A stretch of DNA of 64,000 nt from positions 4,407,501-4,471,500 of the forward strand of contig NZ_CP126994.1 in the NCBI RefSeq assembly GCF_030252425.1, in the 5' to 3' direction. Below the pieces are notes generated by a model. The model did not search any database. It worked only from the letters and a program-made list of their open reading frames with translations, and had not been told where the DNA came from. Position 1 is the first letter of the stretch. The number at the start of each line of letters is the position of its first letter. This document shows positions 1-64,000 of the stretch, in pieces. The translations under genes and the position numbers were made by a program. The stretch comes from Acidisoma sp. PAMC 29798 (GTDB lineage Bacteria > Pseudomonadota > Alphaproteobacteria > Acetobacterales > Acetobacteraceae).

Positions 1-2318
<2,318 letters not shown>

Positions 2319-2469
2319 ACACCATCCTGCACAGCAATCATCCAACCGATGGTTCCTGTCCTTAACGCCAAAAGCACATCCATCACGCTACTCTCTACGA
2401 TCAACGCGCCAAACCCCGTCACATCTCACTTGGATGCTGTCCGCGAGGATAGCTTTGGGTGGGTTGGAC

Positions 2470-2587
2470 GACCTGGTGGCCATAGCGGGGAGCCTACACC
2501 CGATCCCATCCCGAACTCGGCCGTGAAAACCCCCAGCGCCCATGGTACTGTGTCTTAAGGCACGGGAGAGTAGGTCGCCGCCAGGTC
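2470..2587 (+). rRNA. rrf: 5S ribosomal RNA
   Basis: About 150 bases after the 23S end. The terminal helix GACCTGG (2470-2476) pairs with CCAGGTC (2581-2587). The interior carries the classical CCCGATCCCATCCCGAACTC block of 5S rRNA. Length of about 118 bases is normal. It is co-transcribed with 23S and the following tRNA. Confidence 0.97.
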
Positions 2588-2637
2588 TTCCAACCCACCC
2601 ATTCTCATTCCAACCAATCCCATCCCATCATCACCCC

Positions 2638-2714
<77 letters not shown>

Positions 2715-2731
2715 AATCCCCATCACCACCC

Positions 2732-2753
2732 AAGCCGCCTCACAAGGCGGCTT
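2732..2753 (+). terminator. Hairpin terminator of the rRNA operon
   Basis: A perfect 9-bp stem AAGCCGCCT / AGGCGGCTT with a 4-base loop (CACA), 17 bases after the tRNA. Only a short T stretch closes it, so it may also serve convergent transcripts. Confidence 0.7.
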
Positions 2754-2760
2754 CGCCATG

Positions 2761-2768
2761 TCTGGACT
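2761..2768. repeat. IS66 target-site duplication, left copy (TCTGGACT)
   Basis: TCTGGACT directly abuts the left end of the insertion sequence and is repeated exactly at 5364-5371. Eight bases is the duplication length known for IS66-family elements. Confidence 0.93.
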
Positions 2769-2831
2769 GTAAGCATTCGGCGTAGGCCGCGGGGCTATTG
2801 TGGATCGCTCGACAGTTTGATCTGGTGCTGA

Positions 2832-4496
2832 TCAGGCAGCGAGAGCGGATGCCATCGGCCTCCAGTTCCATGGCAGAAGCTCGTCAAGGCGATGCGCGGG
2901 GTGGGCGGCGATCCGGGCCAGGACGTCGGCGAGCCAGGCCTGGGGATCGATGTTATTCATCTTTGCCGTGACGATGAGGCTGTACATGGCAGCAGCCCGC
3001 TGGCCACCGCGATCGGACCCGCAGAACATCCACGATTTCCGCCCGAGAGCTATGCCGCGTAGCGCGCGTTCGGCCGCATTGTTCGACAGGCACACGCGCC
3101 CGTCTGTCAGGAACAGGGTAAAGGCGTCCCAACGTTTGAGTATGTAGTCGATGGCCTTGGCGAGGTCATGAGCCGAAGAGAGCTTGGCGCGTTGCTCGCG
3201 CAAATAAACACGAAGCTCATCGACGAGCGGTCTGCTTAGTTCCTCGCGAACCACCCGCCGTTCCTCGGCGGTTTTGCCGTTGATGGGTCTCTCGATATCG
3301 AACAACGCGTCGATGCGGCGCACGACCTCGATCGCGATGGGAGAGAGCATGATCGCCTTCTTGCCCGCAGCCTGTCGTCGGGCGTTCTCCTCAAGATCGG
3401 CCATCGCGAAGAACGGACGCCGGGCATGAACCCAACATCCTGCCTCCAAGATAAGACCCGGACTTCGGTCGAGTAGGTAGAGTTTGCGGTATCCATCAAA
3501 GGCGTCAGCCTGGAAGAGCCCAGCATAGTTGGCCAAATGACTCTGCGGATGTTCGCCTTTACGATCGCGCGAATAATAGAACATCGCCGCGGGCGGCGAT
3601 GTTCCGCCGAACGGCTTGTCGTCACGCACATAAACCCAGCAGCGACCCGTATCGGTCTTCCCCTTGGCCAGCACCGGCACCGTCGTGTCGTCTCCATGCA
3701 GGCGTTCTGCCGCCATGACGTGGGCCTCGATCAGCTTCAAGATAGGAACCAGAACTGTGCAACACGAGCCTACGGCGTCCGCCATGGTCGACAGGCTGAT
3801 CGACACGCCTTCCAGGGCGTAGCGCTCAGCCTGCCGGTTCAAAGGCTGATGCTGACCGAACTTCTCGAACAGGATCATCGCCAGGAGGTTCGCCCCGGCC
3901 CATCCCCTGGCGATCACATGGAAGGGCGCCGGTGCCTGGCTAATCCTCTCGCAGTCCCGGCAGGTGAACTTCTCGCGTACCGTCTCGATCACCTTCCACT
4001 GACGCGGAATCGATTCCAGGCTCTTGGTCACGTCCTCGCCCAGCTTGCGCAGCCGCTTCCCGCCACAGCAGTCGCACGCGGTTGGCGGGTCAATCACCAC
4101 GCGCTCGCGAGGAAGGTGTTCGGGGAAGGTATTTCGATCGGGACGCTTACGCCTGAAGCCCGCCACCGTGGTGACCTTGGCAATGGCGATTTCGGCGGCC
4201 AGTTCATCTTCGGTCGCACTCGCTTCCAGTTCTTCGAACTGTAGCGCCAGTTGATCGATGAGCTGGGACGATCTTTCCGAACGGGGGCCGTAGAGTTGAC
4301 GCTCCAACTTGGCAATCCGCAGCTTCTGATGTGCGATCATGGCCAGGTCGGCCGATGCGCGGGCTCGGGCGACAGCGAGTTCTGCGGCCCCCACGTCACG
4401 CTCCGCGGCCAGTTCCAGAATCTTGACGCGCTCGATCGTCAGCGCCGCTTTCAGCGCGTCGATATCGTCCGGAAGATCGGAGAGGTCGGCGTCCAT
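2832..4496 (-). CDS. tnpC: IS66 family transposase TnpC
   Basis: The DDE transposase that catalyses IS66 movement, 554 aa. Seen in order: an N-terminal coiled-coil region (about residues 15-100) with the LYGPRSER motif near 68, a zinc finger with C141, C143/C144, C179 and C182, then the DDE core with D269/D270 in HGDDTTVP, D331 in QADAFDGY and E476 in SNNAAERALR. The C-terminal LPWNWRP segment is typical of the IS66 C-terminal domain. No frameshift or stop is seen, so it should be functional. It is the last gene of the element, 68 bases after tnpB. Confidence 0.95.
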   Translation of the reverse strand: MDADLSDLPDDIDALKAALTIERVKILELAAERDVGAAELAVARARASADLAMIAHQKLRIAKLERQLYGPRSERSSQLIDQLALQFEELEASATEDELAAEIAIAKVTTVAGFRRKRPDRNTFPEHLPRERVVIDPPTACDCCGGKRLRKLGEDVTKSLESIPRQWKVIETVREKFTCRDCERISQAPAPFHVIARGWAGANLLAMILFEKFGQHQPLNRQAERYALEGVSISLSTMADAVGSCCTVLVPILKLIEAHVMAAERLHGDDTTVPVLAKGKTDTGRCWVYVRDDKPFGGTSPPAAMFYYSRDRKGEHPQSHLANYAGLFQADAFDGYRKLYLLDRSPGLILEAGCWVHARRPFFAMADLEENARRQAAGKKAIMLSPIAIEVVRRIDALFDIERPINGKTAEERRVVREELSRPLVDELRVYLREQRAKLSSAHDLAKAIDYILKRWDAFTLFLTDGRVCLSNNAAERALRGIALGRKSWMFCGSDRGGQRAAAMYSLIVTAKMNNIDPQAWLADVLARIAAHPAHRLDELLPWNWRPMASALAA

Positions 4497-4564
4497 GACC
4501 CCGATTGAATCATGAATCTCTGACGATTAGTACCCGTTTTATGCAGATTCAGGGCCTTTTTTGG

Positions 4565-4912
4565 CTATCCCGCGCTCGCCGGGCGGAAGGTATGGCGAGG
4601 GTTCCGCCAGTCGATTCCGTCGAGCATATAGCCCAATTGTGCCGCTGAGATCGCCACCACGCCATCCGCTGGCGATGGCCAGGTGAAGCGACTCTTCTCC
4701 AACCGTTTGGCATAGAGCGACATCCCGACACCGTCATGCCAAAGGACCTTAATGAGATCGCCTCTGGCCCCTCTGAACACGTAGAGATCGCCCGCGTGCG
4801 GATCCCGACCCATGGCTTGTTGAACCTGCAGGGCGAGGCCGTTCATACCGCGACGCATATCCGTCCGTCCGACCGCCAACCATACGCGCACACTTGCGGG
4901 GAATGCGATCAT
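4565..4912 (-). CDS. tnpB: IS66 accessory protein TnpB (Orf2)
   Basis: A 115-aa IS66 Orf2-like protein, required in the family for transposition although its biochemical role is unclear. Family hallmarks are the start region VRVWLAVGRTDMRRGMNGLA, the segment LYVFRGARGDLIKVLWHDG and the downstream KRLEKSRFTWP. Its ATG overlaps the tnpA stop by 4 bases, which suggests translational coupling. Confidence 0.95.
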   Translation of the reverse strand: MIAFPASVRVWLAVGRTDMRRGMNGLALQVQQAMGRDPHAGDLYVFRGARGDLIKVLWHDGVGMSLYAKRLEKSRFTWPSPADGVVAISAAQLGYMLDGIDWRNPRHTFRPASAG

Positions 4913-5283
4913 CGCCGCTCCAACGCATCCAGCACGACGCGCAGGGCGGCGGCTTTGATGGTGCCACTGATCCGAACCCGATAACCGCGCGGAAGCTCGA
5001 TCTCTATGAGGTCGGTTGTGGGCGCCACAGGCGCCGTTATGGACTCATCGGGCGTCACGATGAGAGGCACAAGGTGTGGCGACCCCGCAGACGGCTCCTC
5101 GCCATAGCGCTTGCGCCAGGTGAAGACCTGGTTGGTGTTTACATCGAACTGCCGCGCGACCATCGACACCGATGCCCCCGGCACCAGTGACGCCGCCACG
5201 ACCTGCCGCTTGAGCGCTTCAGGCCACGACCTATTCTGCCGCCGGACACCCAAATTTGTGTCCATCTTCTCGTTTGTGGACAC
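4909..5283 (-). CDS. tnpA: IS66 accessory protein TnpA (helix-turn-helix)
   Basis: A 124-aa first gene of the element. Residues about 18-65 (RSWPEALKRQVVAAS...VSMVARQFDVNTNQVFTWRK) form the HTH_Tnp_1-type helix-turn-helix expected to bind the element ends. The remainder is variable. It starts 80 bases inside the right terminus, leaving room for the element's promoter and inverted repeat. Confidence 0.92.
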   Translation of the reverse strand: MSTNEKMDTNLGVRRQNRSWPEALKRQVVAASLVPGASVSMVARQFDVNTNQVFTWRKRYGEEPSAGSPHLVPLIVTPDESITAPVAPTTDLIEIELPRGYRVRISGTIKAAALRVVLDALERR

Positions 5284-5363
5284 TTCCCACCATCACGCTC
5301 CGAAGGCCGATAGCCTCCGTGATATCATCAAATATCGGAAGGCGGCCGCTGCCGGAGGGATAC

Positions 5364-5371
5364 TCTGGACT
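5364..5371. repeat. IS66 target-site duplication, right copy (TCTGGACT)
   Basis: Identical to 2761-2768 and immediately outside the right inverted repeat. Joining the flanks here restores the pre-insertion site, in which the rRNA terminator and the permease stop codon were about 35 bases apart. Confidence 0.93.
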
Positions 5372-5387
5372 GCGGCATGTCGGTCCT

Positions 5388-6215
5388 TCAATGGATGCCG
5401 CGCGTTAATCCGGCGGTGAGGTAGCGGTTCAACAACAGCCCCGCGAGAACGATGGGGATGGTGCTGAGATGCGCCATCGCCCCCAGAGTGCCCCAGCCGC
5501 TGGTGGTATTGCCGCCAAAGGCGGTCAGTAGTGCGACCGACAAAGGTCGCGTCTCCGCCCGCGTCAGAAACGCCGGATTGAGGTAGTCGTTCCAGGCGAA
5601 CATCATGCAGAGCAGGGCCGCAGCGGCGACGGAGGTGCGGGCGAGCGGCAGTGCGACGCGCCAAAAGGCCCCGAAGGCACTGCACCCATCGACGATGGCC
5701 GCATCTTCGACCTCACGCGGGATGGCCCGGAAGGCCGTGTACATCATCCAGGCGACGAAGGCGGTGCTCAGCGTCGCATTCATCAGGATCACTGCCCACC
5801 AGCTTCCGAGAAGATGCAGTTGCCGCATGAAGAGATAGAAGGGAATGAGCGTGACGACGGTCGGTACGCCGCGGATGGCCAGGAAGGCGTAGGCGAGCAG
5901 GATCGCGGATCGCATGCGCGTGCGTGCCAAGGCATAGCCGCAGGGAATGCCGAGCAGCAGTGACAGCATCGTCGAGCCCGCGCTGATGACCATGCTGCTC
6001 AAGGTCAGCCTCGGCAGGTCGAAATTGCTCGCGATGCTGGCGAAATTGGCAAGACTGGGCGTGAACCGCAGTGTGGGCGGCACCGACTGGATCGCGCGGG
6101 ACGGCTCATAGGCTGTCATGATGAGCCACAGGATCGGCGCCAGGAAGACGAGCAAGGCCATTACCAGCAGCGATCGTTGCATGAGCAAGGCAGAACCCTT
6201 GGTGCGCCGGCTCAT
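5388..6215 (-). CDS. Carbohydrate ABC transporter permease (MalG type)
   Basis: An inner-membrane permease of a CUT1 sugar importer, 275 aa from the chosen ATG at 6215. That start overlaps the upstream permease stop by 4 bases (ATGA); an earlier in-frame ATG at 6284 would add 23 unlikely residues. The first membrane segment (LLVMALLVFLAPILWLIMTA) is followed by five more. The EAA loop EVEDAAIVDGCSAFGAFWRV near 180 is the site that docks the ATPase subunit. Final gene of the binding protein-permease-permease operon. No ATPase gene follows, and removing the IS66 insertion leaves no room for one. Confidence 0.9.
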   Translation of the reverse strand: MSRRTKGSALLMQRSLLVMALLVFLAPILWLIMTAYEPSRAIQSVPPTLRFTPSLANFASIASNFDLPRLTLSSMVISAGSTMLSLLLGIPCGYALARTRMRSAILLAYAFLAIRGVPTVVTLIPFYLFMRQLHLLGSWWAVILMNATLSTAFVAWMMYTAFRAIPREVEDAAIVDGCSAFGAFWRVALPLARTSVAAAALLCMMFAWNDYLNPAFLTRAETRPLSVALLTAFGGNTTSGWGTLGAMAHLSTIPIVLAGLLLNRYLTAGLTRGIH

Positions 6216-7126
6216 GACTCGTTGAACCTGCGGTCCATGCGACGCAGGGTCAGCATGATCACCGCCGCCATCAGCACGATGCAAAGCGTCATCAGGATCG
6301 AAATCGCCGAGCCATAGCCGATATCGAAGAACAACAGGCCCTGTTTCACGGCCGACAGCATCAGCAGGTTGGTGCTATCGGCGGGGCCACCCGCTGTCGC
6401 GGCAAAGACGATGTCATAGGTGCGGAACACATCCGTGACGCGCAGGACGAGGACAAGAAACAGCGCCGGCAGCATCATCGGCAGAATGATCAGGCGCAGC
6501 CGCCGGACGTGATCCGCGCCGTCGATCTCGGCGGCATCGAGCACGTCACTCGGCAAAGCCTTCAGCGCCGCCAGAAGAATCAGAGCCACCAGCGGCGTCC
6601 ATTCCCAGACATCCACGACCATCATCGTCGGCAGCGCCGTCCGTGTGTCGCCGAGCAGACCTTGCGGCGGTGCAAGATGCGCATGCACCAGCCAATAGCC
6701 GATCAGGCCGAAGCTTGGGTCCAGCAGCGCGCGGAAGATGAGACCGACGACGATGGGCGTGACGGTGATCGGCACGAGCATCAGGGTGGTGGCGACACGG
6801 TTGAAGCGACTGTCCGGCCACAGCAGCAGCGCGAGGCAGAAGCCGAGAACCAGCTCCGCCGTCACGCAGCCCAGCGTGAAGATCAATGTGACGATCAGGG
6901 AATGGCGGATTTCAGGATCCGCCAGGGCATCCGTGTAGTTCCGCAGGCAGATGAAACGATGCAGCCAGGGCTGCATCAGGTTCATCTGGAACAGGCTGAA
7001 GCCCACGCCGCGCAGGATGGGGTAGAGGGCGAAGACCGCGACATGAAGCGCGGCCGGCGCCGCCATCACAAACAGGAAAAGCGAGCGGCGGCGCGGCGAG
7101 GTCAGCCGGAGGAGAGATCTCTGCAT
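6212..7126 (-). CDS. Sugar ABC transporter permease (MalF/UgpA type)
   Basis: Partner permease of a CUT1 sugar importer, 304 aa. Six predicted membrane segments start at about residue 15 (SLFLFVMAAPAALHVAVFAL). The EAA-type loop DVLDAAEIDGADHVRRLRLI lies near 205-225. It lies downstream of the binding protein gene across a gap of 134 bases that holds a REP-like palindrome. It overlaps the next permease gene by 4 bases. The substrate cannot be told from sequence. Confidence 0.9.
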   Translation of the reverse strand: MQRSLLRLTSPRRRSLFLFVMAAPAALHVAVFALYPILRGVGFSLFQMNLMQPWLHRFICLRNYTDALADPEIRHSLIVTLIFTLGCVTAELVLGFCLALLLWPDSRFNRVATTLMLVPITVTPIVVGLIFRALLDPSFGLIGYWLVHAHLAPPQGLLGDTRTALPTMMVVDVWEWTPLVALILLAALKALPSDVLDAAEIDGADHVRRLRLIILPMMLPALFLVLVLRVTDVFRTYDIVFAATAGGPADSTNLLMLSAVKQGLLFFDIGYGSAISILMTLCIVLMAAVIMLTLRRMDRRFNES

Positions 7127-7137
7127 TCACATCACTG

Positions 7138-7221
7138 CGTCATGCTCTGCGAAGGCAGAGCATCCACGGCTTCCTGATGGCGCGCAAAGTCGTGGATGGC
7201 ATGCCTTCGCATGCCATGACG
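7138..7221. repeat. Paired REP-like palindrome folding as a four-way junction
   Basis: CGTC (7138-7141) pairs with GACG (7218-7221) and encloses three abutting arms with no unpaired base at the junction. Arm 1: 7142-7150 / 7155-7163, 9 bp, loop GAAG. Arm 2: 7164-7172 / 7187-7195, 9 bp including one G-T. Arm 3: 7196-7204 / 7209-7217, 9 bp, loop CTTC. The two halves are inverted copies of a unit that begins CGTCATG. It lies between the binding protein gene and the permease genes, where such structures often limit read-through or protect the upstream mRNA. Confidence 0.8.
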
Positions 7222-7260
7222 AGAGACTTGGACGATGGATCAACCCAAACCCAGCGTGTT

Positions 7261-8538
7261 CTAGAAATACCGCAGCGCCTGGGTTTGCGCGGCGGCCAGG
7301 GCGGCTGCCGGCGTCATGGCGCCGACCAGCGCAGAGTTCACCGCCGTGCCCAGGATGTCCTGGATTTCGGGATATTGCGGCACGCGCGGCCGGAAATCGG
7401 CGTCGCCATGGGTGAAGCTCTCATCGATCACCGACAAGAAGGGGTATTTGCGGTTCAGGCCCGGGTCGTGAAGCTCGCTGCGGCGCAGGAAGCTGCAAGC
7501 ATCGAGCTGATTGAGCGCGATATGAATCTCGGGGCTGGTGATCCACTTGATGAAGGTCCAGGCGGCGTCCTTGTGCCGATCGTCGATATCCGCGTTGATC
7601 GCGATACCCCAGCCGCCGATGCCGTAGCGCGGCTTCATGCCATCCGCCGTCGGTGTCACCATCAACCCCGCCGTCTCCGTCACCTTCGACTGTTTGGGAT
7701 CGAAATAGCCGAGGGCGCCGACCGACCAGGTTTGCATATTGGCGGCGAGGCCGCTGCGGAAGCTTGCCTCCCGCCCATCCCAATCCCAATTGACCGCGCC
7801 GGGCGGCGCTGCCTTCTGGAACAGATCGCGATAGGTTGTCAGGCTTTGGATGTTCAGCGGGGTGTTCAGCGTCGGCTGCCCATTGGCCACGAGGACGCCG
7901 CCGACCTCGGCTAGGTATTGCATCCAATCCTGGGCGCAGGCCGCGCCCTTCTGGCCGTTGGCGACCCAACCGTATTGGTTATGGGCCTTGTCGGTCAGCG
8001 TATAGGCGTTGGCCACCAGCGCCTGCATGGTGGCGGGCGGTTGCAGATTGGCGGATTTGTAAAGATCCTTGCGATAGGCCAGCACATTGGCGTAGCCGGC
8101 GAGCGGGAAAGCGACCTGCTTGCCCTTGTAGTTGCCCAGCGCCGTGAACAGCACGGGGTAGATGTCGTCGAGCTTCATCTCGGCGGCGTCGCGCGTCATC
8201 CAATCGTTCAATGGCACGGTGTATCCCGCTTCCGCAAATTGCGGCGCCCAGACATTGTCCGTGGTTGCGAGGTCATAGCCCTTGGTATGGCCGACATAGT
8301 CAGTCGTGACCTTGGTCTGCAACTCGCCATAGCCGAGAATATCGACCACGACCGCGATGCCGGTTTCCTGGTGGAACCGCGCGGCCAGAGCCTTCAGCCC
8401 CGGTGAATACTGGTCATTCACACTGGCGAGGCGGAGCGTCATGCCGTCGAAGGGCTTGGTTTGGCTCCATCCGCGCCGGCTGAAGCCCAGGGTTGCCGCA
8501 GTTGCTAAACCGGCCGCGAGAAGGGGTCTGCGCTTCAT
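7261..8538 (-). CDS. ABC transporter substrate-binding protein (sugar type)
   Basis: A periplasmic binding protein of about 425 aa, family 1 extracellular solute-binding proteins. The start at 8538 (MKRRPLLAAG) is preferred because a GGAG lies 7 bases upstream; an ATG two codons earlier is too close to it. The signal peptide carries twin arginines (MKRRP and FSRRGW) and a cleavage region after WSQ, so Sec or Tat export are both possible. First gene of the operon with the two permeases. It is divergent from the questin-oxidase-like gene across about 100 bases, which must hold both promoters. Confidence 0.9.
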   Translation of the reverse strand: MKRRPLLAAGLATAATLGFSRRGWSQTKPFDGMTLRLASVNDQYSPGLKALAARFHQETGIAVVVDILGYGELQTKVTTDYVGHTKGYDLATTDNVWAPQFAEAGYTVPLNDWMTRDAAEMKLDDIYPVLFTALGNYKGKQVAFPLAGYANVLAYRKDLYKSANLQPPATMQALVANAYTLTDKAHNQYGWVANGQKGAACAQDWMQYLAEVGGVLVANGQPTLNTPLNIQSLTTYRDLFQKAAPPGAVNWDWDGREASFRSGLAANMQTWSVGALGYFDPKQSKVTETAGLMVTPTADGMKPRYGIGGWGIAINADIDDRHKDAAWTFIKWITSPEIHIALNQLDACSFLRRSELHDPGLNRKYPFLSVIDESFTHGDADFRPRVPQYPEIQDILGTAVNSALVGAMTPAAALAAAQTQALRYF

Positions 8539-8641
8539 AGCCATGCTCCATCTGCTCGGGCTCTCGCCTTGGTGAGCTTACGGTAGGCGGAAAGCGCATC
8601 GCAAGGTTGAAGGCCGCCCGATTGGCGGGCATTCTGACGCC

Positions 8642-9658
8642 ATGGACGTAAATGTGGTGACATTGAAGGCAGAGGCGTGCCGTGACAGCGCGGAATTTCC
8701 GCCCTTCATGGCCAATCATCTGCCCATGATCCTGGTGGCGCTGGATCGCCTCTGCGCCTCGGCGGAGCGGCTTGACGCTTTTGCCCAAACCTACCGGGCC
8801 GAGCATGGGTTGCGACCGCAACCGCCCGCCCAGGCGCCGCTTGGCGTCGAGGACTGGATGTCTGCACGCGGACAAAGGTCGCGGGAAGCCGATCTGCGGG
8901 CCTTCTTTTCGCGACAAGTGGCTGCGCATGGCGGGGCGGCGACGATCGCGGCGTATCTGCCAGGGCTGGCGCCGGGCATGGCCGGCAGCGCCCTCCACCC
9001 CCTCATGCGCCTCGCCTATGCCGTGATGACTGAAGACGAGGCGGAAATCGGCGCTGCCCTGGGCTTTTGGGCCGCTACCTACCTGCCCCTCGACGAAGCG
9101 GGCCGCGGCCCCGGCGTAACGACGGACCCGGCGGAGGTGCTGCGGCGGGCTGCGGTTCTGCCCGGCGTGGCGGAGGCCGAGCCCGAGAGCGATCTCGTTT
9201 GGCACAATATGCGCGCGGTGGCGCAGGTGCCGTCTTTCGCTGGTGTGGCCGATTGGCTGATCATCCATGACGATACGCTCGACCGCATGGCCGCGGCCTC
9301 TCTCGCGCTCTATGCCGCCACGATGAGCTTTGAGGCGCTGCATGCCGTGACGGGCTGCCACTGGCTGCGGTTGCTGCGGCCCGTGGTTGCGGACCCGGCG
9401 CCGCTACTGCGCCATTTCTGGGTGGCGATTGCGGCTCTGATGCCGAAGATGGGCCTGCCGGAGATCCCGACGGCCGCGCAGGTCGCGGCATGGCGGCAGA
9501 CGCCCGCGCCTGACTGGCCGGCGATCATGGCGGCAGCGGCGGCCTCGGATGACGAGCACGACCCCAGCCTGACGTTTTCGGCCTTCGAGGAATGGCGCCG
9601 GACCGGCGATACTTTGTACCGCGTTGTCGCCGCAAAGCGGGTCGCGCTCATCGCATGA
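8642..9658 (+). CDS. Questin oxidase family protein (DUF4243)
   Basis: 338 aa. It resembles the questin oxidase-like family, whose fungal members (GedK, AflY) perform Baeyer-Villiger-type ring cleavage of anthraquinones. Bacterial members have no assigned substrate. Supporting segments are NHLPMILVALDRLCAS near residue 25, WHNMRAVAQVPSF near 185 and the C-terminal EEWRRTGDTLYRVVAAKR. No signal peptide is seen. The stop codon overlaps the start of the amidohydrolase gene by 4 bases, so the two are translated together. Its physiological role is unknown. Confidence 0.75.
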   Translation: MDVNVVTLKAEACRDSAEFPPFMANHLPMILVALDRLCASAERLDAFAQTYRAEHGLRPQPPAQAPLGVEDWMSARGQRSREADLRAFFSRQVAAHGGAATIAAYLPGLAPGMAGSALHPLMRLAYAVMTEDEAEIGAALGFWAATYLPLDEAGRGPGVTTDPAEVLRRAAVLPGVAEAEPESDLVWHNMRAVAQVPSFAGVADWLIIHDDTLDRMAAASLALYAATMSFEALHAVTGCHWLRLLRPVVADPAPLLRHFWVAIAALMPKMGLPEIPTAAQVAAWRQTPAPDWPAIMAAAAASDDEHDPSLTFSAFEEWRRTGDTLYRVVAAKRVALIA

Positions 9659-10860
9659 CGACGCCTGACATCTTCGCCAATTGCCGCCTGGCGGATGGGA
9701 GGCGGGTTGATCTTCATGTGGCGAAGGGTCGCATTAGCGATATCCTGCCGGCGGAAGTGGGCCCGGCCGGGCCTGACCGCTTCGATCTCGGCGGCCGGCT
9801 GGTGGTTCCAGGCTTCGTCGATGGCCATGTCCATCTCGACAAGACCTTGCTCGGCCTGCCCTTCCAGGCGCATCGGCCCGGCGACACGGTCGCCGAGCGC
9901 ATCGCCATCGAAAAGGCGGTGCTGCGTGATCTGCCAGTCCCGGTCGAGCAAAGGGCGCACGCGCTGGTGACCCAGATGTCGCGCTTCGGCACCGTCGCGC
10001 TGCGCAGCCACGTTGATATCGATACGGACTGGGGGTTGTCGAACCTGCACGCCCTGCTGCGCGTGCGGGAAGCGGTGCGGGCTATCATGGACATCCAGAT
10101 CGTGGCCTTTCCTCAGAATGGCATCCTGCGCGATCCCGGCACTGCGGCACTGCTTGATGAGGCAATCCGCGCGGGCGCCGATCTGATCGGCGGCCTCGAC
10201 CCCGCCGGTATCGATAGCGATATCAAAGGCCATCTCGACGTGGTCTTCGGGATTGCCGAGCGTCACGGCGTGGGCATCGACATTCATTTGCATGATGCGG
10301 GCGCCCTCGGCTGTTTCGAGCTGCGCGATATCGCGGCGCGCACCATCGCGGCCGGCTTGCAAGGAAGGGTGGCGGTGGCCCATGCCTTCGCCCTCGGATA
10401 CTCCGATCAAGCGGATGTGGATGCAACCGCCGAAGCGCTGGCGCGGGCGGAGGTCGCCATCATGACCAATGAGCCGGGCCCGGTGTCGATGCCGCCCGTG
10501 GCGCGTTTGCGCGCGGCGGGCGTGACGGTCTTTGCAGGCTCCGACAATATTCGCGATGCCTGGTCACCTTACGGCAATGGCGACATGCTGGAGCGCGCCA
10601 TGCTGATCGGGTATCGACAGGGCATGAAGACCGACGCCGATTTGTCACACACCTTCGCCATGGCGACGACGCTACCGGCGCGGGTATTGGGTTTGGGTGG
10701 CGACTATGGATTGGCCGTTGGCGCGCGCGCCGACCTCGTGGCGCTGGATGCGACGAGCGTGCCCGAGGCGCTGGTTGCCCGACCGAGCGGCCGAATGGTG
10801 ATCAAAGGCGGCCGCGTGCTGGACCATGCTTCGTCGTTTTCAGAGTCAGCGTCTTACTAA
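9655..10860 (+). CDS. Cytosine deaminase-like amidohydrolase
   Basis: A 401-aa metal-dependent hydrolase of the amidohydrolase superfamily, nearest in style to CodA and its N-isopropylammelide hydrolase relatives. Seen in order: HxH motif in VDGHVHLDKT (about 55-65), SHVDIDTDWGL, DIQIVAFPQNGIL near 145, metal-ligand DIHLHDAG near 210, VAHAFALG near 240, and the catalytic Asp in FAGSDNIRDAW near 295. The start at 9655 overlaps the upstream stop (ATGA). A longer in-frame form from 9592 would overlap heavily and is unlikely. The substrate is probably a cyclic amidine or nucleobase analogue, but this is not proven. Confidence 0.83.
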   Translation: MTTPDIFANCRLADGRRVDLHVAKGRISDILPAEVGPAGPDRFDLGGRLVVPGFVDGHVHLDKTLLGLPFQAHRPGDTVAERIAIEKAVLRDLPVPVEQRAHALVTQMSRFGTVALRSHVDIDTDWGLSNLHALLRVREAVRAIMDIQIVAFPQNGILRDPGTAALLDEAIRAGADLIGGLDPAGIDSDIKGHLDVVFGIAERHGVGIDIHLHDAGALGCFELRDIAARTIAAGLQGRVAVAHAFALGYSDQADVDATAEALARAEVAIMTNEPGPVSMPPVARLRAAGVTVFAGSDNIRDAWSPYGNGDMLERAMLIGYRQGMKTDADLSHTFAMATTLPARVLGLGGDYGLAVGARADLVALDATSVPEALVARPSGRMVIKGGRVLDHASSFSESASY

Positions 10861-10970
10861 AACCAAAAAGCTTGAGCCCTCAACTCCTCGTGAGGGATCT
10901 TCGTCTACTATCACTGCGCGTCTTATATCCACAAAGACATAGGTAGATCCTCCGACAAAAAAGGTTTCGC

Positions 10971-12068
10971 ATGAGGGTGCTCATTACCGGAGGCGCGGGC
11001 TTTATTGGCTGCCATTTGAGCAGAGCCTTGCTCGCCGAGGGATATGAGGTGCGGATCTTGGATCGGTTCATAGAACAGGTTCATGGCGGCGCGATGCCGC
11101 CGGACCCGGTGCTCCGGTCCGTCGACATCGTGACCGGCGATATTCGAGATGCCGAGGCCGTGATCAAGGCGGTCGATGGTGTCGATAAGGTCGTCCATCT
11201 GGCGGCGGAAGTCGGCGTCGGTCAAAGCATGTATGAGATCGACCGTTACGTCGACGTCAATGATCTGGGCACCGCGGTTCTGCTCAAGGCGCTTCTCGCG
11301 CATCCCGTTCAGCGCTTGGTCGTCGCGTCATCAATGAGCATCTACGGCGAAGGCCTCTACCAGACCGCCGACGGCCGTCTGATCGAGCAGGTGACGAGAC
11401 AGCCCGCCAGTGGCTGGGATCCGCGTGATGAGGATGGCGGCGTGCTCACCCCGGTGCCGACACCGGAATGGAAGCGGCCTGTGCTGTCCTCCGTTTATGC
11501 CATCACGAAATATACCCAAGAACGCTTGTGCATGAATGTGGTGCCTGCTTACGGCATGGAAAGCGTCGCGCTGCGCATGTTCAATGTCTTCGGCGCCGGC
11601 CAGGCGCTGTCCAATCCCTATACCGGTGTGCTCGCCATTTTCGCGGCACGCATCCTTAACGGCCAGAGCCCCATGGTCTTCGAGGATGGACAGCAGCAGC
11701 GCGACTTCGTTCATGTGGAAGACGTCGCACGTGCCTTCGTGCTTGCTCTGGAGACGCCCGGTGCTGCAGGCGGCGTCTTCAACGTTGGCAGTGGCCACCG
11801 TACGACGGTGGAGGATGTGGCACGTCTGCTGGCGCATTCGATGGGTCGGTCCGATCTTGCGCCGGAGTTTCTGAACAAGGCGCGGGCAGGAGATATCCGG
11901 CACTGCTTCGCGGACCTGACGCTGTCTCGTGATGTCCTTGGGTTCGTGCCAAAGCGAAGCCTTGCGGATGGTGTGCCAGAACTTGCGGAGTGGCTCGCGC
12001 GTCAGACTGCGACGGATCGCGTTTTGGATGCGCGCAAAGAACTCGAAGCGCGGGGTCTGGTCGCGTGA
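10971..12068 (+). CDS. NAD-dependent epimerase/dehydratase (extended SDR)
   Basis: 365 aa, a sugar-nucleotide epimerase or dehydratase. The NAD-binding GGAGFIG motif is at residues 7-13, the catalytic Ser region is SSMSIYGEG near 122-130, and the YxxxK pair lies in SVYAITKYTQ near 175. It is the first gene of an eight-gene plus-strand cluster. The 110-base gap before it is AT-richer than its surroundings and presumably carries the cluster's promoter. Its stop overlaps the next gene's GTG start by 4 bases. The exact sugar nucleotide cannot be assigned. Confidence 0.88.
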   Translation: MRVLITGGAGFIGCHLSRALLAEGYEVRILDRFIEQVHGGAMPPDPVLRSVDIVTGDIRDAEAVIKAVDGVDKVVHLAAEVGVGQSMYEIDRYVDVNDLGTAVLLKALLAHPVQRLVVASSMSIYGEGLYQTADGRLIEQVTRQPASGWDPRDEDGGVLTPVPTPEWKRPVLSSVYAITKYTQERLCMNVVPAYGMESVALRMFNVFGAGQALSNPYTGVLAIFAARILNGQSPMVFEDGQQQRDFVHVEDVARAFVLALETPGAAGGVFNVGSGHRTTVEDVARLLAHSMGRSDLAPEFLNKARAGDIRHCFADLTLSRDVLGFVPKRSLADGVPELAEWLARQTATDRVLDARKELEARGLVA

Positions 12069-14095
12069 CGGTGGCTCCCAACGCGCCCAGCCTTGGCTTC
12101 GTCCAATGGTTTCGCCTGGGTGAGCGCGCGCATGCACTGCAGGCGGCGGATGCACTGGACGCCATGGGCATTCGCCATTTACGCACGCATCTTTCCTGGG
12201 CGGATTACCGTGCACCGGGGGGCGACGCTTGGTATGCGTGGCTTCTGCCGATGCTCGGCCGCCGCTTCGATCTGCTTCCCTGTCTGCATTACACGCCGCC
12301 GGATCTATCGGAGACCGGTCGGACCTCAGGCGCGCCACGCGCGTTGAAATCCTTTGCGGATTTCGTCGATGTGATGATCGACCGCCATGGCGATAGTTTC
12401 GCGTGGTTGGAACTTTGGAACGAGCCCAATAACCTGCTCGATTGGGACTGGCGGCAAGACCGCGACTGGCTCAAATTCTGTGAAATGCTTGGGGCGGCGG
12501 CCTATTGGGCGCAGAAGCGCGGCAAGCGGGTTGTTCTGCCCGCGAGTTGCCCGACCGACCTGCATTGGTTGCGCCTGATGGGTGAGCGCGGACTCATGAA
12601 TGTTGTCGATGCCGTCGGCATCCATGGCTTCCCCGGAACCTGGGAATCGGAAAGCGCCGGCGTCTGGCGCGGTTGGGCGGATGTGGTCGCTGAGGTGCGG
12701 GATGTCGTGTCATCCTTCAATCCAGCGGCCGAACTCTGGGTCACCGAAACCGGCTATTCCACATGGCGACAGGATGCCGCGCCGCAGCTCCGCGCTTTCA
12801 CGGCGGCCCTCGAAGCGCCGGTTTCGCGTGTCTATTGGTATGGCCTTCGCGATCTCGCTGATGATGTCATCGTGCAGGAAGGCCCGCATTTCGACGAGCG
12901 GCACTATCACTTTGGTGTCGATGATACAGATGGTCGGCCCAAGCTGCTGGGTCGCTTGCTCCGTAATGGCGGCATCGAGGCTGTGCGCGTAGTGACGGCG
13001 CTTGCGACCCCTGCCATCGTCAAGACCAAGCCCCTGCTCATTACCGGCGGCGCTGGCTTCATCGGCGCCAATCTGGCGCATCGCCTGGCCGGCGAAGGCG
13101 AGCATGTGCTGCTCTACGATGCTCTCGCCAGACCGGGCGTGGAGCAGAATCTCGCTTGGCTGCAGCGCCTCTATCCTGAGCGTGTGTCTTTCACGCTCGG
13201 GGATACACGAGACCGCGCCTCTGTTGCGCAGGCAACGGCGGATGCGACGGCAGTGTTTCATCTCGCGGCGCAGGTGGCAGTCACCACCAGCCTCGATGAT
13301 CCTACGGATGACCTGCAAACGAATATCCTCGGCACCTTCAATCTGTTGGAGTGTCTGAGGCGCAAGGGCGACAAGACGCCGATCATCTTCGCCAGCACCA
13401 ACAAGGTCTATGGCGATCTCGGGCAGGTTGGTCTCGACCTCATCGACGATGCTTGGGCGCCATCGGATGCCCGGCTTCGTCGCCAGGGCCTGGATGAGGA
13501 TTTTCCACTGTCTTTCGCGACGCCCTACGGCTGCTCGAAGGGCGCGGCGGACCAATATGTTCTCGATTACGCCCATAGCTATGGCGTGCCGAGCTGCGTG
13601 CTGCGGATGAGTTGTATCTATGGTCCGCGCCAGCTTGGCACGGAAGATCAAGGCTGGGTCGCACATTTCATGCTTCGCGCTGTGCAGAGGAAGCCGATTA
13701 CCCTCTTTGGCGACGGCAAGCAGGTGCGGGACATCCTGTATGTGACGGATGCGGTGGCGGCCTATGTCGCCGCCTGGAAACGTATCGGCGCCGTCAGTGG
13801 TCGCGCCTTCAATCTCGGTGGCGGCCTGCAAAACGCGGTGAGCCTGGTGCAATTGCTCGCGCATCTGGAGACGGTCTTGGGGCGCCCGATCGATATCGGC
13901 TTCGATGAGTGGCGGCAGCATGACCAGCGATACTTTGTCGCAGATAGCAGACGCGCGAAGGAGGCTCTTGGCCTCGCAGCGCCCGTCGCATGGCGGGATG
14001 GCACCATCCTCCTGATGCGGGAGATCGCCGAGCGCCACGGCGTGACGCTGCCGGGCGACGCGCACCGGACAACGCCGATGATGGTGACGGCATGA
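12065..14095 (+). CDS. Fusion: clan-A glycoside hydrolase-like domain + NAD-dependent epimerase
   Basis: 676 aa from a GTG start at 12065 that overlaps the previous stop (GTGA). Residues 1 to about 315 form a TIM-barrel glycosidase-like domain: ELWNEPNN places the likely acid/base at E120, and WVTETGYST the likely nucleophile at E228. Residues about 322-676 form an extended SDR: GGAGFIG at 328-334, STNKVYGD, PYGCSKGAADQY with the YxxxK pair, and MSCIYGPRQ, all close to CDP-paratose 2-epimerase-like enzymes. There is no signal peptide, so the hydrolase domain is cytoplasmic and probably acts on a lipid-linked or nucleotide-linked glycan intermediate. Both halves keep their key residues. Confidence 0.85.
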   Translation: MTVAPNAPSLGFVQWFRLGERAHALQAADALDAMGIRHLRTHLSWADYRAPGGDAWYAWLLPMLGRRFDLLPCLHYTPPDLSETGRTSGAPRALKSFADFVDVMIDRHGDSFAWLELWNEPNNLLDWDWRQDRDWLKFCEMLGAAAYWAQKRGKRVVLPASCPTDLHWLRLMGERGLMNVVDAVGIHGFPGTWESESAGVWRGWADVVAEVRDVVSSFNPAAELWVTETGYSTWRQDAAPQLRAFTAALEAPVSRVYWYGLRDLADDVIVQEGPHFDERHYHFGVDDTDGRPKLLGRLLRNGGIEAVRVVTALATPAIVKTKPLLITGGAGFIGANLAHRLAGEGEHVLLYDALARPGVEQNLAWLQRLYPERVSFTLGDTRDRASVAQATADATAVFHLAAQVAVTTSLDDPTDDLQTNILGTFNLLECLRRKGDKTPIIFASTNKVYGDLGQVGLDLIDDAWAPSDARLRRQGLDEDFPLSFATPYGCSKGAADQYVLDYAHSYGVPSCVLRMSCIYGPRQLGTEDQGWVAHFMLRAVQRKPITLFGDGKQVRDILYVTDAVAAYVAAWKRIGAVSGRAFNLGGGLQNAVSLVQLLAHLETVLGRPIDIGFDEWRQHDQRYFVADSRRAKEALGLAAPVAWRDGTILLMREIAERHGVTLPGDAHRTTPMMVTA

Positions 14096-15375
14096 AAGTC
14101 GCGCTCATCAACCCGAGCTGGGAGTACCGCAACAGCATTTATTTCGGCTGCCGCGCGCCCCACTTGCCGCTGGAACTCGGCTATAGCCGCGCGCTGCTGG
14201 AAGCGGCCGGACATGAGGTCCTGATGCTGGATGGGCAGATCCAGGGTCTGAGCATCGTCGATATCGCAACCAGGGTGCGCGATTTCGGGCCAGCCATGAC
14301 GGTGGTGACGACGGCGCCGACCTATCTGTTCTGGCGCTGCGCGCCGCCGGAGCTGCGGGTGCCGCAATTGATGCTGATAGCCCTTGGCGATGCGGCTGGC
14401 ATGACGGTGGCGGTGGGTCCGCATGGATCGGCCACGCCCGCGCCTGTGCTGCGTAAGCTGGGCGTCGACATCGTCGTGCGTGGCGAATGTGAAGACGTCA
14501 TCGCGGCATTGGCGGATTCCCCTGCGCGGCGTGACATTCCGGGCATCTCCTATATCAATGCATCGGGTGAGGTGCAGAGCATCGGCGCTGCCGCCGCCAC
14601 CCGCTTTACCGACACACCTGCGCTTGCGTGGCCGGCGGACTGGCTATTGCGCCACGATCATCATCATCATCGCTTCGATACGCCGCCCGTGGGGCCTGGC
14701 GCGGAAGTTGAGGCATCACGCGGTTGCCCCTATGCATGCACCTTCTGCGCCAAGATCGATTTCCGGGATCGCTACCGTAAACGCGACCTCGATGTCCTTC
14801 TTCAGGAGATCGACGGGCTCATCGCCCAAGGTGTGACCTACCTCTATTTCATCGACGAGATCTTTCTGCCGCGCCCGGACCTACTCCTGGCGCTGAAGGA
14901 CAGGAATATCCAGTTCGGCATCCAGACCCGAATCGATCTTTGGAAGCCGGAGTTGCTGGATCTCCTGGGCGCTGCCGGATGTGTCTCGATCGAGGCCGGG
15001 GTGGAGAGTCTGACAGTGGAAGGGCGTGCCCTTCTCGCCAAGAAATGCAAGCTCGACACAGATGAGCTCAGCGCTCTGTTGATCTACGCGCGGCGTAGCG
15101 TGCCCTTCGTGCAGGCCAACCTCATCCGCGCTGAAGAAAACGAAATGCCGCTGGTGGCCGAATGGCGGGCACAGCTTCACGAGCGGGGCGTTTGGGCGAA
15201 TGATCCGGTGCCCCTGTTTCCGTATCCGAGTTCGCCGGAATATCGCCGCCTATGGGGCATGCCGGATGATAAAGCCTGGGAGCGGGCGCTCGACTACTAT
15301 CTGTCGCAATTCACCTCCTTCAGTGATATCCAGGAAGAGCAGCCGCTGCCTCTCTCCGCATTGGAGCGTGCATGA
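14092..15375 (+). CDS. B12-binding domain radical SAM protein, rhizo-twelve type
   Basis: 427 aa, starting at ATG 14092 (4-base overlap). N-terminal residues 1-150 form a Rossmann-like cobalamin-binding fold (MKVALINPSW, LPLELGYSRALLEAAGHEV, VDIVVRGECED). The radical SAM core follows, with the 4Fe-4S cysteines C212, C216 and C219 in RGCPYACTFC. Later segments FIDEIFLP, GIQTRIDLW and CVSIEAGVES are characteristic. From memory it matches the TIGRFAM family named for the rhizo-twelve system of plant-associated bacteria; a search is needed to confirm. A run of histidines (HDHHHH, 188-193) precedes the cysteine motif. Expected chemistry is a radical methylation or rearrangement on the cluster's glycan. 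Confidence 0.88.
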   Translation: MKVALINPSWEYRNSIYFGCRAPHLPLELGYSRALLEAAGHEVLMLDGQIQGLSIVDIATRVRDFGPAMTVVTTAPTYLFWRCAPPELRVPQLMLIALGDAAGMTVAVGPHGSATPAPVLRKLGVDIVVRGECEDVIAALADSPARRDIPGISYINASGEVQSIGAAAATRFTDTPALAWPADWLLRHDHHHHRFDTPPVGPGAEVEASRGCPYACTFCAKIDFRDRYRKRDLDVLLQEIDGLIAQGVTYLYFIDEIFLPRPDLLLALKDRNIQFGIQTRIDLWKPELLDLLGAAGCVSIEAGVESLTVEGRALLAKKCKLDTDELSALLIYARRSVPFVQANLIRAEENEMPLVAEWRAQLHERGVWANDPVPLFPYPSSPEYRRLWGMPDDKAWERALDYYLSQFTSFSDIQEEQPLPLSALERA

Positions 15376-16490
15376 ACGCTTCGCGCTCGCCGCGGCGTCT
15401 TCTGATCACGACCGATGCGGTCGGTGGCGTCTGGTCCTACACACTCGATCTCGCGCGGGCGCTGTCCGAGCGGAAGGTCGAGGTAGAGCTGGCAATCCTA
15501 GGCCCTGCCGCCGCTCCGGCGCAGATGGCATCGGCCGCCGCGATTGCCGGGGCAACGGTGCATGACACTGCCCTGCCGCTGGACTGGATGACGGAGGATG
15601 CGGCGACCTTGGAGTCCACCGCGGCCCTGCTCGCAACTTTGGCCTGGGAGCGCGAGGTCGACCTCGTTCAAGTGCATACGCCTGCTTTGGTTGGATCGTC
15701 CGCCTGGCCGGCGCCGGTGCTGGCGGTGGCGCATTCCTGTGTCGGGACGTGGTGGAATGCCGTGCGAGACACCCCGCTGCCAGAAGCATTTCATGCGCGG
15801 CGCGATGCGATGGCCGCCGGTCTCGACGCAGCGGACGGCGTTGTGGCGCCAACGCACGCCTTCGCGGCGGCGTTACGCCAAGTCTATGGCACGCGGCGGG
15901 ACATCGCGGTCGTACATAATGGTCGCTTGGCTAGTGCACGCTCCGAGCGCGCGAGACGAGGCGTGCTGTGTGCCGGCCGTTTGTGGGATGAGGGCAAGAA
16001 CATTGCCTTTCTTGATCGTGTCGCAGGCCTGACGCCATCGGTGCCGTTTCAGGCAGCGGGTCCGACCCAAGGCGCTAACGGCGCGGCGGTGGAATTGCGC
16101 CGCATGGAGATGCTGGGAACGCTGAGCGAGACGGGGATGGCGGAGGCGATGGGCGCCGCGCGCATCTTTGCTTCTCCCGCGCTGTATGAGCCCTTTGGCC
16201 TCGCGGTCCTGGAAGCGGCGCAGGCGGGCCTGCCGCTGGTCCTGGCCGATATCCCGACCTTGCGGGAGTTGTGGGATGGCGCCGCCATCTTCCTATTGCC
16301 CCATGATGAATCAGCCTGGGCCGCGACACTGGACGCCTTGCATGGCGACGACGCGGGGTGCCGCCTTTGGGGTGAGCGCGCACAGCGACGGGCCTGCACC
16401 TATACCGTTGAGCGGCTCGCCGCCGCCATGTGGGACAAATACAGGCTAATGATCGCGACATCGGCCGCTGATCGGGTTGATGTCGCATGA
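15372..16490 (+). CDS. Glycosyltransferase family 4 protein
   Basis: A 372-aa GT-B glycosyltransferase. The N-terminal glycine-rich acceptor-side loop is TTDAVGGVWSYTLDLA. The C-terminal nucleotide-sugar site holds the ExxGLxxxE signature in LYEPFGLAVLEAAQAGLPLV near 272-290, followed by ADIPTLRELW. It is soluble or peripheral, with no membrane segment. The ATG overlaps the upstream stop by 4 bases, and its own stop overlaps the next gene likewise. Confidence 0.88.
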   Translation: MNASRSPRRLLITTDAVGGVWSYTLDLARALSERKVEVELAILGPAAAPAQMASAAAIAGATVHDTALPLDWMTEDAATLESTAALLATLAWEREVDLVQVHTPALVGSSAWPAPVLAVAHSCVGTWWNAVRDTPLPEAFHARRDAMAAGLDAADGVVAPTHAFAAALRQVYGTRRDIAVVHNGRLASARSERARRGVLCAGRLWDEGKNIAFLDRVAGLTPSVPFQAAGPTQGANGAAVELRRMEMLGTLSETGMAEAMGAARIFASPALYEPFGLAVLEAAQAGLPLVLADIPTLRELWDGAAIFLLPHDESAWAATLDALHGDDAGCRLWGERAQRRACTYTVERLAAAMWDKYRLMIATSAADRVDVA

Positions 16491-17605
16491 AGATCGTCTA
16501 TTTCACACAGTCGCTGATCTCCTGCTGGAACCACGGCAATGCCCATTTCCTGCGCGGCGTGATGCGGGTGCTGATCGCAAGCGGCCATGATGTGACAATC
16601 TGCGAACCGGCATCGAGCTGGAGTCGTGACAATCTCATGCGCGAAAGTGCGACTGCCGCAAGCGCGTTTGCCGCGACATTCCCGACTCTCGCAGGCCGTG
16701 TCTGCATCATGCCAGAGGAGGATGAGGACCGCCTGGATGCTGCGTTGGATGGCGCGGACCTGGTTCTCGTTCATGAGTGGAATGAGCCGGATCTCGTGGC
16801 GTCTATCGGCGAAAGACGTGTCCGCGCGGGTCGCTTCACGCTGCTGTTCCACGATACGCATCACCGCATGGTCAGTGAGCCGGACGCGATGGCCCGATAC
16901 GACCTTTCGGGGTATGATGGCGTCCTGGCATTCGGAGAGGCCTTGAGCGAGGCCTATCGCAAAGCCGGATGGTCTGGCCGGGTCTTCACCTGGCATGAGG
17001 CAGCGGATGACGGATTGTTTCGTCCACCCGAAACATCAACGGCCCGCGCGGGTGCGGTGTGGATCGGCAATTGGGGGGATGGGGAGCGCAGTCAGGAACT
17101 CCGCGACTATATGCTGGCCACCAGTGCGCGGATCGGCCTGCCGCTCGACATTTACGGCGTGCGTTATCCTGACGAGGCAAAGGCCGAATTGGACCGCCAC
17201 GGCGCGCAGTATCACGGTTGGGCTGCGAATGCGCGCGCGCCAGAGATCTTTGCGCGCCATAGGTTCACGCTCCATGTGCCCCGGCGCTTTTACGTGACGC
17301 AGCTGCCCGGTATTCCCACAATTCGGGTGTTCGAAGCGCTCGCCTGCGGCATTCCGTTGCTCTCGGCGCCGTGGCAGGACTCGGAGCGACTCTTCGAACC
17401 CGGTTTCGACTACCTTCAGGCGAAGACGCCGGAGGAGATGGAAATACTCATGCGCAGCCTCCTCCATGACCCAGACCTCCGCGAGGCTTTGGCCGAGCAT
17501 GGCCTTGCCACCATTCGCGCCCGCCATACCTGCGCCCATCGTGTCACGGAGCTGCTCGCTATTGTCGAAACGCTGCGGGGCGCACCGGCGCGAGAGGCCG
17601 CGTGA
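16487..17605 (+). CDS. CgeB-like glycosyltransferase, copy 1
   Basis: 372 aa with the CgeB/glycosyl-transferases-group-1 type C-terminal domain. The N-terminal half begins MKIVYFTQSLISCWNHGNAH. The C-terminal half contains WIGNWGDGERSQELRDY, then VPRRFYVTQLPGIPTIRVFE and ALACGIPLLSAPWQD, where the conserved Glu and glycine-rich turn mark the sugar-nucleotide pocket. It is first of three adjacent related genes. The 4-base overlaps at both ends indicate tight co-translation. Confidence 0.83.
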   Translation: MKIVYFTQSLISCWNHGNAHFLRGVMRVLIASGHDVTICEPASSWSRDNLMRESATAASAFAATFPTLAGRVCIMPEEDEDRLDAALDGADLVLVHEWNEPDLVASIGERRVRAGRFTLLFHDTHHRMVSEPDAMARYDLSGYDGVLAFGEALSEAYRKAGWSGRVFTWHEAADDGLFRPPETSTARAGAVWIGNWGDGERSQELRDYMLATSARIGLPLDIYGVRYPDEAKAELDRHGAQYHGWAANARAPEIFARHRFTLHVPRRFYVTQLPGIPTIRVFEALACGIPLLSAPWQDSERLFEPGFDYLQAKTPEEMEILMRSLLHDPDLREALAEHGLATIRARHTCAHRVTELLAIVETLRGAPAREAA

Positions 17606-18699
17606 TGCGGATAGCCTTCTATGGATCGAGCCTGCTTTCGTCTTATTGGAATGGGGCGGCCACGTATTATCGCGGACTTCTGCGCGCTCTGGCGACGCAT
17701 GGCCACACGATCACCTTCTACGAACCGGATGCCTTCGATCGCCAGTCGCATCGCGACATCGAGCCACCCAATTGGGCGCGCGTGGTGGTCTATCCCGCCA
17801 CTGAGGATGGCCTGCGTCGGGTGATGGCGGAGGCAGCGGAGGCCGATGTGGTCATCAAGGCCAGCGGCGTCGGGGTCTTCGATGACGATTTGATCGAGGG
17901 TGTCATGGCGGCGGCCCGCCCGGACGCCGTAAGAATTTTCTGGGATGTAGACGCACCCGCGACCCTGGCGGAGATCGCGCCCGAGGTCGACCACCCGATC
18001 CGCCGGGCGCTCCCGAGCCTCGATGTCGTGCTCACCTATGGCGGTGGGCAACCGGTGATCGATGCCTATCGCGCCTTGGGTGCGCGGGCTTGCACGCCGA
18101 TCTACAATGGCCTTGACTCCAGCACGCATTATCCGGTCGCCGTGGACGCTGGCCTCGCCACGGACTTGGTCTTTCTCGGCAATCGCTTGCCCGATCGCGA
18201 GGCACGGGTCGAGCAGTTCTTTCTGGAACCCGCGCAAGCTTTGCCGGATCGCCGCTTTTTGCTTGCCGGATCGGGTTGGGCGGACAAAGCCGTGAGCGGG
18301 AATGTGCGACTGCTTGGCCATGTCGGCACCGCGCAGCACAATGCGCTGAATTGCTCGGCACTCGCGGTCTTGAACATCGCGCGGGACAGCATGGCCTCGA
18401 CCGGATTTTCGCCCGCGACGCGCGTCTTCGAAGCGGCGGGGGCCGGCGCCTGCTTGCTCACGGATTATTGGGACGGCATCGAACTGTTTCTTGTTCCAGA
18501 CGAGGAAATTCTCGTGGCGCGCGATGGCCGAGACGTCATGCGTCATCTCAGTGAATTGACGCCTCAACGGGCGCGCGCGATCGGGGACAGGGCGCGCTTG
18601 AAGGTCCTCTCAGAGCATACCTATGAACGTCGTGCGGCGCTCGTCGATATCATCCTGAGGGAGGCTCTGCAGGCAAGGCGCGCGGCGGTGGCGGCATGA
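17605..18699 (+). CDS. CgeB-like glycosyltransferase, copy 2
   Basis: 364 aa from ATG 17605, which shares a base with the previous stop (TGATG). A GTG three bases earlier is equally possible. The start MRIAFYGSSLLSSYWNGAAT parallels copies 1 and 3. The C-terminal domain shows LVFLGNRLPDREARVE, FLLAGSGW, then ARDSMASTGFSPATRVFEAA and GAGACLLTDYWDG, the CgeB-type donor site. The FSPATRVFEAA block is almost the same as in copy 3, so copies 2 and 3 look closer to each other than to copy 1. Confidence 0.84.
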   Translation: MRIAFYGSSLLSSYWNGAATYYRGLLRALATHGHTITFYEPDAFDRQSHRDIEPPNWARVVVYPATEDGLRRVMAEAAEADVVIKASGVGVFDDDLIEGVMAAARPDAVRIFWDVDAPATLAEIAPEVDHPIRRALPSLDVVLTYGGGQPVIDAYRALGARACTPIYNGLDSSTHYPVAVDAGLATDLVFLGNRLPDREARVEQFFLEPAQALPDRRFLLAGSGWADKAVSGNVRLLGHVGTAQHNALNCSALAVLNIARDSMASTGFSPATRVFEAAGAGACLLTDYWDGIELFLVPDEEILVARDGRDVMRHLSELTPQRARAIGDRARLKVLSEHTYERRAALVDIILREALQARRAAVAA

Positions 18700-19784
18700 A
18701 GATCGTCGTGCTCGGCCTCAGCCTCTCCTCCTCCTGGGGCAACGGCCACGCAACCACCTTTCGGGCGCTGTTGCGTGTGCTTGGCGCACGCCATGATGTG
18801 TTATTTTTGGAGCGCGACCAGCCTTGGTATGCCGCAAACCGTGATTTGCCTCATCCAGATTTCTGTCGGCTCGCCTTTTACGAGGATGTGGCGGGTCTTG
18901 CCCGCTTTCGCTCCGAGATCGAAGCGGCCGATGCGGTCATCCTCGGCTCCTATGTCACCGAAGGCGCTGTGCTAGCGCCGATGATCCGCGATTGGGTGAA
19001 TACCGTCTTCTGCTTCTATGACATCGATACGCCGGTCACGCTGAGCAAACTCCAGCACGGTGACATCGACTATGTCAGCCACGACACCATTGCACTCTTC
19101 GACGTTTATTTCTCTTTTACTGGGGGTCCCACGCTGCGGCGGCTTGAAACCGAGTTCGGTGCGCGCCGCGCCACGCCGCTGTATTGCAGCGTTGACGACT
19201 CTCGCTACCGGCCGATGGTTGTCGAAACCAACTGGGACCTTGGCTATCTCGGAACCTATAGTCCGGATCGGCAACCGGCCCTGGAGCGTTTGCTGCTTGA
19301 ACCCGCCCGCCGCATGCCCAGCCGCCGCTTCGTGGTCGCCGGGCCGATGTACCCCGCCGATATCGACTGGCCGGAGAATGTCGAGCGGATCGACCATATA
19401 GCCCCCGACGATCATGCGGCTTTCTACAATGCCCAGTCTTGGACATTGAACATCACGCGCGCGGATATGATCGCATCCGGCTATAGCCCGAGTGTTCGAC
19501 TGTTCGAGGCAACGGCTTGCGGTACGGCGGTGATGAGCGATGTGTGGCTCGGATTGGACACGATCTTCAAGCCGGATCACGAGATTATGCTTGTCGAGAC
19601 CAGCGCCGATGTCGTGGTGGCGCTTGCTGCTGCGGCGCAGGATCGCGCGCAGCTGGCGGAGGCCGGGCGCGCCCGCTGCCTCGCCATGCATACCTCCAAG
19701 CATCGGGCAGCCGAGTTGGAAGCGGCCATCGCGTCCTTCAAGCTGTCTCCATCGGCCGCTGGTCGCGCAGGAGCTTTGTCATGA
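18696..19784 (+). CDS. CgeB-like glycosyltransferase, copy 3
   Basis: 362 aa. It begins MKIVVLGLSLSSSWGNGHAT, again the serine-rich opening plus W-x-G/H-N-G of its two neighbours. The C-terminal donor domain has LGYLGTYSPDRQPALERLL, FVVAGPMYP, ITRADMIASGYSPSVRLFEA and TACGTAVMSDVWLG. The ATG overlaps the previous stop by 4 bases, and the stop overlaps the UDP-xylose-synthase-like gene by 4 bases. Specific donor and acceptor are unknown. Confidence 0.85.
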   Translation: MKIVVLGLSLSSSWGNGHATTFRALLRVLGARHDVLFLERDQPWYAANRDLPHPDFCRLAFYEDVAGLARFRSEIEAADAVILGSYVTEGAVLAPMIRDWVNTVFCFYDIDTPVTLSKLQHGDIDYVSHDTIALFDVYFSFTGGPTLRRLETEFGARRATPLYCSVDDSRYRPMVVETNWDLGYLGTYSPDRQPALERLLLEPARRMPSRRFVVAGPMYPADIDWPENVERIDHIAPDDHAAFYNAQSWTLNITRADMIASGYSPSVRLFEATACGTAVMSDVWLGLDTIFKPDHEIMLVETSADVVVALAAAAQDRAQLAEAGRARCLAMHTSKHRAAELEAAIASFKLSPSAAGRAGALS

Positions 19785-20773
19785 AGACCCGATCCTTCAG
19801 GACCGCGCTGGTGGCCGGTGGCGCCGGTTTTGTGGGCTCGCATCTCTGTGACCATCTGATCGCAGCGGGTTATCGCGTCACCTGTCTCGATAGTCTGCTG
19901 ACCAGCACAATGGATAACTTGCGCGGATTGCTGCGCGACTCACGCTTCAGCTTTGTCGAGCATGATGTGATCAACCCATTGCCGCGTGGCCTGACGGCGG
20001 ATCTGGTGTTCAATCTTGCCTGCGCGGCGTCACCGCCGCTCTATCAACTCGATCCTGTCCACACGATGATGACGAGTGTGGTGGGAACCAATAACTTGCT
20101 GATCTTCGCGGCAGAGCAGGGCGCGCGGCTATTCCAGGCCTCGACCAGCGAGGTCTACGGAAACCCGACTGTGCATCCGCAGCCGGAAAGCTATTTTGGC
20201 AACGTCAATACGGTCAGCCCCCGCGCATGTTACGATGAGGGCAAGCGTGCTGCCGAAACCTTGTGCTTTGATTATCTGCGCCAGGGCATGGCGGATGTGC
20301 GGGTCGCCCGTATCTTCAACACCTACGGTCCTCGCCTACGGGCGAGCGATGGGCGGGTGGTGTCGAACATGGTCTCCCAGGCGATCGCGGGGGAAGCAAT
20401 TACGGTCTACGGGGATGGCGCGCAAACCCGCTCGTTCTGCTATGTCGATGATCTGATCGATGGTGTCATGCGACTGATGCTGCATGAGGCGCCGCTGATG
20501 CATCCGGTGAACCTCGGCAACCCGACGGAACTTCCGATCGTTGAGATTGCGGCGATGATCCGCACCCTGGCAGGCTCCAGCTCACCCTTCGTGTTTCGGC
20601 CGCTGCCGGTGGATGATCCCTGTCGTCGCCAACCGGACATCACCCTCGCCCGCGCACTGTTGCAGTGGCAGCCGCGCATCGGCCTGACGCAGGGCCTGGA
20701 GCGGACCATCGACTGGTTTCGTGAGGTGCAAGAGCAGACCGTGGTCGGTGGCGCGGCCGAGCGCACGGTCTGA
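19781..20773 (+). CDS. UDP-glucuronate decarboxylase-like SDR (UDP-xylose synthase type)
   Basis: 330 aa, starting at ATG 19781 within the previous stop (ATGA). The family would convert UDP-glucuronate to UDP-xylose with NAD. Motifs: GGAGFVGSHLCDHL at about 14-27, NLACAASPPLYQLDPVHTM near 88, TSEVYGNPTVHPQPE near 125, PRACYDEGKRAAET with the YxxxK pair near 150, and RIFNTYGPR. These closely match bacterial UXS enzymes. It closes the cluster and likely supplies a pentose donor to the four glycosyltransferases. Confidence 0.87.
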   Translation: MKTRSFRTALVAGGAGFVGSHLCDHLIAAGYRVTCLDSLLTSTMDNLRGLLRDSRFSFVEHDVINPLPRGLTADLVFNLACAASPPLYQLDPVHTMMTSVVGTNNLLIFAAEQGARLFQASTSEVYGNPTVHPQPESYFGNVNTVSPRACYDEGKRAAETLCFDYLRQGMADVRVARIFNTYGPRLRASDGRVVSNMVSQAIAGEAITVYGDGAQTRSFCYVDDLIDGVMRLMLHEAPLMHPVNLGNPTELPIVEIAAMIRTLAGSSSPFVFRPLPVDDPCRRQPDITLARALLQWQPRIGLTQGLERTIDWFREVQEQTVVGGAAERTV

Positions 20774-20809
20774 GACGATAAAACGCGTTGAGGCGTCTTC
20801 CGCCAAACC

Positions 20810-21367
20810 TTACGGGTAAAAGCCGAAGCCCGACGAATACTGGTCCGCATGCGTCGTCGCATTATTGACCGTGGGCATCACTGGAATGTCACTGAGGCGG
20901 CTTTGCACCTCCGCCGGCGGCACCGTGAAGATGGGCGTGGCGAGCAGGCGCATGACGCCCGCTTGGTCACCCGCGCGATACGCCTGGGCCAGGGCGAGCA
21001 TGGTATCGACCACAGTCTGTGACGGTGCGGCGGCATTGATACCCACATACTGGCGCAGGCTCTCGCGCGATTGCAGCATCTGCAGCCTGAACAGCGCTGG
21101 CATCATGGTCATCCATCGCGGCGAGACATTGAGCTGGCCGCCCATGTAGTCGAGCGCGGCGACGGCATCCGCCGCACGCGCAGGATCGTTTTGCATATGA
21201 TGCGCGAAGTCATAGGCCGCCACATCCAGCGACCGGGTGTCGATGTCACCGTTGGTGCCCAGCGCCCCCGGCGGCATGATGGCAACGCTGGGCGGGGGCG
21301 TTGCGATCGCGCAGGCCGCAAGGCCAGCCATCAGTGCCGCTGACAACACCAAACCGCTACGGTTCAT
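20810..21367 (-). CDS. Putative lipoprotein of unknown function
   Basis: 185 aa from ATG 21367. The signal peptide ends in a lipobox (AGLAAC), giving a predicted mature N-terminal lipidated cysteine. The rest is predicted soluble and helical, with no family I recognise. It follows the efflux outer-membrane gene on the same strand after about 100 bases and could be its distal operon partner. It is convergent with the glycan cluster. Confidence 0.62.
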   Translation of the reverse strand: MNRSGLVLSAALMAGLAACAIATPPPSVAIMPPGALGTNGDIDTRSLDVAAYDFAHHMQNDPARAADAVAALDYMGGQLNVSPRWMTMMPALFRLQMLQSRESLRQYVGINAAAPSQTVVDTMLALAQAYRAGDQAGVMRLLATPIFTVPPAEVQSRLSDIPVMPTVNNATTHADQYSSGFGFYP

Positions 21368-21469
21368 GACGCCTCTCCCGTTCGCGGAACAGGCCGCGAG
21401 ACGCGCCACAATGGCCATCGTGCGCCGCCTGTCCAGAGGGCAGCGGCGCACGCACGGCGATGTGACAGA

Positions 21470-22948
21470 CTATCCGCCGGTGGAAGGCGCCGTTGGCGAT
21501 ACAGCGTACCAACCACCGCCCAGCGCCTTGTAGAGCGTGACGAGGTTCTGCAACTGCGAGGCCTTCAGCGAAACCAGCGTCTGCTCGGACTCGAACAGCG
21601 ATTGCTGCGTCGTGAGCGCCGACAGGTAGGTGTCCACGCCCGCCTGGAACCGCATCGTCGACAGCCGATAGGCGTCACCATAGGCATCGACCAATTGCTG
21701 CTCGGCGGCGAGCTGATCGAGATAGGTGCCGCGCGCGGCCAGCGCGTCCGAGACTTCGCGGAAGGCGGTCTGGATGGTCTTTTCGTAATTCGCGATTTCG
21801 ACCCGCTTCTCGACCTTCGCATAGTCGAGATTGGCGCGGTTCTGGCCGCCGGAGAAAATCGGCAGCGTGATTTGCGGCGCAAAACTCCACATTTCGGCCG
21901 CTGGCGTAAACAGCTTGTTGAGCGTAACGCTCTCCACGCCGCCGGAACCGGTCAGTGAAATGCTGGGGAAGAAGGCGGCGCGCGCCGCGCCGATCTGCGC
22001 ATTCTCAGAGAGCAAGGTGTGTTCGGCGGCCATGATGTCAGGCCGCTGCGTCAGCAGCAATGACGGCACGCCGGCCGGAAGATCGGCCATGATGCCCTCG
22101 GTCGCAAGGTCGGCGCCCGGCGGCAGAGTGTCGGGGATCGGCGCGCCGACAACCAAGGTGAGGGCGTTTTCATCCTGCGCGACCTGGCGCGTGTACTGCG
22201 CGACGCTGGCCTTGGCCGTATCGACCGTCGTCTCCGCCTCCCGCAAGGCGAGCAGGGTGCTGGTGCCGTTATCGAACAAGGCCTTGCTCAGGGCATAGGA
22301 CTTGCCCTGCGCGTCCAGCGTCTGATTGGCGATCTGGAGCTGTTTCTGATCGGCGAGCAAGGTGATGTAATCATTCGCGACTTCCGCCACGAGGCTGATC
22401 TGCGTGCTGCGCCGCGTCTCCACCTGGCTCAGGAAGGTTTGATACTGCGCCCGCGTCAGGCTGCGGATGCGGCCGAAGAGATCGAGTTCGTAGGAGGTGA
22501 AGCCGAGGCCGGCGGAATAGCTGTGCGAGGTGTAATGGCTGGAGCTGGTCGGCTCACCCACCTGGGGTACCGCCTCGGTCGCGGGCTGTCCTTCGATCGT
22601 TGTGCTGGTGGTGGCATCAATGGTCGGGAACAGCTCCGACCGCTGCGAGCGGAACTGCGCCTGAGAGGCGGAGATGTTGAGGATCGCGACGCGCAGGTCG
22701 CGGTTGTTCTCCAAAGCGAGAGCAATCAGGGCCTGAAGACGCGGATCGGTGAAAACCTCGCGCCAGCCGATCAGGTCGGCAGACACTGTGGATGCATTAG
22801 CCGGTTGATGCGCGCGATCAGCGGCATAGGCCGCATCGGCGGACGGGTAAGCGCCCGCCGTCGGCAGCGCCGGCCGCTGATACTGCGGATCAAGCGTGCA
22901 GCCGGCCAGGGCGAGGGCGGCGACGCCGAGGGAGAGGGCGCGCCTCAT
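21470..22948 (-). CDS. RND efflux outer-membrane factor, NodT/OprM family lipoprotein
   Basis: 492 aa. An outer-membrane channel subunit that completes the tripartite pump. The signal peptide ends in the lipobox ALAGC, followed by [12 protein letters not shown], the usual entry of NodT-type factors. Two outer-membrane-efflux-protein repeats follow, with [26 protein letters not shown] near 65-90 and [31 protein letters not shown] near 300. The ATG overlaps the pump gene's stop by 4 bases. Confidence 0.92.
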
Positions 22949-25900
22949 GCGTGTGTTCCCTGTGTGGTGGTGGAGGGCGGCGCCACATCCGGCCGGGGTT
23001 TGACGCGGAACAGCCCGAGCACGACGACGAAAAAGACCGGAACCAGGAAGATCGCAAGGAAGGTCGCCGTCAGCATGCCGCCGACGACGCCGGTGCCGAT
23101 GGCATTCTCCGAGCCCGACCCGGCGCCCGTCGCGACCGCGAGGGGCAGCACGCCGAGGATGAAGGCGAGGGATGTCATCATGATCGGGCGCAGGCGCAGG
23201 CGCGCGGCCTCGGCGGCGGCGTCGATCAGGCTACTGCCATTGTCATAGGCGCTCTTGGCGAATTCGACGATCAGGATGGCGTTCTTCGCGGACAGGCCGA
23301 TGGTGACCAGCAGGCCGACCTGGAAATAGATGTCGTTCGAGAGGCCACGGAAATGCGTGGCGAGCACGGCGCCGACGATGCCAAGCGGCACCACCAGCAG
23401 CACCGACACAGGAATCGTCCAGCTTTCGTACAGCGCCGACAGGCAGAGGAACACGACCACGAGGGCCGCGACATAGGCATAGAGCGCCTGGGAGCCGGAT
23501 TGCTGCTGCTCATAGGACAGCCCGGTCCATTCATAGCCGAAATTCCCCGGCAGCTTATGGGCGAGCTTGGCCATTTCCGTCATCGCTTCGCCGGTGCTTT
23601 CCCCAGGTGCGGGAGAGCCGAGAATCTCGACCGAGGATATGCCGTTGTAGCGCTCCAGCTTAGGCGAGCCGAAGCCCCAGCTTCCCGTGGCGAAGGCGGA
23701 GAAGGGCACCATCGTGCCGTTGGAGTTGCGCACGTACCAGCTGGTCAAATCATCCGGCAGCATGCGGGAATCGCTCTGCCCCTGGATATAGACGCGCTTC
23801 ACACGGCCGCGGTCGATGAAGTCGTTGACATAGGAGGAGCCCCAGGCGGCGGACAGCGTGGTGTTGATATTCGCGATCGTGAGGCCCAGAGCGCTCGCCT
23901 TTTCGCGGTCGATGGCGATCTTGTATTGCGGCTCGTCATTGAGGCCGTTCGGCCGCACGCCGACCAGCCGCGGGTCCTGCGCCGCCATGCCGAGCAGCAT
24001 GTTCCGCGCATTCATCAGGGCGTCGTGGCCCGCGCTGCCATTATCCATCAGCTCGAAGTCGAAGCCGGTGGCATTGCCCAGTTCCAGCACGGCCGGTGGC
24101 GCGAAGGCGAAGACCATGGCGTCCTTGATGGTGGAGAAATACCCCATCGCGCGGCCAGCGATGGCCTGCACGCCATTGGCGGCGCCCGATCTGTCGCTGA
24201 AGTCCTTCAGTTTGACGAAGGCGATACCCGAATTCTGCCCACGGCCACCGAAGCTGAAGCCGTTGACGGTGAAGACTCCTTCGACATTCGCCTTCTCTTT
24301 TGTCAGGAAGTATTCCCGCGCCTCGTCCAGCACCGCCTGGGTGCGCGTGCTGGTGGCGCCCGGCGGCGCTGTGGCCTGCACGAACATCACGCCCTGATCC
24401 TCATCGGGCAGGAAGCCGCCGGGGATCTGGATATAGAAGAAGACCATGACGCAGACGATGGCGAGGAAGGCGAGCATCGACAGGAAAGGCCGGCGCATGA
24501 GGCCGCCGACGCCGCGCCCATAGCCGCGATTGGTGCGATCGAAGCCGCGATTGAAGAGGCCGAACAACCCCCGTCGCGGCTTGTTGTGGTCGCGCGGCTT
24601 CAGCAGTGTCGCGCATAGAGACGGGGTGAAGATCAGCGCCACGATGACCGAAAGCACCATCGCGGAGACGATGGTCACTGAGAACTGGCGATAGATCACG
24701 CCTGTCGAGCCGCTGAAGAAGGAGATCGGCAGCAAAACGGCCGTCAGCACAAGGGCGATGCCGATCAGCGCGCCGCTGATCTGGTCCATGGATTTGCGCG
24801 CGGCCTCGCGTGGTGAGAGATGGTCTTCCGCCATGACGCGCTCGACATTTTCGACGACGACGATCGCGTCATCCACCAGCAGACCGATCGCCAGCACCAT
24901 GGCGAATAAGGTCAGGCTGTTGAGCGAATAGCCGAACAACGACAGCACGCCGCAGGTACCAAGCAGCACCACCGGCACCGCGATGGTGGGAATAAGCGTC
25001 GCGCGAAAGTTTTGGAGGAAGAGATACATGATCAGGAAGACGAGGACGATGGCGATGACCAGCGTCTTGATCACCTCCTCGATCGACAGCGTTACGAAGG
25101 GGGAGGTGTCATAGGGGTACACCACCTCGACATTCGCCGGGAAGGTCGGTGCGAGGTCGGCGATGGTCTTCTTGATCGCCGCTACGGTATCGAGTGCGTT
25201 GGCGCCGGCAGCGAGCTTGATGGCGATGCCGGACGCGGGTTTGCCATTGTATTGCGAGGTGACCGAATATTGCTCCGCACCGAGAGCGATTTTCGCGACA
25301 TCGCGTAGCCGCACCTGCGCGCCACTCTGCGAGACTTTCAGCAGGATGGCACCGAACTGGTCGGCTGTTTGCAGATAGGATGGCCCGATGATCGTCGCGT
25401 CCAACTCCTGGCCTGGCACGGCCGGCAGGCCGCCCAATTCGCCGGCGGAGATCTGCACGTTCTGCGCGCCGATCGCCGTGCTGACATCGCCAGGCGTCAG
25501 GCTGTATTTGTCGAGTTTGGCGGGATCGAGCCAAATTCGCATCGCATATTGCGTGCCGAAAAGCTGATAGTCGCCCACGCCCTTCGTGCGGCTGAGCGGA
25601 TCCTGGATGCTGGATGCGATGAAGTCGGACAGATCGGCGTTGTTGAGCTTACCATCCGTCGAAACAAAGCCCGCGACCATCAAAAAATTCTTGGTCGCCT
25701 TGGCGACGGTGATGCCTTGCTCCTGCACGGCTTGGGGCAGACGCGGCGTTGCCAGCGTCAGTTTATTCTGGACCTGGACCTGGGCGATGTTGGGGTCGGT
25801 GCCCTGCGCAAAGCTCAGGGTGATCGAGATGCTGCCGTCCTTGTCGCTCTCAGACGTGAAATACAGCAGGTTGTCGAGGCCGCTGAGCTGCTGCTCGATG

Positions 25901-26091
25901 ACCTGCACCACCGTGCTCTGGACCGTTTCGGCCGAGGCGCCGGGATAGTTCACGCTAATGGAAATGGAGGGCGGCGCGATGGAGGGATATTGCGCGACCG
26001 GCAGGCGCAGCACCGAGAAGGCGCCCACCAGCATGATGATGATCGCAATGACCCAGGCGAAGATGGGGCGGTCGATGAAAAAGCGGGACAT
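22945..26091 (-). CDS. RND multidrug efflux pump, AcrB/MexF (HAE1) family
   Basis: A 1048-aa proton-driven inner-membrane pump. It begins [20 protein letters not shown]. Twelve membrane segments and two large periplasmic loops are expected. The proton-relay pair is visible as DD in [16 protein letters not shown] near 405, and the matching lysine in [14 protein letters not shown] near 935. The length equals E. coli AcrB (1049). Middle gene of the adaptor-pump-channel operon, 9 bases after the adaptor gene. Likely substrates are hydrophobic drugs or metabolites. Antisense open frames across this gene are coding shadows. Confidence 0.96.
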
Positions 26092-26100
26092 GGCTGGAAC

Positions 26101-27315
26101 TCAGTGACCGGCCGCGGACGGATCGGCAGGCGCCCCGCCCGCAGGTGCCGCGCCCTCGGGCGGCAGCTCCTGCGGTGATACAACCATGCCTGGCTTGACC
26201 TTCTGTGTGCCCTCGACAATCACCCGGTCGCCGTCGGCGATGCCTTTAGTGACGAGCCAGTTCGCGCCGATGGCGCGGTCCGCGACCAGAACCCGCACCT
26301 CCACCTTATTGTCCTTATCAACGACGAAGGCGGTGGGGTCACCCTGTTGGTCATGCGTCACCGCCCGCTGCGGAACCAGAAGGCCGTTCGTGCTGATGCC
26401 TTCCTCGATCCGCTCACGCAGGAACATGCCGGGGAGCAGCAGACCGTCATCATTGGGGAAGATGGCGCGTAGAGTTACCGTGCCGGTGTCCTGATCGACA
26501 TTGACTTCGGAGAATTGCAAGCGGCCGGCCTGGGGGTAGTCGCTGCCGTCTTCCAGGACCAGATGAACCTCGGCCTGATTGCCGCCGGCGCTTTTAAGCT
26601 GGCCGGACTTCAGCTCGCGCTTCAGGCGCAGCAGCACCGTGCTCGGCTGCGTCACATCGACATAGATCGGGTTGAGCTGCGTGACGGTAACGAGCGAGGT
26701 GGTCTGGTCGGCGGTGACGAGGGCGCCTTCGGTGACCGAGGATCGCCCGGTCCGGCCGGAAATCGGCGAGGTCACCTTGGTATAGCCGAGGTTGATCTGC
26801 GCGGTTTCGACCGAGGCGAGGGCCGAGGCGACATCGGCCTGATTCTGGCCGAGGGTCGCGATGGCATTGTCGAGATCCTGGCGGCTGACGGCGAAAGCCT
26901 GCACCAGCGGCCGATCGCGCGCCACGGTCAGCCGGGCGGAGGTCACCACGGCGCGGGCCTTTTGCACGGCGGCCTCGGCACTGTCCAAGGCGGCCTTATA
27001 GGGCGCCGGGTCGATCTGATACAGTTCCTGGCCGGCCTGGACGTCGTCACCTTCCGTGAAGAGCCGCTTTTGGATCAGGCCCGCCACCTGCGGCCTGACA
27101 TCGGCAATGCCGAAGCCGCTGGTGCGGCCGGGCAATTCGCTGGTCAATGACACGGGCTTGGCGTGGATGGTGGCGACGCTGACCTGCGGCGGCGGCGGGG
27201 CCCCGGCAGGCGGCGCACCTTGGGATGGTTTGCAGGCGGCGAGCAAGGCGAGGGCGGCGAAAAGGCTCGCGCAACCGCGCAGCCCCGCAGAAAATCGCCG
27301 ATGGGACATGTTCAT
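26101..27315 (-). CDS. RND efflux periplasmic adaptor (membrane fusion protein)
   Basis: About 404 aa from ATG 27315; ATG 27309 is as good, and both give a lipoprotein signal ending in the lipobox ALLAAC before KPSQG. In order: barrel-sandwich lipoyl-like strands (LPGRTSGFGIADVRPQVAGLI), the alpha-hairpin (residues about 100-160), a second lipoyl half (GYTKVTSPISGRTGRSSVTE), beta-barrel and membrane-proximal domains. This is the AcrA/MexE layout. First gene of the pump operon. Two 16-bp palindromes lie 68-109 bases upstream, between it and a divergent TetR gene. Confidence 0.94.
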   Translation of the reverse strand: MNMSHRRFSAGLRGCASLFAALALLAACKPSQGAPPAGAPPPPQVSVATIHAKPVSLTSELPGRTSGFGIADVRPQVAGLIQKRLFTEGDDVQAGQELYQIDPAPYKAALDSAEAAVQKARAVVTSARLTVARDRPLVQAFAVSRQDLDNAIATLGQNQADVASALASVETAQINLGYTKVTSPISGRTGRSSVTEGALVTADQTTSLVTVTQLNPIYVDVTQPSTVLLRLKRELKSGQLKSAGGNQAEVHLVLEDGSDYPQAGRLQFSEVNVDQDTGTVTLRAIFPNDDGLLLPGMFLRERIEEGISTNGLLVPQRAVTHDQQGDPTAFVVDKDNKVEVRVLVADRAIGANWLVTKGIADGDRVIVEGTQKVKPGMVVSPQELPPEGAAPAGGAPADPSAAGH

Positions 27316-27382
27316 GAGGCCGTGACACCTGCGCATAAAATGGCGGCCGTCGGGCATACTGCCCCGGTCGGCCGGGATGGCC

Positions 27383-27398
27383 GAAACTCTTCGGTTTC
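27383..27398. promoter_or_regulatory. Putative TetR operator, site 1
   Basis: GAAACTCTTCGGTTTC: 6-bp half-sites around a 4-base spacer with one mismatched pair. It begins 26 bp before site 2, within the intergenic region between the divergent tetR-type gene and the efflux operon. Confidence 0.55.
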
Positions 27399-27408
27399 CT
27401 AGTGGACG

Positions 27409-27424
27409 GAAACTAGACAGTTTC
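27409..27424. promoter_or_regulatory. Putative TetR operator, site 2
   Basis: GAAACTAGACAGTTTC: perfect 6-bp half-sites with a 4-base spacer. Its position between divergent pump and regulator genes, and the second near-copy 26 bp away, fit a repressor operator controlling both directions. Confidence 0.62.
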
Positions 27425-27511
27425 GCCCGGACGCGTCAAGAGGAGGGGTGACGCGGGGATTCCGCGCCTCAATCAGGATGATGCGTCAACGATGGCGCTG
27501 GGAGGCGGCGA

Positions 27512-28177
27512 ATGGGACTCATAAGACGCTGCGGCCAAAGCCGACAGTCGGCGGCCTCTCCCGTTGTGGCCGAGCCGCGCGTCATCATGGAAAGCAGGCG
27601 GCGGGATCATCTCCTCACCGCCGCCGAGCAGGTCTTTCTCGATCGCGGCTATGTCTCCTCGACAATGGATGACATCGCCCACGCCGCAGGCATGTCCAAA
27701 AAGACGATCTATCAGGTGTTTTCGTCCAAAAAAGACCTGTTCGACGCGCTGATGATGGATCGGCTGTCCGAACTGAAGATGCCGGCCAATGACACCGATC
27801 AATCGGCCTCCGCCGTGCTCAAGGACCTGCTGTTTCGGCTTGGGCAGATGGTTCTGGCGCCCAAGCACATTGCCATGGCACGGCTGATTGTGGCGGAAGT
27901 CGCGAGTTCCCCGGAGGTCGCCGATGTGTTGAAGGCGCGCTGCACCCAAGGCGAAACCACCATGCAGCGCTGGCTGGCCGATCAGACCACGCGGGGCATC
28001 TTCGTGCTGCCGGATGTGGTCGAAGGCGCCAATATGCTCTTCGCCATGGCTCTGGGTGATTTCCATTGGCATCTGCTGCTGGGCATGGGGCCGCGACCCT
28101 CCGACGAGGCGCTCCATCGCCGGATCGACTGGGCGGTGGGTGTCTTCATGCGGGAATTTGGGGCGCGCGCCGCATGA
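27512..28177 (+). CDS. TetR/AcrR family transcriptional regulator
   Basis: 221 aa. The start at 27512 is supported by a GGAGG 6 bases upstream. The DNA-binding HTH is at about residues 28-75: RDHLLTAAEQVFLDRGYVSS, then TMDDIAHAAGMSKKTIYQVF and SSKKDLFDALM. The C-terminal ligand domain resembles the AefR-like TetR C-terminal type. It is divergent from the RND operon and very probably its local repressor. The stop overlaps the SDR gene by 4 bases. Confidence 0.9.
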   Translation: MGLIRRCGQSRQSAASPVVAEPRVIMESRRRDHLLTAAEQVFLDRGYVSSTMDDIAHAAGMSKKTIYQVFSSKKDLFDALMMDRLSELKMPANDTDQSASAVLKDLLFRLGQMVLAPKHIAMARLIVAEVASSPEVADVLKARCTQGETTMQRWLADQTTRGIFVLPDVVEGANMLFAMALGDFHWHLLLGMGPRPSDEALHRRIDWAVGVFMREFGARAA

Positions 28178-28944
28178 GCCGGTGGGCCTTCGTCACAGGC
28201 GCGGGTGGGGACATCGGCGGTGCGATCGCTGACCTGCTGGCAGTGCGCGGTTGGTCGGTTATTTGCGCCGATATCGCCCATGACCGTGCGGAAGCGCGGG
28301 CCGCCGCCATTCGCGCAGCCGGCGGTGTCGCGGAAGCAGTCTATGTGGACGTGACCGATGAGGCATCGGTCGCCGCCGCCGCGCGTGCCGCCCTCGCGCT
28401 GGGCGACGTCCGGGCGCTGGTAAACAATGCCGGCCGGGCCTTTGCGCCCACCATGGCGACAACCGACTATGCATCCTGGCGGCGGGATATGGCGCTCAAT
28501 CTGGATGGCGCCTTTCTGTGCATCCGGGCGTTTCAGGATCACCTGCTCGCGGGGGGCGGCGCGATCGTCAACATGGGGTCCGTCAATGGCATTGGCATGT
28601 ATGGCAATCCCGCCTATAGCGCCGCCAAGGCTGGCTTGCTGCATCTGACCCGCTGCCTGGCGGTCGAGTTCGGGCCGCATCAGGTGCGCGTCAATGCCGT
28701 CGCGCCCGGCACCGTTCGAACCCAGGCCTGGAACGAGCGGCTGGCCGTCAATCCGAATGTGTTCGATGAGGTGACGGCCTATTATCCGCTCGGCCGGGTG
28801 GCGACGCCCGCCCACGTGGCGGCAGCCGTGGCCTTTCTGCTGTCCGAGGATGCGGCGCATATCACCGGCGTGGTATTGCCCGTGGACGGCGGCATCAGCG
28901 CGGGCATTCCCCAGCTTTCAGCGGCGATCACGCAAGGCCATTAA
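28174..28944 (+). CDS. Short-chain dehydrogenase/reductase
   Basis: 256 aa, classical SDR. The start at 28174 overlaps the regulator stop (ATGA). Motifs: FVTGAGGDIGGAIA (cofactor glycine motif TGxxxGxG, residues 7-20), LVNNAGRAF near 80, catalytic Ser in VNMGSVNG, YSAAK (Tyr and Lys) near 148, and the C-terminal VLPVDGG. Co-transcription with the TetR gene suggests its expression responds to the same signal, perhaps to modify the pump's inducing compound. The substrate is unknown. Confidence 0.88.
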   Translation: MSRWAFVTGAGGDIGGAIADLLAVRGWSVICADIAHDRAEARAAAIRAAGGVAEAVYVDVTDEASVAAAARAALALGDVRALVNNAGRAFAPTMATTDYASWRRDMALNLDGAFLCIRAFQDHLLAGGGAIVNMGSVNGIGMYGNPAYSAAKAGLLHLTRCLAVEFGPHQVRVNAVAPGTVRTQAWNERLAVNPNVFDEVTAYYPLGRVATPAHVAAAVAFLLSEDAAHITGVVLPVDGGISAGIPQLSAAITQGH

Positions 28945-29045
28945 GCGGCACGTCTTTTGCAGGACATTGCGGTATGGGGAGGAGATCGGCACTGTGTGGT
29001 GGCGATCCCATACCTGCGTTCAAACGTCGAAAGAAGAGGTAGCTC

Positions 29046-30287
29046 GTGAGCAAATCCTGGCAACTGGCCGCAAGGCTTGGAAGCACCGCCCTCGCGGGTC
29101 TCGCCTTCGCATGGGTGGCGCCGCCGGCGCGCGCGGCCGACACGACCTTGAGCGTCGTCGTGGCCGATTACGGCACGGGACCTGCCGATACCAGCCAGAA
29201 ATATTGGGAAATGATCGCCCGTGACTTCACTGCCGCCAACCCGACGATCGCGGTGAAGATCCAAACCATCAACTGGAATGATTTCGACACCAAGGTGCAG
29301 ACCATGGTGCAGAATCGCCAATACCCCGACATCACCGAAGGCGATTACTTCTCGAACTACGCGCAGGAAGGCCTGCTTTACAAAGTGTCCGACGTTTTCA
29401 GCGATCCGGGCAATCTGATGCCTGTGTTCAAGGAACTCGGCAGCTACGGCGGCGTGCAATACGGTCTGCCCTTCACCACCAGCGCGCGCGCCCTGTTCTA
29501 TAACAAGAAGATCTTCGCCGACGCCGGCATTACCGCGCCGCCCACGACGTGGGATGAGATCGCAACCGATGCCGCGAAGATCGAAGCCAAGGGCAAAATC
29601 GGCTTCGGCCTGCCGCTCGGTCCCGAGGAAGCCCAGGCCGAAACCTTGCTGTGGTTCATTGGCAATGGCGGCGGCTATCAGGCCGATGGCAAGTGGGTGA
29701 TCGATAGCCCGCAGAATGTCGAGACGATGACCGAGATGACGAAGCTGGTGAAGGCGGGCGATACCGAACCCAATCCCGGCACCAAGAATCGCACCGATCT
29801 CTTCGGCCAATTCGCCCAAGGGCAGATCGGCATGATGAACGGCGAAGTGGCGCTGCTGCCCATCATCAAGTCGGCCGGTGTGCTCAAGGACGCGGACCTT
29901 GGCACGGCCGCGATCGCCGGCAAGACCGGACCGATCGACAAGACGCTGGGCGTTTGCGATTTCGTCGCGGCCTTCAAGGGTGACGGTACAAAGCAAGCGG
30001 CGATCAAGAAGTTTCTGGATTTCGCTTTCCAGGACAAATACCAGCTCGACTTTGTGCATGAGTATCTGGAGCTTCCCGGCACCACCTCCGCGGCCGTCGC
30101 TCTTGCGAAGACCGATGCGACGCTCGCACCCTTCGTGAAGTCGCTGCCGAACGCCGTGCAGTATCCGAACGATCCGGTCTGGGCTCAGGTGAAGACACAA
30201 ATCCAGCAGATCATCGGCACGGCCATCGGACCCGATCCGAAAAGCGTGCTGACGACCATCCAGCAGACCGCTCTCAAGGGAAGCTGA
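29046..30287 (+). CDS. Sugar ABC transporter substrate-binding protein, paralog 1
   Basis: 413 aa with a GTG start preceded by AGAAGAGG. The signal peptide ends at PARAAD; the mature protein begins DTTLSVVVADYGTGPAD. Family 1 extracellular solute-binding protein fold; characteristic lines are PDITEGDYFSNYAQEGLLYK and PLGPEEAQAETLLWFIGN. It is followed by a closely similar second gene; I estimate about three-quarters identity by eye. Both precede a single permease pair. Confidence 0.92.
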   Translation: MSKSWQLAARLGSTALAGLAFAWVAPPARAADTTLSVVVADYGTGPADTSQKYWEMIARDFTAANPTIAVKIQTINWNDFDTKVQTMVQNRQYPDITEGDYFSNYAQEGLLYKVSDVFSDPGNLMPVFKELGSYGGVQYGLPFTTSARALFYNKKIFADAGITAPPTTWDEIATDAAKIEAKGKIGFGLPLGPEEAQAETLLWFIGNGGGYQADGKWVIDSPQNVETMTEMTKLVKAGDTEPNPGTKNRTDLFGQFAQGQIGMMNGEVALLPIIKSAGVLKDADLGTAAIAGKTGPIDKTLGVCDFVAAFKGDGTKQAAIKKFLDFAFQDKYQLDFVHEYLELPGTTSAAVALAKTDATLAPFVKSLPNAVQYPNDPVWAQVKTQIQQIIGTAIGPDPKSVLTTIQQTALKGS

Positions 30288-30304
30288 TCCAACAACGAGC
30301 AAAC

Positions 30305-30339
30305 GTCGTTATCCGCGCCGATTGTGCGCGGATAACGAC
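30305..30339. repeat. Intergenic hairpin between the two binding-protein genes
   Basis: A perfect 14-bp stem (30305-30318 with 30326-30339) around the loop CGATTGT, with no T tract behind it. The core ATCCGCGC/GCGCGGAT matches that of the REP-like hairpin at 63737. The flanking pairs change from GTC-A/T-GAC to GTT-A/T-AAC in a compensating way. It probably protects the upstream mRNA or reduces read-through. Confidence 0.7.
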
Positions 30340-30411
30340 CGCGAAAAACTTGACGACGAGACCACGGCGCACCGCTAGAGTTTCCAAGTCGAAATCATAA
30401 GAAGGCGGAAC

Positions 30412-31659
30412 ATGCGCACATCTTGTCGTCACCTCGCACTTGCCGGCGTCTCGGCGGTGGTCGCTTTCGGTCTTGCGGCCGTGTCGGCCCCCGTCGCCCG
30501 CGCGGCGGATACCACGCTGAGCGTCGTGGTCGCCGATTACGGCACCGGCCCTGCCGATGCGAGCCTGAAATATTGGCAGACCATCGCCGATGATTTCCAT
30601 GCCGCGAACCCGACCATTACGGTCAAGATTCAGTCCATCAACTGGAATGATTTCGACACCAAGGTGCAGACCATGGTGCAGAATCGCCAATATCCGGACA
30701 TTACCGAAGGCGATTACTTCTCGAACTACGCGCAAGAAGGCCTGTTGTACAAGGTCAGCGACGTGATGACCGATCCGTCGAACCTGATGCCCGCCTTCAC
30801 CAAGCTCGGCAGCTATGGCGGCGTGCAGTATGGCATGCCCTTCACCACCAGCTCGCGCGCCTTTTTCTATAACAAGAAGCTGTTTGCGCAGGCCGGCATC
30901 GCCGCACCCCCCACGACCTGGGACGAGCTGATGACGGATGCCGGCAAGATCACGGCGCTCGGCAAGATCGGCTACGGCATGCCCCTCGGGCCGGAGGAAG
31001 CGCAGGCGGAGACGCTGCTGTGGTTCCTGGGCAATGACGGCGGCTATCAGGATGCCGACGGCAAATACACCATCAATAGCCCGCAGAATGTCGAGACGAT
31101 GGAGTTCATGACCAAGCTGGTCAAGGCCGGCGACACCGAGCCCAATCCCGGCACCAAGAACCGCGCCGAGTTGCTGGAACAATTCGCCCAGGGCGATGTC
31201 GGCATGATGAACGGTATCACCACACTGCTGCCGATCATCAAGACGGCGAACAAGCTGACGGATGCCGATTGGGGCACGACCGCCATCACCGGCAAGACCG
31301 GCCCGATTTCCAAGACGCTCGGCGTCTGCGACTTCATGGCCGCCTTCAAGGGTGACGGCACCAAGCTGGACGCGATCAAGAAGTTCATCGACTTCACGTA
31401 TCAGGACAAATACCAGATCGCCTTCGATCAGGAATACAACCTGTTGCCCGGCACGGTGTCTGGCGCCGCTGCCTTCTCCAAGATCGATCCGGCGCTCGCG
31501 CCCTTCATGACCGCCCTGCCCAATGCCGTGCAGTATCCGGCCGATACGGCCTGGGCCCAGGTGAAGACGCAGATCCAGCAGATCATCGGCACGGCGATCG
31601 GGCCTGATCCGAAGTCCGTGCTCGACACCATCCAGCAGACCGCGCTCAAAGGGAGCTGA
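30412..31659 (+). CDS. Sugar ABC transporter substrate-binding protein, paralog 2
   Basis: 415 aa. Signal peptide ends APVARAAD, and the mature start DTTLSVVVADYGTGPADAS is nearly that of paralog 1. The two stay aligned to the identical C-terminus (TIQQTALKGS), with one residue inserted near YQDADGK. Good ribosome site AAGAAGGCGGAAC before the ATG. Differences cluster around FMTKLVKAGD and the DQEYNLLPGTVSG region, which may tune ligand preference. The permease genes begin 23 bases later. Confidence 0.92.
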   Translation: MRTSCRHLALAGVSAVVAFGLAAVSAPVARAADTTLSVVVADYGTGPADASLKYWQTIADDFHAANPTITVKIQSINWNDFDTKVQTMVQNRQYPDITEGDYFSNYAQEGLLYKVSDVMTDPSNLMPAFTKLGSYGGVQYGMPFTTSSRAFFYNKKLFAQAGIAAPPTTWDELMTDAGKITALGKIGYGMPLGPEEAQAETLLWFLGNDGGYQDADGKYTINSPQNVETMEFMTKLVKAGDTEPNPGTKNRAELLEQFAQGDVGMMNGITTLLPIIKTANKLTDADWGTTAITGKTGPISKTLGVCDFMAAFKGDGTKLDAIKKFIDFTYQDKYQIAFDQEYNLLPGTVSGAAAFSKIDPALAPFMTALPNAVQYPADTAWAQVKTQIQQIIGTAIGPDPKSVLDTIQQTALKGS

Positions 31660-31682
31660 ACGACCGGAGATTTCGTCTCAGC

Positions 31683-32624
31683 ATGAGCGTTTCTATCGCT
31701 GAGGATGGGGCAGTGGCGCGCACGCGCCGCCGCCCCATTACAATCGCGGCCCGCTTGGCGCCGCTCATTTGGGTGGGGCCAGCGCTCGCGCTGATCATCG
31801 TGGTCGTGCTGTGGCCGGTGGTGATCATGGTCCACACCGCCTTCCAGCATATCAGCCCGGATGGGTTCATCCTGGGCTCGGCCGGCTGGAAGAACTTCGT
31901 CTATCTGTGGCAGGAGCCGGACCTGGTCCCGATCCTGCTGCGGACCGTGATTTGGGTGGCGACCATCGTCATCGGTACGATGTCGATCTCGCTCGTCATG
32001 GCGCAGCTCTTCAACCAGAAATTTCCCGGCCGGCGCGCGGCGCGCTGGGCGCTGATCGCGCCCTGGGCCGCGTCAGTGATGATGACGGCGATCGTGTTTC
32101 GCTGGGGCCTGAACGCCAATAACGGCGTGATCAACATCATGCTGCACGACCTTGGCCTGCTGAAAAGCTTCAACAGCGACGCGTCGGATTGGCTTGGCAC
32201 GCCGACCTCGGCCATGGTTTGGATGATCATCGTCGCGATCTTCGTCTCGATCCCCTTTTCGACCTATGCCCTGTTGGCAGGGCTTCAGGCGATTCCGACC
32301 GATGTTTATGAGGCGGCGCGGGTGGATGGTGCAGGCGCCTGGCGCACGTATGTGTCGATCACCCTGCCGCTGCTGCGCCCCGCCTTCATCGTGGCGCTGC
32401 TGATCAATATGATGAACGTCTTCAATTCCTTCCCGATCATCTGGGAAATGACGCGGGGTGGCCCGGGCCACCAAACGAGCACCACGACCACGTTCATGTA
32501 TCAGCTCAAGCAGAGCTATATCGGCGAATCCGCCGCCATGTCGGTGGTCAATTTCGGCCTCGTGATCCTGATCGTGATCGTCTATCTGCGCGCGACCGTG
32601 TGGAACAAGGAGGCGGCAAGCTGA
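31683..32624 (+). CDS. Sugar ABC transporter permease (MalF type)
   Basis: 313 aa, inner-membrane permease with six to seven membrane segments, the first LAPLIWVGPALALIIVVVLW at about 30-50. The EAA loop DVYEAARVDGAGAWRTYVSI near 210-230 docks the ATPase. Its stop shares one base with the start of the next permease (TGATG). The ATP-hydrolysing subunit is not encoded in this operon and must be supplied from elsewhere. Confidence 0.93.
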   Translation: MSVSIAEDGAVARTRRRPITIAARLAPLIWVGPALALIIVVVLWPVVIMVHTAFQHISPDGFILGSAGWKNFVYLWQEPDLVPILLRTVIWVATIVIGTMSISLVMAQLFNQKFPGRRAARWALIAPWAASVMMTAIVFRWGLNANNGVINIMLHDLGLLKSFNSDASDWLGTPTSAMVWMIIVAIFVSIPFSTYALLAGLQAIPTDVYEAARVDGAGAWRTYVSITLPLLRPAFIVALLINMMNVFNSFPIIWEMTRGGPGHQTSTTTTFMYQLKQSYIGESAAMSVVNFGLVILIVIVYLRATVWNKEAAS

Positions 32625-33511
32625 TGGACGCCGCGATCCCCGCCGCAGACCTTGCCGTCGCTCGCAGCCTGGATGAGCCATCGGTCATCAAGCGCCGCCA
32701 ATGGCCGGCGCATAGCCTGATCTATGCGGGCTTGGCCTATATCGTCGCCATCATCTTCCTGCTGCCCTATGTCGAAATGATCATCGCGGCGCTGCGGCCG
32801 GCGAACCAGATCCTCGACCGCGACTATGTTCCAACGCATTGGAACTTCTACAACTTCATCGATATCTGGAGCACGGGTTTCGGCAATAACCTGCGCATCA
32901 GCCTGGAAGTTGCCGGGGGCTCGACCTTGCTGGTGCTGCTGGTGGCGGTGCCGGCGGCCTATTACACGGCGCGGCAGCGCTTCCGGGGACGCGGCGCGTT
33001 CCTGCTGCTGGTGCTGGTGACGCAGATGTTCCAGCCGACCGCCATGCTTGTCGGGCTGTATCGGGAATTCCTCAGCTTCGGCATGCTCGATTCCGTGGCG
33101 GCGCTGATCTTGGTCAATGCCGGCTTCAACATGGCCTTCGCCGTCTGGATCCTGAACGCCTATGTGTCCGCCATCCCGATCGAGCTGGAGGAGGCGGCTT
33201 TCATCGACGGGTCGAGCCGCCTGGGCGCGCTGTTCCGCATCACCCTGCCTTTGGCCCTGCCCGGCATCGTGACGGCGCTGATTTTCACGTTCATCGCCGC
33301 CTGGAATGAGTTCATCGTCGCGCTGACGCTCACGACCTCCCCCACGACGGAACCGCTGACGGTGACGCTCAACAGCTACATCGGTCAGTATCAGGTCGAT
33401 TGGAGCCATTTGTTCGCCGGCTCGGTCATCTCCACCATTCCCGTCATCATCCTGTTCGCCCTGATCGAGGGTAAAGTCGTTGGCGGGCTCACGGCCGGCT
33501 CCATCAAGTGA
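32624..33511 (+). CDS. Carbohydrate ABC transporter permease (MalG type)
   Basis: 295 aa from ATG 32624, with AAGGAGG about 10 bases upstream inside the previous gene. Six membrane segments are visible, first LIYAGLAYIVAIIFLLPYVE. The EAA loop is ELEEAAFIDGSSRLGALFRI near 195-215. It ends GKVVGGLTAGSIK, a very typical C-terminus of MalG-type permeases. The stop overlaps the cutC start by 4 bases (GTGA). Confidence 0.94.
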   Translation: MDAAIPAADLAVARSLDEPSVIKRRQWPAHSLIYAGLAYIVAIIFLLPYVEMIIAALRPANQILDRDYVPTHWNFYNFIDIWSTGFGNNLRISLEVAGGSTLLVLLVAVPAAYYTARQRFRGRGAFLLLVLVTQMFQPTAMLVGLYREFLSFGMLDSVAALILVNAGFNMAFAVWILNAYVSAIPIELEEAAFIDGSSRLGALFRITLPLALPGIVTALIFTFIAAWNEFIVALTLTTSPTTEPLTVTLNSYIGQYQVDWSHLFAGSVISTIPVIILFALIEGKVVGGLTAGSIK

Positions 33512-34215
33512 CGCCGCTCGTCGAAATCTGCGTGGATGATGTCGGCGGCGCCTTGGCGGCGGAGACTGAGGGCGCCGACCGTATCGAGCTCTGCAGCGCC
33601 CTCTCCGAAGGCGGCATCACGCCGAGCCTTGGCCTGGCCCAGACCGTGCTCGGCCGGCTGCGGCGGATCGGCGTTCGGATCATGATCCGGCCCCGGGGCG
33701 GCAACTTCGTCGTGGCGCCCGAGGAGTTGGAGGTGATGCTGGCGGATATCGCGGCCTTCCGCGCCTTGCCGCATGCGCCCGGCGTCGCGCTCGGCTTTGT
33801 GTTTGGCGCGCTCACGCCCTCCGGCACCATCGATGCACGAACGGTCGCGAAGCTGAAGGCGGCCTGTGGCGGCGCGCCCGTTACCTTCCACAAGGCGTTT
33901 GATGCGCTGCGTGATCTCTCGGCTGGGCTGGAGACCTTGCAGGGTCTAGGCATCGGCGCGGTTCTGACCTCGGGCGGCGCTGCGACTGCCGAGGCCGGCG
34001 CCGAAAGCCTTGCCGTGCTCGTGTCTCGCGCCGGCGGTAGCGTGCGGATCGTCGCCGGTGGCGGCGTGCGCGCGGGCAATGTCCGGGCCTTGCTCGACCG
34101 GACCGGCGTGCCGGAGGTGCATCTGCGCGCCATGCGGCCGGATGGCGCTGGCCGACAGGTGACCTCGACCGAGGAGATTGCCGGCTTCATTCGCGCGGCG
34201 CGTGCGGCGGCATGA
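33508..34215 (+). CDS. cutC: CutC family protein
   Basis: 235 aa with a GTG start at 33508 inside the permease stop. Family signatures: LVEICVDDVGGALAAETEGA then DRIELCSALSEGGITPSLGL, VRIMIRPRGGNFV, VTFHKAFDAL and ILTSGGAATAEAG-like VLTSGGAATAEAG. The fold is a TIM barrel. CutC was named for copper homeostasis in E. coli, but the copper role is disputed. Here it sits between a sugar importer and a sugar kinase, so a role in sugar metabolism is more plausible from context. Confidence 0.9.
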   Translation: MTPLVEICVDDVGGALAAETEGADRIELCSALSEGGITPSLGLAQTVLGRLRRIGVRIMIRPRGGNFVVAPEELEVMLADIAAFRALPHAPGVALGFVFGALTPSGTIDARTVAKLKAACGGAPVTFHKAFDALRDLSAGLETLQGLGIGAVLTSGGAATAEAGAESLAVLVSRAGGSVRIVAGGGVRAGNVRALLDRTGVPEVHLRAMRPDGAGRQVTSTEEIAGFIRAARAAA

Positions 34216-35123
34216 CCGTCGTCGCCGCCGTCGATGTCGGCGGCACGAGCTTCAAGGGCGCCTTGATCGACGCGCAAGGCCGCACGCTGTTCACCGATAG
34301 CAGCCCGACTTTGGGTCTACTCGGTGAGGCGGTGTGGGATCGGCTGACCGATTTCCTCGACCGGCTGATGGCGGTGGGTGACGTTCGGCCTGAGGCGATC
34401 GGCATTATTACGCCTGGCATGGATGAGCAGACAGGGCGCGTGCTGTTCTCCTCCAACCTCGGCTGGCGGGATCTGCCCGTGGCCGAGCGGTTGAGCGCCC
34501 GGTTCGGCCTGCCAGTGGCACCGGGCCATGACGTCGGCACGGCGGGTCTGGCGGAATCGCTCGCGGGGGCCGCGCGCGGTGTTCCGGATTTCGCCTTGGT
34601 CATGATCGGCACCGGCATCGCGGCCTCTCTGTTTTCACGGGGCCAAAGGATCGCCGGCGCGGCGCGTATGGGCGGGGAGGTTGGTCATGCGCCGGTCTAT
34701 CCCGGCGGTGAGACTTGCCCCTGCGGACAGGTTGGCTGTCTGGAGGCCTATGCCTCGGCCGCGTCCATCGCCCGCCGCTACCGCGCGCAGGGTGGCGCGG
34801 AGGCGCTGACGGCGGCCGAGATTTCGGCGCGACTGAGGAGCGATCCGATCGCCGCGAAAGTCTGGGGGGAGGCGACGGAGGCGCTGTCGCTGAGCCTGAT
34901 GACGATCACCATGCTGCTCGACCCGGCGCTGATCGTGCTGGGCGGCGGTGTCGCGGAGGCGGGCGGTCTGTTGCTCGAGCCGGTGCGCGCTGGTCTCGCC
35001 CGGCGGCTGGCTTGGCGGTCACCGCCGCCGATCGTCACATCGACGCTGGGCGGCGGCGGCGCCTTGCTTGGGGCGGCGATCCTGGCCTTGCGAAAGATCG
35101 GCCAGGATCTTCGTGGTTTGTGA
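34212..35123 (+). CDS. ROK family sugar kinase
   Basis: 303 aa. The N-terminal ATP phosphate-binding motif is AVDVGGTSFKGALID. The ROK zinc site is CPCGQVGCLEAYASA near 174-188, preceded by GGEVGHAPVYPGGE carrying the conserved His. This family phosphorylates glucose, N-acetylglucosamine or related hexoses; the catalytic Asp lies in the GHDVGTAG segment. The ATG overlaps the cutC stop by 4 bases, making it the last gene of the importer operon and the likely first enzyme acting on the imported sugar. Confidence 0.9.
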   Translation: MTVVAAVDVGGTSFKGALIDAQGRTLFTDSSPTLGLLGEAVWDRLTDFLDRLMAVGDVRPEAIGIITPGMDEQTGRVLFSSNLGWRDLPVAERLSARFGLPVAPGHDVGTAGLAESLAGAARGVPDFALVMIGTGIAASLFSRGQRIAGAARMGGEVGHAPVYPGGETCPCGQVGCLEAYASAASIARRYRAQGGAEALTAAEISARLRSDPIAAKVWGEATEALSLSLMTITMLLDPALIVLGGGVAEAGGLLLEPVRAGLARRLAWRSPPPIVTSTLGGGGALLGAAILALRKIGQDLRGL

Positions 35124-35126
35124 ACG

Positions 35127-36557
35127 CTACGCCGCTTCGTAACCGACGATGCCCTTGATCTCCGTGAAGTCGTCCAGGCCGAAGACGGACCATTCGCGGC
35201 CGTTGCCGGACTGCTTATAGCCGCCGAAGGGCGCCGCGACATCGAATTTGGGCGCGTTGAGGTAGATTGTGCCGGCGCGCATCCGCTTCGCGACGCGACG
35301 GGCATTCTCCAGACTCTCGGACTGGATATAGGCCGCCAGGCCATAGACGGTGTTATTGGCCTCGGCGATCACGGCCTCCTCCGTCTCATAGGGCATGATC
35401 GCAATCACCGGCCCGAAGATCTCTTCCTTGGCGATGCGCATGTCCGGCGTCACGCCGGCAAAGACCGTCGGCCGCACGTAATAGCCCTTGGACAGGCCGT
35501 CCGGCAGGCCGGGCCCGCCGGCGACCAGCTCTGCGCCCTCATCGATGCCGACCTGGATCAGGGCCTGGATCTTGTCGAACTGCACCTTGCTGACGACCGG
35601 GCCGAGGTTGGAGTTCTCGCTGCGCGGATCGCCGACCGTGAAGTTCTGCGCGGCCTTGCGGGCGAGTTCCACCACTTCGGCGTGGCGATCCTGCGGCACG
35701 AACATGCGCGTGGGCGCATTGCAGCTCTGGCCGCTATTGCTGAAGCAATTGGCGATGCCCTCAGGCACACGCTTCGCGAAATCGGCATCGGGCATCAGGA
35801 TATTGGCGGATTTGCCGCCCAGTTCCTGATGCACGCGCTTGACCGTGTCGGCGGCGGCCTTCGCGACCAGGATGCCGGCGCGGGTCGACCCCGTGAAGGA
35901 CATCATATCGACCTCGGGATGCGCCGAGAGCGCGGCGCCGACGGTGGCACCCTCGCCGTTGACCAGGTTGAACACGCCCTTCGGCACGCCCGCCGCATGC
36001 ATGACTTCGGCGAAGATGATGCCGGTGATCGGCGCGATCTCGCTGGGCTTGAGGACCATGGTGCAGCCGGAGGCGAGGGCAGGGCCGACCTTGCAGGTGA
36101 TCTGGTTGAGCGGCCAGTTCCAGGGCGTGATCATGCCGACGACGCCGATCGGCTCGCGCAGCAGAAGGGTCGTGCCGCTCATGCGCTCGAACTTGTAGTT
36201 TTTCAGGACATTGACGATTTCGCGCAGATGAGCCTGGCCGATCCAGGCCTGCTCGTCCCGGGCGAAGGCGAGGGGCGCGCCCATTTCCATCGACACCGCC
36301 TGGGCGATGTCCTCATAGCGCTTGTCGTATTCGGCGCAGAGGGTTTCCAGCAGCTCCAGCCGCTCGGCGACGCTGGTGCGGGAAAAGCTGTCGAAGGCGG
36401 CGCGGGCGGCCTGCACGGCGCGATCCACATCCGTGGCGGAGCCGCCGGAGATCTGGGTGAAAACTTCCTCGGTGGAGGGATCGACGACATCAATCACATG
36501 CGGCACGGCGGGATCGACCCAAGCGCCATCGATATAGAATTTCAGGTTATTGCTCAT
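35127..36557 (-). CDS. NAD(P)-dependent aldehyde dehydrogenase
   Basis: 476 aa from ATG 36557, which has GAGGAG 9 bases upstream; an in-frame extension to 36617 lacks support. The fold and motifs of the ALDH superfamily are clear: PWNWPLNQITCKVGPALASG, VHQELGGKSANIL with the general-base Glu, and catalytic C279 in NSGQSCNAP. EEIFGPVIAIMPYE and PFGGYKQSGNGREWS follow. It oxidises an aldehyde to an acid. It is convergent with the importer operon (3 bases between stops) and divergent from a hydroxyacid dehydrogenase gene. Confidence 0.93.
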   Translation of the reverse strand: MSNNLKFYIDGAWVDPAVPHVIDVVDPSTEEVFTQISGGSATDVDRAVQAARAAFDSFSRTSVAERLELLETLCAEYDKRYEDIAQAVSMEMGAPLAFARDEQAWIGQAHLREIVNVLKNYKFERMSGTTLLLREPIGVVGMITPWNWPLNQITCKVGPALASGCTMVLKPSEIAPITGIIFAEVMHAAGVPKGVFNLVNGEGATVGAALSAHPEVDMMSFTGSTRAGILVAKAAADTVKRVHQELGGKSANILMPDADFAKRVPEGIANCFSNSGQSCNAPTRMFVPQDRHAEVVELARKAAQNFTVGDPRSENSNLGPVVSKVQFDKIQALIQVGIDEGAELVAGGPGLPDGLSKGYYVRPTVFAGVTPDMRIAKEEIFGPVIAIMPYETEEAVIAEANNTVYGLAAYIQSESLENARRVAKRMRAGTIYLNAPKFDVAAPFGGYKQSGNGREWSVFGLDDFTEIKGIVGYEAA

Positions 36558-36655
36558 CGCGTGTCTCCTCAAACATGGCCCGATCATCGCCCTGATCAGG
36601 CCGGGCGGCAACTCCACCGCTGGGCAGGCCCTGCGATCTGGGGGAGAATGGGCGC

Positions 36656-38047
36656 ATGCAAGCAGCCCTCGACAGCCTGATCACCGAGGCGGAACGCTTC
36701 CTCGGATCTCGGATCACCACCAACGGATCGATCCGCGAAACCCATAGCCATGGGGAGGGGTCGTCCCCGCCCGGCATGCCCGATGGCGTGGCCTTTCCAG
36801 AGACGACGGAGGAAGTGTCGCGCCTTGTGGCGCTGTGTCATGCGCGCCGCATCCCCGTCATCGCCTTCGGCGCCGGCACATCGCTCGAAGGCCATGTGAA
36901 TGCCGTTTCAGGCGGATTGACGATCGACCTGTCGCGGATGAACCGCATCCTGGCGGTCAATCCCGAGGACATGGATTGCCGGATCGAAGCCGGGGTCACG
37001 CGGCCGCAATTGAACGACCATCTGCGCGACCAGGGGTTGTTCATGCCGATCGACCCCGGTGCTGCCGACTGCACGCTGGGCGGCATGTGCGCGACCCGCG
37101 CTTCCGGCACCAATGCCGTGCGCTACGGCACCATCCGCGAGAATGTGTTGGGCCTGACGGTGGTGATGGCGGATGGCCGAATCGTCCAGACCGGCGGCCG
37201 GGTGCGCAAATCGGCGACGGGCTACGATCTCACCCGGCTGTTCATCGGGTCCGAGGGCACGCTCGGCATCATCACCGAAATTCAGATGCGGCTGCACGGC
37301 ATCCCCGAGGCGATTTCGGCCGCGACCTGCCAGTTCGACGACATGACGGCGGCGGTCCAGACGGTGATCGAGGTCATGCAGGCGGGCGTGCCGGTCGCCC
37401 GGATCGAGCTTCTGGATGAGGTTCAGGCCGAGGCCAGCATCGCCTATTCCAAGCTCGAAGGCTTGCGGCCGGTGCCGACCTTGTTCTTCGAGTTCCACGG
37501 CACACCGGCCGGGGTGCAGGAACAGGCGACCCTGACGGAGACCATTGCCAAGGAGAATGGTGCCGTCGATTTTGCCTGGGCGGTGCATCCTGAGGATCGC
37601 GCGCGCCTGTGGAAGGCGCGGCACGATGCTTATTGGGCCTGCCGCGCCATGCGGCCGGGCTTTGGCGCGCTGATCACCGATTCCATCGTGCCGATCTCGC
37701 GCTTGCCGGAGGCAATTTTGGGCGCCAAGGCCGATATCGCGGCCTCGGGGTTGCTGGCGCCGATGGTGGGCCATGTCGGCGATGGCAATTTCCACACCGT
37801 CATCCTGGTGCCGCCGGAGCCGGATGGATTCGAGCGCGCCTGGGCGCTCGACAAGCAGCTCGTCGCGCGGGCGTTGGATCTCGGCGGTTCCTGCAGCGGG
37901 GAGCATGGCGTCGGCGCCGGCAAGCGCGGCTTCCTGCTGCGCGAGCATGGGGCCGAGGCGCTGGATGTGATGCAGACGATCAAGGCGGCGCTGGACCCTT
38001 TGGGCATTCTCAACCCGGGCAAGTTGCTGCCGGCGGTGGGGAATTAA
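36656..38047 (+). CDS. FAD-linked D-2-hydroxyacid dehydrogenase (GlcD/D-lactate dehydrogenase type)
   Basis: 463 aa. The N-terminal PCMH-type FAD domain contains VIAFGAGTSLEGHVNAVSGG near residue 65 and DCTLGGMCATRASGTNAVRYG near 140. The C-terminal FAD-oxidase cap ends CSGEHGVGAGKRGFL near 415-430. The family oxidises D-lactate, glycolate or related 2-hydroxyacids and passes electrons to the respiratory chain. Its promoter lies in the 98-base gap to the divergent aldehyde dehydrogenase gene, so the pair may oxidise successive intermediates. Confidence 0.88.
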   Translation: MQAALDSLITEAERFLGSRITTNGSIRETHSHGEGSSPPGMPDGVAFPETTEEVSRLVALCHARRIPVIAFGAGTSLEGHVNAVSGGLTIDLSRMNRILAVNPEDMDCRIEAGVTRPQLNDHLRDQGLFMPIDPGAADCTLGGMCATRASGTNAVRYGTIRENVLGLTVVMADGRIVQTGGRVRKSATGYDLTRLFIGSEGTLGIITEIQMRLHGIPEAISAATCQFDDMTAAVQTVIEVMQAGVPVARIELLDEVQAEASIAYSKLEGLRPVPTLFFEFHGTPAGVQEQATLTETIAKENGAVDFAWAVHPEDRARLWKARHDAYWACRAMRPGFGALITDSIVPISRLPEAILGAKADIAASGLLAPMVGHVGDGNFHTVILVPPEPDGFERAWALDKQLVARALDLGGSCSGEHGVGAGKRGFLLREHGAEALDVMQTIKAALDPLGILNPGKLLPAVGN

Positions 38048-38066
38048 AGCGCCCATGACCCCACAC

Positions 38067-38167
38067 CGTCATCCCCGGGCTTGACCCGGGGATCTACCCG
38101 TTGCGGCGCCCCGACGAGGTTTGGGCGCCGAAACGGGTAGGCCCGCGCATCAAGTGCGCGGGTGACG
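38067..38167. repeat. Paired REP-like palindrome, four-way junction, second copy
   Basis: Same architecture as 7138-7221 with different sequence. CGTC (38067-38070) pairs with GACG (38164-38167). Arm 1: 38071-38079 / 38085-38093, 9 bp, loop CTTGA. Arm 2: 38094-38102 / 38132-38140, 9 bp, extended inside by 8 bp. Arm 3: 38141-38149 / 38155-38163, 9 bp with one G-T, loop TCAAG. The arms abut without gaps and the loops of arms 1 and 3 are complementary, as in the first copy. Confidence 0.82.
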
Positions 38168-38180
38168 TTTTTTTGTTTTT
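38141..38180 (+). terminator. Probable terminator after the hydroxyacid dehydrogenase gene
   Basis: Arm 3 of the REP-like element, a 9-bp GC-rich stem, is followed by GACG and then T7-G-T5 (38168-38180). The arrangement is that of an intrinsic terminator for plus-strand transcription, in a convergent gap with the phosphoribosyltransferase gene. Confidence 0.68.
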
Positions 38181-38206
38181 GATGGTCGGATCAAGTCATT
38201 CCACCA

Positions 38207-38815
38207 TCAAACCGTTTCGGGAATGACCTCGGCCCGGCCATCGACAATCCGGTAGACCGGAATATGCCCCAGGGCCCGCACCAGCCCGACATCGGCGCCG
38301 AGCCGCGCTTCCCAGTCATGACCCTCGGTAAGGATGACGCCAATGCCCACCACCTCGGCGCCGGCTTGGCGCACCAGTCGTAGCATCGCACTCAGGCTCG
38401 ATCCGGTGGTGACGACATCATCGACCACCAGCGCCCGGCGCCCGGCGAGCATCGGCACCGAACGGCGGTCGAGCATCAGGCTCTGCGCACCCGATGAGGT
38501 GACGGAGGTCACCGTTTCGCGCAACGCGTCCTTCAGGTGGATCTTCGGCGACTTCTGCAAGATCACGTAGTCATCGAGGCCCAGCGCGCGAGACACCTCG
38601 ATCGCGACGGGAATGCCGAGCGTCGCCGCGCCCACCACGATCTCCGGCGCTAGCGCCGTGGTCGCCTCGGCCAAGGCGCGGCCGACGCGTGTGCCGAAGG
38701 CGACGCCCATGTCGATCACCATCAACAGGGCAATGGCGATGCTGTCATTCAGCGGAACGATGGGAAGCCGCGTGTCCTCGCCCGCGATGCGAACGATATG
38801 ATGGTCGGGCGTCAT
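38207..38815 (-). CDS. Phosphoribosyltransferase family protein (purine PRT-like)
   Basis: 202 aa from ATG 38815, overlapping the kinase stop by 4 bases. The PRPP-binding signature VVDDVVTTGSSLSAML is at about 139-154. Upstream, APEIVVGAATLGIPVAIEVS and DDYVILQKSPKIHLKDAL resemble the adenine/xanthine phosphoribosyltransferase group. It would transfer a phosphoribosyl group to a base. Its place at the end of a KDG-aldolase operon is unexpected. Base specificity cannot be judged. Confidence 0.82.
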   Translation of the reverse strand: MTPDHHIVRIAGEDTRLPIVPLNDSIAIALLMVIDMGVAFGTRVGRALAEATTALAPEIVVGAATLGIPVAIEVSRALGLDDYVILQKSPKIHLKDALRETVTSVTSSGAQSLMLDRRSVPMLAGRRALVVDDVVTTGSSLSAMLRLVRQAGAEVVGIGVILTEGHDWEARLGADVGLVRALGHIPVYRIVDGRAEVIPETV

Positions 38816-39747
38816 CGGTTGCGCATCGCCATGGCGGCGAAGACCTCCGGCGCTCGGGGAATGGGCGCGATGGCGCCATAGCCGGTTGTGGAAATGGCAG
38901 CGGCGGCGGCGGCGTAATGGGCCGCATCCTCCGGCGCCTCGCCCGCCAGCAACCGCGCGAGAACGGCGCCGCAAAACGTATCCCCGGCACCGGTCGCGTC
39001 CACGGCGGCGGCCGGAAAGGGCGCAATGCGCGTCCGCGCCTCGGGCGTGCCCATATAGACGCCCTCATGCCCCATCTTGAGCAGAACCAGCCCAGGGCCG
39101 AGGGCGAGATAGAAGTCGAGCACCGCCTCGGCATCCGTGAGGCCGGTGAGGGCGAAGGCATCGTCCATGCCGGGCATGACGATATCGGCTTGCCCGACGG
39201 CGGCATGGATGATGGCGGCGGCGCGGCGCGGCGCCCACAGGGCGGGTCGATAATTGGTGTCATAGGCGATGGCGACGCCATGGGTGCGGGCCGTGGCGAA
39301 GGCGTGGAACACGCTATCCGCCGCGCTGTCCGAAATGCCATGGCTGATGCCGCTGGCGAAAATCAGGCGCGCCCCAGCAATAGCGGCCTCCGGAATATCC
39401 GCTGGCGTTAGGGCCGAGGCGGCAGAGCCCTTGCGGTGATAGTGGAAGCGATGGCCCGTCGCGGTATGCGTCACGAAATAGGCGCCGGTCGGATGGGTGT
39501 CGGATTGGTGGACGCCGCTGGTATCGACGCCTTCGGCAGCCCAGAGCGCCATCAGTGCTTCGCCAGCGGGGTCGCGCCCGACAGCCGAGATATAGCCGAC
39601 CCGCGTGCCCTGGCGCGCAGCGGCGACGGCGACGTTGGAGGTGTCTCCGCCGAACCCCTGCTGATAGAGGACACGGCCATCCTCCTGCAGCGGAAGCTGG
39701 TTGTATTCCAGCATCGGCTCACCGATGCAGATCAGGTCGGCTGCCAT
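38812..39747 (-). CDS. kdgK: PfkB family sugar kinase, 2-dehydro-3-deoxygluconokinase type
   Basis: 311 aa. The ribokinase-fold signature near the C-terminus is DATGAGDTFCGAVLARLLAG, with the catalytic Asp. N-terminal sequence LICIGEPMLEYNQL and GGDTSNVAVAAARQG is typical of KDG kinases. It phosphorylates 2-keto-3-deoxygluconate to KDPG. The gene directly downstream of the KDPG aldolase gene (17-base gap) supports this assignment over fructokinase. Confidence 0.84.
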   Translation of the reverse strand: MAADLICIGEPMLEYNQLPLQEDGRVLYQQGFGGDTSNVAVAAARQGTRVGYISAVGRDPAGEALMALWAAEGVDTSGVHQSDTHPTGAYFVTHTATGHRFHYHRKGSAASALTPADIPEAAIAGARLIFASGISHGISDSAADSVFHAFATARTHGVAIAYDTNYRPALWAPRRAAAIIHAAVGQADIVMPGMDDAFALTGLTDAEAVLDFYLALGPGLVLLKMGHEGVYMGTPEARTRIAPFPAAAVDATGAGDTFCGAVLARLLAGEAPEDAAHYAAAAAAISTTGYGAIAPIPRAPEVFAAMAMRNR

Positions 39748-39764
39748 GGGTGCGGGCTCTGCCG

Positions 39765-40391
39765 TTAGGCGGTGGCGAGAATCTGTTCTGCGACGGCCAT
39801 GACGGCCGCGCGATCGTTCGCCGCCACCAGCGCCTCATCCACCAGCTTGCCACCCATTCCGACGAAGGATGCGCCGGCCGCGAGATAGGCTGCGAGGTTG
39901 GTGGGATCAACGCCGCCGGTCGGACAAAAGACGATGTCGGGGAAGACGCTGCGCAGCGCCTTGATATGGGCGGGGCCGCCGGCCGAACTCGCCGGAAAGA
40001 CTTTTACCACATGGGCGCCGGCGCGGTGGGCGGCACGCACCTCGGTGGGTGTGGTGGCGCCCGACATCAGCACGGCGCCGGCCGCCTTGCAGGGCGCGAC
40101 CAGATCGGGATCGACCCAGGGCGAAACCAGGAACCGCGCGCCGGCGCGCAGGCAGGTTTCGGCCGTCGCCACATCCGGCACGGTGCCGGCACCCACGAGG
40201 AGGGAGGGGTCACCGGACAGTTCGCGGATCAGGGACGGCGCATCCGGAATGGTCATGGTGATTTCGAAGATGCGGATGCCTGCGTCATGCAGCCAGCGCA
40301 CGGCGGTCGCGGCATGGGCGGCGCTCTTCATCCGCACCACGGGCACTACGCGGGCCGCCCGCAATTGGCCGATCAGGGGGTGTTCTCTCAT
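39765..40391 (-). CDS. eda: 2-dehydro-3-deoxy-phosphogluconate aldolase (KDPG aldolase)
   Basis: 208 aa from ATG 40391, which overlaps the decarboxylase stop by 4 bases. It cleaves KDPG to pyruvate and glyceraldehyde 3-phosphate. The general-base Glu lies in IRIFEITMTIPDA near 42. The Schiff-base Lys lies in HVVKVFPASSAGGP near 133. LLVGAGTVPDV and CPTGGVDPTNL are further family blocks. With kdgK next door and edd at 52647, the window holds the lower and middle Entner-Doudoroff steps. Confidence 0.9.
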   Translation of the reverse strand: MREHPLIGQLRAARVVPVVRMKSAAHAATAVRWLHDAGIRIFEITMTIPDAPSLIRELSGDPSLLVGAGTVPDVATAETCLRAGARFLVSPWVDPDLVAPCKAAGAVLMSGATTPTEVRAAHRAGAHVVKVFPASSAGGPAHIKALRSVFPDIVFCPTGGVDPTNLAAYLAAGASFVGMGGKLVDEALVAANDRAAVMAVAEQILATA

Positions 40392-41845
40392 CGCCGTGTT
40401 TCCTTCTTGTCGTGTCGGGTCTTGCCGGCGGCCAGCACGGCCTCGACCAAAGCGTCCGCGTCGTCGGTTCGGGTGCGATGATTGACGAAGGCGGCGCGAA
40501 TGGCCAGGGCGCCGTTGATGATCGTCGTGGAGGGTGCCGCGAGGCCGGCTTCCTGGATATCGGCCGCGATCTCGCGGTTCAGGGCATCGACCTCGCCAGC
40601 CGGCGCGCGATAGCGGAAGCAAACGATATTGAGCGGTACGGGTGCGAGCAATTCCAGCGCCGGCTCAGCCGCGATTCGCGCGGCGAGGTGCTGGGCGACG
40701 GCGCAGCTTCGCTCCGCCACTTCGCCGAAGCGATCGGCGCCAAAGGCCTGGATCGCGAACCAGACTTTCAGCGCCCGAAAGCCGCGCGAGAGGTCCGGGC
40801 CGAGGTCGGCCGGCCAGGGCGCATTGGCGGACAAGCCGCGCGTGCCGGGCGTGAGATAGGCCGTGGCGGCGGTGAAGGTGCGGATCTGGTCGGCCTGATC
40901 GCGCACCAGAATGCAGCCGGCGTCGTAGGGCACTTGCGCCCATTTATGGAAGTCGAAGGCGATGGAGTGGGCGCGATCCATGCCCGCGACATTGTGGCGC
41001 AGCGCGGGCGACAGGGCGGTCAGTGCCCCGAAGGCGCCATCGACGTGAAACCACAGGTTTTCACGCGCGCAGAGATCGGCGAGGGCGGCGAGGTCATCGA
41101 AAGCGCCGACATCGACCGAGCCCGCCGTGCCGACGATGAGGAAGGGCGTCGCACCCGCCGCGCGATCGGCGGAGATGGTCTCAGCGAGGACCGCCACATC
41201 CATCCGGTAGTCGGGGCCGACAGGGATGCGCCGTAGGGCGTCGCTGCCCAGCCCTGCCATGTCCAAGGCATCCGGCACGCAGCGGTGGACGCCGGCCGAA
41301 GCATAGGCAGTCAGCCTTGCGGCATTGAGGCCCTTGGTGCGGCTGTCGTCACCCAGGACGGCGGTGCGGGCCATCAGGACGGCGATGAAGTTTGCCATGG
41401 AGCTGCCAGTGACCAGCAGGCCGCCGGCGGTCTCGGGCAGCCCGAACGCCTCGGCGGCCCAGCGGATGACCTGCCGCTCGACCTCGATCGGCGCGTGGTC
41501 GCGGCCGCCGAGATTGGCGTTCAGGCCACCGGCCAGCATCTCCGCCAACATGCCCAGCGGCGTGCCGCCGCCATGCACCCAGCCCATGAAACGAGGATGG
41601 GTATTACCTGTGGCATAAGGAAGGATGGTGTCGCGGAACCGGTCATAGATGGCGTCCGGTGATATCGTCTCGGCAGGAAGAGGCGCCCGTAAGGTCGCGC
41701 GCGTCTGAGTTTGCAGGGGTTGCCAGACGGGGCGGCTGCGGACATCGCGGAGATGATCGACCATATCGTCGAGCATGCGGTGGCCGAGGGCGCGAAACGC
41801 GTCCCAGTCCTCAGGGTCCAGATCGTTCGTCGGTCTATCCGTCAC
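40388..41845 (-). CDS. PLP-dependent decarboxylase, group II (aromatic-L-amino-acid type)
   Basis: 485 aa. Members decarboxylate aromatic amino acids, glutamate or related substrates. Seen are HPRFMGWVHGGGTPLGMLAE near 83, GLLVTGSSMANFIAV near 142, WFHVDGAFGALTALSP near 246 with the PLP-pairing Asp, and SIAFDFHKWAQVPYDAG near 285 with the Schiff-base Lys. N- and C-termini are full length. It is the first gene of an operon with eda, kdgK and a phosphoribosyltransferase, an unusual company for an amine-forming enzyme. Confidence 0.88.
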   Translation of the reverse strand: MTDRPTNDLDPEDWDAFRALGHRMLDDMVDHLRDVRSRPVWQPLQTQTRATLRAPLPAETISPDAIYDRFRDTILPYATGNTHPRFMGWVHGGGTPLGMLAEMLAGGLNANLGGRDHAPIEVERQVIRWAAEAFGLPETAGGLLVTGSSMANFIAVLMARTAVLGDDSRTKGLNAARLTAYASAGVHRCVPDALDMAGLGSDALRRIPVGPDYRMDVAVLAETISADRAAGATPFLIVGTAGSVDVGAFDDLAALADLCARENLWFHVDGAFGALTALSPALRHNVAGMDRAHSIAFDFHKWAQVPYDAGCILVRDQADQIRTFTAATAYLTPGTRGLSANAPWPADLGPDLSRGFRALKVWFAIQAFGADRFGEVAERSCAVAQHLAARIAAEPALELLAPVPLNIVCFRYRAPAGEVDALNREIAADIQEAGLAAPSTTIINGALAIRAAFVNHRTRTDDADALVEAVLAAGKTRHDKKETRR

Positions 41846-41921
41846 GCGCCGCCCTCAGGTTCAGCGCGTTCAGAAGACGCGGCCTGCCCCGAAGGTCAAG
41901 CGCGCGAGAGAGTCAGGCTGA

Positions 41922-42167
41922 TTAGCAGCGGCCACCCCAGGCGCCGACCCATTGCACATCCCGATGCAGGCCGTCGAGCTGAAGGCCGCCGCGACCGAAA
42001 CTTTCGAAGCCGGAGGCCGAGTCCAGGAAGGCGGTGTCATCCATCCGATCGGCGTCTTTGACGTCGGCCTCGACCTTGGGCGCGCGTCGAAAATTCGCGA
42101 GGAATGCAACCTTGGGTTGTGTCGTGTTAGCGGGCGTCGTGCGTTCCGTCGTGGTTTTGGTGAACAT
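41922..42167 (-). CDS. Small hypothetical protein
   Basis: 81 aa, starting MFTKTTTERTT with GGAG 7 bases before the ATG. It is hydrophilic, with no membrane segment or signal. The C-terminal stretch is tryptophan- and glycine-rich (VQWVGAWGGRC). I recognise no family. The good ribosome site and an otherwise empty gap between two minus-strand genes argue that it is real. Confidence 0.5.
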   Translation of the reverse strand: MFTKTTTERTTPANTTQPKVAFLANFRRAPKVEADVKDADRMDDTAFLDSASGFESFGRGGLQLDGLHRDVQWVGAWGGRC

Positions 42168-42279
42168 GACACTTCTCCGTCGTCGTGATCGCGACGGAAT
42201 TAAGACATATTTGCGCCATATTTGCCAGAGCGATCACATTCTGGCTGCCTTGTTGTCGATCACGAATTGAGACAGGCGC

Positions 42280-42789
42280 CTAAAGGATGATCCTGGCGCC
42301 CGCGACCCGCAGCACGGCGGTGGTGATCAGGATGGCCAGGGTCACGATCGTGAGCACCCAGCGCAGCCACAGGTAGCGTTGCGGCATCCAGCCACGCCGG
42401 TGGGCACCGTGCTCGGCCGCCATCGTGGCGATGAATCCGACGATTAAAACGCAAAGGGCGAGGACGGGCGCCGGCACCAGCACGGCGACCAGGACGGCGA
42501 TCCATCCCAGCAGGGACGGGACTACGCCAAGGCCGATACGCGCCTTCTCGGCGCTGCGCTCGGCCGCCGGCACCGGCAGGGCGGCGAGGACGCCGGGCTG
42601 CTCGGCAAGGGCAAATCCCCAATGCACGCCTCCCAGAAAGGACAGAATGACGGCGCCATAGGCGATCAGGGCAATGAGCGCTCTGGCGTCGGCCGGGTCG
42701 CGCCAAGCGCAGGCCAGATAGCCGCAGACAAGGAAGGGGATCAGGCCGAGCAGGCCCAGAAGCAGGACAAGCGGGTGATTGGCACGCAT
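42280..42789 (-). CDS. DUF3429 family membrane protein
   Basis: 169 aa with five hydrophobic segments. It begins LVLLLGLLGLIPFLVCGYLA; the segment AYGAVILSFLGGVHWGFAL near 42-60 is the most characteristic line of the DUF3429 family. Function is unknown. The start lies only 11 bases from the upstream reach of the next, divergent gene's longest frame, which helps place that gene's start farther in. Confidence 0.82.
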   Translation of the reverse strand: MRANHPLVLLLGLLGLIPFLVCGYLACAWRDPADARALIALIAYGAVILSFLGGVHWGFALAEQPGVLAALPVPAAERSAEKARIGLGVVPSLLGWIAVLVAVLVPAPVLALCVLIVGFIATMAAEHGAHRRGWMPQRYLWLRWVLTIVTLAILITTAVLRVAGARIIL

Positions 42790-42928
42790 CGGAGAGTCCT
42801 TTTTTCAGCAATTGTTCGGGCCGTGGGCCTTCGCGGGGTCCGGGCAGGGTCAGAATGATGTAGGGAGCATTCTGGGTTTGCAGCGGGCTTGGGCTGCCTG
42901 CCTACCACAAGCGGAGGTGCGTGACGGC

Positions 42929-44236
42929 GTGGAGATCTGCCTCGAATTTTTCGGCATCCTGGTGCTGATCCTGATCAACGGCCTGTTCGCCTGCAGCGAA
43001 CTGGCCTTGATCTCGGCCCGGCGGGCGCGGCTGGCGGTTCTCGAACGGAAGGGCATCGCGGGTGCCGGCGTCGCCCGCCGCCTCGCGCAGCATCCGCATG
43101 TGTTCCTGCCGACCGTGCAGGTCGGCATCACTATAGTGAGCGTCATCACCGGCATGTTCAGCGGCGAGCGCGTGACGGGCGAGCTGACTGAGGCCCTAGA
43201 ACGTGTCAGCGCGCTCAAGCATTTCGCGCATGGCATCGCCTTCTTCGTCACGGTGGTGGCCATCACCTTCCTGACCATGGTCCTCGGCGAACTCGTGCCC
43301 AAGCAGTTGGCACTCCGCAGGCCCGAGATCCTGGCCGCGCGCGTGGCCCCTGGGCTGATCGTCATGGCGCGGATCACCAAACCGGTGGTCTGGATCCTGA
43401 GCAAGACCTCCGCCGGCATTCTGCTGCTGTTCGGGGTGCATGGCGCGCGGCCCGATCTGCCGAGCGAAGAGGAACTGCGCGCCTTACTCGCGGAAAGCAC
43501 GCAGACCGGCGTCCTCGAAAGCGAGGAGAAGCTGATGATCGAGCGGGTTCTGCGCCTGGCGGATAAGCCGGTGCGCGCCATCATGACGCCCCGGACGGAA
43601 ATCGCCTGGGTCGATCGTGCGGCCTCGCCCGAGGATATCATCGCCAAGATCAAGGGCAGCACCCATTCGCGCTTCGTGGTGGGCGATGGGTCGGTCGACA
43701 ATGTCGTTGGCGTCGTCCAGGCCAAGGATATGCTCGACCGGTTTCTGGCCGGGGATGGCCTGTCCATCGATGACGCGATCCGTCAGCCGATGATCGTGCC
43801 CGATGCCATCAGCGCCCTCGACGCTTTCGAGCGACTGAAGGGGGATGCCAATGGCATGGCCTTCGTGATCGACGAATATGGCAGCTTCGAGGGGCTGATC
43901 ACCGCCGCCGATATGCTGGAGGCGATCGTCGGCGATGTGGACGATACGGTCACCGATCATCGCAGCCGGCATGCCGATGCGCCGCAGGAGACGAGCTTTC
44001 TGGTCGATGGGCTGATGCCCCTGGACGAGTTGATGGAGAAGCTGTCGCTGAGCAGCGTACCCGCGAGCGGCACCTATCACACGGCGGCGGGGCTTGTGCT
44101 CGCCCTTCTGCGGCGGGTGCCGCAGATCGGCGATGCCATCGTCTTCAGCGGCTGGCGGTTCGAGGTGCTGGCCATGGATGGTCGTCGCGTGGACAAGCTA
44201 CGCGCTGAGCGGGAGTCGGCGGAGGTGGCGTCATGA
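42929..44236 (+). CDS. CNNM/CorC-type hemolysin family protein
   Basis: 435 aa from a GTG at 42929 with GGAGG 11 bases upstream. An ATG at 42779 would add 50 residues lacking membrane character and overlap the divergent DUF3429 gene. Order: DUF21/CNNM membrane domain from LEFFGILVLILINGLFACSE to about residue 180, a CBS pair (MIERVLRLADKPVRAIMTPR onward), and a CorC_HlyC C-terminal domain (TSFLVDGLMPLDELMEKL). Likely a divalent cation (magnesium or cobalt) transport or sensing protein. The stop overlaps the next start by 4 bases. Confidence 0.88.
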   Translation: MEICLEFFGILVLILINGLFACSELALISARRARLAVLERKGIAGAGVARRLAQHPHVFLPTVQVGITIVSVITGMFSGERVTGELTEALERVSALKHFAHGIAFFVTVVAITFLTMVLGELVPKQLALRRPEILAARVAPGLIVMARITKPVVWILSKTSAGILLLFGVHGARPDLPSEEELRALLAESTQTGVLESEEKLMIERVLRLADKPVRAIMTPRTEIAWVDRAASPEDIIAKIKGSTHSRFVVGDGSVDNVVGVVQAKDMLDRFLAGDGLSIDDAIRQPMIVPDAISALDAFERLKGDANGMAFVIDEYGSFEGLITAADMLEAIVGDVDDTVTDHRSRHADAPQETSFLVDGLMPLDELMEKLSLSSVPASGTYHTAAGLVLALLRRVPQIGDAIVFSGWRFEVLAMDGRRVDKLRAERESAEVAS

Positions 44237-44985
44237 GCGGTGAGACGGCGGGGCGCATGGATCGCGGCGACGGGGTCGCCTTGGCGTGGCGACGCCTGGA
44301 AGGTAACGGCCCGACGATCGTCTTTCTGCCGGGCTTTCGAAGCGACATGGAAGGCTCCAAGGCGGTTCACCTGGCGGCGTTCGCCGCGGCGCGCGGCCAG
44401 GCGATGCTGCGGCTCGATTATTCCGGCCATGGCGCCAGCGACGGACGCTTCGAAGATGGGACGATCGGTGTCTGGACCGCAGACGCGCTCCATGTCGTCG
44501 ATCAGCTGACGGAAGGGCCGCTGCTTCTCGTCGGGTCCTCAATGGGCGGCTGGATCGGGTTGAACCTCGCCCTCGCCCGACCGGACCGCGTGGTCGGCTT
44601 TGTGGGTATCGCGGCGGCGCCCGATTTCACTGAGACCTTGATCTGGGCGACGATGGATCGGCATGAGCGCACGCGTTTGATGGCCGAGGGCACGATCTTC
44701 CTGGCGAGCGCCTATGGCGATCCGGTGCCGATCACCCTGGCCTTGATCGAGGATGGGCGGAAGCACCTGCGTCTGGCGGGGCCGATTCCGCTGCTCTGCC
44801 CCGTCCGGCTGTTGCATGGCCAAAAAGACTCCGAGGTGCCGTGGCGCTCGGCGCTCACCCTGGCGGACCGTCTCGACAGTCCGGATACGCAGATCCTTCT
44901 TATCAAGGATGGTGACCATCGCCTGTCCTGCGAGTCCGATCTCGGCCTTTTGGAGGATGTCGTGGCACGCGCGCTGAAGGTATAG
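44233..44985 (+). CDS. Alpha/beta hydrolase
   Basis: 250 aa. The catalytic triad can be read: nucleophile Ser in VGSSMGGW near 99, Asp in LLHGQKDSEVPW near 200, and His in IKDGDHRLS near 229. The oxyanion region is FLPGFRSDMEGSKA. The sequence resembles the ABHD10/carboxylesterase group of soluble hydrolases. It is coupled to the CNNM-type gene by a 4-base overlap. The substrate is unknown. Confidence 0.87.
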   Translation: MSGETAGRMDRGDGVALAWRRLEGNGPTIVFLPGFRSDMEGSKAVHLAAFAAARGQAMLRLDYSGHGASDGRFEDGTIGVWTADALHVVDQLTEGPLLLVGSSMGGWIGLNLALARPDRVVGFVGIAAAPDFTETLIWATMDRHERTRLMAEGTIFLASAYGDPVPITLALIEDGRKHLRLAGPIPLLCPVRLLHGQKDSEVPWRSALTLADRLDSPDTQILLIKDGDHRLSCESDLGLLEDVVARALKV

Positions 44986-45051
44986 GGATCGTGCGACGAA
45001 GCGCATACGCGCTGTGCCCGCTCCCGAGAACGATCGAACGGGCGCGATAGA

Positions 45052-45786
45052 ATGGGAGTTTGGTCTGTGAGACAACGCTTGCGCATCGCCTTGGTCGCCG
45101 CCGTTTTGCTTCTCCCCGGCAGCGCCTGGGCGGATGGCGCGCACTACATCACCCCCGCCGACGTTGATCTCATCGACATCTTGCCGCCGCCGCCGGTTCC
45201 CGGATCGTCCCAGGATATCGCAGATATGAAGGCGGTGATGGACGCGCAGAAGGCGCGGACGGCGGCCGATGTCGAGGCTGCCGAGAAGGACTTCAAGAAA
45301 TCCATCTTCCGCTTCCGGAGCGTGATCGGGCCGGATTTCTCGGCCGAGAAAATGCCGTTCACCGATGCCTTCTTCCGGCGGGTTCTGGAGGATGATGCGG
45401 TCATCGTTCAGGATGCGAAGCAGTATTTCATGCGGCCGCGCCCGTTCATCACCAATGCCGCCGTCGATCCCGTCATGCTTCGCCCCGGCGGCGGTGGCTA
45501 TCCCAGCGGACATTCCACCTTCGCCTATGTGGCGGCGGTGTTGGTCGGCAAAATGGTGCCGGAAAAGCGGGAAGCGATTTTCGCGCGCGCGGACCAGTTC
45601 GCGATGATGCGCGTTGTGTCCGGCGAGCATTACCCCTCCGATGTGGAGGCTGGGCGAATTTCCGCCAGCATCATCGCCAATGCCTTGCTGCACTCGCCCA
45701 AGTTCATGGCCGACTTCAATCAGTCGGAGGCGGAGGTGCGCAAGGTTTTGAAGCTGAAGGACCTCCCGCCGACGAACGGCGGCTAA
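45052..45786 (+). CDS. Class A nonspecific acid phosphatase (PAP2 superfamily)
   Basis: 244 aa, exported. The N-terminal signal RLRIALVAAVLLLPGSAWA precedes the mature start DGAHYITP. The three phosphatase motifs are present: KxxxxxxRP in KQYFMRPRP, PSGH in GYPSGHSTFAY, and R-x5-H-x3-D in RVVSGEHYPSD. This matches the PhoN class. A GTG at 45067 has a better spaced GGGAG and may be the true start, which would drop five residues. A monocistronic unit followed by a long perfect inverted repeat. Confidence 0.9.
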   Translation: MGVWSVRQRLRIALVAAVLLLPGSAWADGAHYITPADVDLIDILPPPPVPGSSQDIADMKAVMDAQKARTAADVEAAEKDFKKSIFRFRSVIGPDFSAEKMPFTDAFFRRVLEDDAVIVQDAKQYFMRPRPFITNAAVDPVMLRPGGGGYPSGHSTFAYVAAVLVGKMVPEKREAIFARADQFAMMRVVSGEHYPSDVEAGRISASIIANALLHSPKFMADFNQSEAEVRKVLKLKDLPPTNGG

Positions 45787-45801
45787 CGCGACCAAAGCTT
45801 G

Positions 45802-45874
45802 GCGGAATACGCTCCGCTTTTCCGCCCTACGACGCGGCGGTTCTCGTAGGGCGGAAAAGCGGAGCGTATTCCGC
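45802..45874. repeat. Perfect 31-bp inverted repeat (paired REP-like unit)
   Basis: Left arm 45802-45832 and right arm 45844-45874 are exact reverse complements over 31 bases around an 11-base centre. A single arm with two differences recurs at 54814-54844. The unit contains the CTTTTCCGCCCTACGA / TCGTAGGGCGGAAAAG core. It lies in the convergent gap between the acid phosphatase and a small minus-strand gene, where it could end transcription from both sides. Confidence 0.88.
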
Positions 45875-45883
45875 AGTCCAACC

Positions 45884-46138
45884 TCATTCCGACCGAGCGC
45901 CGCCGACGTAAGTGGTGTCCACATTGACCGGACGCTTCATGAGTTCGAAGCCGGACAGGTGGAGGAAATCCACCAACCGTTCGGCGGTCACACGGGCCGC
46001 GGCATCGGCGCCGCGACGACGACCGCGCGCTCCAGGCCAGCTCCGCAGAACATAGGCCATCTCCTGGACCACTTCCTGGTCGTCTGCGGGGCGGAGTCCG
46101 CGATCAAGGCCCGCGTCAAGGGTGGGGCGATCAAGCAT
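45884..46138 (-). CDS. Small hypothetical protein
   Basis: 84 aa from ATG 46138; a GTG one codon earlier is possible. GAGG lies just upstream. It is polar, with an arginine-rich centre (ARGRRRGADAAARVT) and no membrane segment. I recognise no family. It sits alone on the minus strand between a long inverted repeat and the MocR regulator gene. Confidence 0.45.
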   Translation of the reverse strand: MLDRPTLDAGLDRGLRPADDQEVVQEMAYVLRSWPGARGRRRGADAAARVTAERLVDFLHLSGFELMKRPVNVDTTYVGGARSE

Positions 46139-46236
46139 CACAGGAACCTCGTTTTGAGAACGAGATCAGCTTAGCAGACCGAGAGAACAAATCAAGAACT
46201 TAATCTTAACAGCGACTCGCGCGCGATTGGCAAAGT

Positions 46237-47646
46237 TTAAGACCCAGACTCGATCACTTCCGCCAAGGTGGCGACCGCCTCATCGACCCATTCTGCCCTG
46301 ACGCCAGCGAAACTCAAGCGGAGATAGGGGCTCGGCGCCTCTGCCGGAAACCAATGGCGGCCCGCACTCACAAGCACGTCCCGCGCCCGCGCGCCGCTGG
46401 CGACAGCACCGTCGGAAATGCCTGGCGGAAGCGCCGTCCAGAGATGGAGACCACCGGCCGGCACAATGGGAAGCGCCTCTGGTCCGAGATGGCGCCGAAT
46501 GGCCTGTACCAGTAGATCGCGCCTATCCCGCAAACTGGTGCGCAGAGCACGCAGATGCTTCGGCCAGCTTGGCGCGGTCACCAGTTGCAGGGCCGTCTCC
46601 TGCATTAGGCCAGGGACCGAGAAATCATCGATCAGCCGCGCCAGGCGCAGCCGTTCCAGCGCCGCGCCACGGGCACAAATGGCGCCGATGCGCATCCCGG
46701 GCGCGACGCATTTGCTGAGCGATCGCACGTAGACCACATGGCCGTGCGGATCGGCCTGGGCCAGGGGCGGCGGTGCATCTCCTTCCAGGTTGAAGTCGCG
46801 GGCCCAATCATCTTCGATCAGGAAGGCACCGGCGCGCGCGACCACATCAAGCACCTCGGGGCGGCGCGCGGCCGAGAGCACCGCGCCGGTGGGGTTGGCA
46901 TAGGTCGGTTGGCAATAGAACAGGCGTGCGCCTGTGCGCTGAAAGGCCTCCTCCAGCAAATCGGGCCGCACACCCTCTGCGTCCATCGGCACCGGAACCA
47001 GCCTCAGCCCTGCCGCTTTGGCGGCTGCGATGGCGCCGCTATAGGTCGGGCTCTCCACCAGAACCGGGTCGCCGGCCTGGGCCAAGGCGCGGAAGGCGGC
47101 GGCATTGGCCGCCTGAGTGCCCGGGCAGATGGTGACTTCCTGGGCGCTATAGGCGCCACCGGTTTCCTTGGCGAACCAGGCGCGGAGCGCTTCCTGACCT
47201 TCGACCGGTCCGCGCGCCCAAAGGCCGGGCCGGCGCAGCGCCCGCGCCCCTGCTGCGGCCAGCAGCCCCAAGGGCAGGGACTCCTCGTGCAGATAGCCGA
47301 TGTTGAGCGGCCGCATGCGCGGTGTCGGCATGGTCAGAAGCGAACTTAGCCCGCCGGCGGAGAGGCGTTGCGCGCCTAGTGCCAGGCTCTGCCAGGCATA
47401 GTCGGCGGTAACGCGGGCGTCCTCTGCCCGGTCCGCGACAAACGTGCCCTGGCCTGGCCGGGCCTCGATGACCCCGGCTTGGACCAAGGTATCGAGGGCG
47501 CGCTGCACGGTCACCGGGCTGACCTGAAGGTCGCGCATCAGGTCGCGCACTGAGGGCAGGCGCGCCCCCACGGGCGCATCGCTGGCGAGCGTGCGCAGAT
47601 GTTGAGTAACGCGCTGGCTGCTGTTATTCGTTTCTATGGAAAACAT
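46237..47646 (-). CDS. MocR/PdxR-type regulator (GntR HTH fused to aminotransferase domain)
   Basis: 469 aa from ATG 47646. N-terminal winged helix of the GntR type (GARLPSVRDLMRDLQVSPVTV, about 28-48). After a linker, a fold-type I aminotransferase domain: ICPGTQAANAAAFRAL, YCQPTYANPTGAVLS, FLIEDDWARDFNLEG with the PLP-pairing Asp, and YVRSLSKCVAPGMRIG with the Schiff-base Lys. Such proteins sense PLP-linked ligands and regulate nearby genes; the divergent DUF1127 gene is the obvious local candidate. In-frame codons upstream of the chosen ATG have no homologous look. Confidence 0.86.
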   Translation of the reverse strand: MFSIETNNSSQRVTQHLRTLASDAPVGARLPSVRDLMRDLQVSPVTVQRALDTLVQAGVIEARPGQGTFVADRAEDARVTADYAWQSLALGAQRLSAGGLSSLLTMPTPRMRPLNIGYLHEESLPLGLLAAAGARALRRPGLWARGPVEGQEALRAWFAKETGGAYSAQEVTICPGTQAANAAAFRALAQAGDPVLVESPTYSGAIAAAKAAGLRLVPVPMDAEGVRPDLLEEAFQRTGARLFYCQPTYANPTGAVLSAARRPEVLDVVARAGAFLIEDDWARDFNLEGDAPPPLAQADPHGHVVYVRSLSKCVAPGMRIGAICARGAALERLRLARLIDDFSVPGLMQETALQLVTAPSWPKHLRALRTSLRDRRDLLVQAIRRHLGPEALPIVPAGGLHLWTALPPGISDGAVASGARARDVLVSAGRHWFPAEAPSPYLRLSFAGVRAEWVDEAVATLAEVIESGS

Positions 47647-47648
47647 AG
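47634..47648. promoter_or_regulatory. Palindrome over the MocR-type start codon
   Basis: CTATGGAAAACATAG, perfect 5-bp arms with a 5-base centre, covers the regulator's ATG. Its position would suit autoregulation, but the short arms make chance possible. Confidence 0.3.
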
Positions 47649-47713
47649 ATAACGCTACTAAGCTTTCCTCGATAACGCAACCCCGCCTTCGCGGCATCGG
47701 CATCCGGGCCGTG

Positions 47714-47905
47714 ATGGCCTTCGTCCGACGGGCGATGAAAGCGGCCCGCAGCCGACAGGAGCTTGTCGGCATGGATGATCGGATGCGGGCCGACATTGGC
47801 ATTTCCAGGGGTGAGGCGCTGTTCGAATCCAAGCGCGCCGCTTGGGATCTCGAAACGCCGGCCGATTCCTCCCGTCGGTCTCGTACCGAAACTCGGTCAT
47901 TCTAG
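47714..47905 (+). CDS. DUF1127 family small protein
   Basis: 63 aa from ATG 47714; an ATG at 47636 would give 89 aa but overlaps the divergent regulator's start. The DUF1127 core is plain: RRAMKAARSRQELVGMDDR followed by MRADIGISRGEALFESKR. Alphaproteobacterial DUF1127 proteins are small, arginine-rich and linked in some species to RNA turnover and to phosphate or stress adaptation. No strong ribosome site is visible before either start. Confidence 0.68.
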   Translation: MAFVRRAMKAARSRQELVGMDDRMRADIGISRGEALFESKRAAWDLETPADSSRRSRTETRSF

Positions 47906-47915
47906 ACTCGACGAA

Positions 47916-47932
47916 TATACTGACTATCAGTA
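47916..47932 (+). promoter_or_regulatory. -10 box overlapped by an operator-like palindrome, upstream of brnT
   Basis: TATACT (47916-47921) is a good -10 hexamer. TACTGACTATCAGTA (47918-47932), with perfect 6-bp arms and a 3-base centre, overlaps it and ends 9 bases before the brnT ATG. This is the layout expected for toxin-antitoxin autorepression. No convincing -35 box is seen. Confidence 0.55.
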
Positions 47933-47941
47933 CATTCGGGA

Positions 47942-48208
47942 ATGCGGGTAGAGTTCGACCAAGCAAAGGATCAGGCTAACCGTTCGAAGCACGGGGTGTC
48001 GTTGGCCGTCGGATTTTTTGTGTTGGACGGGCAGGCGGGCGAAGTGGTCGATCCGCGCCACGACAGCGAAGAGCGGCTGATCACATTCGGTCTGGTGGGA
48101 TCAAGACTCTTCGTTTGCGTGTGGACGCTCCGTGGCGACGCAGCGCGGATCATCTCAGTGCGAAAAGCGAACAAGAAGGAACAGCGGCGATGGTTGCCAG
48201 GGCAGTGA
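47942..48208 (+). CDS. brnT: BrnT family type II toxin
   Basis: 88 aa. BrnT toxins are RelE-fold ribonucleases that block translation. Family lines are visible: VEFDQAKDQANRSKHGVSL at 3-21, DPRHDSEERLITFG near 43-56, and RIISVRKANKKEQRRW at the C-terminus, where conserved Arg/Lys residues form the active surface. It overlaps the downstream antitoxin gene by 19 bases. Confidence 0.86.
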   Translation: MRVEFDQAKDQANRSKHGVSLAVGFFVLDGQAGEVVDPRHDSEERLITFGLVGSRLFVCVWTLRGDAARIISVRKANKKEQRRWLPGQ

Positions 48209-48606
48209 AACCGACACGGGGGCCGGTCACAAACATCCGCGCCGCCCCGGCGTCCCATCCATCCGGCGTCATCCAGGTCACCCGCGCGATAGCGGAGGCA
48301 GCGCTCCGGGACACGGATTGGTCTGCGCTCGACGCGATGATCGACACCCATATCACCCGCCAGGTAAAGTCCAACCCGGATGCCGCGCCGCTGCTGACCG
48401 AGGCCGAGACGTTTGCCGGTCTGGTGCGGGCTACGCGCCGACGAACCGGCCTGCCGCAGGCGGTGTTCGCAGAGGTCTACCGTATTCCGGTCGGCACGCT
48501 CCGCGATTGGGAACAGGGAAGGCGAGTGCCCGACAAACCCGGCTTGGCGCTGTTGCATGCCATCCAGACCGATCCCGCCACCATGCGGCGTCTCCTGGCC
48601 AGCTGA
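48190..48606 (+). CDS. XRE-type helix-turn-helix antitoxin, partner of BrnT
   Basis: 138 aa from ATG 48190, with AAGGAACA upstream. The C-terminal half is a Cro/CI-like HTH (FAGLVRATRRRTGLPQAVFA, YRIPVGTLRDWEQGRR), ending in PATMRRLLAS as in HigA/NadS-type antitoxins. The canonical BrnT partner, BrnA, is a ribbon-helix-helix protein, so this is a different antitoxin class. The N-terminal 70 residues probably neutralise the toxin. The start lies inside brnT. Confidence 0.8.
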   Translation: MVARAVKPTRGPVTNIRAAPASHPSGVIQVTRAIAEAALRDTDWSALDAMIDTHITRQVKSNPDAAPLLTEAETFAGLVRATRRRTGLPQAVFAEVYRIPVGTLRDWEQGRRVPDKPGLALLHAIQTDPATMRRLLAS

Positions 48607-48710
48607 TCACGGCCTCGTCGATCACGATCCCCGCCACTATCGGATCAGCGGGGCGTGACCATATCGGCGGGGGCCTGATCATTCCGACGGCGGCCCGGAG
48701 GAAGCGCCGC

Positions 48711-50696
48711 ATGCCGGACCTGTCTATAAAACCTATCGCGGCAGTTCCCGGAACGGAGGCGCCGCGACCGGAAGGGCTTCTCGTTCTCCTCGTCGCGGTG
48801 GTCGTGGTCGCCGCGCTCTACTTGGCCAAGGCTGTCCTGATCCCGATCACGCTCGCCATTCTTCTAAGCTTCGTGCTTGGGCCCGTGGTGGGGCTGTTGC
48901 GCCGGCTGCGTCTGCCCAAGGTCGTCGCGGTCTTTTTCGCGGTGCTGATCGCCCTGGCCGTCATCGTGCTCATCGGCGGTCTGATCGGCACGCAGCTCGC
49001 CAATCTCGCCGGCGATCTGCCCCAATATCAGGCGACTATTCTGCATAAATTCGAAGCCGTACGGGATTTCGCGACGGACCGCCTGCGCATTGTCATGAGC
49101 CATTTCGCCCATCTCCCTGCTGGCAATGGCCACGGCGCCAGCCAGGCGCCTGCCGCCGCGCCGGGATCGGACGCCCGGCCACCGCTGGCAGTCGCGGTGC
49201 AGCAGCCTTCGCCCTCCGCCTTTAGTCTGGCGGAGAGCATCCTCACACCGATTCTCGGTCCTATCGAGACGATCGGCATCGTCATCGTTTTCGCGGTCTT
49301 CTTCCTGTTGCAGCAGGAGGATTTGCGCGACCGGCTGATCCGCCTCTTCGGTTCGCAGGATCTGCACCGCACCACACTGGCAATCGATGACGCCGCCAAG
49401 CGCCTCTCGCGCTACTTCCTGACCCAGACGGGCATCAATGCAGGTTTCGGCGTCGTCATCGGCATCGGCCTTGCGGTGATCGGCGTGCCGAGCCCGATGC
49501 TTTGGGGTGTGCTCGCGATGCTGCTGCGCTTCGTGCCCTATATTGGTTCGCTGATTTCGGCCCTGATGCCGGTCGCCCTTGCTGCCGCCGTGGACCCGCA
49601 TTGGGGCTTGGCGGTCTCGACCCTGGTGCTGTTCCTGTTTGCCGAGGGCATCACCGGTCAGGTCGTGGAGCCGATGCTCTATGGCCGCAGCACCGGCCTG
49701 TCTCCCGTCGCGGTGCTGGTCGTGGCCATCTTCTGGGGTTGGCTGTGGGGACCGATCGGCTTGATTCTGTCGACGCCTTTGACGCTCTGCCTCGTCGTCG
49801 TCGCACGTCACGTCAAGCGGCTCGAATTCTTCGACGTCCTGCTCGGGGATCGGCCGGCGCTGACGCCGATCGAGACCTTCTACCAGCGTTTGCTCGCGCA
49901 TGATCCCGACGAGGTGCAGGAGCAAGCGGAGCAGTTGCTGCAGAGCCGGTCGCTGTCCGCCTATTACGATGGCGTGGCGCTCAAGGCCCTTTCCCTTGCG
50001 GCGAACGACATTCTGCGTGGTGCGCTGACCCCTCATCAGGTGGAGCGCCTTCGCGGCGACCTTAAAACCCTGGTCGATGAGCTAGACAGTTGGGACGATG
50101 TCGATCCGCCGGATCGACTGAGCGCGCAGGCCGCCGCCGTGTCGGGCGTGGAACGGCCGGAGCGACTCGTTGCCAATGAACCCGCGCCGGCTCTGGACGT
50201 GGGCGGGACCGAGGGCGACGACCATGCGGCCGAACCGCGACCGCGGCCGATCGCACTCTGCGTCTCCGGGCGCGGGCCTTTGGATGACATCGGCTCCGCC
50301 ATGCTGGCCCAGCTTTTGAGCAAGCATGGATTCGATGTGAGAACGGTCGATCATGACACCACCTCGCGCGCCAATATCGCGGCTTTGGAAGTGACCGGCA
50401 TTGCCGTGCTCTGCGTGTCCTATCTGGAGATTCTCGGCCATCCGCCCAATCTCCGCTACCTGCTGCGGCGACTGCGCCACAGGCTGCCGCAAGTGCCCCT
50501 GCTCGTCGGGCTGTGGCCGGCGGAGGATGATTTCCTCGCCAATGACGAGATGCGCCGCATGATGGGCGCAGACGGCTATGCCTCTTCCTTGCGGGAGATG
50601 GTGATCCAGGCTGTCGAGATCGTGCGACGCCACGAACTCGAACGACGTGTCGAGGTCGAAAGCCGACCAAGCGTTTCAGAGGCTGCAAGGAAATAA
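48711..50696 (+). CDS. AI-2E family transporter with C-terminal degenerate B12-binding-like domain
   Basis: 661 aa from ATG 48711 (GGAGG 9 bases upstream). Residues about 20-375 form the PerM/AI-2E exporter domain: LLVLLVAVVVVAALYLAKAV, a periplasmic region, VFFLLQQEDLRDRLIRLFGS and PMLYGRSTGLSPVAVLV. From about 390 a helical segment (RLLAHDPDEVQEQAEQLLQS, LKALSLAANDILRGALT) resembles the cap before cobalamin domains. Residues about 520-640 look like a B12-binding Rossmann fold (DDIGSAMLAQLLSKHGFDVR), but the His that coordinates cobalt in DxHxxG is replaced by Asp. Most family members are about 350 aa, so the tail is an added cytoplasmic module. Confidence 0.85.
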   Translation: MPDLSIKPIAAVPGTEAPRPEGLLVLLVAVVVVAALYLAKAVLIPITLAILLSFVLGPVVGLLRRLRLPKVVAVFFAVLIALAVIVLIGGLIGTQLANLAGDLPQYQATILHKFEAVRDFATDRLRIVMSHFAHLPAGNGHGASQAPAAAPGSDARPPLAVAVQQPSPSAFSLAESILTPILGPIETIGIVIVFAVFFLLQQEDLRDRLIRLFGSQDLHRTTLAIDDAAKRLSRYFLTQTGINAGFGVVIGIGLAVIGVPSPMLWGVLAMLLRFVPYIGSLISALMPVALAAAVDPHWGLAVSTLVLFLFAEGITGQVVEPMLYGRSTGLSPVAVLVVAIFWGWLWGPIGLILSTPLTLCLVVVARHVKRLEFFDVLLGDRPALTPIETFYQRLLAHDPDEVQEQAEQLLQSRSLSAYYDGVALKALSLAANDILRGALTPHQVERLRGDLKTLVDELDSWDDVDPPDRLSAQAAAVSGVERPERLVANEPAPALDVGGTEGDDHAAEPRPRPIALCVSGRGPLDDIGSAMLAQLLSKHGFDVRTVDHDTTSRANIAALEVTGIAVLCVSYLEILGHPPNLRYLLRRLRHRLPQVPLLVGLWPAEDDFLANDEMRRMMGADGYASSLREMVIQAVEIVRRHELERRVEVESRPSVSEAARK

Positions 50697-50938
50697 GGGC
50701 TCAGCGCGGCCCCTTTAAACGTTTGTTCATTCTGCCCTGCGTAAATGTCCCCATCGGTCCTGAGGCAACGACGAAAGCTTGGGGCGATCAGACTTCGGAA
50801 GACCTAATCGATGCTGCTGCATCATTGGGTCGACGCGGTCGATCGCACGCCTGAGCCATCGCGGCCTTCGGCAGCTTAGGCAGATGGCGGTTCGTATTGC
50901 ACGAATCGTAACGACGTGATCGCTAGAGGGGCAAGTCT

Positions 50939-51967
50939 ATGGCCAGTAACGTGACGATCGGTGGTGGTCAGGCAAGTCTGAACTTCACGGGTTCCCAGGT
51001 CGATGTTCCCGCCTCTGGCACAGCGACCTTCAACACCTACTTCGTCAATACCGCAGCGAGCGTGCTCTATGCGGGCTATGGAACGATTGCCCCGGCAACC
51101 GCATCCCCCAACGCGTCCCTCATCATCACGGCGAATACCGCCACAACGGTCCCTGGCGGTTACGCAGCGGTTTTAGATACCACCAGTGGGGACACGCTGA
51201 CCGGCGGCGGTGCGGGAACAACCTATTTCCTCCAGAACAACGGGCCTAATCTGGGTACCGCTCTGACGCTCACCCCAGGTTCGACGGTGGTTTATGCCCT
51301 CGGCGCCGATACGATCAACGCTGGAGCTGCCGCGGCGACCGTCGCGGCCGGTGCTCAGGGCGCGACGGTTTTGGGTGGCGCCTCCTCCCTGCTCTTCATC
51401 GGCGGCGTCGGTGCGGTTTCGGTTCTCGCCGGCACCGGACAATCGACGATTTATGGAGGCAGCGGCGATAGCGTTCTGATCGGCGGCGCAGGGGCAAGCA
51501 CCCTGGTGGGTGGCGGCGGTACTGGCAGCACCACCTTGGTTGCTGGCGCCGGAACCACCACCGCTTATGCCGTGGGTGCTGGCAACACGACCCTGATCGG
51601 GGGCTCCGGTGATAGCCAGCTCGTCGGCGTCACGGGAACCGGCAATGAGCTTCTCGCGACGGACCCCAATGGTGTCGGCGGCAATGTTCATATGGATTTG
51701 AATGATGCCAGCGACACGGTGCTCGGCGGCGGCGGCGCATCCACCGTCTTCGGCGGGCAAGGGTACGACGTCTACGCCTTCATCAATGGCCATGCCGGTG
51801 GCACTGCCGACATTTACGGCTTCAAGCCCACCGACATCATGGTCTTCGGGGGATACGCTGGAAACGCGATTGCCTCGGAAAACGTCGTGCAGGGCGCCGA
51901 TGTTTTGGTGCTGACGGATGGCACGGTGGTGACGATCGAAGGTTACGATCATACAATCTTCAAATAA
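50939..51967 (+). CDS. Glycine-rich RTX-like repeat protein, probably secreted
   Basis: 342 aa with no N-terminal signal peptide. Residues about 130-260 carry repeated beta-roll-like units (IYGGSGDSVLIGGAGASTLV, LIGGSGDSQLVG, VLGGGGASTVFGGQGYDVYA). They recall hemolysin-type calcium-binding repeats but mostly lack the aspartates of canonical GGxGxDxUx. The C-terminal segment DIYGFKPTDIMVFGGYAG looks like the end of type I secreted proteins. No type I secretion genes lie nearby. The 242-base upstream gap holds the palindrome TTCGTATTGCACGAA (50891-50905) and otherwise nothing I can identify. Confidence 0.68.
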   Translation: MASNVTIGGGQASLNFTGSQVDVPASGTATFNTYFVNTAASVLYAGYGTIAPATASPNASLIITANTATTVPGGYAAVLDTTSGDTLTGGGAGTTYFLQNNGPNLGTALTLTPGSTVVYALGADTINAGAAAATVAAGAQGATVLGGASSLLFIGGVGAVSVLAGTGQSTIYGGSGDSVLIGGAGASTLVGGGGTGSTTLVAGAGTTTAYAVGAGNTTLIGGSGDSQLVGVTGTGNELLATDPNGVGGNVHMDLNDASDTVLGGGGASTVFGGQGYDVYAFINGHAGGTADIYGFKPTDIMVFGGYAGNAIASENVVQGADVLVLTDGTVVTIEGYDHTIFK

Positions 51968-52022
51968 CGCAGTCCGCTCGGCGATCCGAAGACGGGCTCC
52001 ATTATGGCGGAGAGCTGTCGGC

Positions 52023-52397
52023 TCAGACCGCAGGGCGCCTGAAGGCCAGGCTGCCGAGACAGACCCAGCCAGCCATGACCAGGAAGCCGCCGGTCGGCGC
52101 CACGCCAGGCAGTTCGATCCCCGCCAAGGCGATGCTGTAGACGGCGCCACAAAACAGGATCGTGCCCAGGGCGAAACCGATACCGGCAAGCGTCACGCCA
52201 CGTGCGGGACTAATCCGAGCCAGGATGCCGCAGCCGATGAGCGCCAAGGCGTGCCACATCTGCATCTCGATGGCCGTATGCACCAGCGCAAGCGCCGTGG
52301 ATGACAGCCGGCCCGGCAGCGCATGGGCGGCAAGGGCCGCCATCATCACGCCGATCAGGCCGAATACGGCGCCCAGGCCGAGCCAAAGACGGTCCAT
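52023..52397 (-). CDS. DUF423 family membrane protein
   Basis: 124 aa from ATG 52397; a GTG two codons earlier sits too near the GGAG. Four hydrophobic segments are seen, from LWLGLGAVFGLIGVMMAALAAHAL through FALGTILFCGAVYSIALAGI to GGFLVMAGW. The AAHAL and ILFCGAVY lines are typical of the family (E. coli YgdD). Function unknown. Convergent with the glycine-rich protein gene. Confidence 0.86.
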   Translation of the reverse strand: MDRLWLGLGAVFGLIGVMMAALAAHALPGRLSSTALALVHTAIEMQMWHALALIGCGILARISPARGVTLAGIGFALGTILFCGAVYSIALAGIELPGVAPTGGFLVMAGWVCLGSLAFRRPAV

Positions 52398-52491
52398 TGT
52401 CACGCACTCCTCATACTCCGAACAGCGACTTGCCGCCGTCTGTTCCGCCCGCTATATGCCGCCCCTCGGTCGGCAACGACATTCATGGTTA

Positions 52492-52568
52492 CGGGACGTA
52501 GCACAGCCTGGTAGTGCGCCTGCTTCGGGAGCAGGAGGCCGGAGGTTCGAATCCTCTCGTCCCGACCA
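52492..52568 (+). tRNA. tRNA-Pro(CGG)
   Basis: A 77-base cloverleaf from CGGGACG to encoded CCA. The acceptor arm CGGGACG pairs with CGTCCCG. The anticodon stem-loop CCTGCTTCGGGAGCAGG has anticodon CGG. The T arm reads GGAGGTTCGAATCCTC. It stands alone, 78 bases before edd. Confidence 0.96.
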
Positions 52569-52646
52569 GATTCCGCGCAAGATCCTTATCGCGCCGCCGA
52601 ATCGGGTCTAGAAGGGTCGCCGTCCCTGGAAGCAGGAGGTTACCCT

Positions 52647-54452
<1,806 letters not shown>

Positions 54453-54463
54453 AGTTTCGCCGC

Positions 54464-54763
54464 CTAGGCGTCTTTTTCTTCGTCTTCGTCCGCCTCGTCG
54501 TCGTCGTCCTCGCCATCTTCGTCCTCATCGGTATCGATGATGGCGAGGGTCGCACCGACGGCCGCGACCTCGTCCTCATCGACCACAATGGTCTGAAGGA
54601 CTCCGGTCGCGGGGCTTTCGAGGTCCATGTCGAGTTTCGGCGTGCTGATGACGGCGACGACCTCGCCTTCGATCACCGAATCGCCCTCTGACTTCACCCA
54701 GGTGCGCATCTGACCCTCGATGACGTCTTCGCCGAGCATCGGCATCACGAGTTCGATTTCCAC
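54464..54763 (-). CDS. Free-standing lipoyl-domain protein with acidic tail
   Basis: 99 aa. Residues 1-78 form a single biotinyl/lipoyl-type domain: EIELVMPMLGEDVIEGQMR, WVKSEGDSVIEGEVVAVIS, and the modification site TPKLDMDLESP with K43 as the lipoyl-accepting residue. The context resembles lipoyl rather than biotin sites, which carry MKM. From about 79 to the end the chain is almost all Asp and Glu. It is convergent with edd (11 bases between stops) and has no dehydrogenase subunit nearby. Confidence 0.75.
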   Translation of the reverse strand: MEIELVMPMLGEDVIEGQMRTWVKSEGDSVIEGEVVAVISTPKLDMDLESPATGVLQTIVVDEDEVAAVGATLAIIDTDEDEDGEDDDDEADEDEEKDA

Positions 54764-54813
54764 AGGCGGTCTCCTCGGGCTTGAGCGCGGAGACGTTATC
54801 GCACATGCGCGTG

Positions 54814-54844
54814 GCGGACTACGCTGCGCTTTTCCGCCCTACGA
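54814..54844. repeat. Solo copy of the 31-bp REP-like unit
   Basis: Matches the arm at 45802-45832 in 29 of 31 positions by eye. It lies in the 286-base gap between the lipoyl-domain gene and glgE, without an inverted partner. Apart from it and a ribosome site I see nothing else in that gap. Confidence 0.8.
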
Positions 54845-55049
54845 GACTCCCGTCCGACCTCGGGCCGTGTCGCCCGCGAAAAATAGCCTTTGTGATCCTC
54901 TGCCGCCTGTCGGTTTGGAATCGCCACCCATATGACGGGGGCGCCCCCGGGCGTTGTCTACGAACAGCAGAACAAAGGCCGTGATGACACTCCAGACAGG
55001 CGTCGCCTCGGCACAGCAGGCCTCCCTCACCGCAACGGAAAGGCCCGCC

Positions 55050-58000
55050 ATGCCAAGTCCCCGCATTTATGCCGTTCATCCGCTGCTTGCGGGGCCGCTC
55101 AAGACGTGGGGTCCCTGGTTGGACCGGGCGGCCGCACTCGGTTTCACCCATATCCTCACCGCCCCTGTTTTCGCGGGGCCATCGGTGCTGCTGCCCGCCG
55201 ATTTCGACCGCCCGCATCCGGCCCTCGGCTGGGACGGGCCGGCGACCGAGGCCCTGCATTTCCTGGCCGGCGCCTGCCGCGCACGGGGCTTGACCCCGCT
55301 GATGGAGGTCGGGCTGTCAGCGGTCGCCTCCGGCGGCCGCATCGCCCAGCAGAACGGCTCCCTGTTTCGCGCATCGGAGTCTGAGCGGTCCCTTGACCCG
55401 CGCCGCTACGGCGCGGAGGCGGACGCCGCGCTTGCGCGCTGGGATGACGGGGCGGAGGCTCTGGCGGGTTTCTGGTCTCACCAAATCAGCGCCTGGGATA
55501 ACGCCGGCATCGCGGGCTACAGCCTCGACCTGACCGGAATCCCGCCGGCCATGCTCGCGCCCCTGATCGGGCGCTTGCGCAGCGAAACTCCGTCCCATCT
55601 GCTGGGCTGGACGCCTGGCCTGCCGCGCGAGGCGCTGTCGGCCCTCAAGGGCACGGGCCTGGACTATGTTTTTTCGTCTCTCCCTTGGTGGGACTTCAAG
55701 TCCGACTGGCTATGGGCCGAGGCCGAAGCCCTGCGCCAAATCGCGCCCGCCATCGCTCTGGTCGAAGAGCCCTTCGGCGCGCGCCTGGCCGGCCATGTGA
55801 GTGACATGACACGCTTGGCGGCGACCCAACGCCGCCTGCTGCGGTTCGCAGCCGCCTTCGGCGATGGAATGCTCATGCCCATGGGCTTCGAGGCGAGTGC
55901 CGCCCAGGCGATGGACCCCCGGCGCGACATTCCGGCTGTTCTTCCGCTGGATGCGTCGCTGGCGCAGGAGATCAAGGCCGCCAACCAGCCGCGCCTGTCT
56001 GGGACCCCACGTCTGCTGAGCAGCCCGGATGCCGTATCGCTGGCCTTCATCCGCAGCGAGGCCGATCTGCGCTACGCCGAGGACGCGACCCTCACGGTGG
56101 TCAACACCGACCTTGGCCGGGGCCAAGCAGTCGTGCTCGGGTCATTCCTTGCCTCCATCGGTGGCCGCTTCGTGGCGGAGGGCTTGAGCCCTGACTCCCC
56201 TCTCGCCCTCGATCCGGGTGAGCTGCGCATGATTGCCCTCAAGGCTCAGGCAATCCGCCTGTCTGAGCGGCCGCCGCTTGCGGAGTCCGGCAGGATCGCG
56301 GCCGAAGAACACCGTCGCATCGGCATCGAGGCCGTGTCCCCCACCGTGGATGACGGCCGTTTCCCCGCCAAGCGCATCGCCGGTGAGACGGTCACTGTCG
56401 AAGCCGACATCGTCTGTGACGGGCATGACCAGCTCGGCGTGGTGCTGATGTGGCGATTGGTCGGTGAATGCGACTGGAGCGAGGCGCGGATGCGCCTGCT
56501 CGGCAATGACCGCTGGCAGGCGGTTTTCCCGCTTCAGCAGGTCGGGCTGCACGAATTCGCGGTCGAGGCCTGGCGCGATGCCTATGCGACCTTCAGGGAC
56601 GAACTGTCCAAGAAGCATAACGCGGGCGTGGATGTGCGGGTCGAGATGATCGAGGGCCAGCATCTGATCGAGATGGCGGGCGCGCCGCTCGCCTCCGTCG
56701 CCCGGGCCTTTACGCAGGGGGATAATGCGGAGCGGATTGCGCTGCTTCTCTCTGCCGATGTCGCGGCGGCGATGGCCCGTGCCGACACGCGGCCCTTCGC
56801 CGTGCGGTCTGCCACCTTCCCGGTCGATGCCGATCGTGCCGAGGCGCGCTTCGCGAATTGGTATGAAATCTTCCCGCGCTCGATGAGCGACGACCCGACG
56901 CGTCACGGCACCTTCGCGGATGTCGAGCGGCATTTGCCGCGTATCCGCGACATGGGTTTCGACGTGCTCTATTTTCCGCCAATCCACCCGATCGGCCGCA
57001 GCAATCGCAAGGGGCCGAACAATACGCTGGATGCCGGCGCGAATGATCCGGGCAGCCCCTATGCCATCGGCAGCGCCGACGGCGGGCATGACGCGATACA
57101 CCCGGAACTTGGCAGCCTCGCGGACTTCCAGCATATGCGGCAAGCGGCGGCGGCGCATGGCATGGAACTCGCCCTCGATTTCGCCATCCAGTGCTCGCCT
57201 GATCACCCGTGGTTGAGTGAGCATAAGCGTTGGTTCGCCTGGCGTCCGGACGGCACTATCAAATATGCCGAGAATCCGCCGAAGAAATACCAGGACATCG
57301 TCAATGTCGATTTCTATGCGGAAGAGGCGGTGCCCGATCTTTGGGTCGCGCTGGCCAATGTCGTCATGTTCTGGGCGGAGCAGGGCATTCGCATCTTCCG
57401 TGTCGATAATCCGCACACCAAGCCTTTTCCGTTTTGGGAATGGCTGATTGCCGAGGTGCGCGCCAAATATCCCGGCACGCAATTCTTGGCGGAAGCCTTC
57501 ACGCGGCCGAAGATCATGAACCGCCTCGGCAAGGTCGGCTTCACACAATCCTATACCTATTTCACTTGGCGCAATTCGCGGGCCGAGTTGGAGGAGTATC
57601 TGACGACCCTGACGACGGAGCCGGTATCCGATTTCTTCCGGCCGAACTTCTTCGTCAATACGCCCGACATCAACCCGGTCTTCCTACAAACCTCGGGTCG
57701 CGCCGGGCATCTGCTGCGGGCCGCGCTCGCAGCGACGCTGTCAGGTCTTTGGGGTGTCTATTCCGGCTTCGAGCTATGTGACGCAACGCCCCTGCCGGGG
57801 CGCGAGGAATACCTCGACTCCGAAAAATACCAGATTCGCGCTTGGGATTGGAACCGTCCCGGCAATATCGTCAATGAGATCACGATGCTAAATCGCATTC
57901 GTCGCCAGAATCCGGCGCTTCAAACGCATCTCGGCATCACCTTCCTGCCGTCCAGCAACGCGCAGGTCATGATCTATGAAAAGGCAACACCCGATCGCTC

Positions 58001-58220
58001 CAATGTCGTCATTGTCGCGGCCAACCTCGATCCTCACGCCTACCAGTCTACGGCCTTCGAACTGCCGCTGTACAAGTGGTCGATCCCGGATCAGGGCCGG
58101 ATCGGCGCAGCCGACCTTGTCACTGGTGAGCGGTTCACCTGGACCGGCAAGTGGCAGCGCGTGAACCTCGACCCCTCTTTTCCTTTCGCCCTATGGCGCG
58201 TTCAGCCGGAGATCGTTTAA
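55050..58220 (+). CDS. glgE: Alpha-1,4-glucan:maltose-1-phosphate maltosyltransferase with extra N-terminal domain
   Basis: 1056 aa from ATG 55050, with GGAAAGG 6 bases before; an ATG at 54954 lacks a site. Residues from about 418 form GlgE proper: a DUF3416 beta domain ([19 protein letters not shown]), then the GH13_3 barrel [30 protein letters not shown], nucleophile D786 in [11 protein letters not shown] and acid/base E815 in [10 protein letters not shown]. It adds maltose units from maltose 1-phosphate to alpha-1,4-glucans. Residues 1 to about 415 are an additional barrel-like domain not found in the roughly 660-aa actinobacterial enzyme. Confidence 0.92.
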
Positions 58221-58222
58221 GC

Positions 58223-61200
58223 GTGGATACTGTCACACATCTGCCCCCCGCCCACGAAGATCCGCTTTGGTACAAAGACGCCGTCATCTATCAAGTCCAT
58301 ATCAAGTCCTTTTTCGACGCCAATAATGATGGCGTCGGTGATTTTCCGGGCCTGCTGCAAAAGCTGGACTATGTCGCGGAACTCGGCGTCACCGCGATCT
58401 GGCTTTTGCCCTTCTATCCCTCGCCCCGCCGTGACGATGGCTATGACATCGCCGACTACCGCAATGTGCATGCCGATTACGGCACGCTGGATGACGTGAA
58501 GCGCTTCATCGAGGCAGCGCATGCGCGTGGCCTGCGGGTGATCACTGAACTCGTCATCAACCACACCAGCGATCAGCATCCGTGGTTCCAGGCCGCGCGC
58601 GCTGCACCGATTGGATCACCGGAGCGGGACTTCTATGTCTGGTCCGATACCGACACGAAATACGCGGGCACGCGGGTTATTTTCGTCGATACCGAAAAGA
58701 GCAACTGGACCTGGGATGATAAAGCCCAAGCCTATTACTGGCACCGGTTCTATTCCCATCAGCCGGATCTGAACTTCGACAATCCGGCGGTGATCGAGGA
58801 AGTGCTGTCGGTGATGCGCTTCTGGATCGATATGGGCATCGACGGCCTTCGCTTGGATGCCGTGCCTTATCTGGTGGAGCGCGAGGGCACGAATAACGAA
58901 AACCTCGCCGAGACCCATGCGATTCTGAAAACGATCCGCAAGGCGCTGGATGCCCATGCACCGGGGCGCATGCTGCTGGCCGAAGCCAATCAATGGCCCG
59001 AGGATGCGCAGATCTATTTCGGCGATGGCGACGAATGCCATATGTCCTTCAATTTCCCCCTGATGCCGCGCATGTATATGGCGATCGCGCGCGAAGACCG
59101 TTTCCCGATTACCGATATCATGCGGCAGACGCCCGAAATTCCAGAGAATTGCCAATGGGCAATTTTCCTTCGCAACCATGACGAACTTACCCTCGAGATG
59201 GTCACGGATACCGAGCGTGATTATCTATGGGAGACCTATGCTCGCGATCGGCGCGCGCGCATCAATCTCGGGATCAGGCGCAGACTGGCGCCGCTGTTGG
59301 AGCGCGACCGTCGGCGTATCGAGTTGATGAACGGGTTGCTGCTGTCGCTGCCTGGGACGCCGGTGATTTATTACGGTGATGAAATCGGCATGGGTGACAA
59401 TATCCATCTCGGCGACCGCGATGGCGTGCGCACGCCGATGCAGTGGTCCTACGATCGCAATGGTGGCTTTTCACGGGCCGATCCGGCGTCGCTCGTGCTA
59501 CCCGCGATCATGGATCCGCTCTATGGATTCCAGGCGCTGAATGTCGAGGCGCAGGAAACCGACCAGCATTCCTTGCTGCATTGGACCCGGCGCATGCTGG
59601 CGGTGCGCAAAAGCCACCCCGCCTTCGGGCGCGGAACGCTGAAATTCCTCTATCCCGGCAATCGCAAAATCTTCGCTTACCTGCGCGAAATCGGCGGTGA
59701 CGCTCCGGAAACCGTGCTTTGCGTCTGCAACCTGTCGCGCACCGCGCAGGCGGTGGAGCTTGATCTCTCATCCTATGTCGGCCGCACCCCCGTGGATATC
59801 GTCGGTGGGTCGGTATTTCCGCCGATCGGGCAGCTCACCTATTTGCTGACGCTCGCCCCCTATGGCGCCTTTTGGTTCTTGCTGACGGAGGAGACGACCT
59901 TGCCGGTCTGGCACACGCCCGCATCCGAACCCTTGCCGGAATTCCCGACCATCGTCATTCGCGGCGGCATCGGGGAGGCGCTGAAACTGCCCGGCCTGAA
60001 CATCCTGCAAACCGAGTCGCTTCCCGCCTATATCCCCAAGCGACGGTGGTTCGCCAATAAGGGGCAGGCGATCGATGGGCTGTCTGTGGCCTATGCCGTG
60101 CCGCTGCCGGGTGCTGCCGATGTGCTGCTCGCGGAAGTGGAAACCAAGCAGGGCGATCAGACAGACCGTTACGTGCTGCCGCTGGCCATCGCCTGGGAAG
60201 GTGACACGACCGTGCCGTTGGCACAGCAACTGGCACTGGCCCGCGTGCGACAGGTGCGCCGCGTGGGCTGGATCACGGACGGCTTCGCGATCGACGAGTT
60301 TGCTCTCGCAACGCTGAACAATCTCATTGCAGGCGGGTCCGTGCCCCTGCCGCACGGCGGCGAGATTCGCTTCATCCCGACCTCGATCGCGTCCTCCGTG
60401 CATTTGGCGGCCCATCCGGAAGTGCGGCGGTTCGGGGCCGAGCAATCCAACAGTTCCTTGGTCGTGGGCGAGGCTGTGGTATTGAAGATCCTGCGCCATG
60501 TCAGCCAAGGCATCCATCCCGAAGGCGAGATGACGCGGTATCTCACCGAACGCGGCTTCGGCAACACCGCGCCGCTGGTCGGCGAAGTGGTGCGCATCGA
60601 TGCCGACGGCACACCCAATACCATCATGATCGCGCAGAATTTCGTGCGCAATCAGGGTGATGCCTGGACCTGGACGCTCGATTTCCTGGCCCGCGCGGTG
60701 GCGGAGATCGCGGTCGTCGGGCCTGCGGATCCGACGAAGGATGATCCCTTCTCGACCTATACCGGCTTTGCGATGGCCATGGGCCTGCGGCTGGGTGAAT
60801 TGCATGCCGTGCTCTCTTTGCCGACCGACAATGCAGACTTCGCGCCGGAAGTCGCTAATGATGCGATTGTGGCAGATTGGGCGGCCTCGGCCATCGAACA
60901 GGTGAAGCTCGCCTATGGTCTTTTGGCCGGCAAGCAAGATTGGCCTGATACGGAGAGTGAGGCGCTGGCGGCCTCGCTGTTGGAACAGTCTGATGCGCTC
61001 GAAAGCGCGCTCGTCCGGCTCGCAGGCGAGGGGCGTGGCGCGCTGCGCACCCGGGTCCATGGGGACTTCCACCTCGGCCAGATTCTGGTCGTGCAGGACG
61101 ATGCCTATATCATCGACTTCGAAGGCGAGCCCGCGCGGCCGCTGGAGCAGCGCCGCATGAAGTCCAGCGGGCTGCGCGATGTCGCTGGCGTGCTGCGTAG

Positions 61201-61531
61201 CTTTGACTATGCAACGGCGGCGGCCGAGGCCGCTCCGGGTCGGGTCGCCCTCTCCCCGCAGGCGGCGGAGCGGCATCTGATTTTGCTTGAGCAGTTCAAC
61301 ACGCGGGCTAAGGCCGCCTTCCTGGGCGCTTATTCGACAGCCCTTGAAGCCGCCGCGCATCCTTGGATTTCCAAGGCGGCGGAGGCACCGCTGCTCGATC
61401 TGTTCCTCATCGAAAAGGCGGCCTACGAAATCCGCTATGAGATTGCAAACCGGCCGACCTGGCTGCGCATTCCGCTGCGCGGATTGCATGACATCGTGAC
61501 GCGCGTTCTGACGGCTGGAGAAGATGCATGA
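58223..61531 (+). CDS. treS: Trehalose synthase - maltokinase fusion
   Basis: 1102 aa from GTG 58223, two bases after the glgE stop. The TreS part (about 1-560) isomerises trehalose and maltose: [20 protein letters not shown], nucleophile D212 in [10 protein letters not shown]254 in [10 protein letters not shown] and D320 in RNHDELT. The maltokinase part (about 600-1102) phosphorylates maltose: [10 protein letters not shown] with catalytic D948 and IDFEGEP with D965. Fusion of the two activities is known in Proteobacteria. Its product, maltose 1-phosphate, feeds GlgE. The stop overlaps glgB by 4 bases. Confidence 0.95.
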
Positions 61532-63729
61532 ACGACGTGATCCAGACGGCACATGCGGGCCTGCCGGACTTCGCCGCCGTCGATGCCATTGTGAATGCGC
61601 GGCATGGCGATCCCTTTTCCATTCTCGGTCCGCATGACTGCGAGGGCGGCTGTGCGGTGCGGACCTTCCAGCCTGGTGCGACTTCGGTCGAGGTGATCGA
61701 CGCCGGAGGCGAGCGCCTTCTCGCCAAGCTCGACTGCATCGACGCGGCCGGATTCTGGAACGGCGTCATGCCGGCACGCATGCCGTATCTGCTGCGGATC
61801 ACGACGAGGGACGCGGTGCGTGTCACGGAAGATCCTTATGCCTTCGGCCCGTCCCTCGGCGAAGTTGATATTCATCTGCTCGCGGAAGGGCGGCATCGGG
61901 AACTGGGTGCCAAGTTGGGTGCGCATCTCGTCACGCAAAGCGGTGTGCCCGGCACGCGCTTCGCCGTTTGGGCGCCGAATGCGCGGCGCGTTTCCGTTGT
62001 CGGTAGCTTCAACGGATGGGACGGCCGCTGCCATCCGATGCGCAAACAAACGGGCGCCGGCATCTGGGAGATGTTCATCCCCCGCATCGGCGCCGGCACG
62101 CTCTATAAATACGAACTGACGGGGCCAGACGGATCGGTTTTGCCCTTGAAGGCGGATCCGGTGGCGGCGGCGGCGCAGAAGCCGCCAGAGACCGCGTCCA
62201 TCGTCGTCGATGAGCGTTTGCGCTGGACCGATGAGGCTTGGCTCGCGCGGCGCACAGAGACCGGTCTGCCCAATGCGCCGATTTCGATCTATGAGATGCA
62301 TGCGGCGTCCTGGCTGCCGGAGAGCGACGACACCGCCGATGTCTGGACGCAGCTTTCCGAAAAGCTCGTGCCTTATGTGAAGGCGATGGGCTTTACGCAT
62401 ATCGAGTTCATGCCAATCATGGAGCATCCCTTCGGCGGCAGTTGGGGCTACCAACCGCTCGGCCAGTTCGCGCCGAGCGCGCGCCTGGGGTCGCCCGAGA
62501 ATTTCGGCAAGCTGATCGATCGCTGCCATGAGGCCGGCATTGGCGTTATTCTCGATTGGGTGCCGGCGCATTTCCCGACCGATGCCCATGGCCTCGCCCG
62601 CTTTGATGGCACGGCGCTGTATGAGCATGCCGATCCGAAGGAAGGATTCCATCAAGACTGGAACACCTATATCTTCAATCTAGGCCGCAATGAAGTGCGC
62701 GGCTTCCTGATCGGAAGCGCGCTGCATTGGCTGGAGCATTACCATGTCGACGGTCTTCGCATGGATGCCGTCGCTTCGATGCTCTACCGCGATTACAGCC
62801 GCAAGCAGGGCCAGTGGGTGCCGAACCAATATGGCGGACGTGAGAACCTGGAATCAGTGTCCTTCATCCAGGAACTGTCACGCGAAATGCGTAGCCGCTG
62901 CCCGGGCACTTTGCTGATCGCCGAGGAAAGCACGTCCTGGCCCGGCGTCAGCCATCCGGTCGAGAACGGTGGTCTGGGCTTCGACTATAAGTGGAACATG
63001 GGCTGGATGCATGACAGCCTGGGCTACATGGAGGAGGCCAGCATCAATCGCCGCTGGCATCATGACAGCCTGACTTTCGGCCTCGTCTATGCCTTTTCCG
63101 AGAAGTTCGTGCTGCCACTGTCGCATGATGAGGTCGTCTACGGCAAAGGCTCGCTCATCAACAAAATGCCCGGGGATCGCTGGCAGAAATTCGCCAATCT
63201 GCGCGCCTATTTCGGCTTCATGTGGACCCATCCTGGCAAGAAGCTGATGTTCATGGGCGGCGAAATCGCGCAGGAGCGCGAATGGAACCACGATCGTCCC
63301 TTGGATTGGTGGGTGCTGGATCAAGATGATCACGCCGGCGTTCACCGCCTGATGCGCGACCTCAATCTTCTGTATCGCGACCATGCGGCGCTGCATCGGC
63401 ATGATTGCGATCCGTCGGGCTTCCGTTGGGTGGTGCTGCATGACCGCGAGCAAAGCGTTTTCGCCTATTTGCGTCAGGGTGACGAGGGCGATGCGCCGAT
63501 GCTGGTCGTGTGCAATTTCACGCCCGTACCGCGCTATGGCTATCGCCTTGGCGTGCCGCGCTCCGGCGTATGGCACGAGGTGCTGAACACGGACGCCCTG
63601 AATTATGGCGGATCGAATGTCGGCAATGGCGGATCTGTTTCCGCCGAGGACACGCCCTGGGGCGAGTTCCCGTGCTCGGTGTCGCTCGTTCTTCCGCCGC
63701 TATCGACGGTCGTCTTCAAGGCGGGTTGA
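61528..63729 (+). CDS. glgB: 1,4-alpha-glucan branching enzyme
   Basis: 733 aa. Order: N-terminal domain ([20 protein letters not shown]), CBM48 ([20 protein letters not shown] near 145), GH13 barrel with [20 protein letters not shown], nucleophile D413 in [13 protein letters not shown], acid/base E466 in [11 protein letters not shown], and [16 protein letters not shown]-terminal beta domain ends [11 protein letters not shown]. It introduces alpha-1,6 branches into the glucan made by GlgE. The ATG lies inside the treS stop, so the three genes form one translation unit. Confidence 0.96.
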
Positions 63730-63736
63730 TCATCAT

Positions 63737-63767
63737 CGTCATCCGCGCATCACGTGCGCGGATGACG
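63737..63767. repeat. Single-arm REP-like hairpin after glgB
   Basis: A perfect 13-bp stem CGTCATCCGCGCA / TGCGCGGATGACG with the loop TCACG, 8 bases after the glgB stop. It equals the outer CGTC/GACG pairing of the four-way elements closed on one 9-bp arm. No T tract follows, so it is more likely an mRNA-end stabiliser or a convergent terminator than a classical one. Confidence 0.75.
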
Positions 63768-63783
63768 GCTCTCTTCGAAGCAG

Positions 63784-63999
63784 TTACGGCGCGGGTGCCG
63801 TCGTCTGAGTCGTTGTGGTGCTGGAGGTTGCCGGGCTGAACAAGGTCGGCGGCGTTGTGGTCGTGGTCTTTTCAGTCGTGGTCGTGCTGGAGGCGCTGTT
63901 GTCGGGCGGTGCCGAGAAGACGCATCCGCCCAATGCCAAAGTGCCGCCAAGAAGCGAAAGACCCAGGGCGAGGCGCGTGCCGAATTTATGGCTGATCAT
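63784..63999 (-). CDS. Small Thr-rich putative lipoprotein
   Basis: 71 aa with its ATG one base from the window edge. The signal segment FGTRLALGLSLLGGTLALGG ends in the lipobox LGGC; the mature protein would start CVFSAPPDNSASS. The rest is low-complexity Thr, Ser and Pro (EKTTTTTPPTLF, TSSTTTTQTTAPAP), like an extended periplasmic or cell-envelope tail. No family recognised. An upstream start outside the window cannot be excluded. Confidence 0.55.
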   Translation of the reverse strand: MISHKFGTRLALGLSLLGGTLALGGCVFSAPPDNSASSTTTTEKTTTTTPPTLFSPATSSTTTTQTTAPAP

Positions 64000-64000
64000 C

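Follow-up and report, generated by a model that had tools for sequence, protein, structure and literature searches.

An eight-gene radical SAM and glycosyltransferase cluster of Acidisoma sp. PAMC 29798, a relative of systems that may build an inositol-linked oligosaccharide

Related clusters in other bacteria

TIGR04295 systems of Mesorhizobium, Methylobacterium and Roseomonas share with the cluster described here eight core genes in identical order, and Azospirillum clusters hold most of the eight. This cluster lies in the window, a stretch of 64,000 nucleotides from the genome of Acidisoma sp. PAMC 29798. Fuller clusters add genes for an inositol-3-phosphate synthase (INO1), a histidine phosphatase (HP), a TIGR04290 methyltransferase (MT) and a stand-alone glycosidase (GH). 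The initial annotation used the name 'rhizo-twelve', which we take to denote the TIGR04295 system. The name is absent from the TIGR04295 description and from the literature searched, where TIGR04295, TIGR04290 and Rta_06860 are not mentioned either. Eight core and four accessory genes make twelve, which is perhaps its origin.

The cluster on plasmid pTM1 of Tistrella mobilis KA081020-065 (TMO_RS19505-RS19470) has the same eight genes and order as the window. Its fusion of a glycosidase-like domain to the second short-chain dehydrogenase (GH-SDR2) is annotated as a single gene, and the glycosidase domain is 58% identical to that of the window. Unlike the window, pTM1 carries a TIGR04290 methyltransferase gene about 1 kb downstream and a sigma-70 family sigma factor gene just upstream. 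On pSymB of Sinorhizobium meliloti 1021, at about 242-258 kb, SDR1, SDR2, GT4, CgeB1-3 and SDR3 occur as in the window, together with INO1, HP, MT and GH. The 30 kb searched there contain no match to the radical SAM protein (rSAM), and a zinc dehydrogenase and Gfo/Idh/MocA pair is present instead. A literature search with estimated locus tags (SMb20228, SMb20230-20245 and SMb20247) returned one paper, which describes SMb20231 as a sugar ABC transporter protein.

There is also some likeness to the mycothiol pathway. The INO1 proteins of the relatives score 539 bits against the mycothiol INO1 model, below its cut-off of 638, and the best NCBIfam match of the window GT4 is MshA (51.5 bits, far under the cut-off of 462.5), but the remaining cluster genes do not resemble that pathway. 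AprD4, a radical SAM diol dehydratase of the apramycin pathway, and OxsB share about 18-20% identity with the window rSAM and have a different gene context.

The eight-gene unit and its conservation

Positions 10971-20773 of the window contain eight overlapping open frames without internal stops (Table 1). Each of the seven junctions is a 4-base overlap, five of them ATGA and two GTGA (5' to 3': GTGA, ATGA, ATGA, ATGA, GTGA, ATGA, ATGA), and GTG is the start codon of GH-SDR2 and CgeB2. Should translation of CgeB2 begin instead at the ATG at 17605, its overlap with CgeB1 is 1 base. The seven overlaps of 1 to 4 bases described initially are therefore confirmed; the series does not end in four ATGA junctions, as had been noted, because a GTGA stands fifth and only two ATGA close it.

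Table 1. Features of the eight-gene cluster (window positions).
Feature	Position	Strand	Details
Intergenic region, 110 bases, presumed promoter	10861..10970	+	no EcfG-type box found
SDR1, extended NAD-dependent epimerase, GalE-like	10971..12068	+	PF01370 185 bits
GH-SDR2, glycosidase-like N-terminus + CDP-tyvelose 2-epimerase-family SDR	12065..14095	+	
rSAM, B12-binding domain / radical SAM protein, TIGR04295	14092..15375	+	CX3CX2C at residues 212-219
GT4 glycosyltransferase	15372..16490	+	PF13439/PF13692
CgeB1, PF13524 glycosyltransferase	16487..17605	+	125.7 bits
CgeB2, PF13524 glycosyltransferase	17602..18699	+	131.3 bits; start GTG 17602 or ATG 17605
CgeB3, PF13524 glycosyltransferase	18696..19784	+	127 bits
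SDR3, UDP-glucuronate decarboxylase (UDP-xylose synthase) family	19781..20773	+	452.7 bits to 4gll

The gene families named at first hold throughout: three SDRs, all NAD-dependent epimerase/dehydratases (one UXS-like and one fused), a GT4, three PF13524 proteins and one B12 radical SAM protein. For SDR1 the best solved relative is UDP-glucose 4-epimerase 4zrm (189.5 bits), with no clear winner; SDR1 is 55-87% identical to 74 orthologues. The SDR2 half matches the CDP-tyvelose 2-epimerases 1orr and 9rl0 at 360 and 357 bits (next family, 162), and the window SDR2 as a lone query scores 269.8 and 250.8 bits. The UXS-like assignment of SDR3 is borne out by 452.7 bits against 182.5 for the next family, and Y151 and K155 of its YxxxK motif are invariant in 10 of 10 aligned proteins. 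Solved relatives of GT4 are Tll1590, maltose-1-P synthase, PimA and MshA; for the CgeB2 profile, a limit of E 0.01 yielded no protein of solved structure.

The radical SAM family named from sequence was the right one, as the window rSAM matches TIGR04295 (B12_rSAM_oligo) at 681.2 bits over model positions 1-422 of 422 (cut-off 400). All three cysteines of the CX3CX2C motif are invariant in 24 of 24 aligned proteins, and the PF02310 B12-binding domain scores 32.0 bits against a cut-off of 32.1. In fold comparison, residues 1-416 resemble cobalamin-bound OxsB and TsrM. The fold also lies near AprD4, which by its entry title has a sugar-like substrate; the substrate of OxsB is sugar-like as well. 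No cobalamin riboswitch was found with Rfam in the window or in the 7 of 80 rSAM-seeded loci examined.

Among these 80 loci all eight genes were recovered whole in 54, the window rSAM being 64-83% identical to its counterparts, and gene order is conserved across genera and families. Adjacency in other genomes had been proposed as a check, with scattered homologues and no hit to the family counting against the idea; neither was found, and the eight genes are clustered. Counting relatives and window together, overlaps of 1 or 4 bases are frequent at SDR1-SDR2 (54/74), SDR2-rSAM (72/76), CgeB1-CgeB2 (66/69) and CgeB2-CgeB3 (60/71). GT4-CgeB1 shows them in 27 of 72 and rSAM-GT4 in just 9 of 76, where an overlap of any length occurs in 69. 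For CgeB3-SDR3 they occur in 4 of 61, and the gap is at most 30 bases in 51 of 61. Since the counts differ in this way, it is the tight packing that is conserved, not the seven-fold overlap.

Variation among the relatives

Neighbour families of the core were located with a crude gene caller, which served for nothing else. Of the 97 loci whose flanks are long, 72 hold INO1, and one locus of Mesorhizobium ciceri WSM1271 carries both INO1 and rSAM. The window's family was surveyed in 299 genomes: of those encoding rSAM or the pair's zinc dehydrogenase, 40 of 50 also have a full-length INO1, as against 20 of 249 lacking both. This comparison ignores kinship and largely reflects direct linkage; among rSAM genomes that lack a linked INO1 the figure is only 8 of 17. 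The window genome gave no INO1 match, a best TIGR04290 match of 37.4 bits (cut-off 300) and only distant histidine phosphatase paralogues (best 57.5 bits, 25% identity). It does encode an IolE protein of inositol catabolism (388 bits, cut-off 290). The glycosidase, unlike that of the fuller TIGR04295 systems, forms a fusion with SDR2 and is unpermuted. In gene content the window cluster is thus a reduced variant, with a fused glycosidase and with neither INO1 nor an over-cut-off TIGR04290 match found in the genome. The initial statement that there is no methyltransferase applies to the window cluster but fails for the system, whose fuller members carry TIGR04290.

The fusion of a glycosidase to an SDR had been correctly called. 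The glycosidase-like domain covers about residues 1-310 of GH-SDR2; it falls in no Pfam or NCBIfam family of its own and has no significant solved relative (best E 0.13). Glycosidases of the GH-A clan are marked by a NEP motif with the acid/base residue and by a downstream nucleophile Glu. The corresponding motifs WNEPN and W-V-x-E-x-G, both Glu included, are kept in 11 of 11 aligned proteins. Compared by sequence, the stand-alone glycosidase of the fuller clusters is a circular permutation of this SDR2-fused domain. A single clade of GH-SDR2 fusions was considered and rejected, as the SDR2 tree needs 7 changes.

In Sinorhizobium, Rhizobium and others, a zinc dehydrogenase and Gfo/Idh/MocA pair replaces rSAM. 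The best matches of the pair are scyllo-inosose 3-dehydrogenase IolM (95 bits, cut-off 450) and inositol 2-dehydrogenase IolG (108.6 bits, cut-off 355), both scores lying far under the thresholds. On plasmids, 9 rSAM records and 136 zinc-dehydrogenase records have no genus in common, and the switch requires 7 changes on a quick SDR1 tree. Both proteins occur together in one of the 299 genomes (G689), and the chance value of about 2 is not far above that. Zinc-dehydrogenase counts used a 100-bit limit, which left out weak homologues that occur close to 9 rSAM loci (25-30% identity, 54-84 bits). Five of 17 zinc-dehydrogenase genomes have the pair apart from all cluster genes within the stretch examined. 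The Roseomonas marmotae cluster has neither rSAM nor the pair nearby, so the step may be optional. The repeated exchange with an inositol-dehydrogenase-like pair suggests that rSAM would modify a cyclitol ring or a cyclitol glycoside.

An EcfG-type motif, GGAAC-N16/17-NGTT within 300 bases upstream of the first gene, was found in 49 of 73 loci and in 11 of 22 genus-level groups. An unbiased two-part word search preceded the choice of the NGTT form, whose controls comprised permutations, all 1024 5-mers, shuffles and internal genes. Shuffled controls had a mean of 0.65 groups with the motif (maximum 3 in 200). Upstream of the seven internal core genes the motif occurs in 0 or 1 locus each, and upstream of INO1 it is present in 35 of 52. 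The strict CGTT box appears in just 7 of 73 loci. Mesorhizobium contributes 35 of the 49 motif loci (35/35 there), the remaining groups 14 of 38, and the window's family has the motif in only 10 of 43. Among plasmid regions it precedes SDR1 in 3 of 9 (L187, L188 and L193); it was not found before SDR1 on Tistrella pTM1, nor upstream of the window cluster. The window genome encodes two proteins with a PhyR sigma2-type domain. In many relatives the cluster looks like a member of the EcfG general stress regulon; stress-response papers on Ensifer aridi, Bradyrhizobium and Methylobacterium gave no mention of it under the terms searched. The 30 kb of S. meliloti pSymB contain 8 EcfG-like matches on both strands, about the chance number, and only their placement ahead of units is suggestive, so that they do not count here as main evidence.

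A proposed pathway and its alternatives

We tentatively propose, at slightly less than an even chance, that a small oligosaccharide is assembled on inositol by a pathway that is widespread, mostly among Alphaproteobacteria, and that the window cluster represents a reduced form of it packed into one unit. In full systems, INO1 and the histidine phosphatase would, by family, produce free myo-inositol from glucose-6-phosphate; the window strain, whose genome gave no INO1 match, would need to import inositol. Family membership supports UDP-xylose as the likely product of SDR3. SDR2 would, like the CDP-tyvelose 2-epimerases, act on a nucleotide-bound hexose and invert its C2, the family of SDR2 being clear and the substrate presumed, and SDR1 would supply a further nucleotide sugar. 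GT4 and the three CgeB-type enzymes could then place about four sugars on the acceptor, and the fused glycosidase might trim or transfer a pentose. The rSAM would carry out a change on a cyclitol or cyclitol glycoside, probably an epimerisation or redox step that the inositol-dehydrogenase-like pair performs elsewhere, as its repeated replacement suggests. What results is probably a short oligosaccharide that contains xylose and is linked to inositol, and a cytoplasmic location, as predicted initially, is plausible. The UXS part of that earlier picture of a pentose oligosaccharide stands; it was incomplete, inositol having been overlooked since INO1 is seen only in the fuller systems. Given the apparent EcfG control in many relatives, the product is most likely a stress protectant.

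The reaction of rSAM could be a different one within the same pathway. As a methylcobalamin-dependent C-methyltransferase it would branch a sugar or cyclitol carbon, with the dehydrogenase pair as an unrelated alternative decoration, and its relatives by sequence and fold do include the methylases TsrM, MgmA and TokK (by entry titles) as well as the methylase CysS. Yet the fold matches of AprD4 and OxsB tie with or beat these; AprD4 is by its entry title not a methylase, OxsB is not known to be one, and a repeated one-for-one swap with the pair is easier to understand if the net reaction is the same. A C-methyltransferase is thus possible, though on the unlikely side. A comparable, limited likelihood attaches to an inositol-free product of the eight-gene variant, inositol being used only by the twelve-gene form. 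INO1 is found in none of 13 loci with a glycosidase domain directly before SDR2, some with short flanks; when loci with long flanks alone are counted, it is in 0 of 8 against 72 of 89 others. Within the window's family, nine genomes have such a locus, and just 3 of the 9 encode a full-length INO1 elsewhere. The core proteins are nevertheless orthologous throughout, as the rSAM identities across 80 loci illustrate, and the window genome has its inositol-catabolism gene.

A lipid-anchored glycan, such as a glycosylated phosphatidylinositol or another glycolipid, would agree with the relation of GT4 to PimA and MshA and with inositol as a possible lipid head group. We regard it as quite unlikely: no phosphatidylinositol synthase, flippase or acyltransferase was found inside the cluster in ten annotated plasmid regions and the annotated subset of neighbour families, and the eight window proteins contain no strongly hydrophobic 19-residue stretch (highest Kyte-Doolittle mean 1.56). 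An ordinary exported polysaccharide or lipopolysaccharide decoration locus would typically hold a UXS, epimerases and several glycosyltransferases, and two relatives have polysaccharide pyruvyl transferase genes close by. The EcfG-type boxes of the relatives argue against such a locus, and no polymerase, flippase or export gene was found inside the window cluster, as stated initially for flippase and polymerase, or inside the cluster in the ten plasmid regions, so that this explanation is very improbable.

The inositol oligosaccharide pathway would belong to well-studied bacteria, S. meliloti, Mesorhizobium, Methylobacterium and Azospirillum, for which the literature searched reports no product. 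New here are the EcfG-type promoters ahead of many related clusters, the exchange of rSAM for a dehydrogenase pair and the permuted glycosidase. The comparison points to likely ingredients (inositol, xylose and a C2-epimerised hexose), to the EcfG stress response as the likely trigger and to where rSAM probably acts, which makes a knockout-and-metabolomics test direct. A more specific and rather improbable proposal is that the cobalamin rSAM inverts or oxidises a carbon of free or glycosylated inositol, elsewhere the job of two inositol-dehydrogenase-like enzymes, within a stress-induced inositol oligosaccharide pathway of symbiotic and plant-associated bacteria that includes S. meliloti in the dehydrogenase form. 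Two findings deserve attention in their own right, the circular permutation of the glycosidase and the recurrent exchange of enzymes. If the pathway is as proposed, it would add a class of stress metabolite in plant-associated bacteria and possibly a new radical chemistry on cyclitols.

Gene order and conservation of the core

The cluster in the window, from a strain with a 4.99-Mb genome, is preceded by a 110-base gap, and all seven of its junctions are 4-base overlaps (five ATGA and two GTGA). Against TIGR04295 (cut-off 400), its B12-binding radical SAM protein reaches 681 bits. When the best 80 of 287 loci found with this protein in named genomes were compared, Mesorhizobium and Methylobacterium/Methylorubrum predominated, with Azospirillum, Inquilinus, Roseomonas, Sphingomonas, and others also present. 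Among these 80, the order SDR1-SDR2-radical SAM-GT4-CgeB1-CgeB2-CgeB3-SDR3 is found repeatedly. The complete set of eight whole genes is present in 54; many of the remaining 26 loci are truncated at contig ends, and some are without SDR3, GT4, or later CgeB genes in the stretch covered. By median identity to the window's proteins, the radical SAM protein is the most conserved of the core (64–83%) and GT4 the least (35–53%).

In an independent draw from the phylum, a protein over the TIGR04295 cut-off was found in 10 of 398 genomes, and in all 10, the window included, its gene sits between SDR2 and GT4. Carriers number 34 of 299 genomes in the Acetobacteraceae and two of the five searched in the window's genus.

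Features in the window and in related loci (L numbers are fetched relative loci or plasmid regions)
Sequence	Position	Strand	Feature
Window	1–2714		End of rRNA operon: partial 23S rRNA, 5S rRNA, tRNA-Met
Window	8642–10860		Questin-oxidase-like gene and, overlapping with it, a PRK05985-type amidohydrolase gene, immediately upstream of the cluster; no tie to it seen
Window	10880–10910		Box common to the window and genus-mate L031 upstream of SDR1, roughly CTCAACTCCyCGTGArGGATC; not EcfG-like
Window	10971–20773	+	Eight genes, head-to-tail: extended SDR; glycosidase-SDR fusion; B12-binding radical SAM protein; GT4; three PF13524 (CgeB-type) transferases; UXS-type SDR
Window	20810–21451	−	Open frame beyond the cluster
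L051	18968–20871		Fourth CgeB-type transferase and sugar-nucleotidyltransferase, also added in L156, L172–L174, L180, L181, and L183
L186 (Bradyrhizobium sp. 195)	8419–9624		Gene annotated as phosphopentomutase, carried with the cluster on a conjugative plasmid
L187 (Sinorhizobium medicae)	2548–5038		Polysaccharide pyruvyl transferase and F420-hydrogenase beta-subunit-like gene adjoining the cluster
L189 (Paracoccus yeei)	3409–5846		As in L187

Replacement of the radical SAM gene by a dehydrogenase pair

Searching plasmid records with SDR1 returned 157 records, against only nine with the radical SAM protein (Azospirillum, 5; Bradyrhizobium, 2; Geminicoccaceae, 1; Tistrella, 1). Bradyrhizobium sp. 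195 has a second TIGR04295 copy on a separate plasmid. Representatives from Sinorhizobium, Rhizobium, Roseomonas mucosa, Paracoccus yeei, and Xanthomonas sacchari contain the same cluster without the radical SAM gene and with a pair encoding a zinc-binding dehydrogenase and a Gfo/Idh/MocA oxidoreductase. The zinc dehydrogenase turns up in 136 plasmid records, and the four radical SAM groups contribute none of these. The Roseomonas marmotae cluster has neither in the stretch examined.

Among 114 SDR1 loci, 107 have the radical SAM gene only, six the pair only, one neither, and none both. The proportions are meaningless, since the window aside the 107 were chosen through the radical SAM protein, as was one of the six through the pair; the informative result is that the flanks of the radical SAM loci are free of the pair, as the pair loci are of the radical SAM gene. 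The zinc dehydrogenase is present in 17 of the 299 family genomes, with a Gfo neighbor in every one. In 12 of these the pair lies within the cluster, with no radical SAM gene in the fetched stretch, and in the other five (two on contigs below 9 kb) it was not observed next to any cluster gene. Both types occur together only in the family genome G689, on different contigs; since about two such genomes are expected by chance, the 299-genome set is by itself no proof of exclusion.

On an SDR1 tree of 65 hand-picked loci, built by a quick method with SH-aLRT support only, the swap takes seven changes, all forced by well supported branches. In NCBIfam the pair best matches scyllo-inosose 3-dehydrogenase IolM, at 95 bits, and inositol 2-dehydrogenase IolG, at 108.6 bits; each score falls well short of its cut-off. 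This recurrent one-for-one replacement suggests that the radical SAM protein and the pair carry out one and the same step, or equivalent ones, on inositol.

Accessory genes and the fused glycosidase

In most relatives, genes for an inositol-3-phosphate synthase (INO1) and a histidine phosphatase adjoin the core. Many also have there a gene for a methyltransferase of family TIGR04290 (377 bits; cut-off 300) and one for a stand-alone glycosidase, which plasmid records mostly list as beta-xylosidase. One INO1 representative scores 539 bits against TIGR03450, under the cut-off of 638. Eight core and four accessory genes make twelve, which may explain the name "rhizo-twelve" used in the initial annotation. 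The fourth CgeB-type transferase and the sugar-nucleotidyltransferase of some clusters extend the system towards fourteen genes, and the adjoining genes in L187 and L189 are possible extra decoration.

INO1 is within reach of the core in 72 of the 97 loci whose flanks are long. Full-length INO1 is present in 60 of the 299 family genomes: in 25 of 34 with the radical SAM protein and 16 of 17 with the zinc dehydrogenase, or in 40 of 50 with either versus 20 of 249 others (Fisher p ~2e-25, uncorrected for kinship; overlaps tallied by hand from lists). Of the 17 radical SAM genomes in which INO1 is not linked (the contigs being short in some), 8 still contain one, compared with 35 of 265 radical SAM-free genomes, a background that includes the zinc-dehydrogenase genomes (p 0.0013).

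A search of the window strain's genome gave no match to INO1, no protein over the TIGR04290 cut-off, and only distant paralogues of the histidine phosphatase. The cluster is a reduced variant within a named family that has no assigned function. The genome does encode an inosose dehydratase of the IolE type, at 388 bits against a cut-off of 290, and for this reason the strain is likely to encounter inositol in its environment.

The window's glycosidase domain is fused to SDR2. Such a domain lies directly 5' of SDR2 in 11 loci plus L226 and Tistrella mobilis pTM1, 13 in all. One reading frame was confirmed for the window, for L031, and for the genes annotated on plasmids in L188, L190, and L227; the others are adjacencies. 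INO1 was not seen near any of the 13; where flanks are long, it accompanies 0 of 8 such loci and 72 of 89 others (p 7e-6, uncorrected for kinship). The fusion label takes seven changes on an SDR2 tree, which indicates that the state has switched repeatedly.

The fused and stand-alone glycosidases align as two segments whose order is exchanged. For 22 of the 23 stand-alone proteins, the N-terminal part matches window residues ~117–294 and the C-terminal part residues ~4–110, each with E <1e-7; the 23rd (L108) is truncated where its locus ends. Genes for the stand-alone form start shortly 5' of the WNEPN motif. In 11 of the 16 cases where both could be placed, that start shares 4 bases with the stop of the methyltransferase gene, so the permutation lies in the genes themselves and is no product of a mis-called start. 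The glycosidase is permuted at the sequence level, and the permuted form would be expected to make a closed barrel. The fused and the permuted stand-alone form occur together in one locus, L110; its contig is a metagenome-assembled one labeled Myxococcales, and this could reflect horizontal transfer or mis-binning.

Putative promoter motif and proposed product

An unbiased word search 5' of SDR1 gave GGAACAA and GGAAC-N17-GTTC as top words, and GGAAC ranks first there among all 1024 5-mers. These words resemble the EcfG box published as GGAAC-N16-CGTT for Rhizobium etli (PMC3892343) and GGAAC-N17-20-GTT for Sphingomonas melonis (PMC6599016). Of 73 loci, 49 (35 of them Mesorhizobium) carry GGAAC-N16/17-NGTT, and it occurs in 11 of 22 genus-level groups, set by record title with metagenome-assembled genomes kept apart; 200 dinucleotide shuffles gave a mean of 0.65 groups and a maximum of 3. 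The motif precedes INO1 in 35 of 52 cases and each of the seven internal core genes in one locus or none. A Mesorhizobium locus, L040, neighbors a CheB/CheR/HWE kinase gene and a PhyR-type sigma-domain gene, and related kinase genes lie near the cluster in 20 loci, including L031. The box was found in 10 of 43 loci of the window's family and was not found before the window cluster; the strain's genome encodes two proteins with a PhyR sigma2-type domain. The box common to the window and L031 is possibly a promoter or operator particular to them.

The comparison itself establishes which genes are there, their order and families, the swap, the sequence-level permutation, and the occurrence of the motif in relatives. 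We infer all of the reactions, the product, its cellular location, and how the window's strain obtains inositol. On our best reading, the four transferases would assemble a small inositol-linked oligosaccharide holding xylose and a C2-epimerized hexose, which the radical SAM enzyme would modify at the cyclitol and which many carriers would make under stress.
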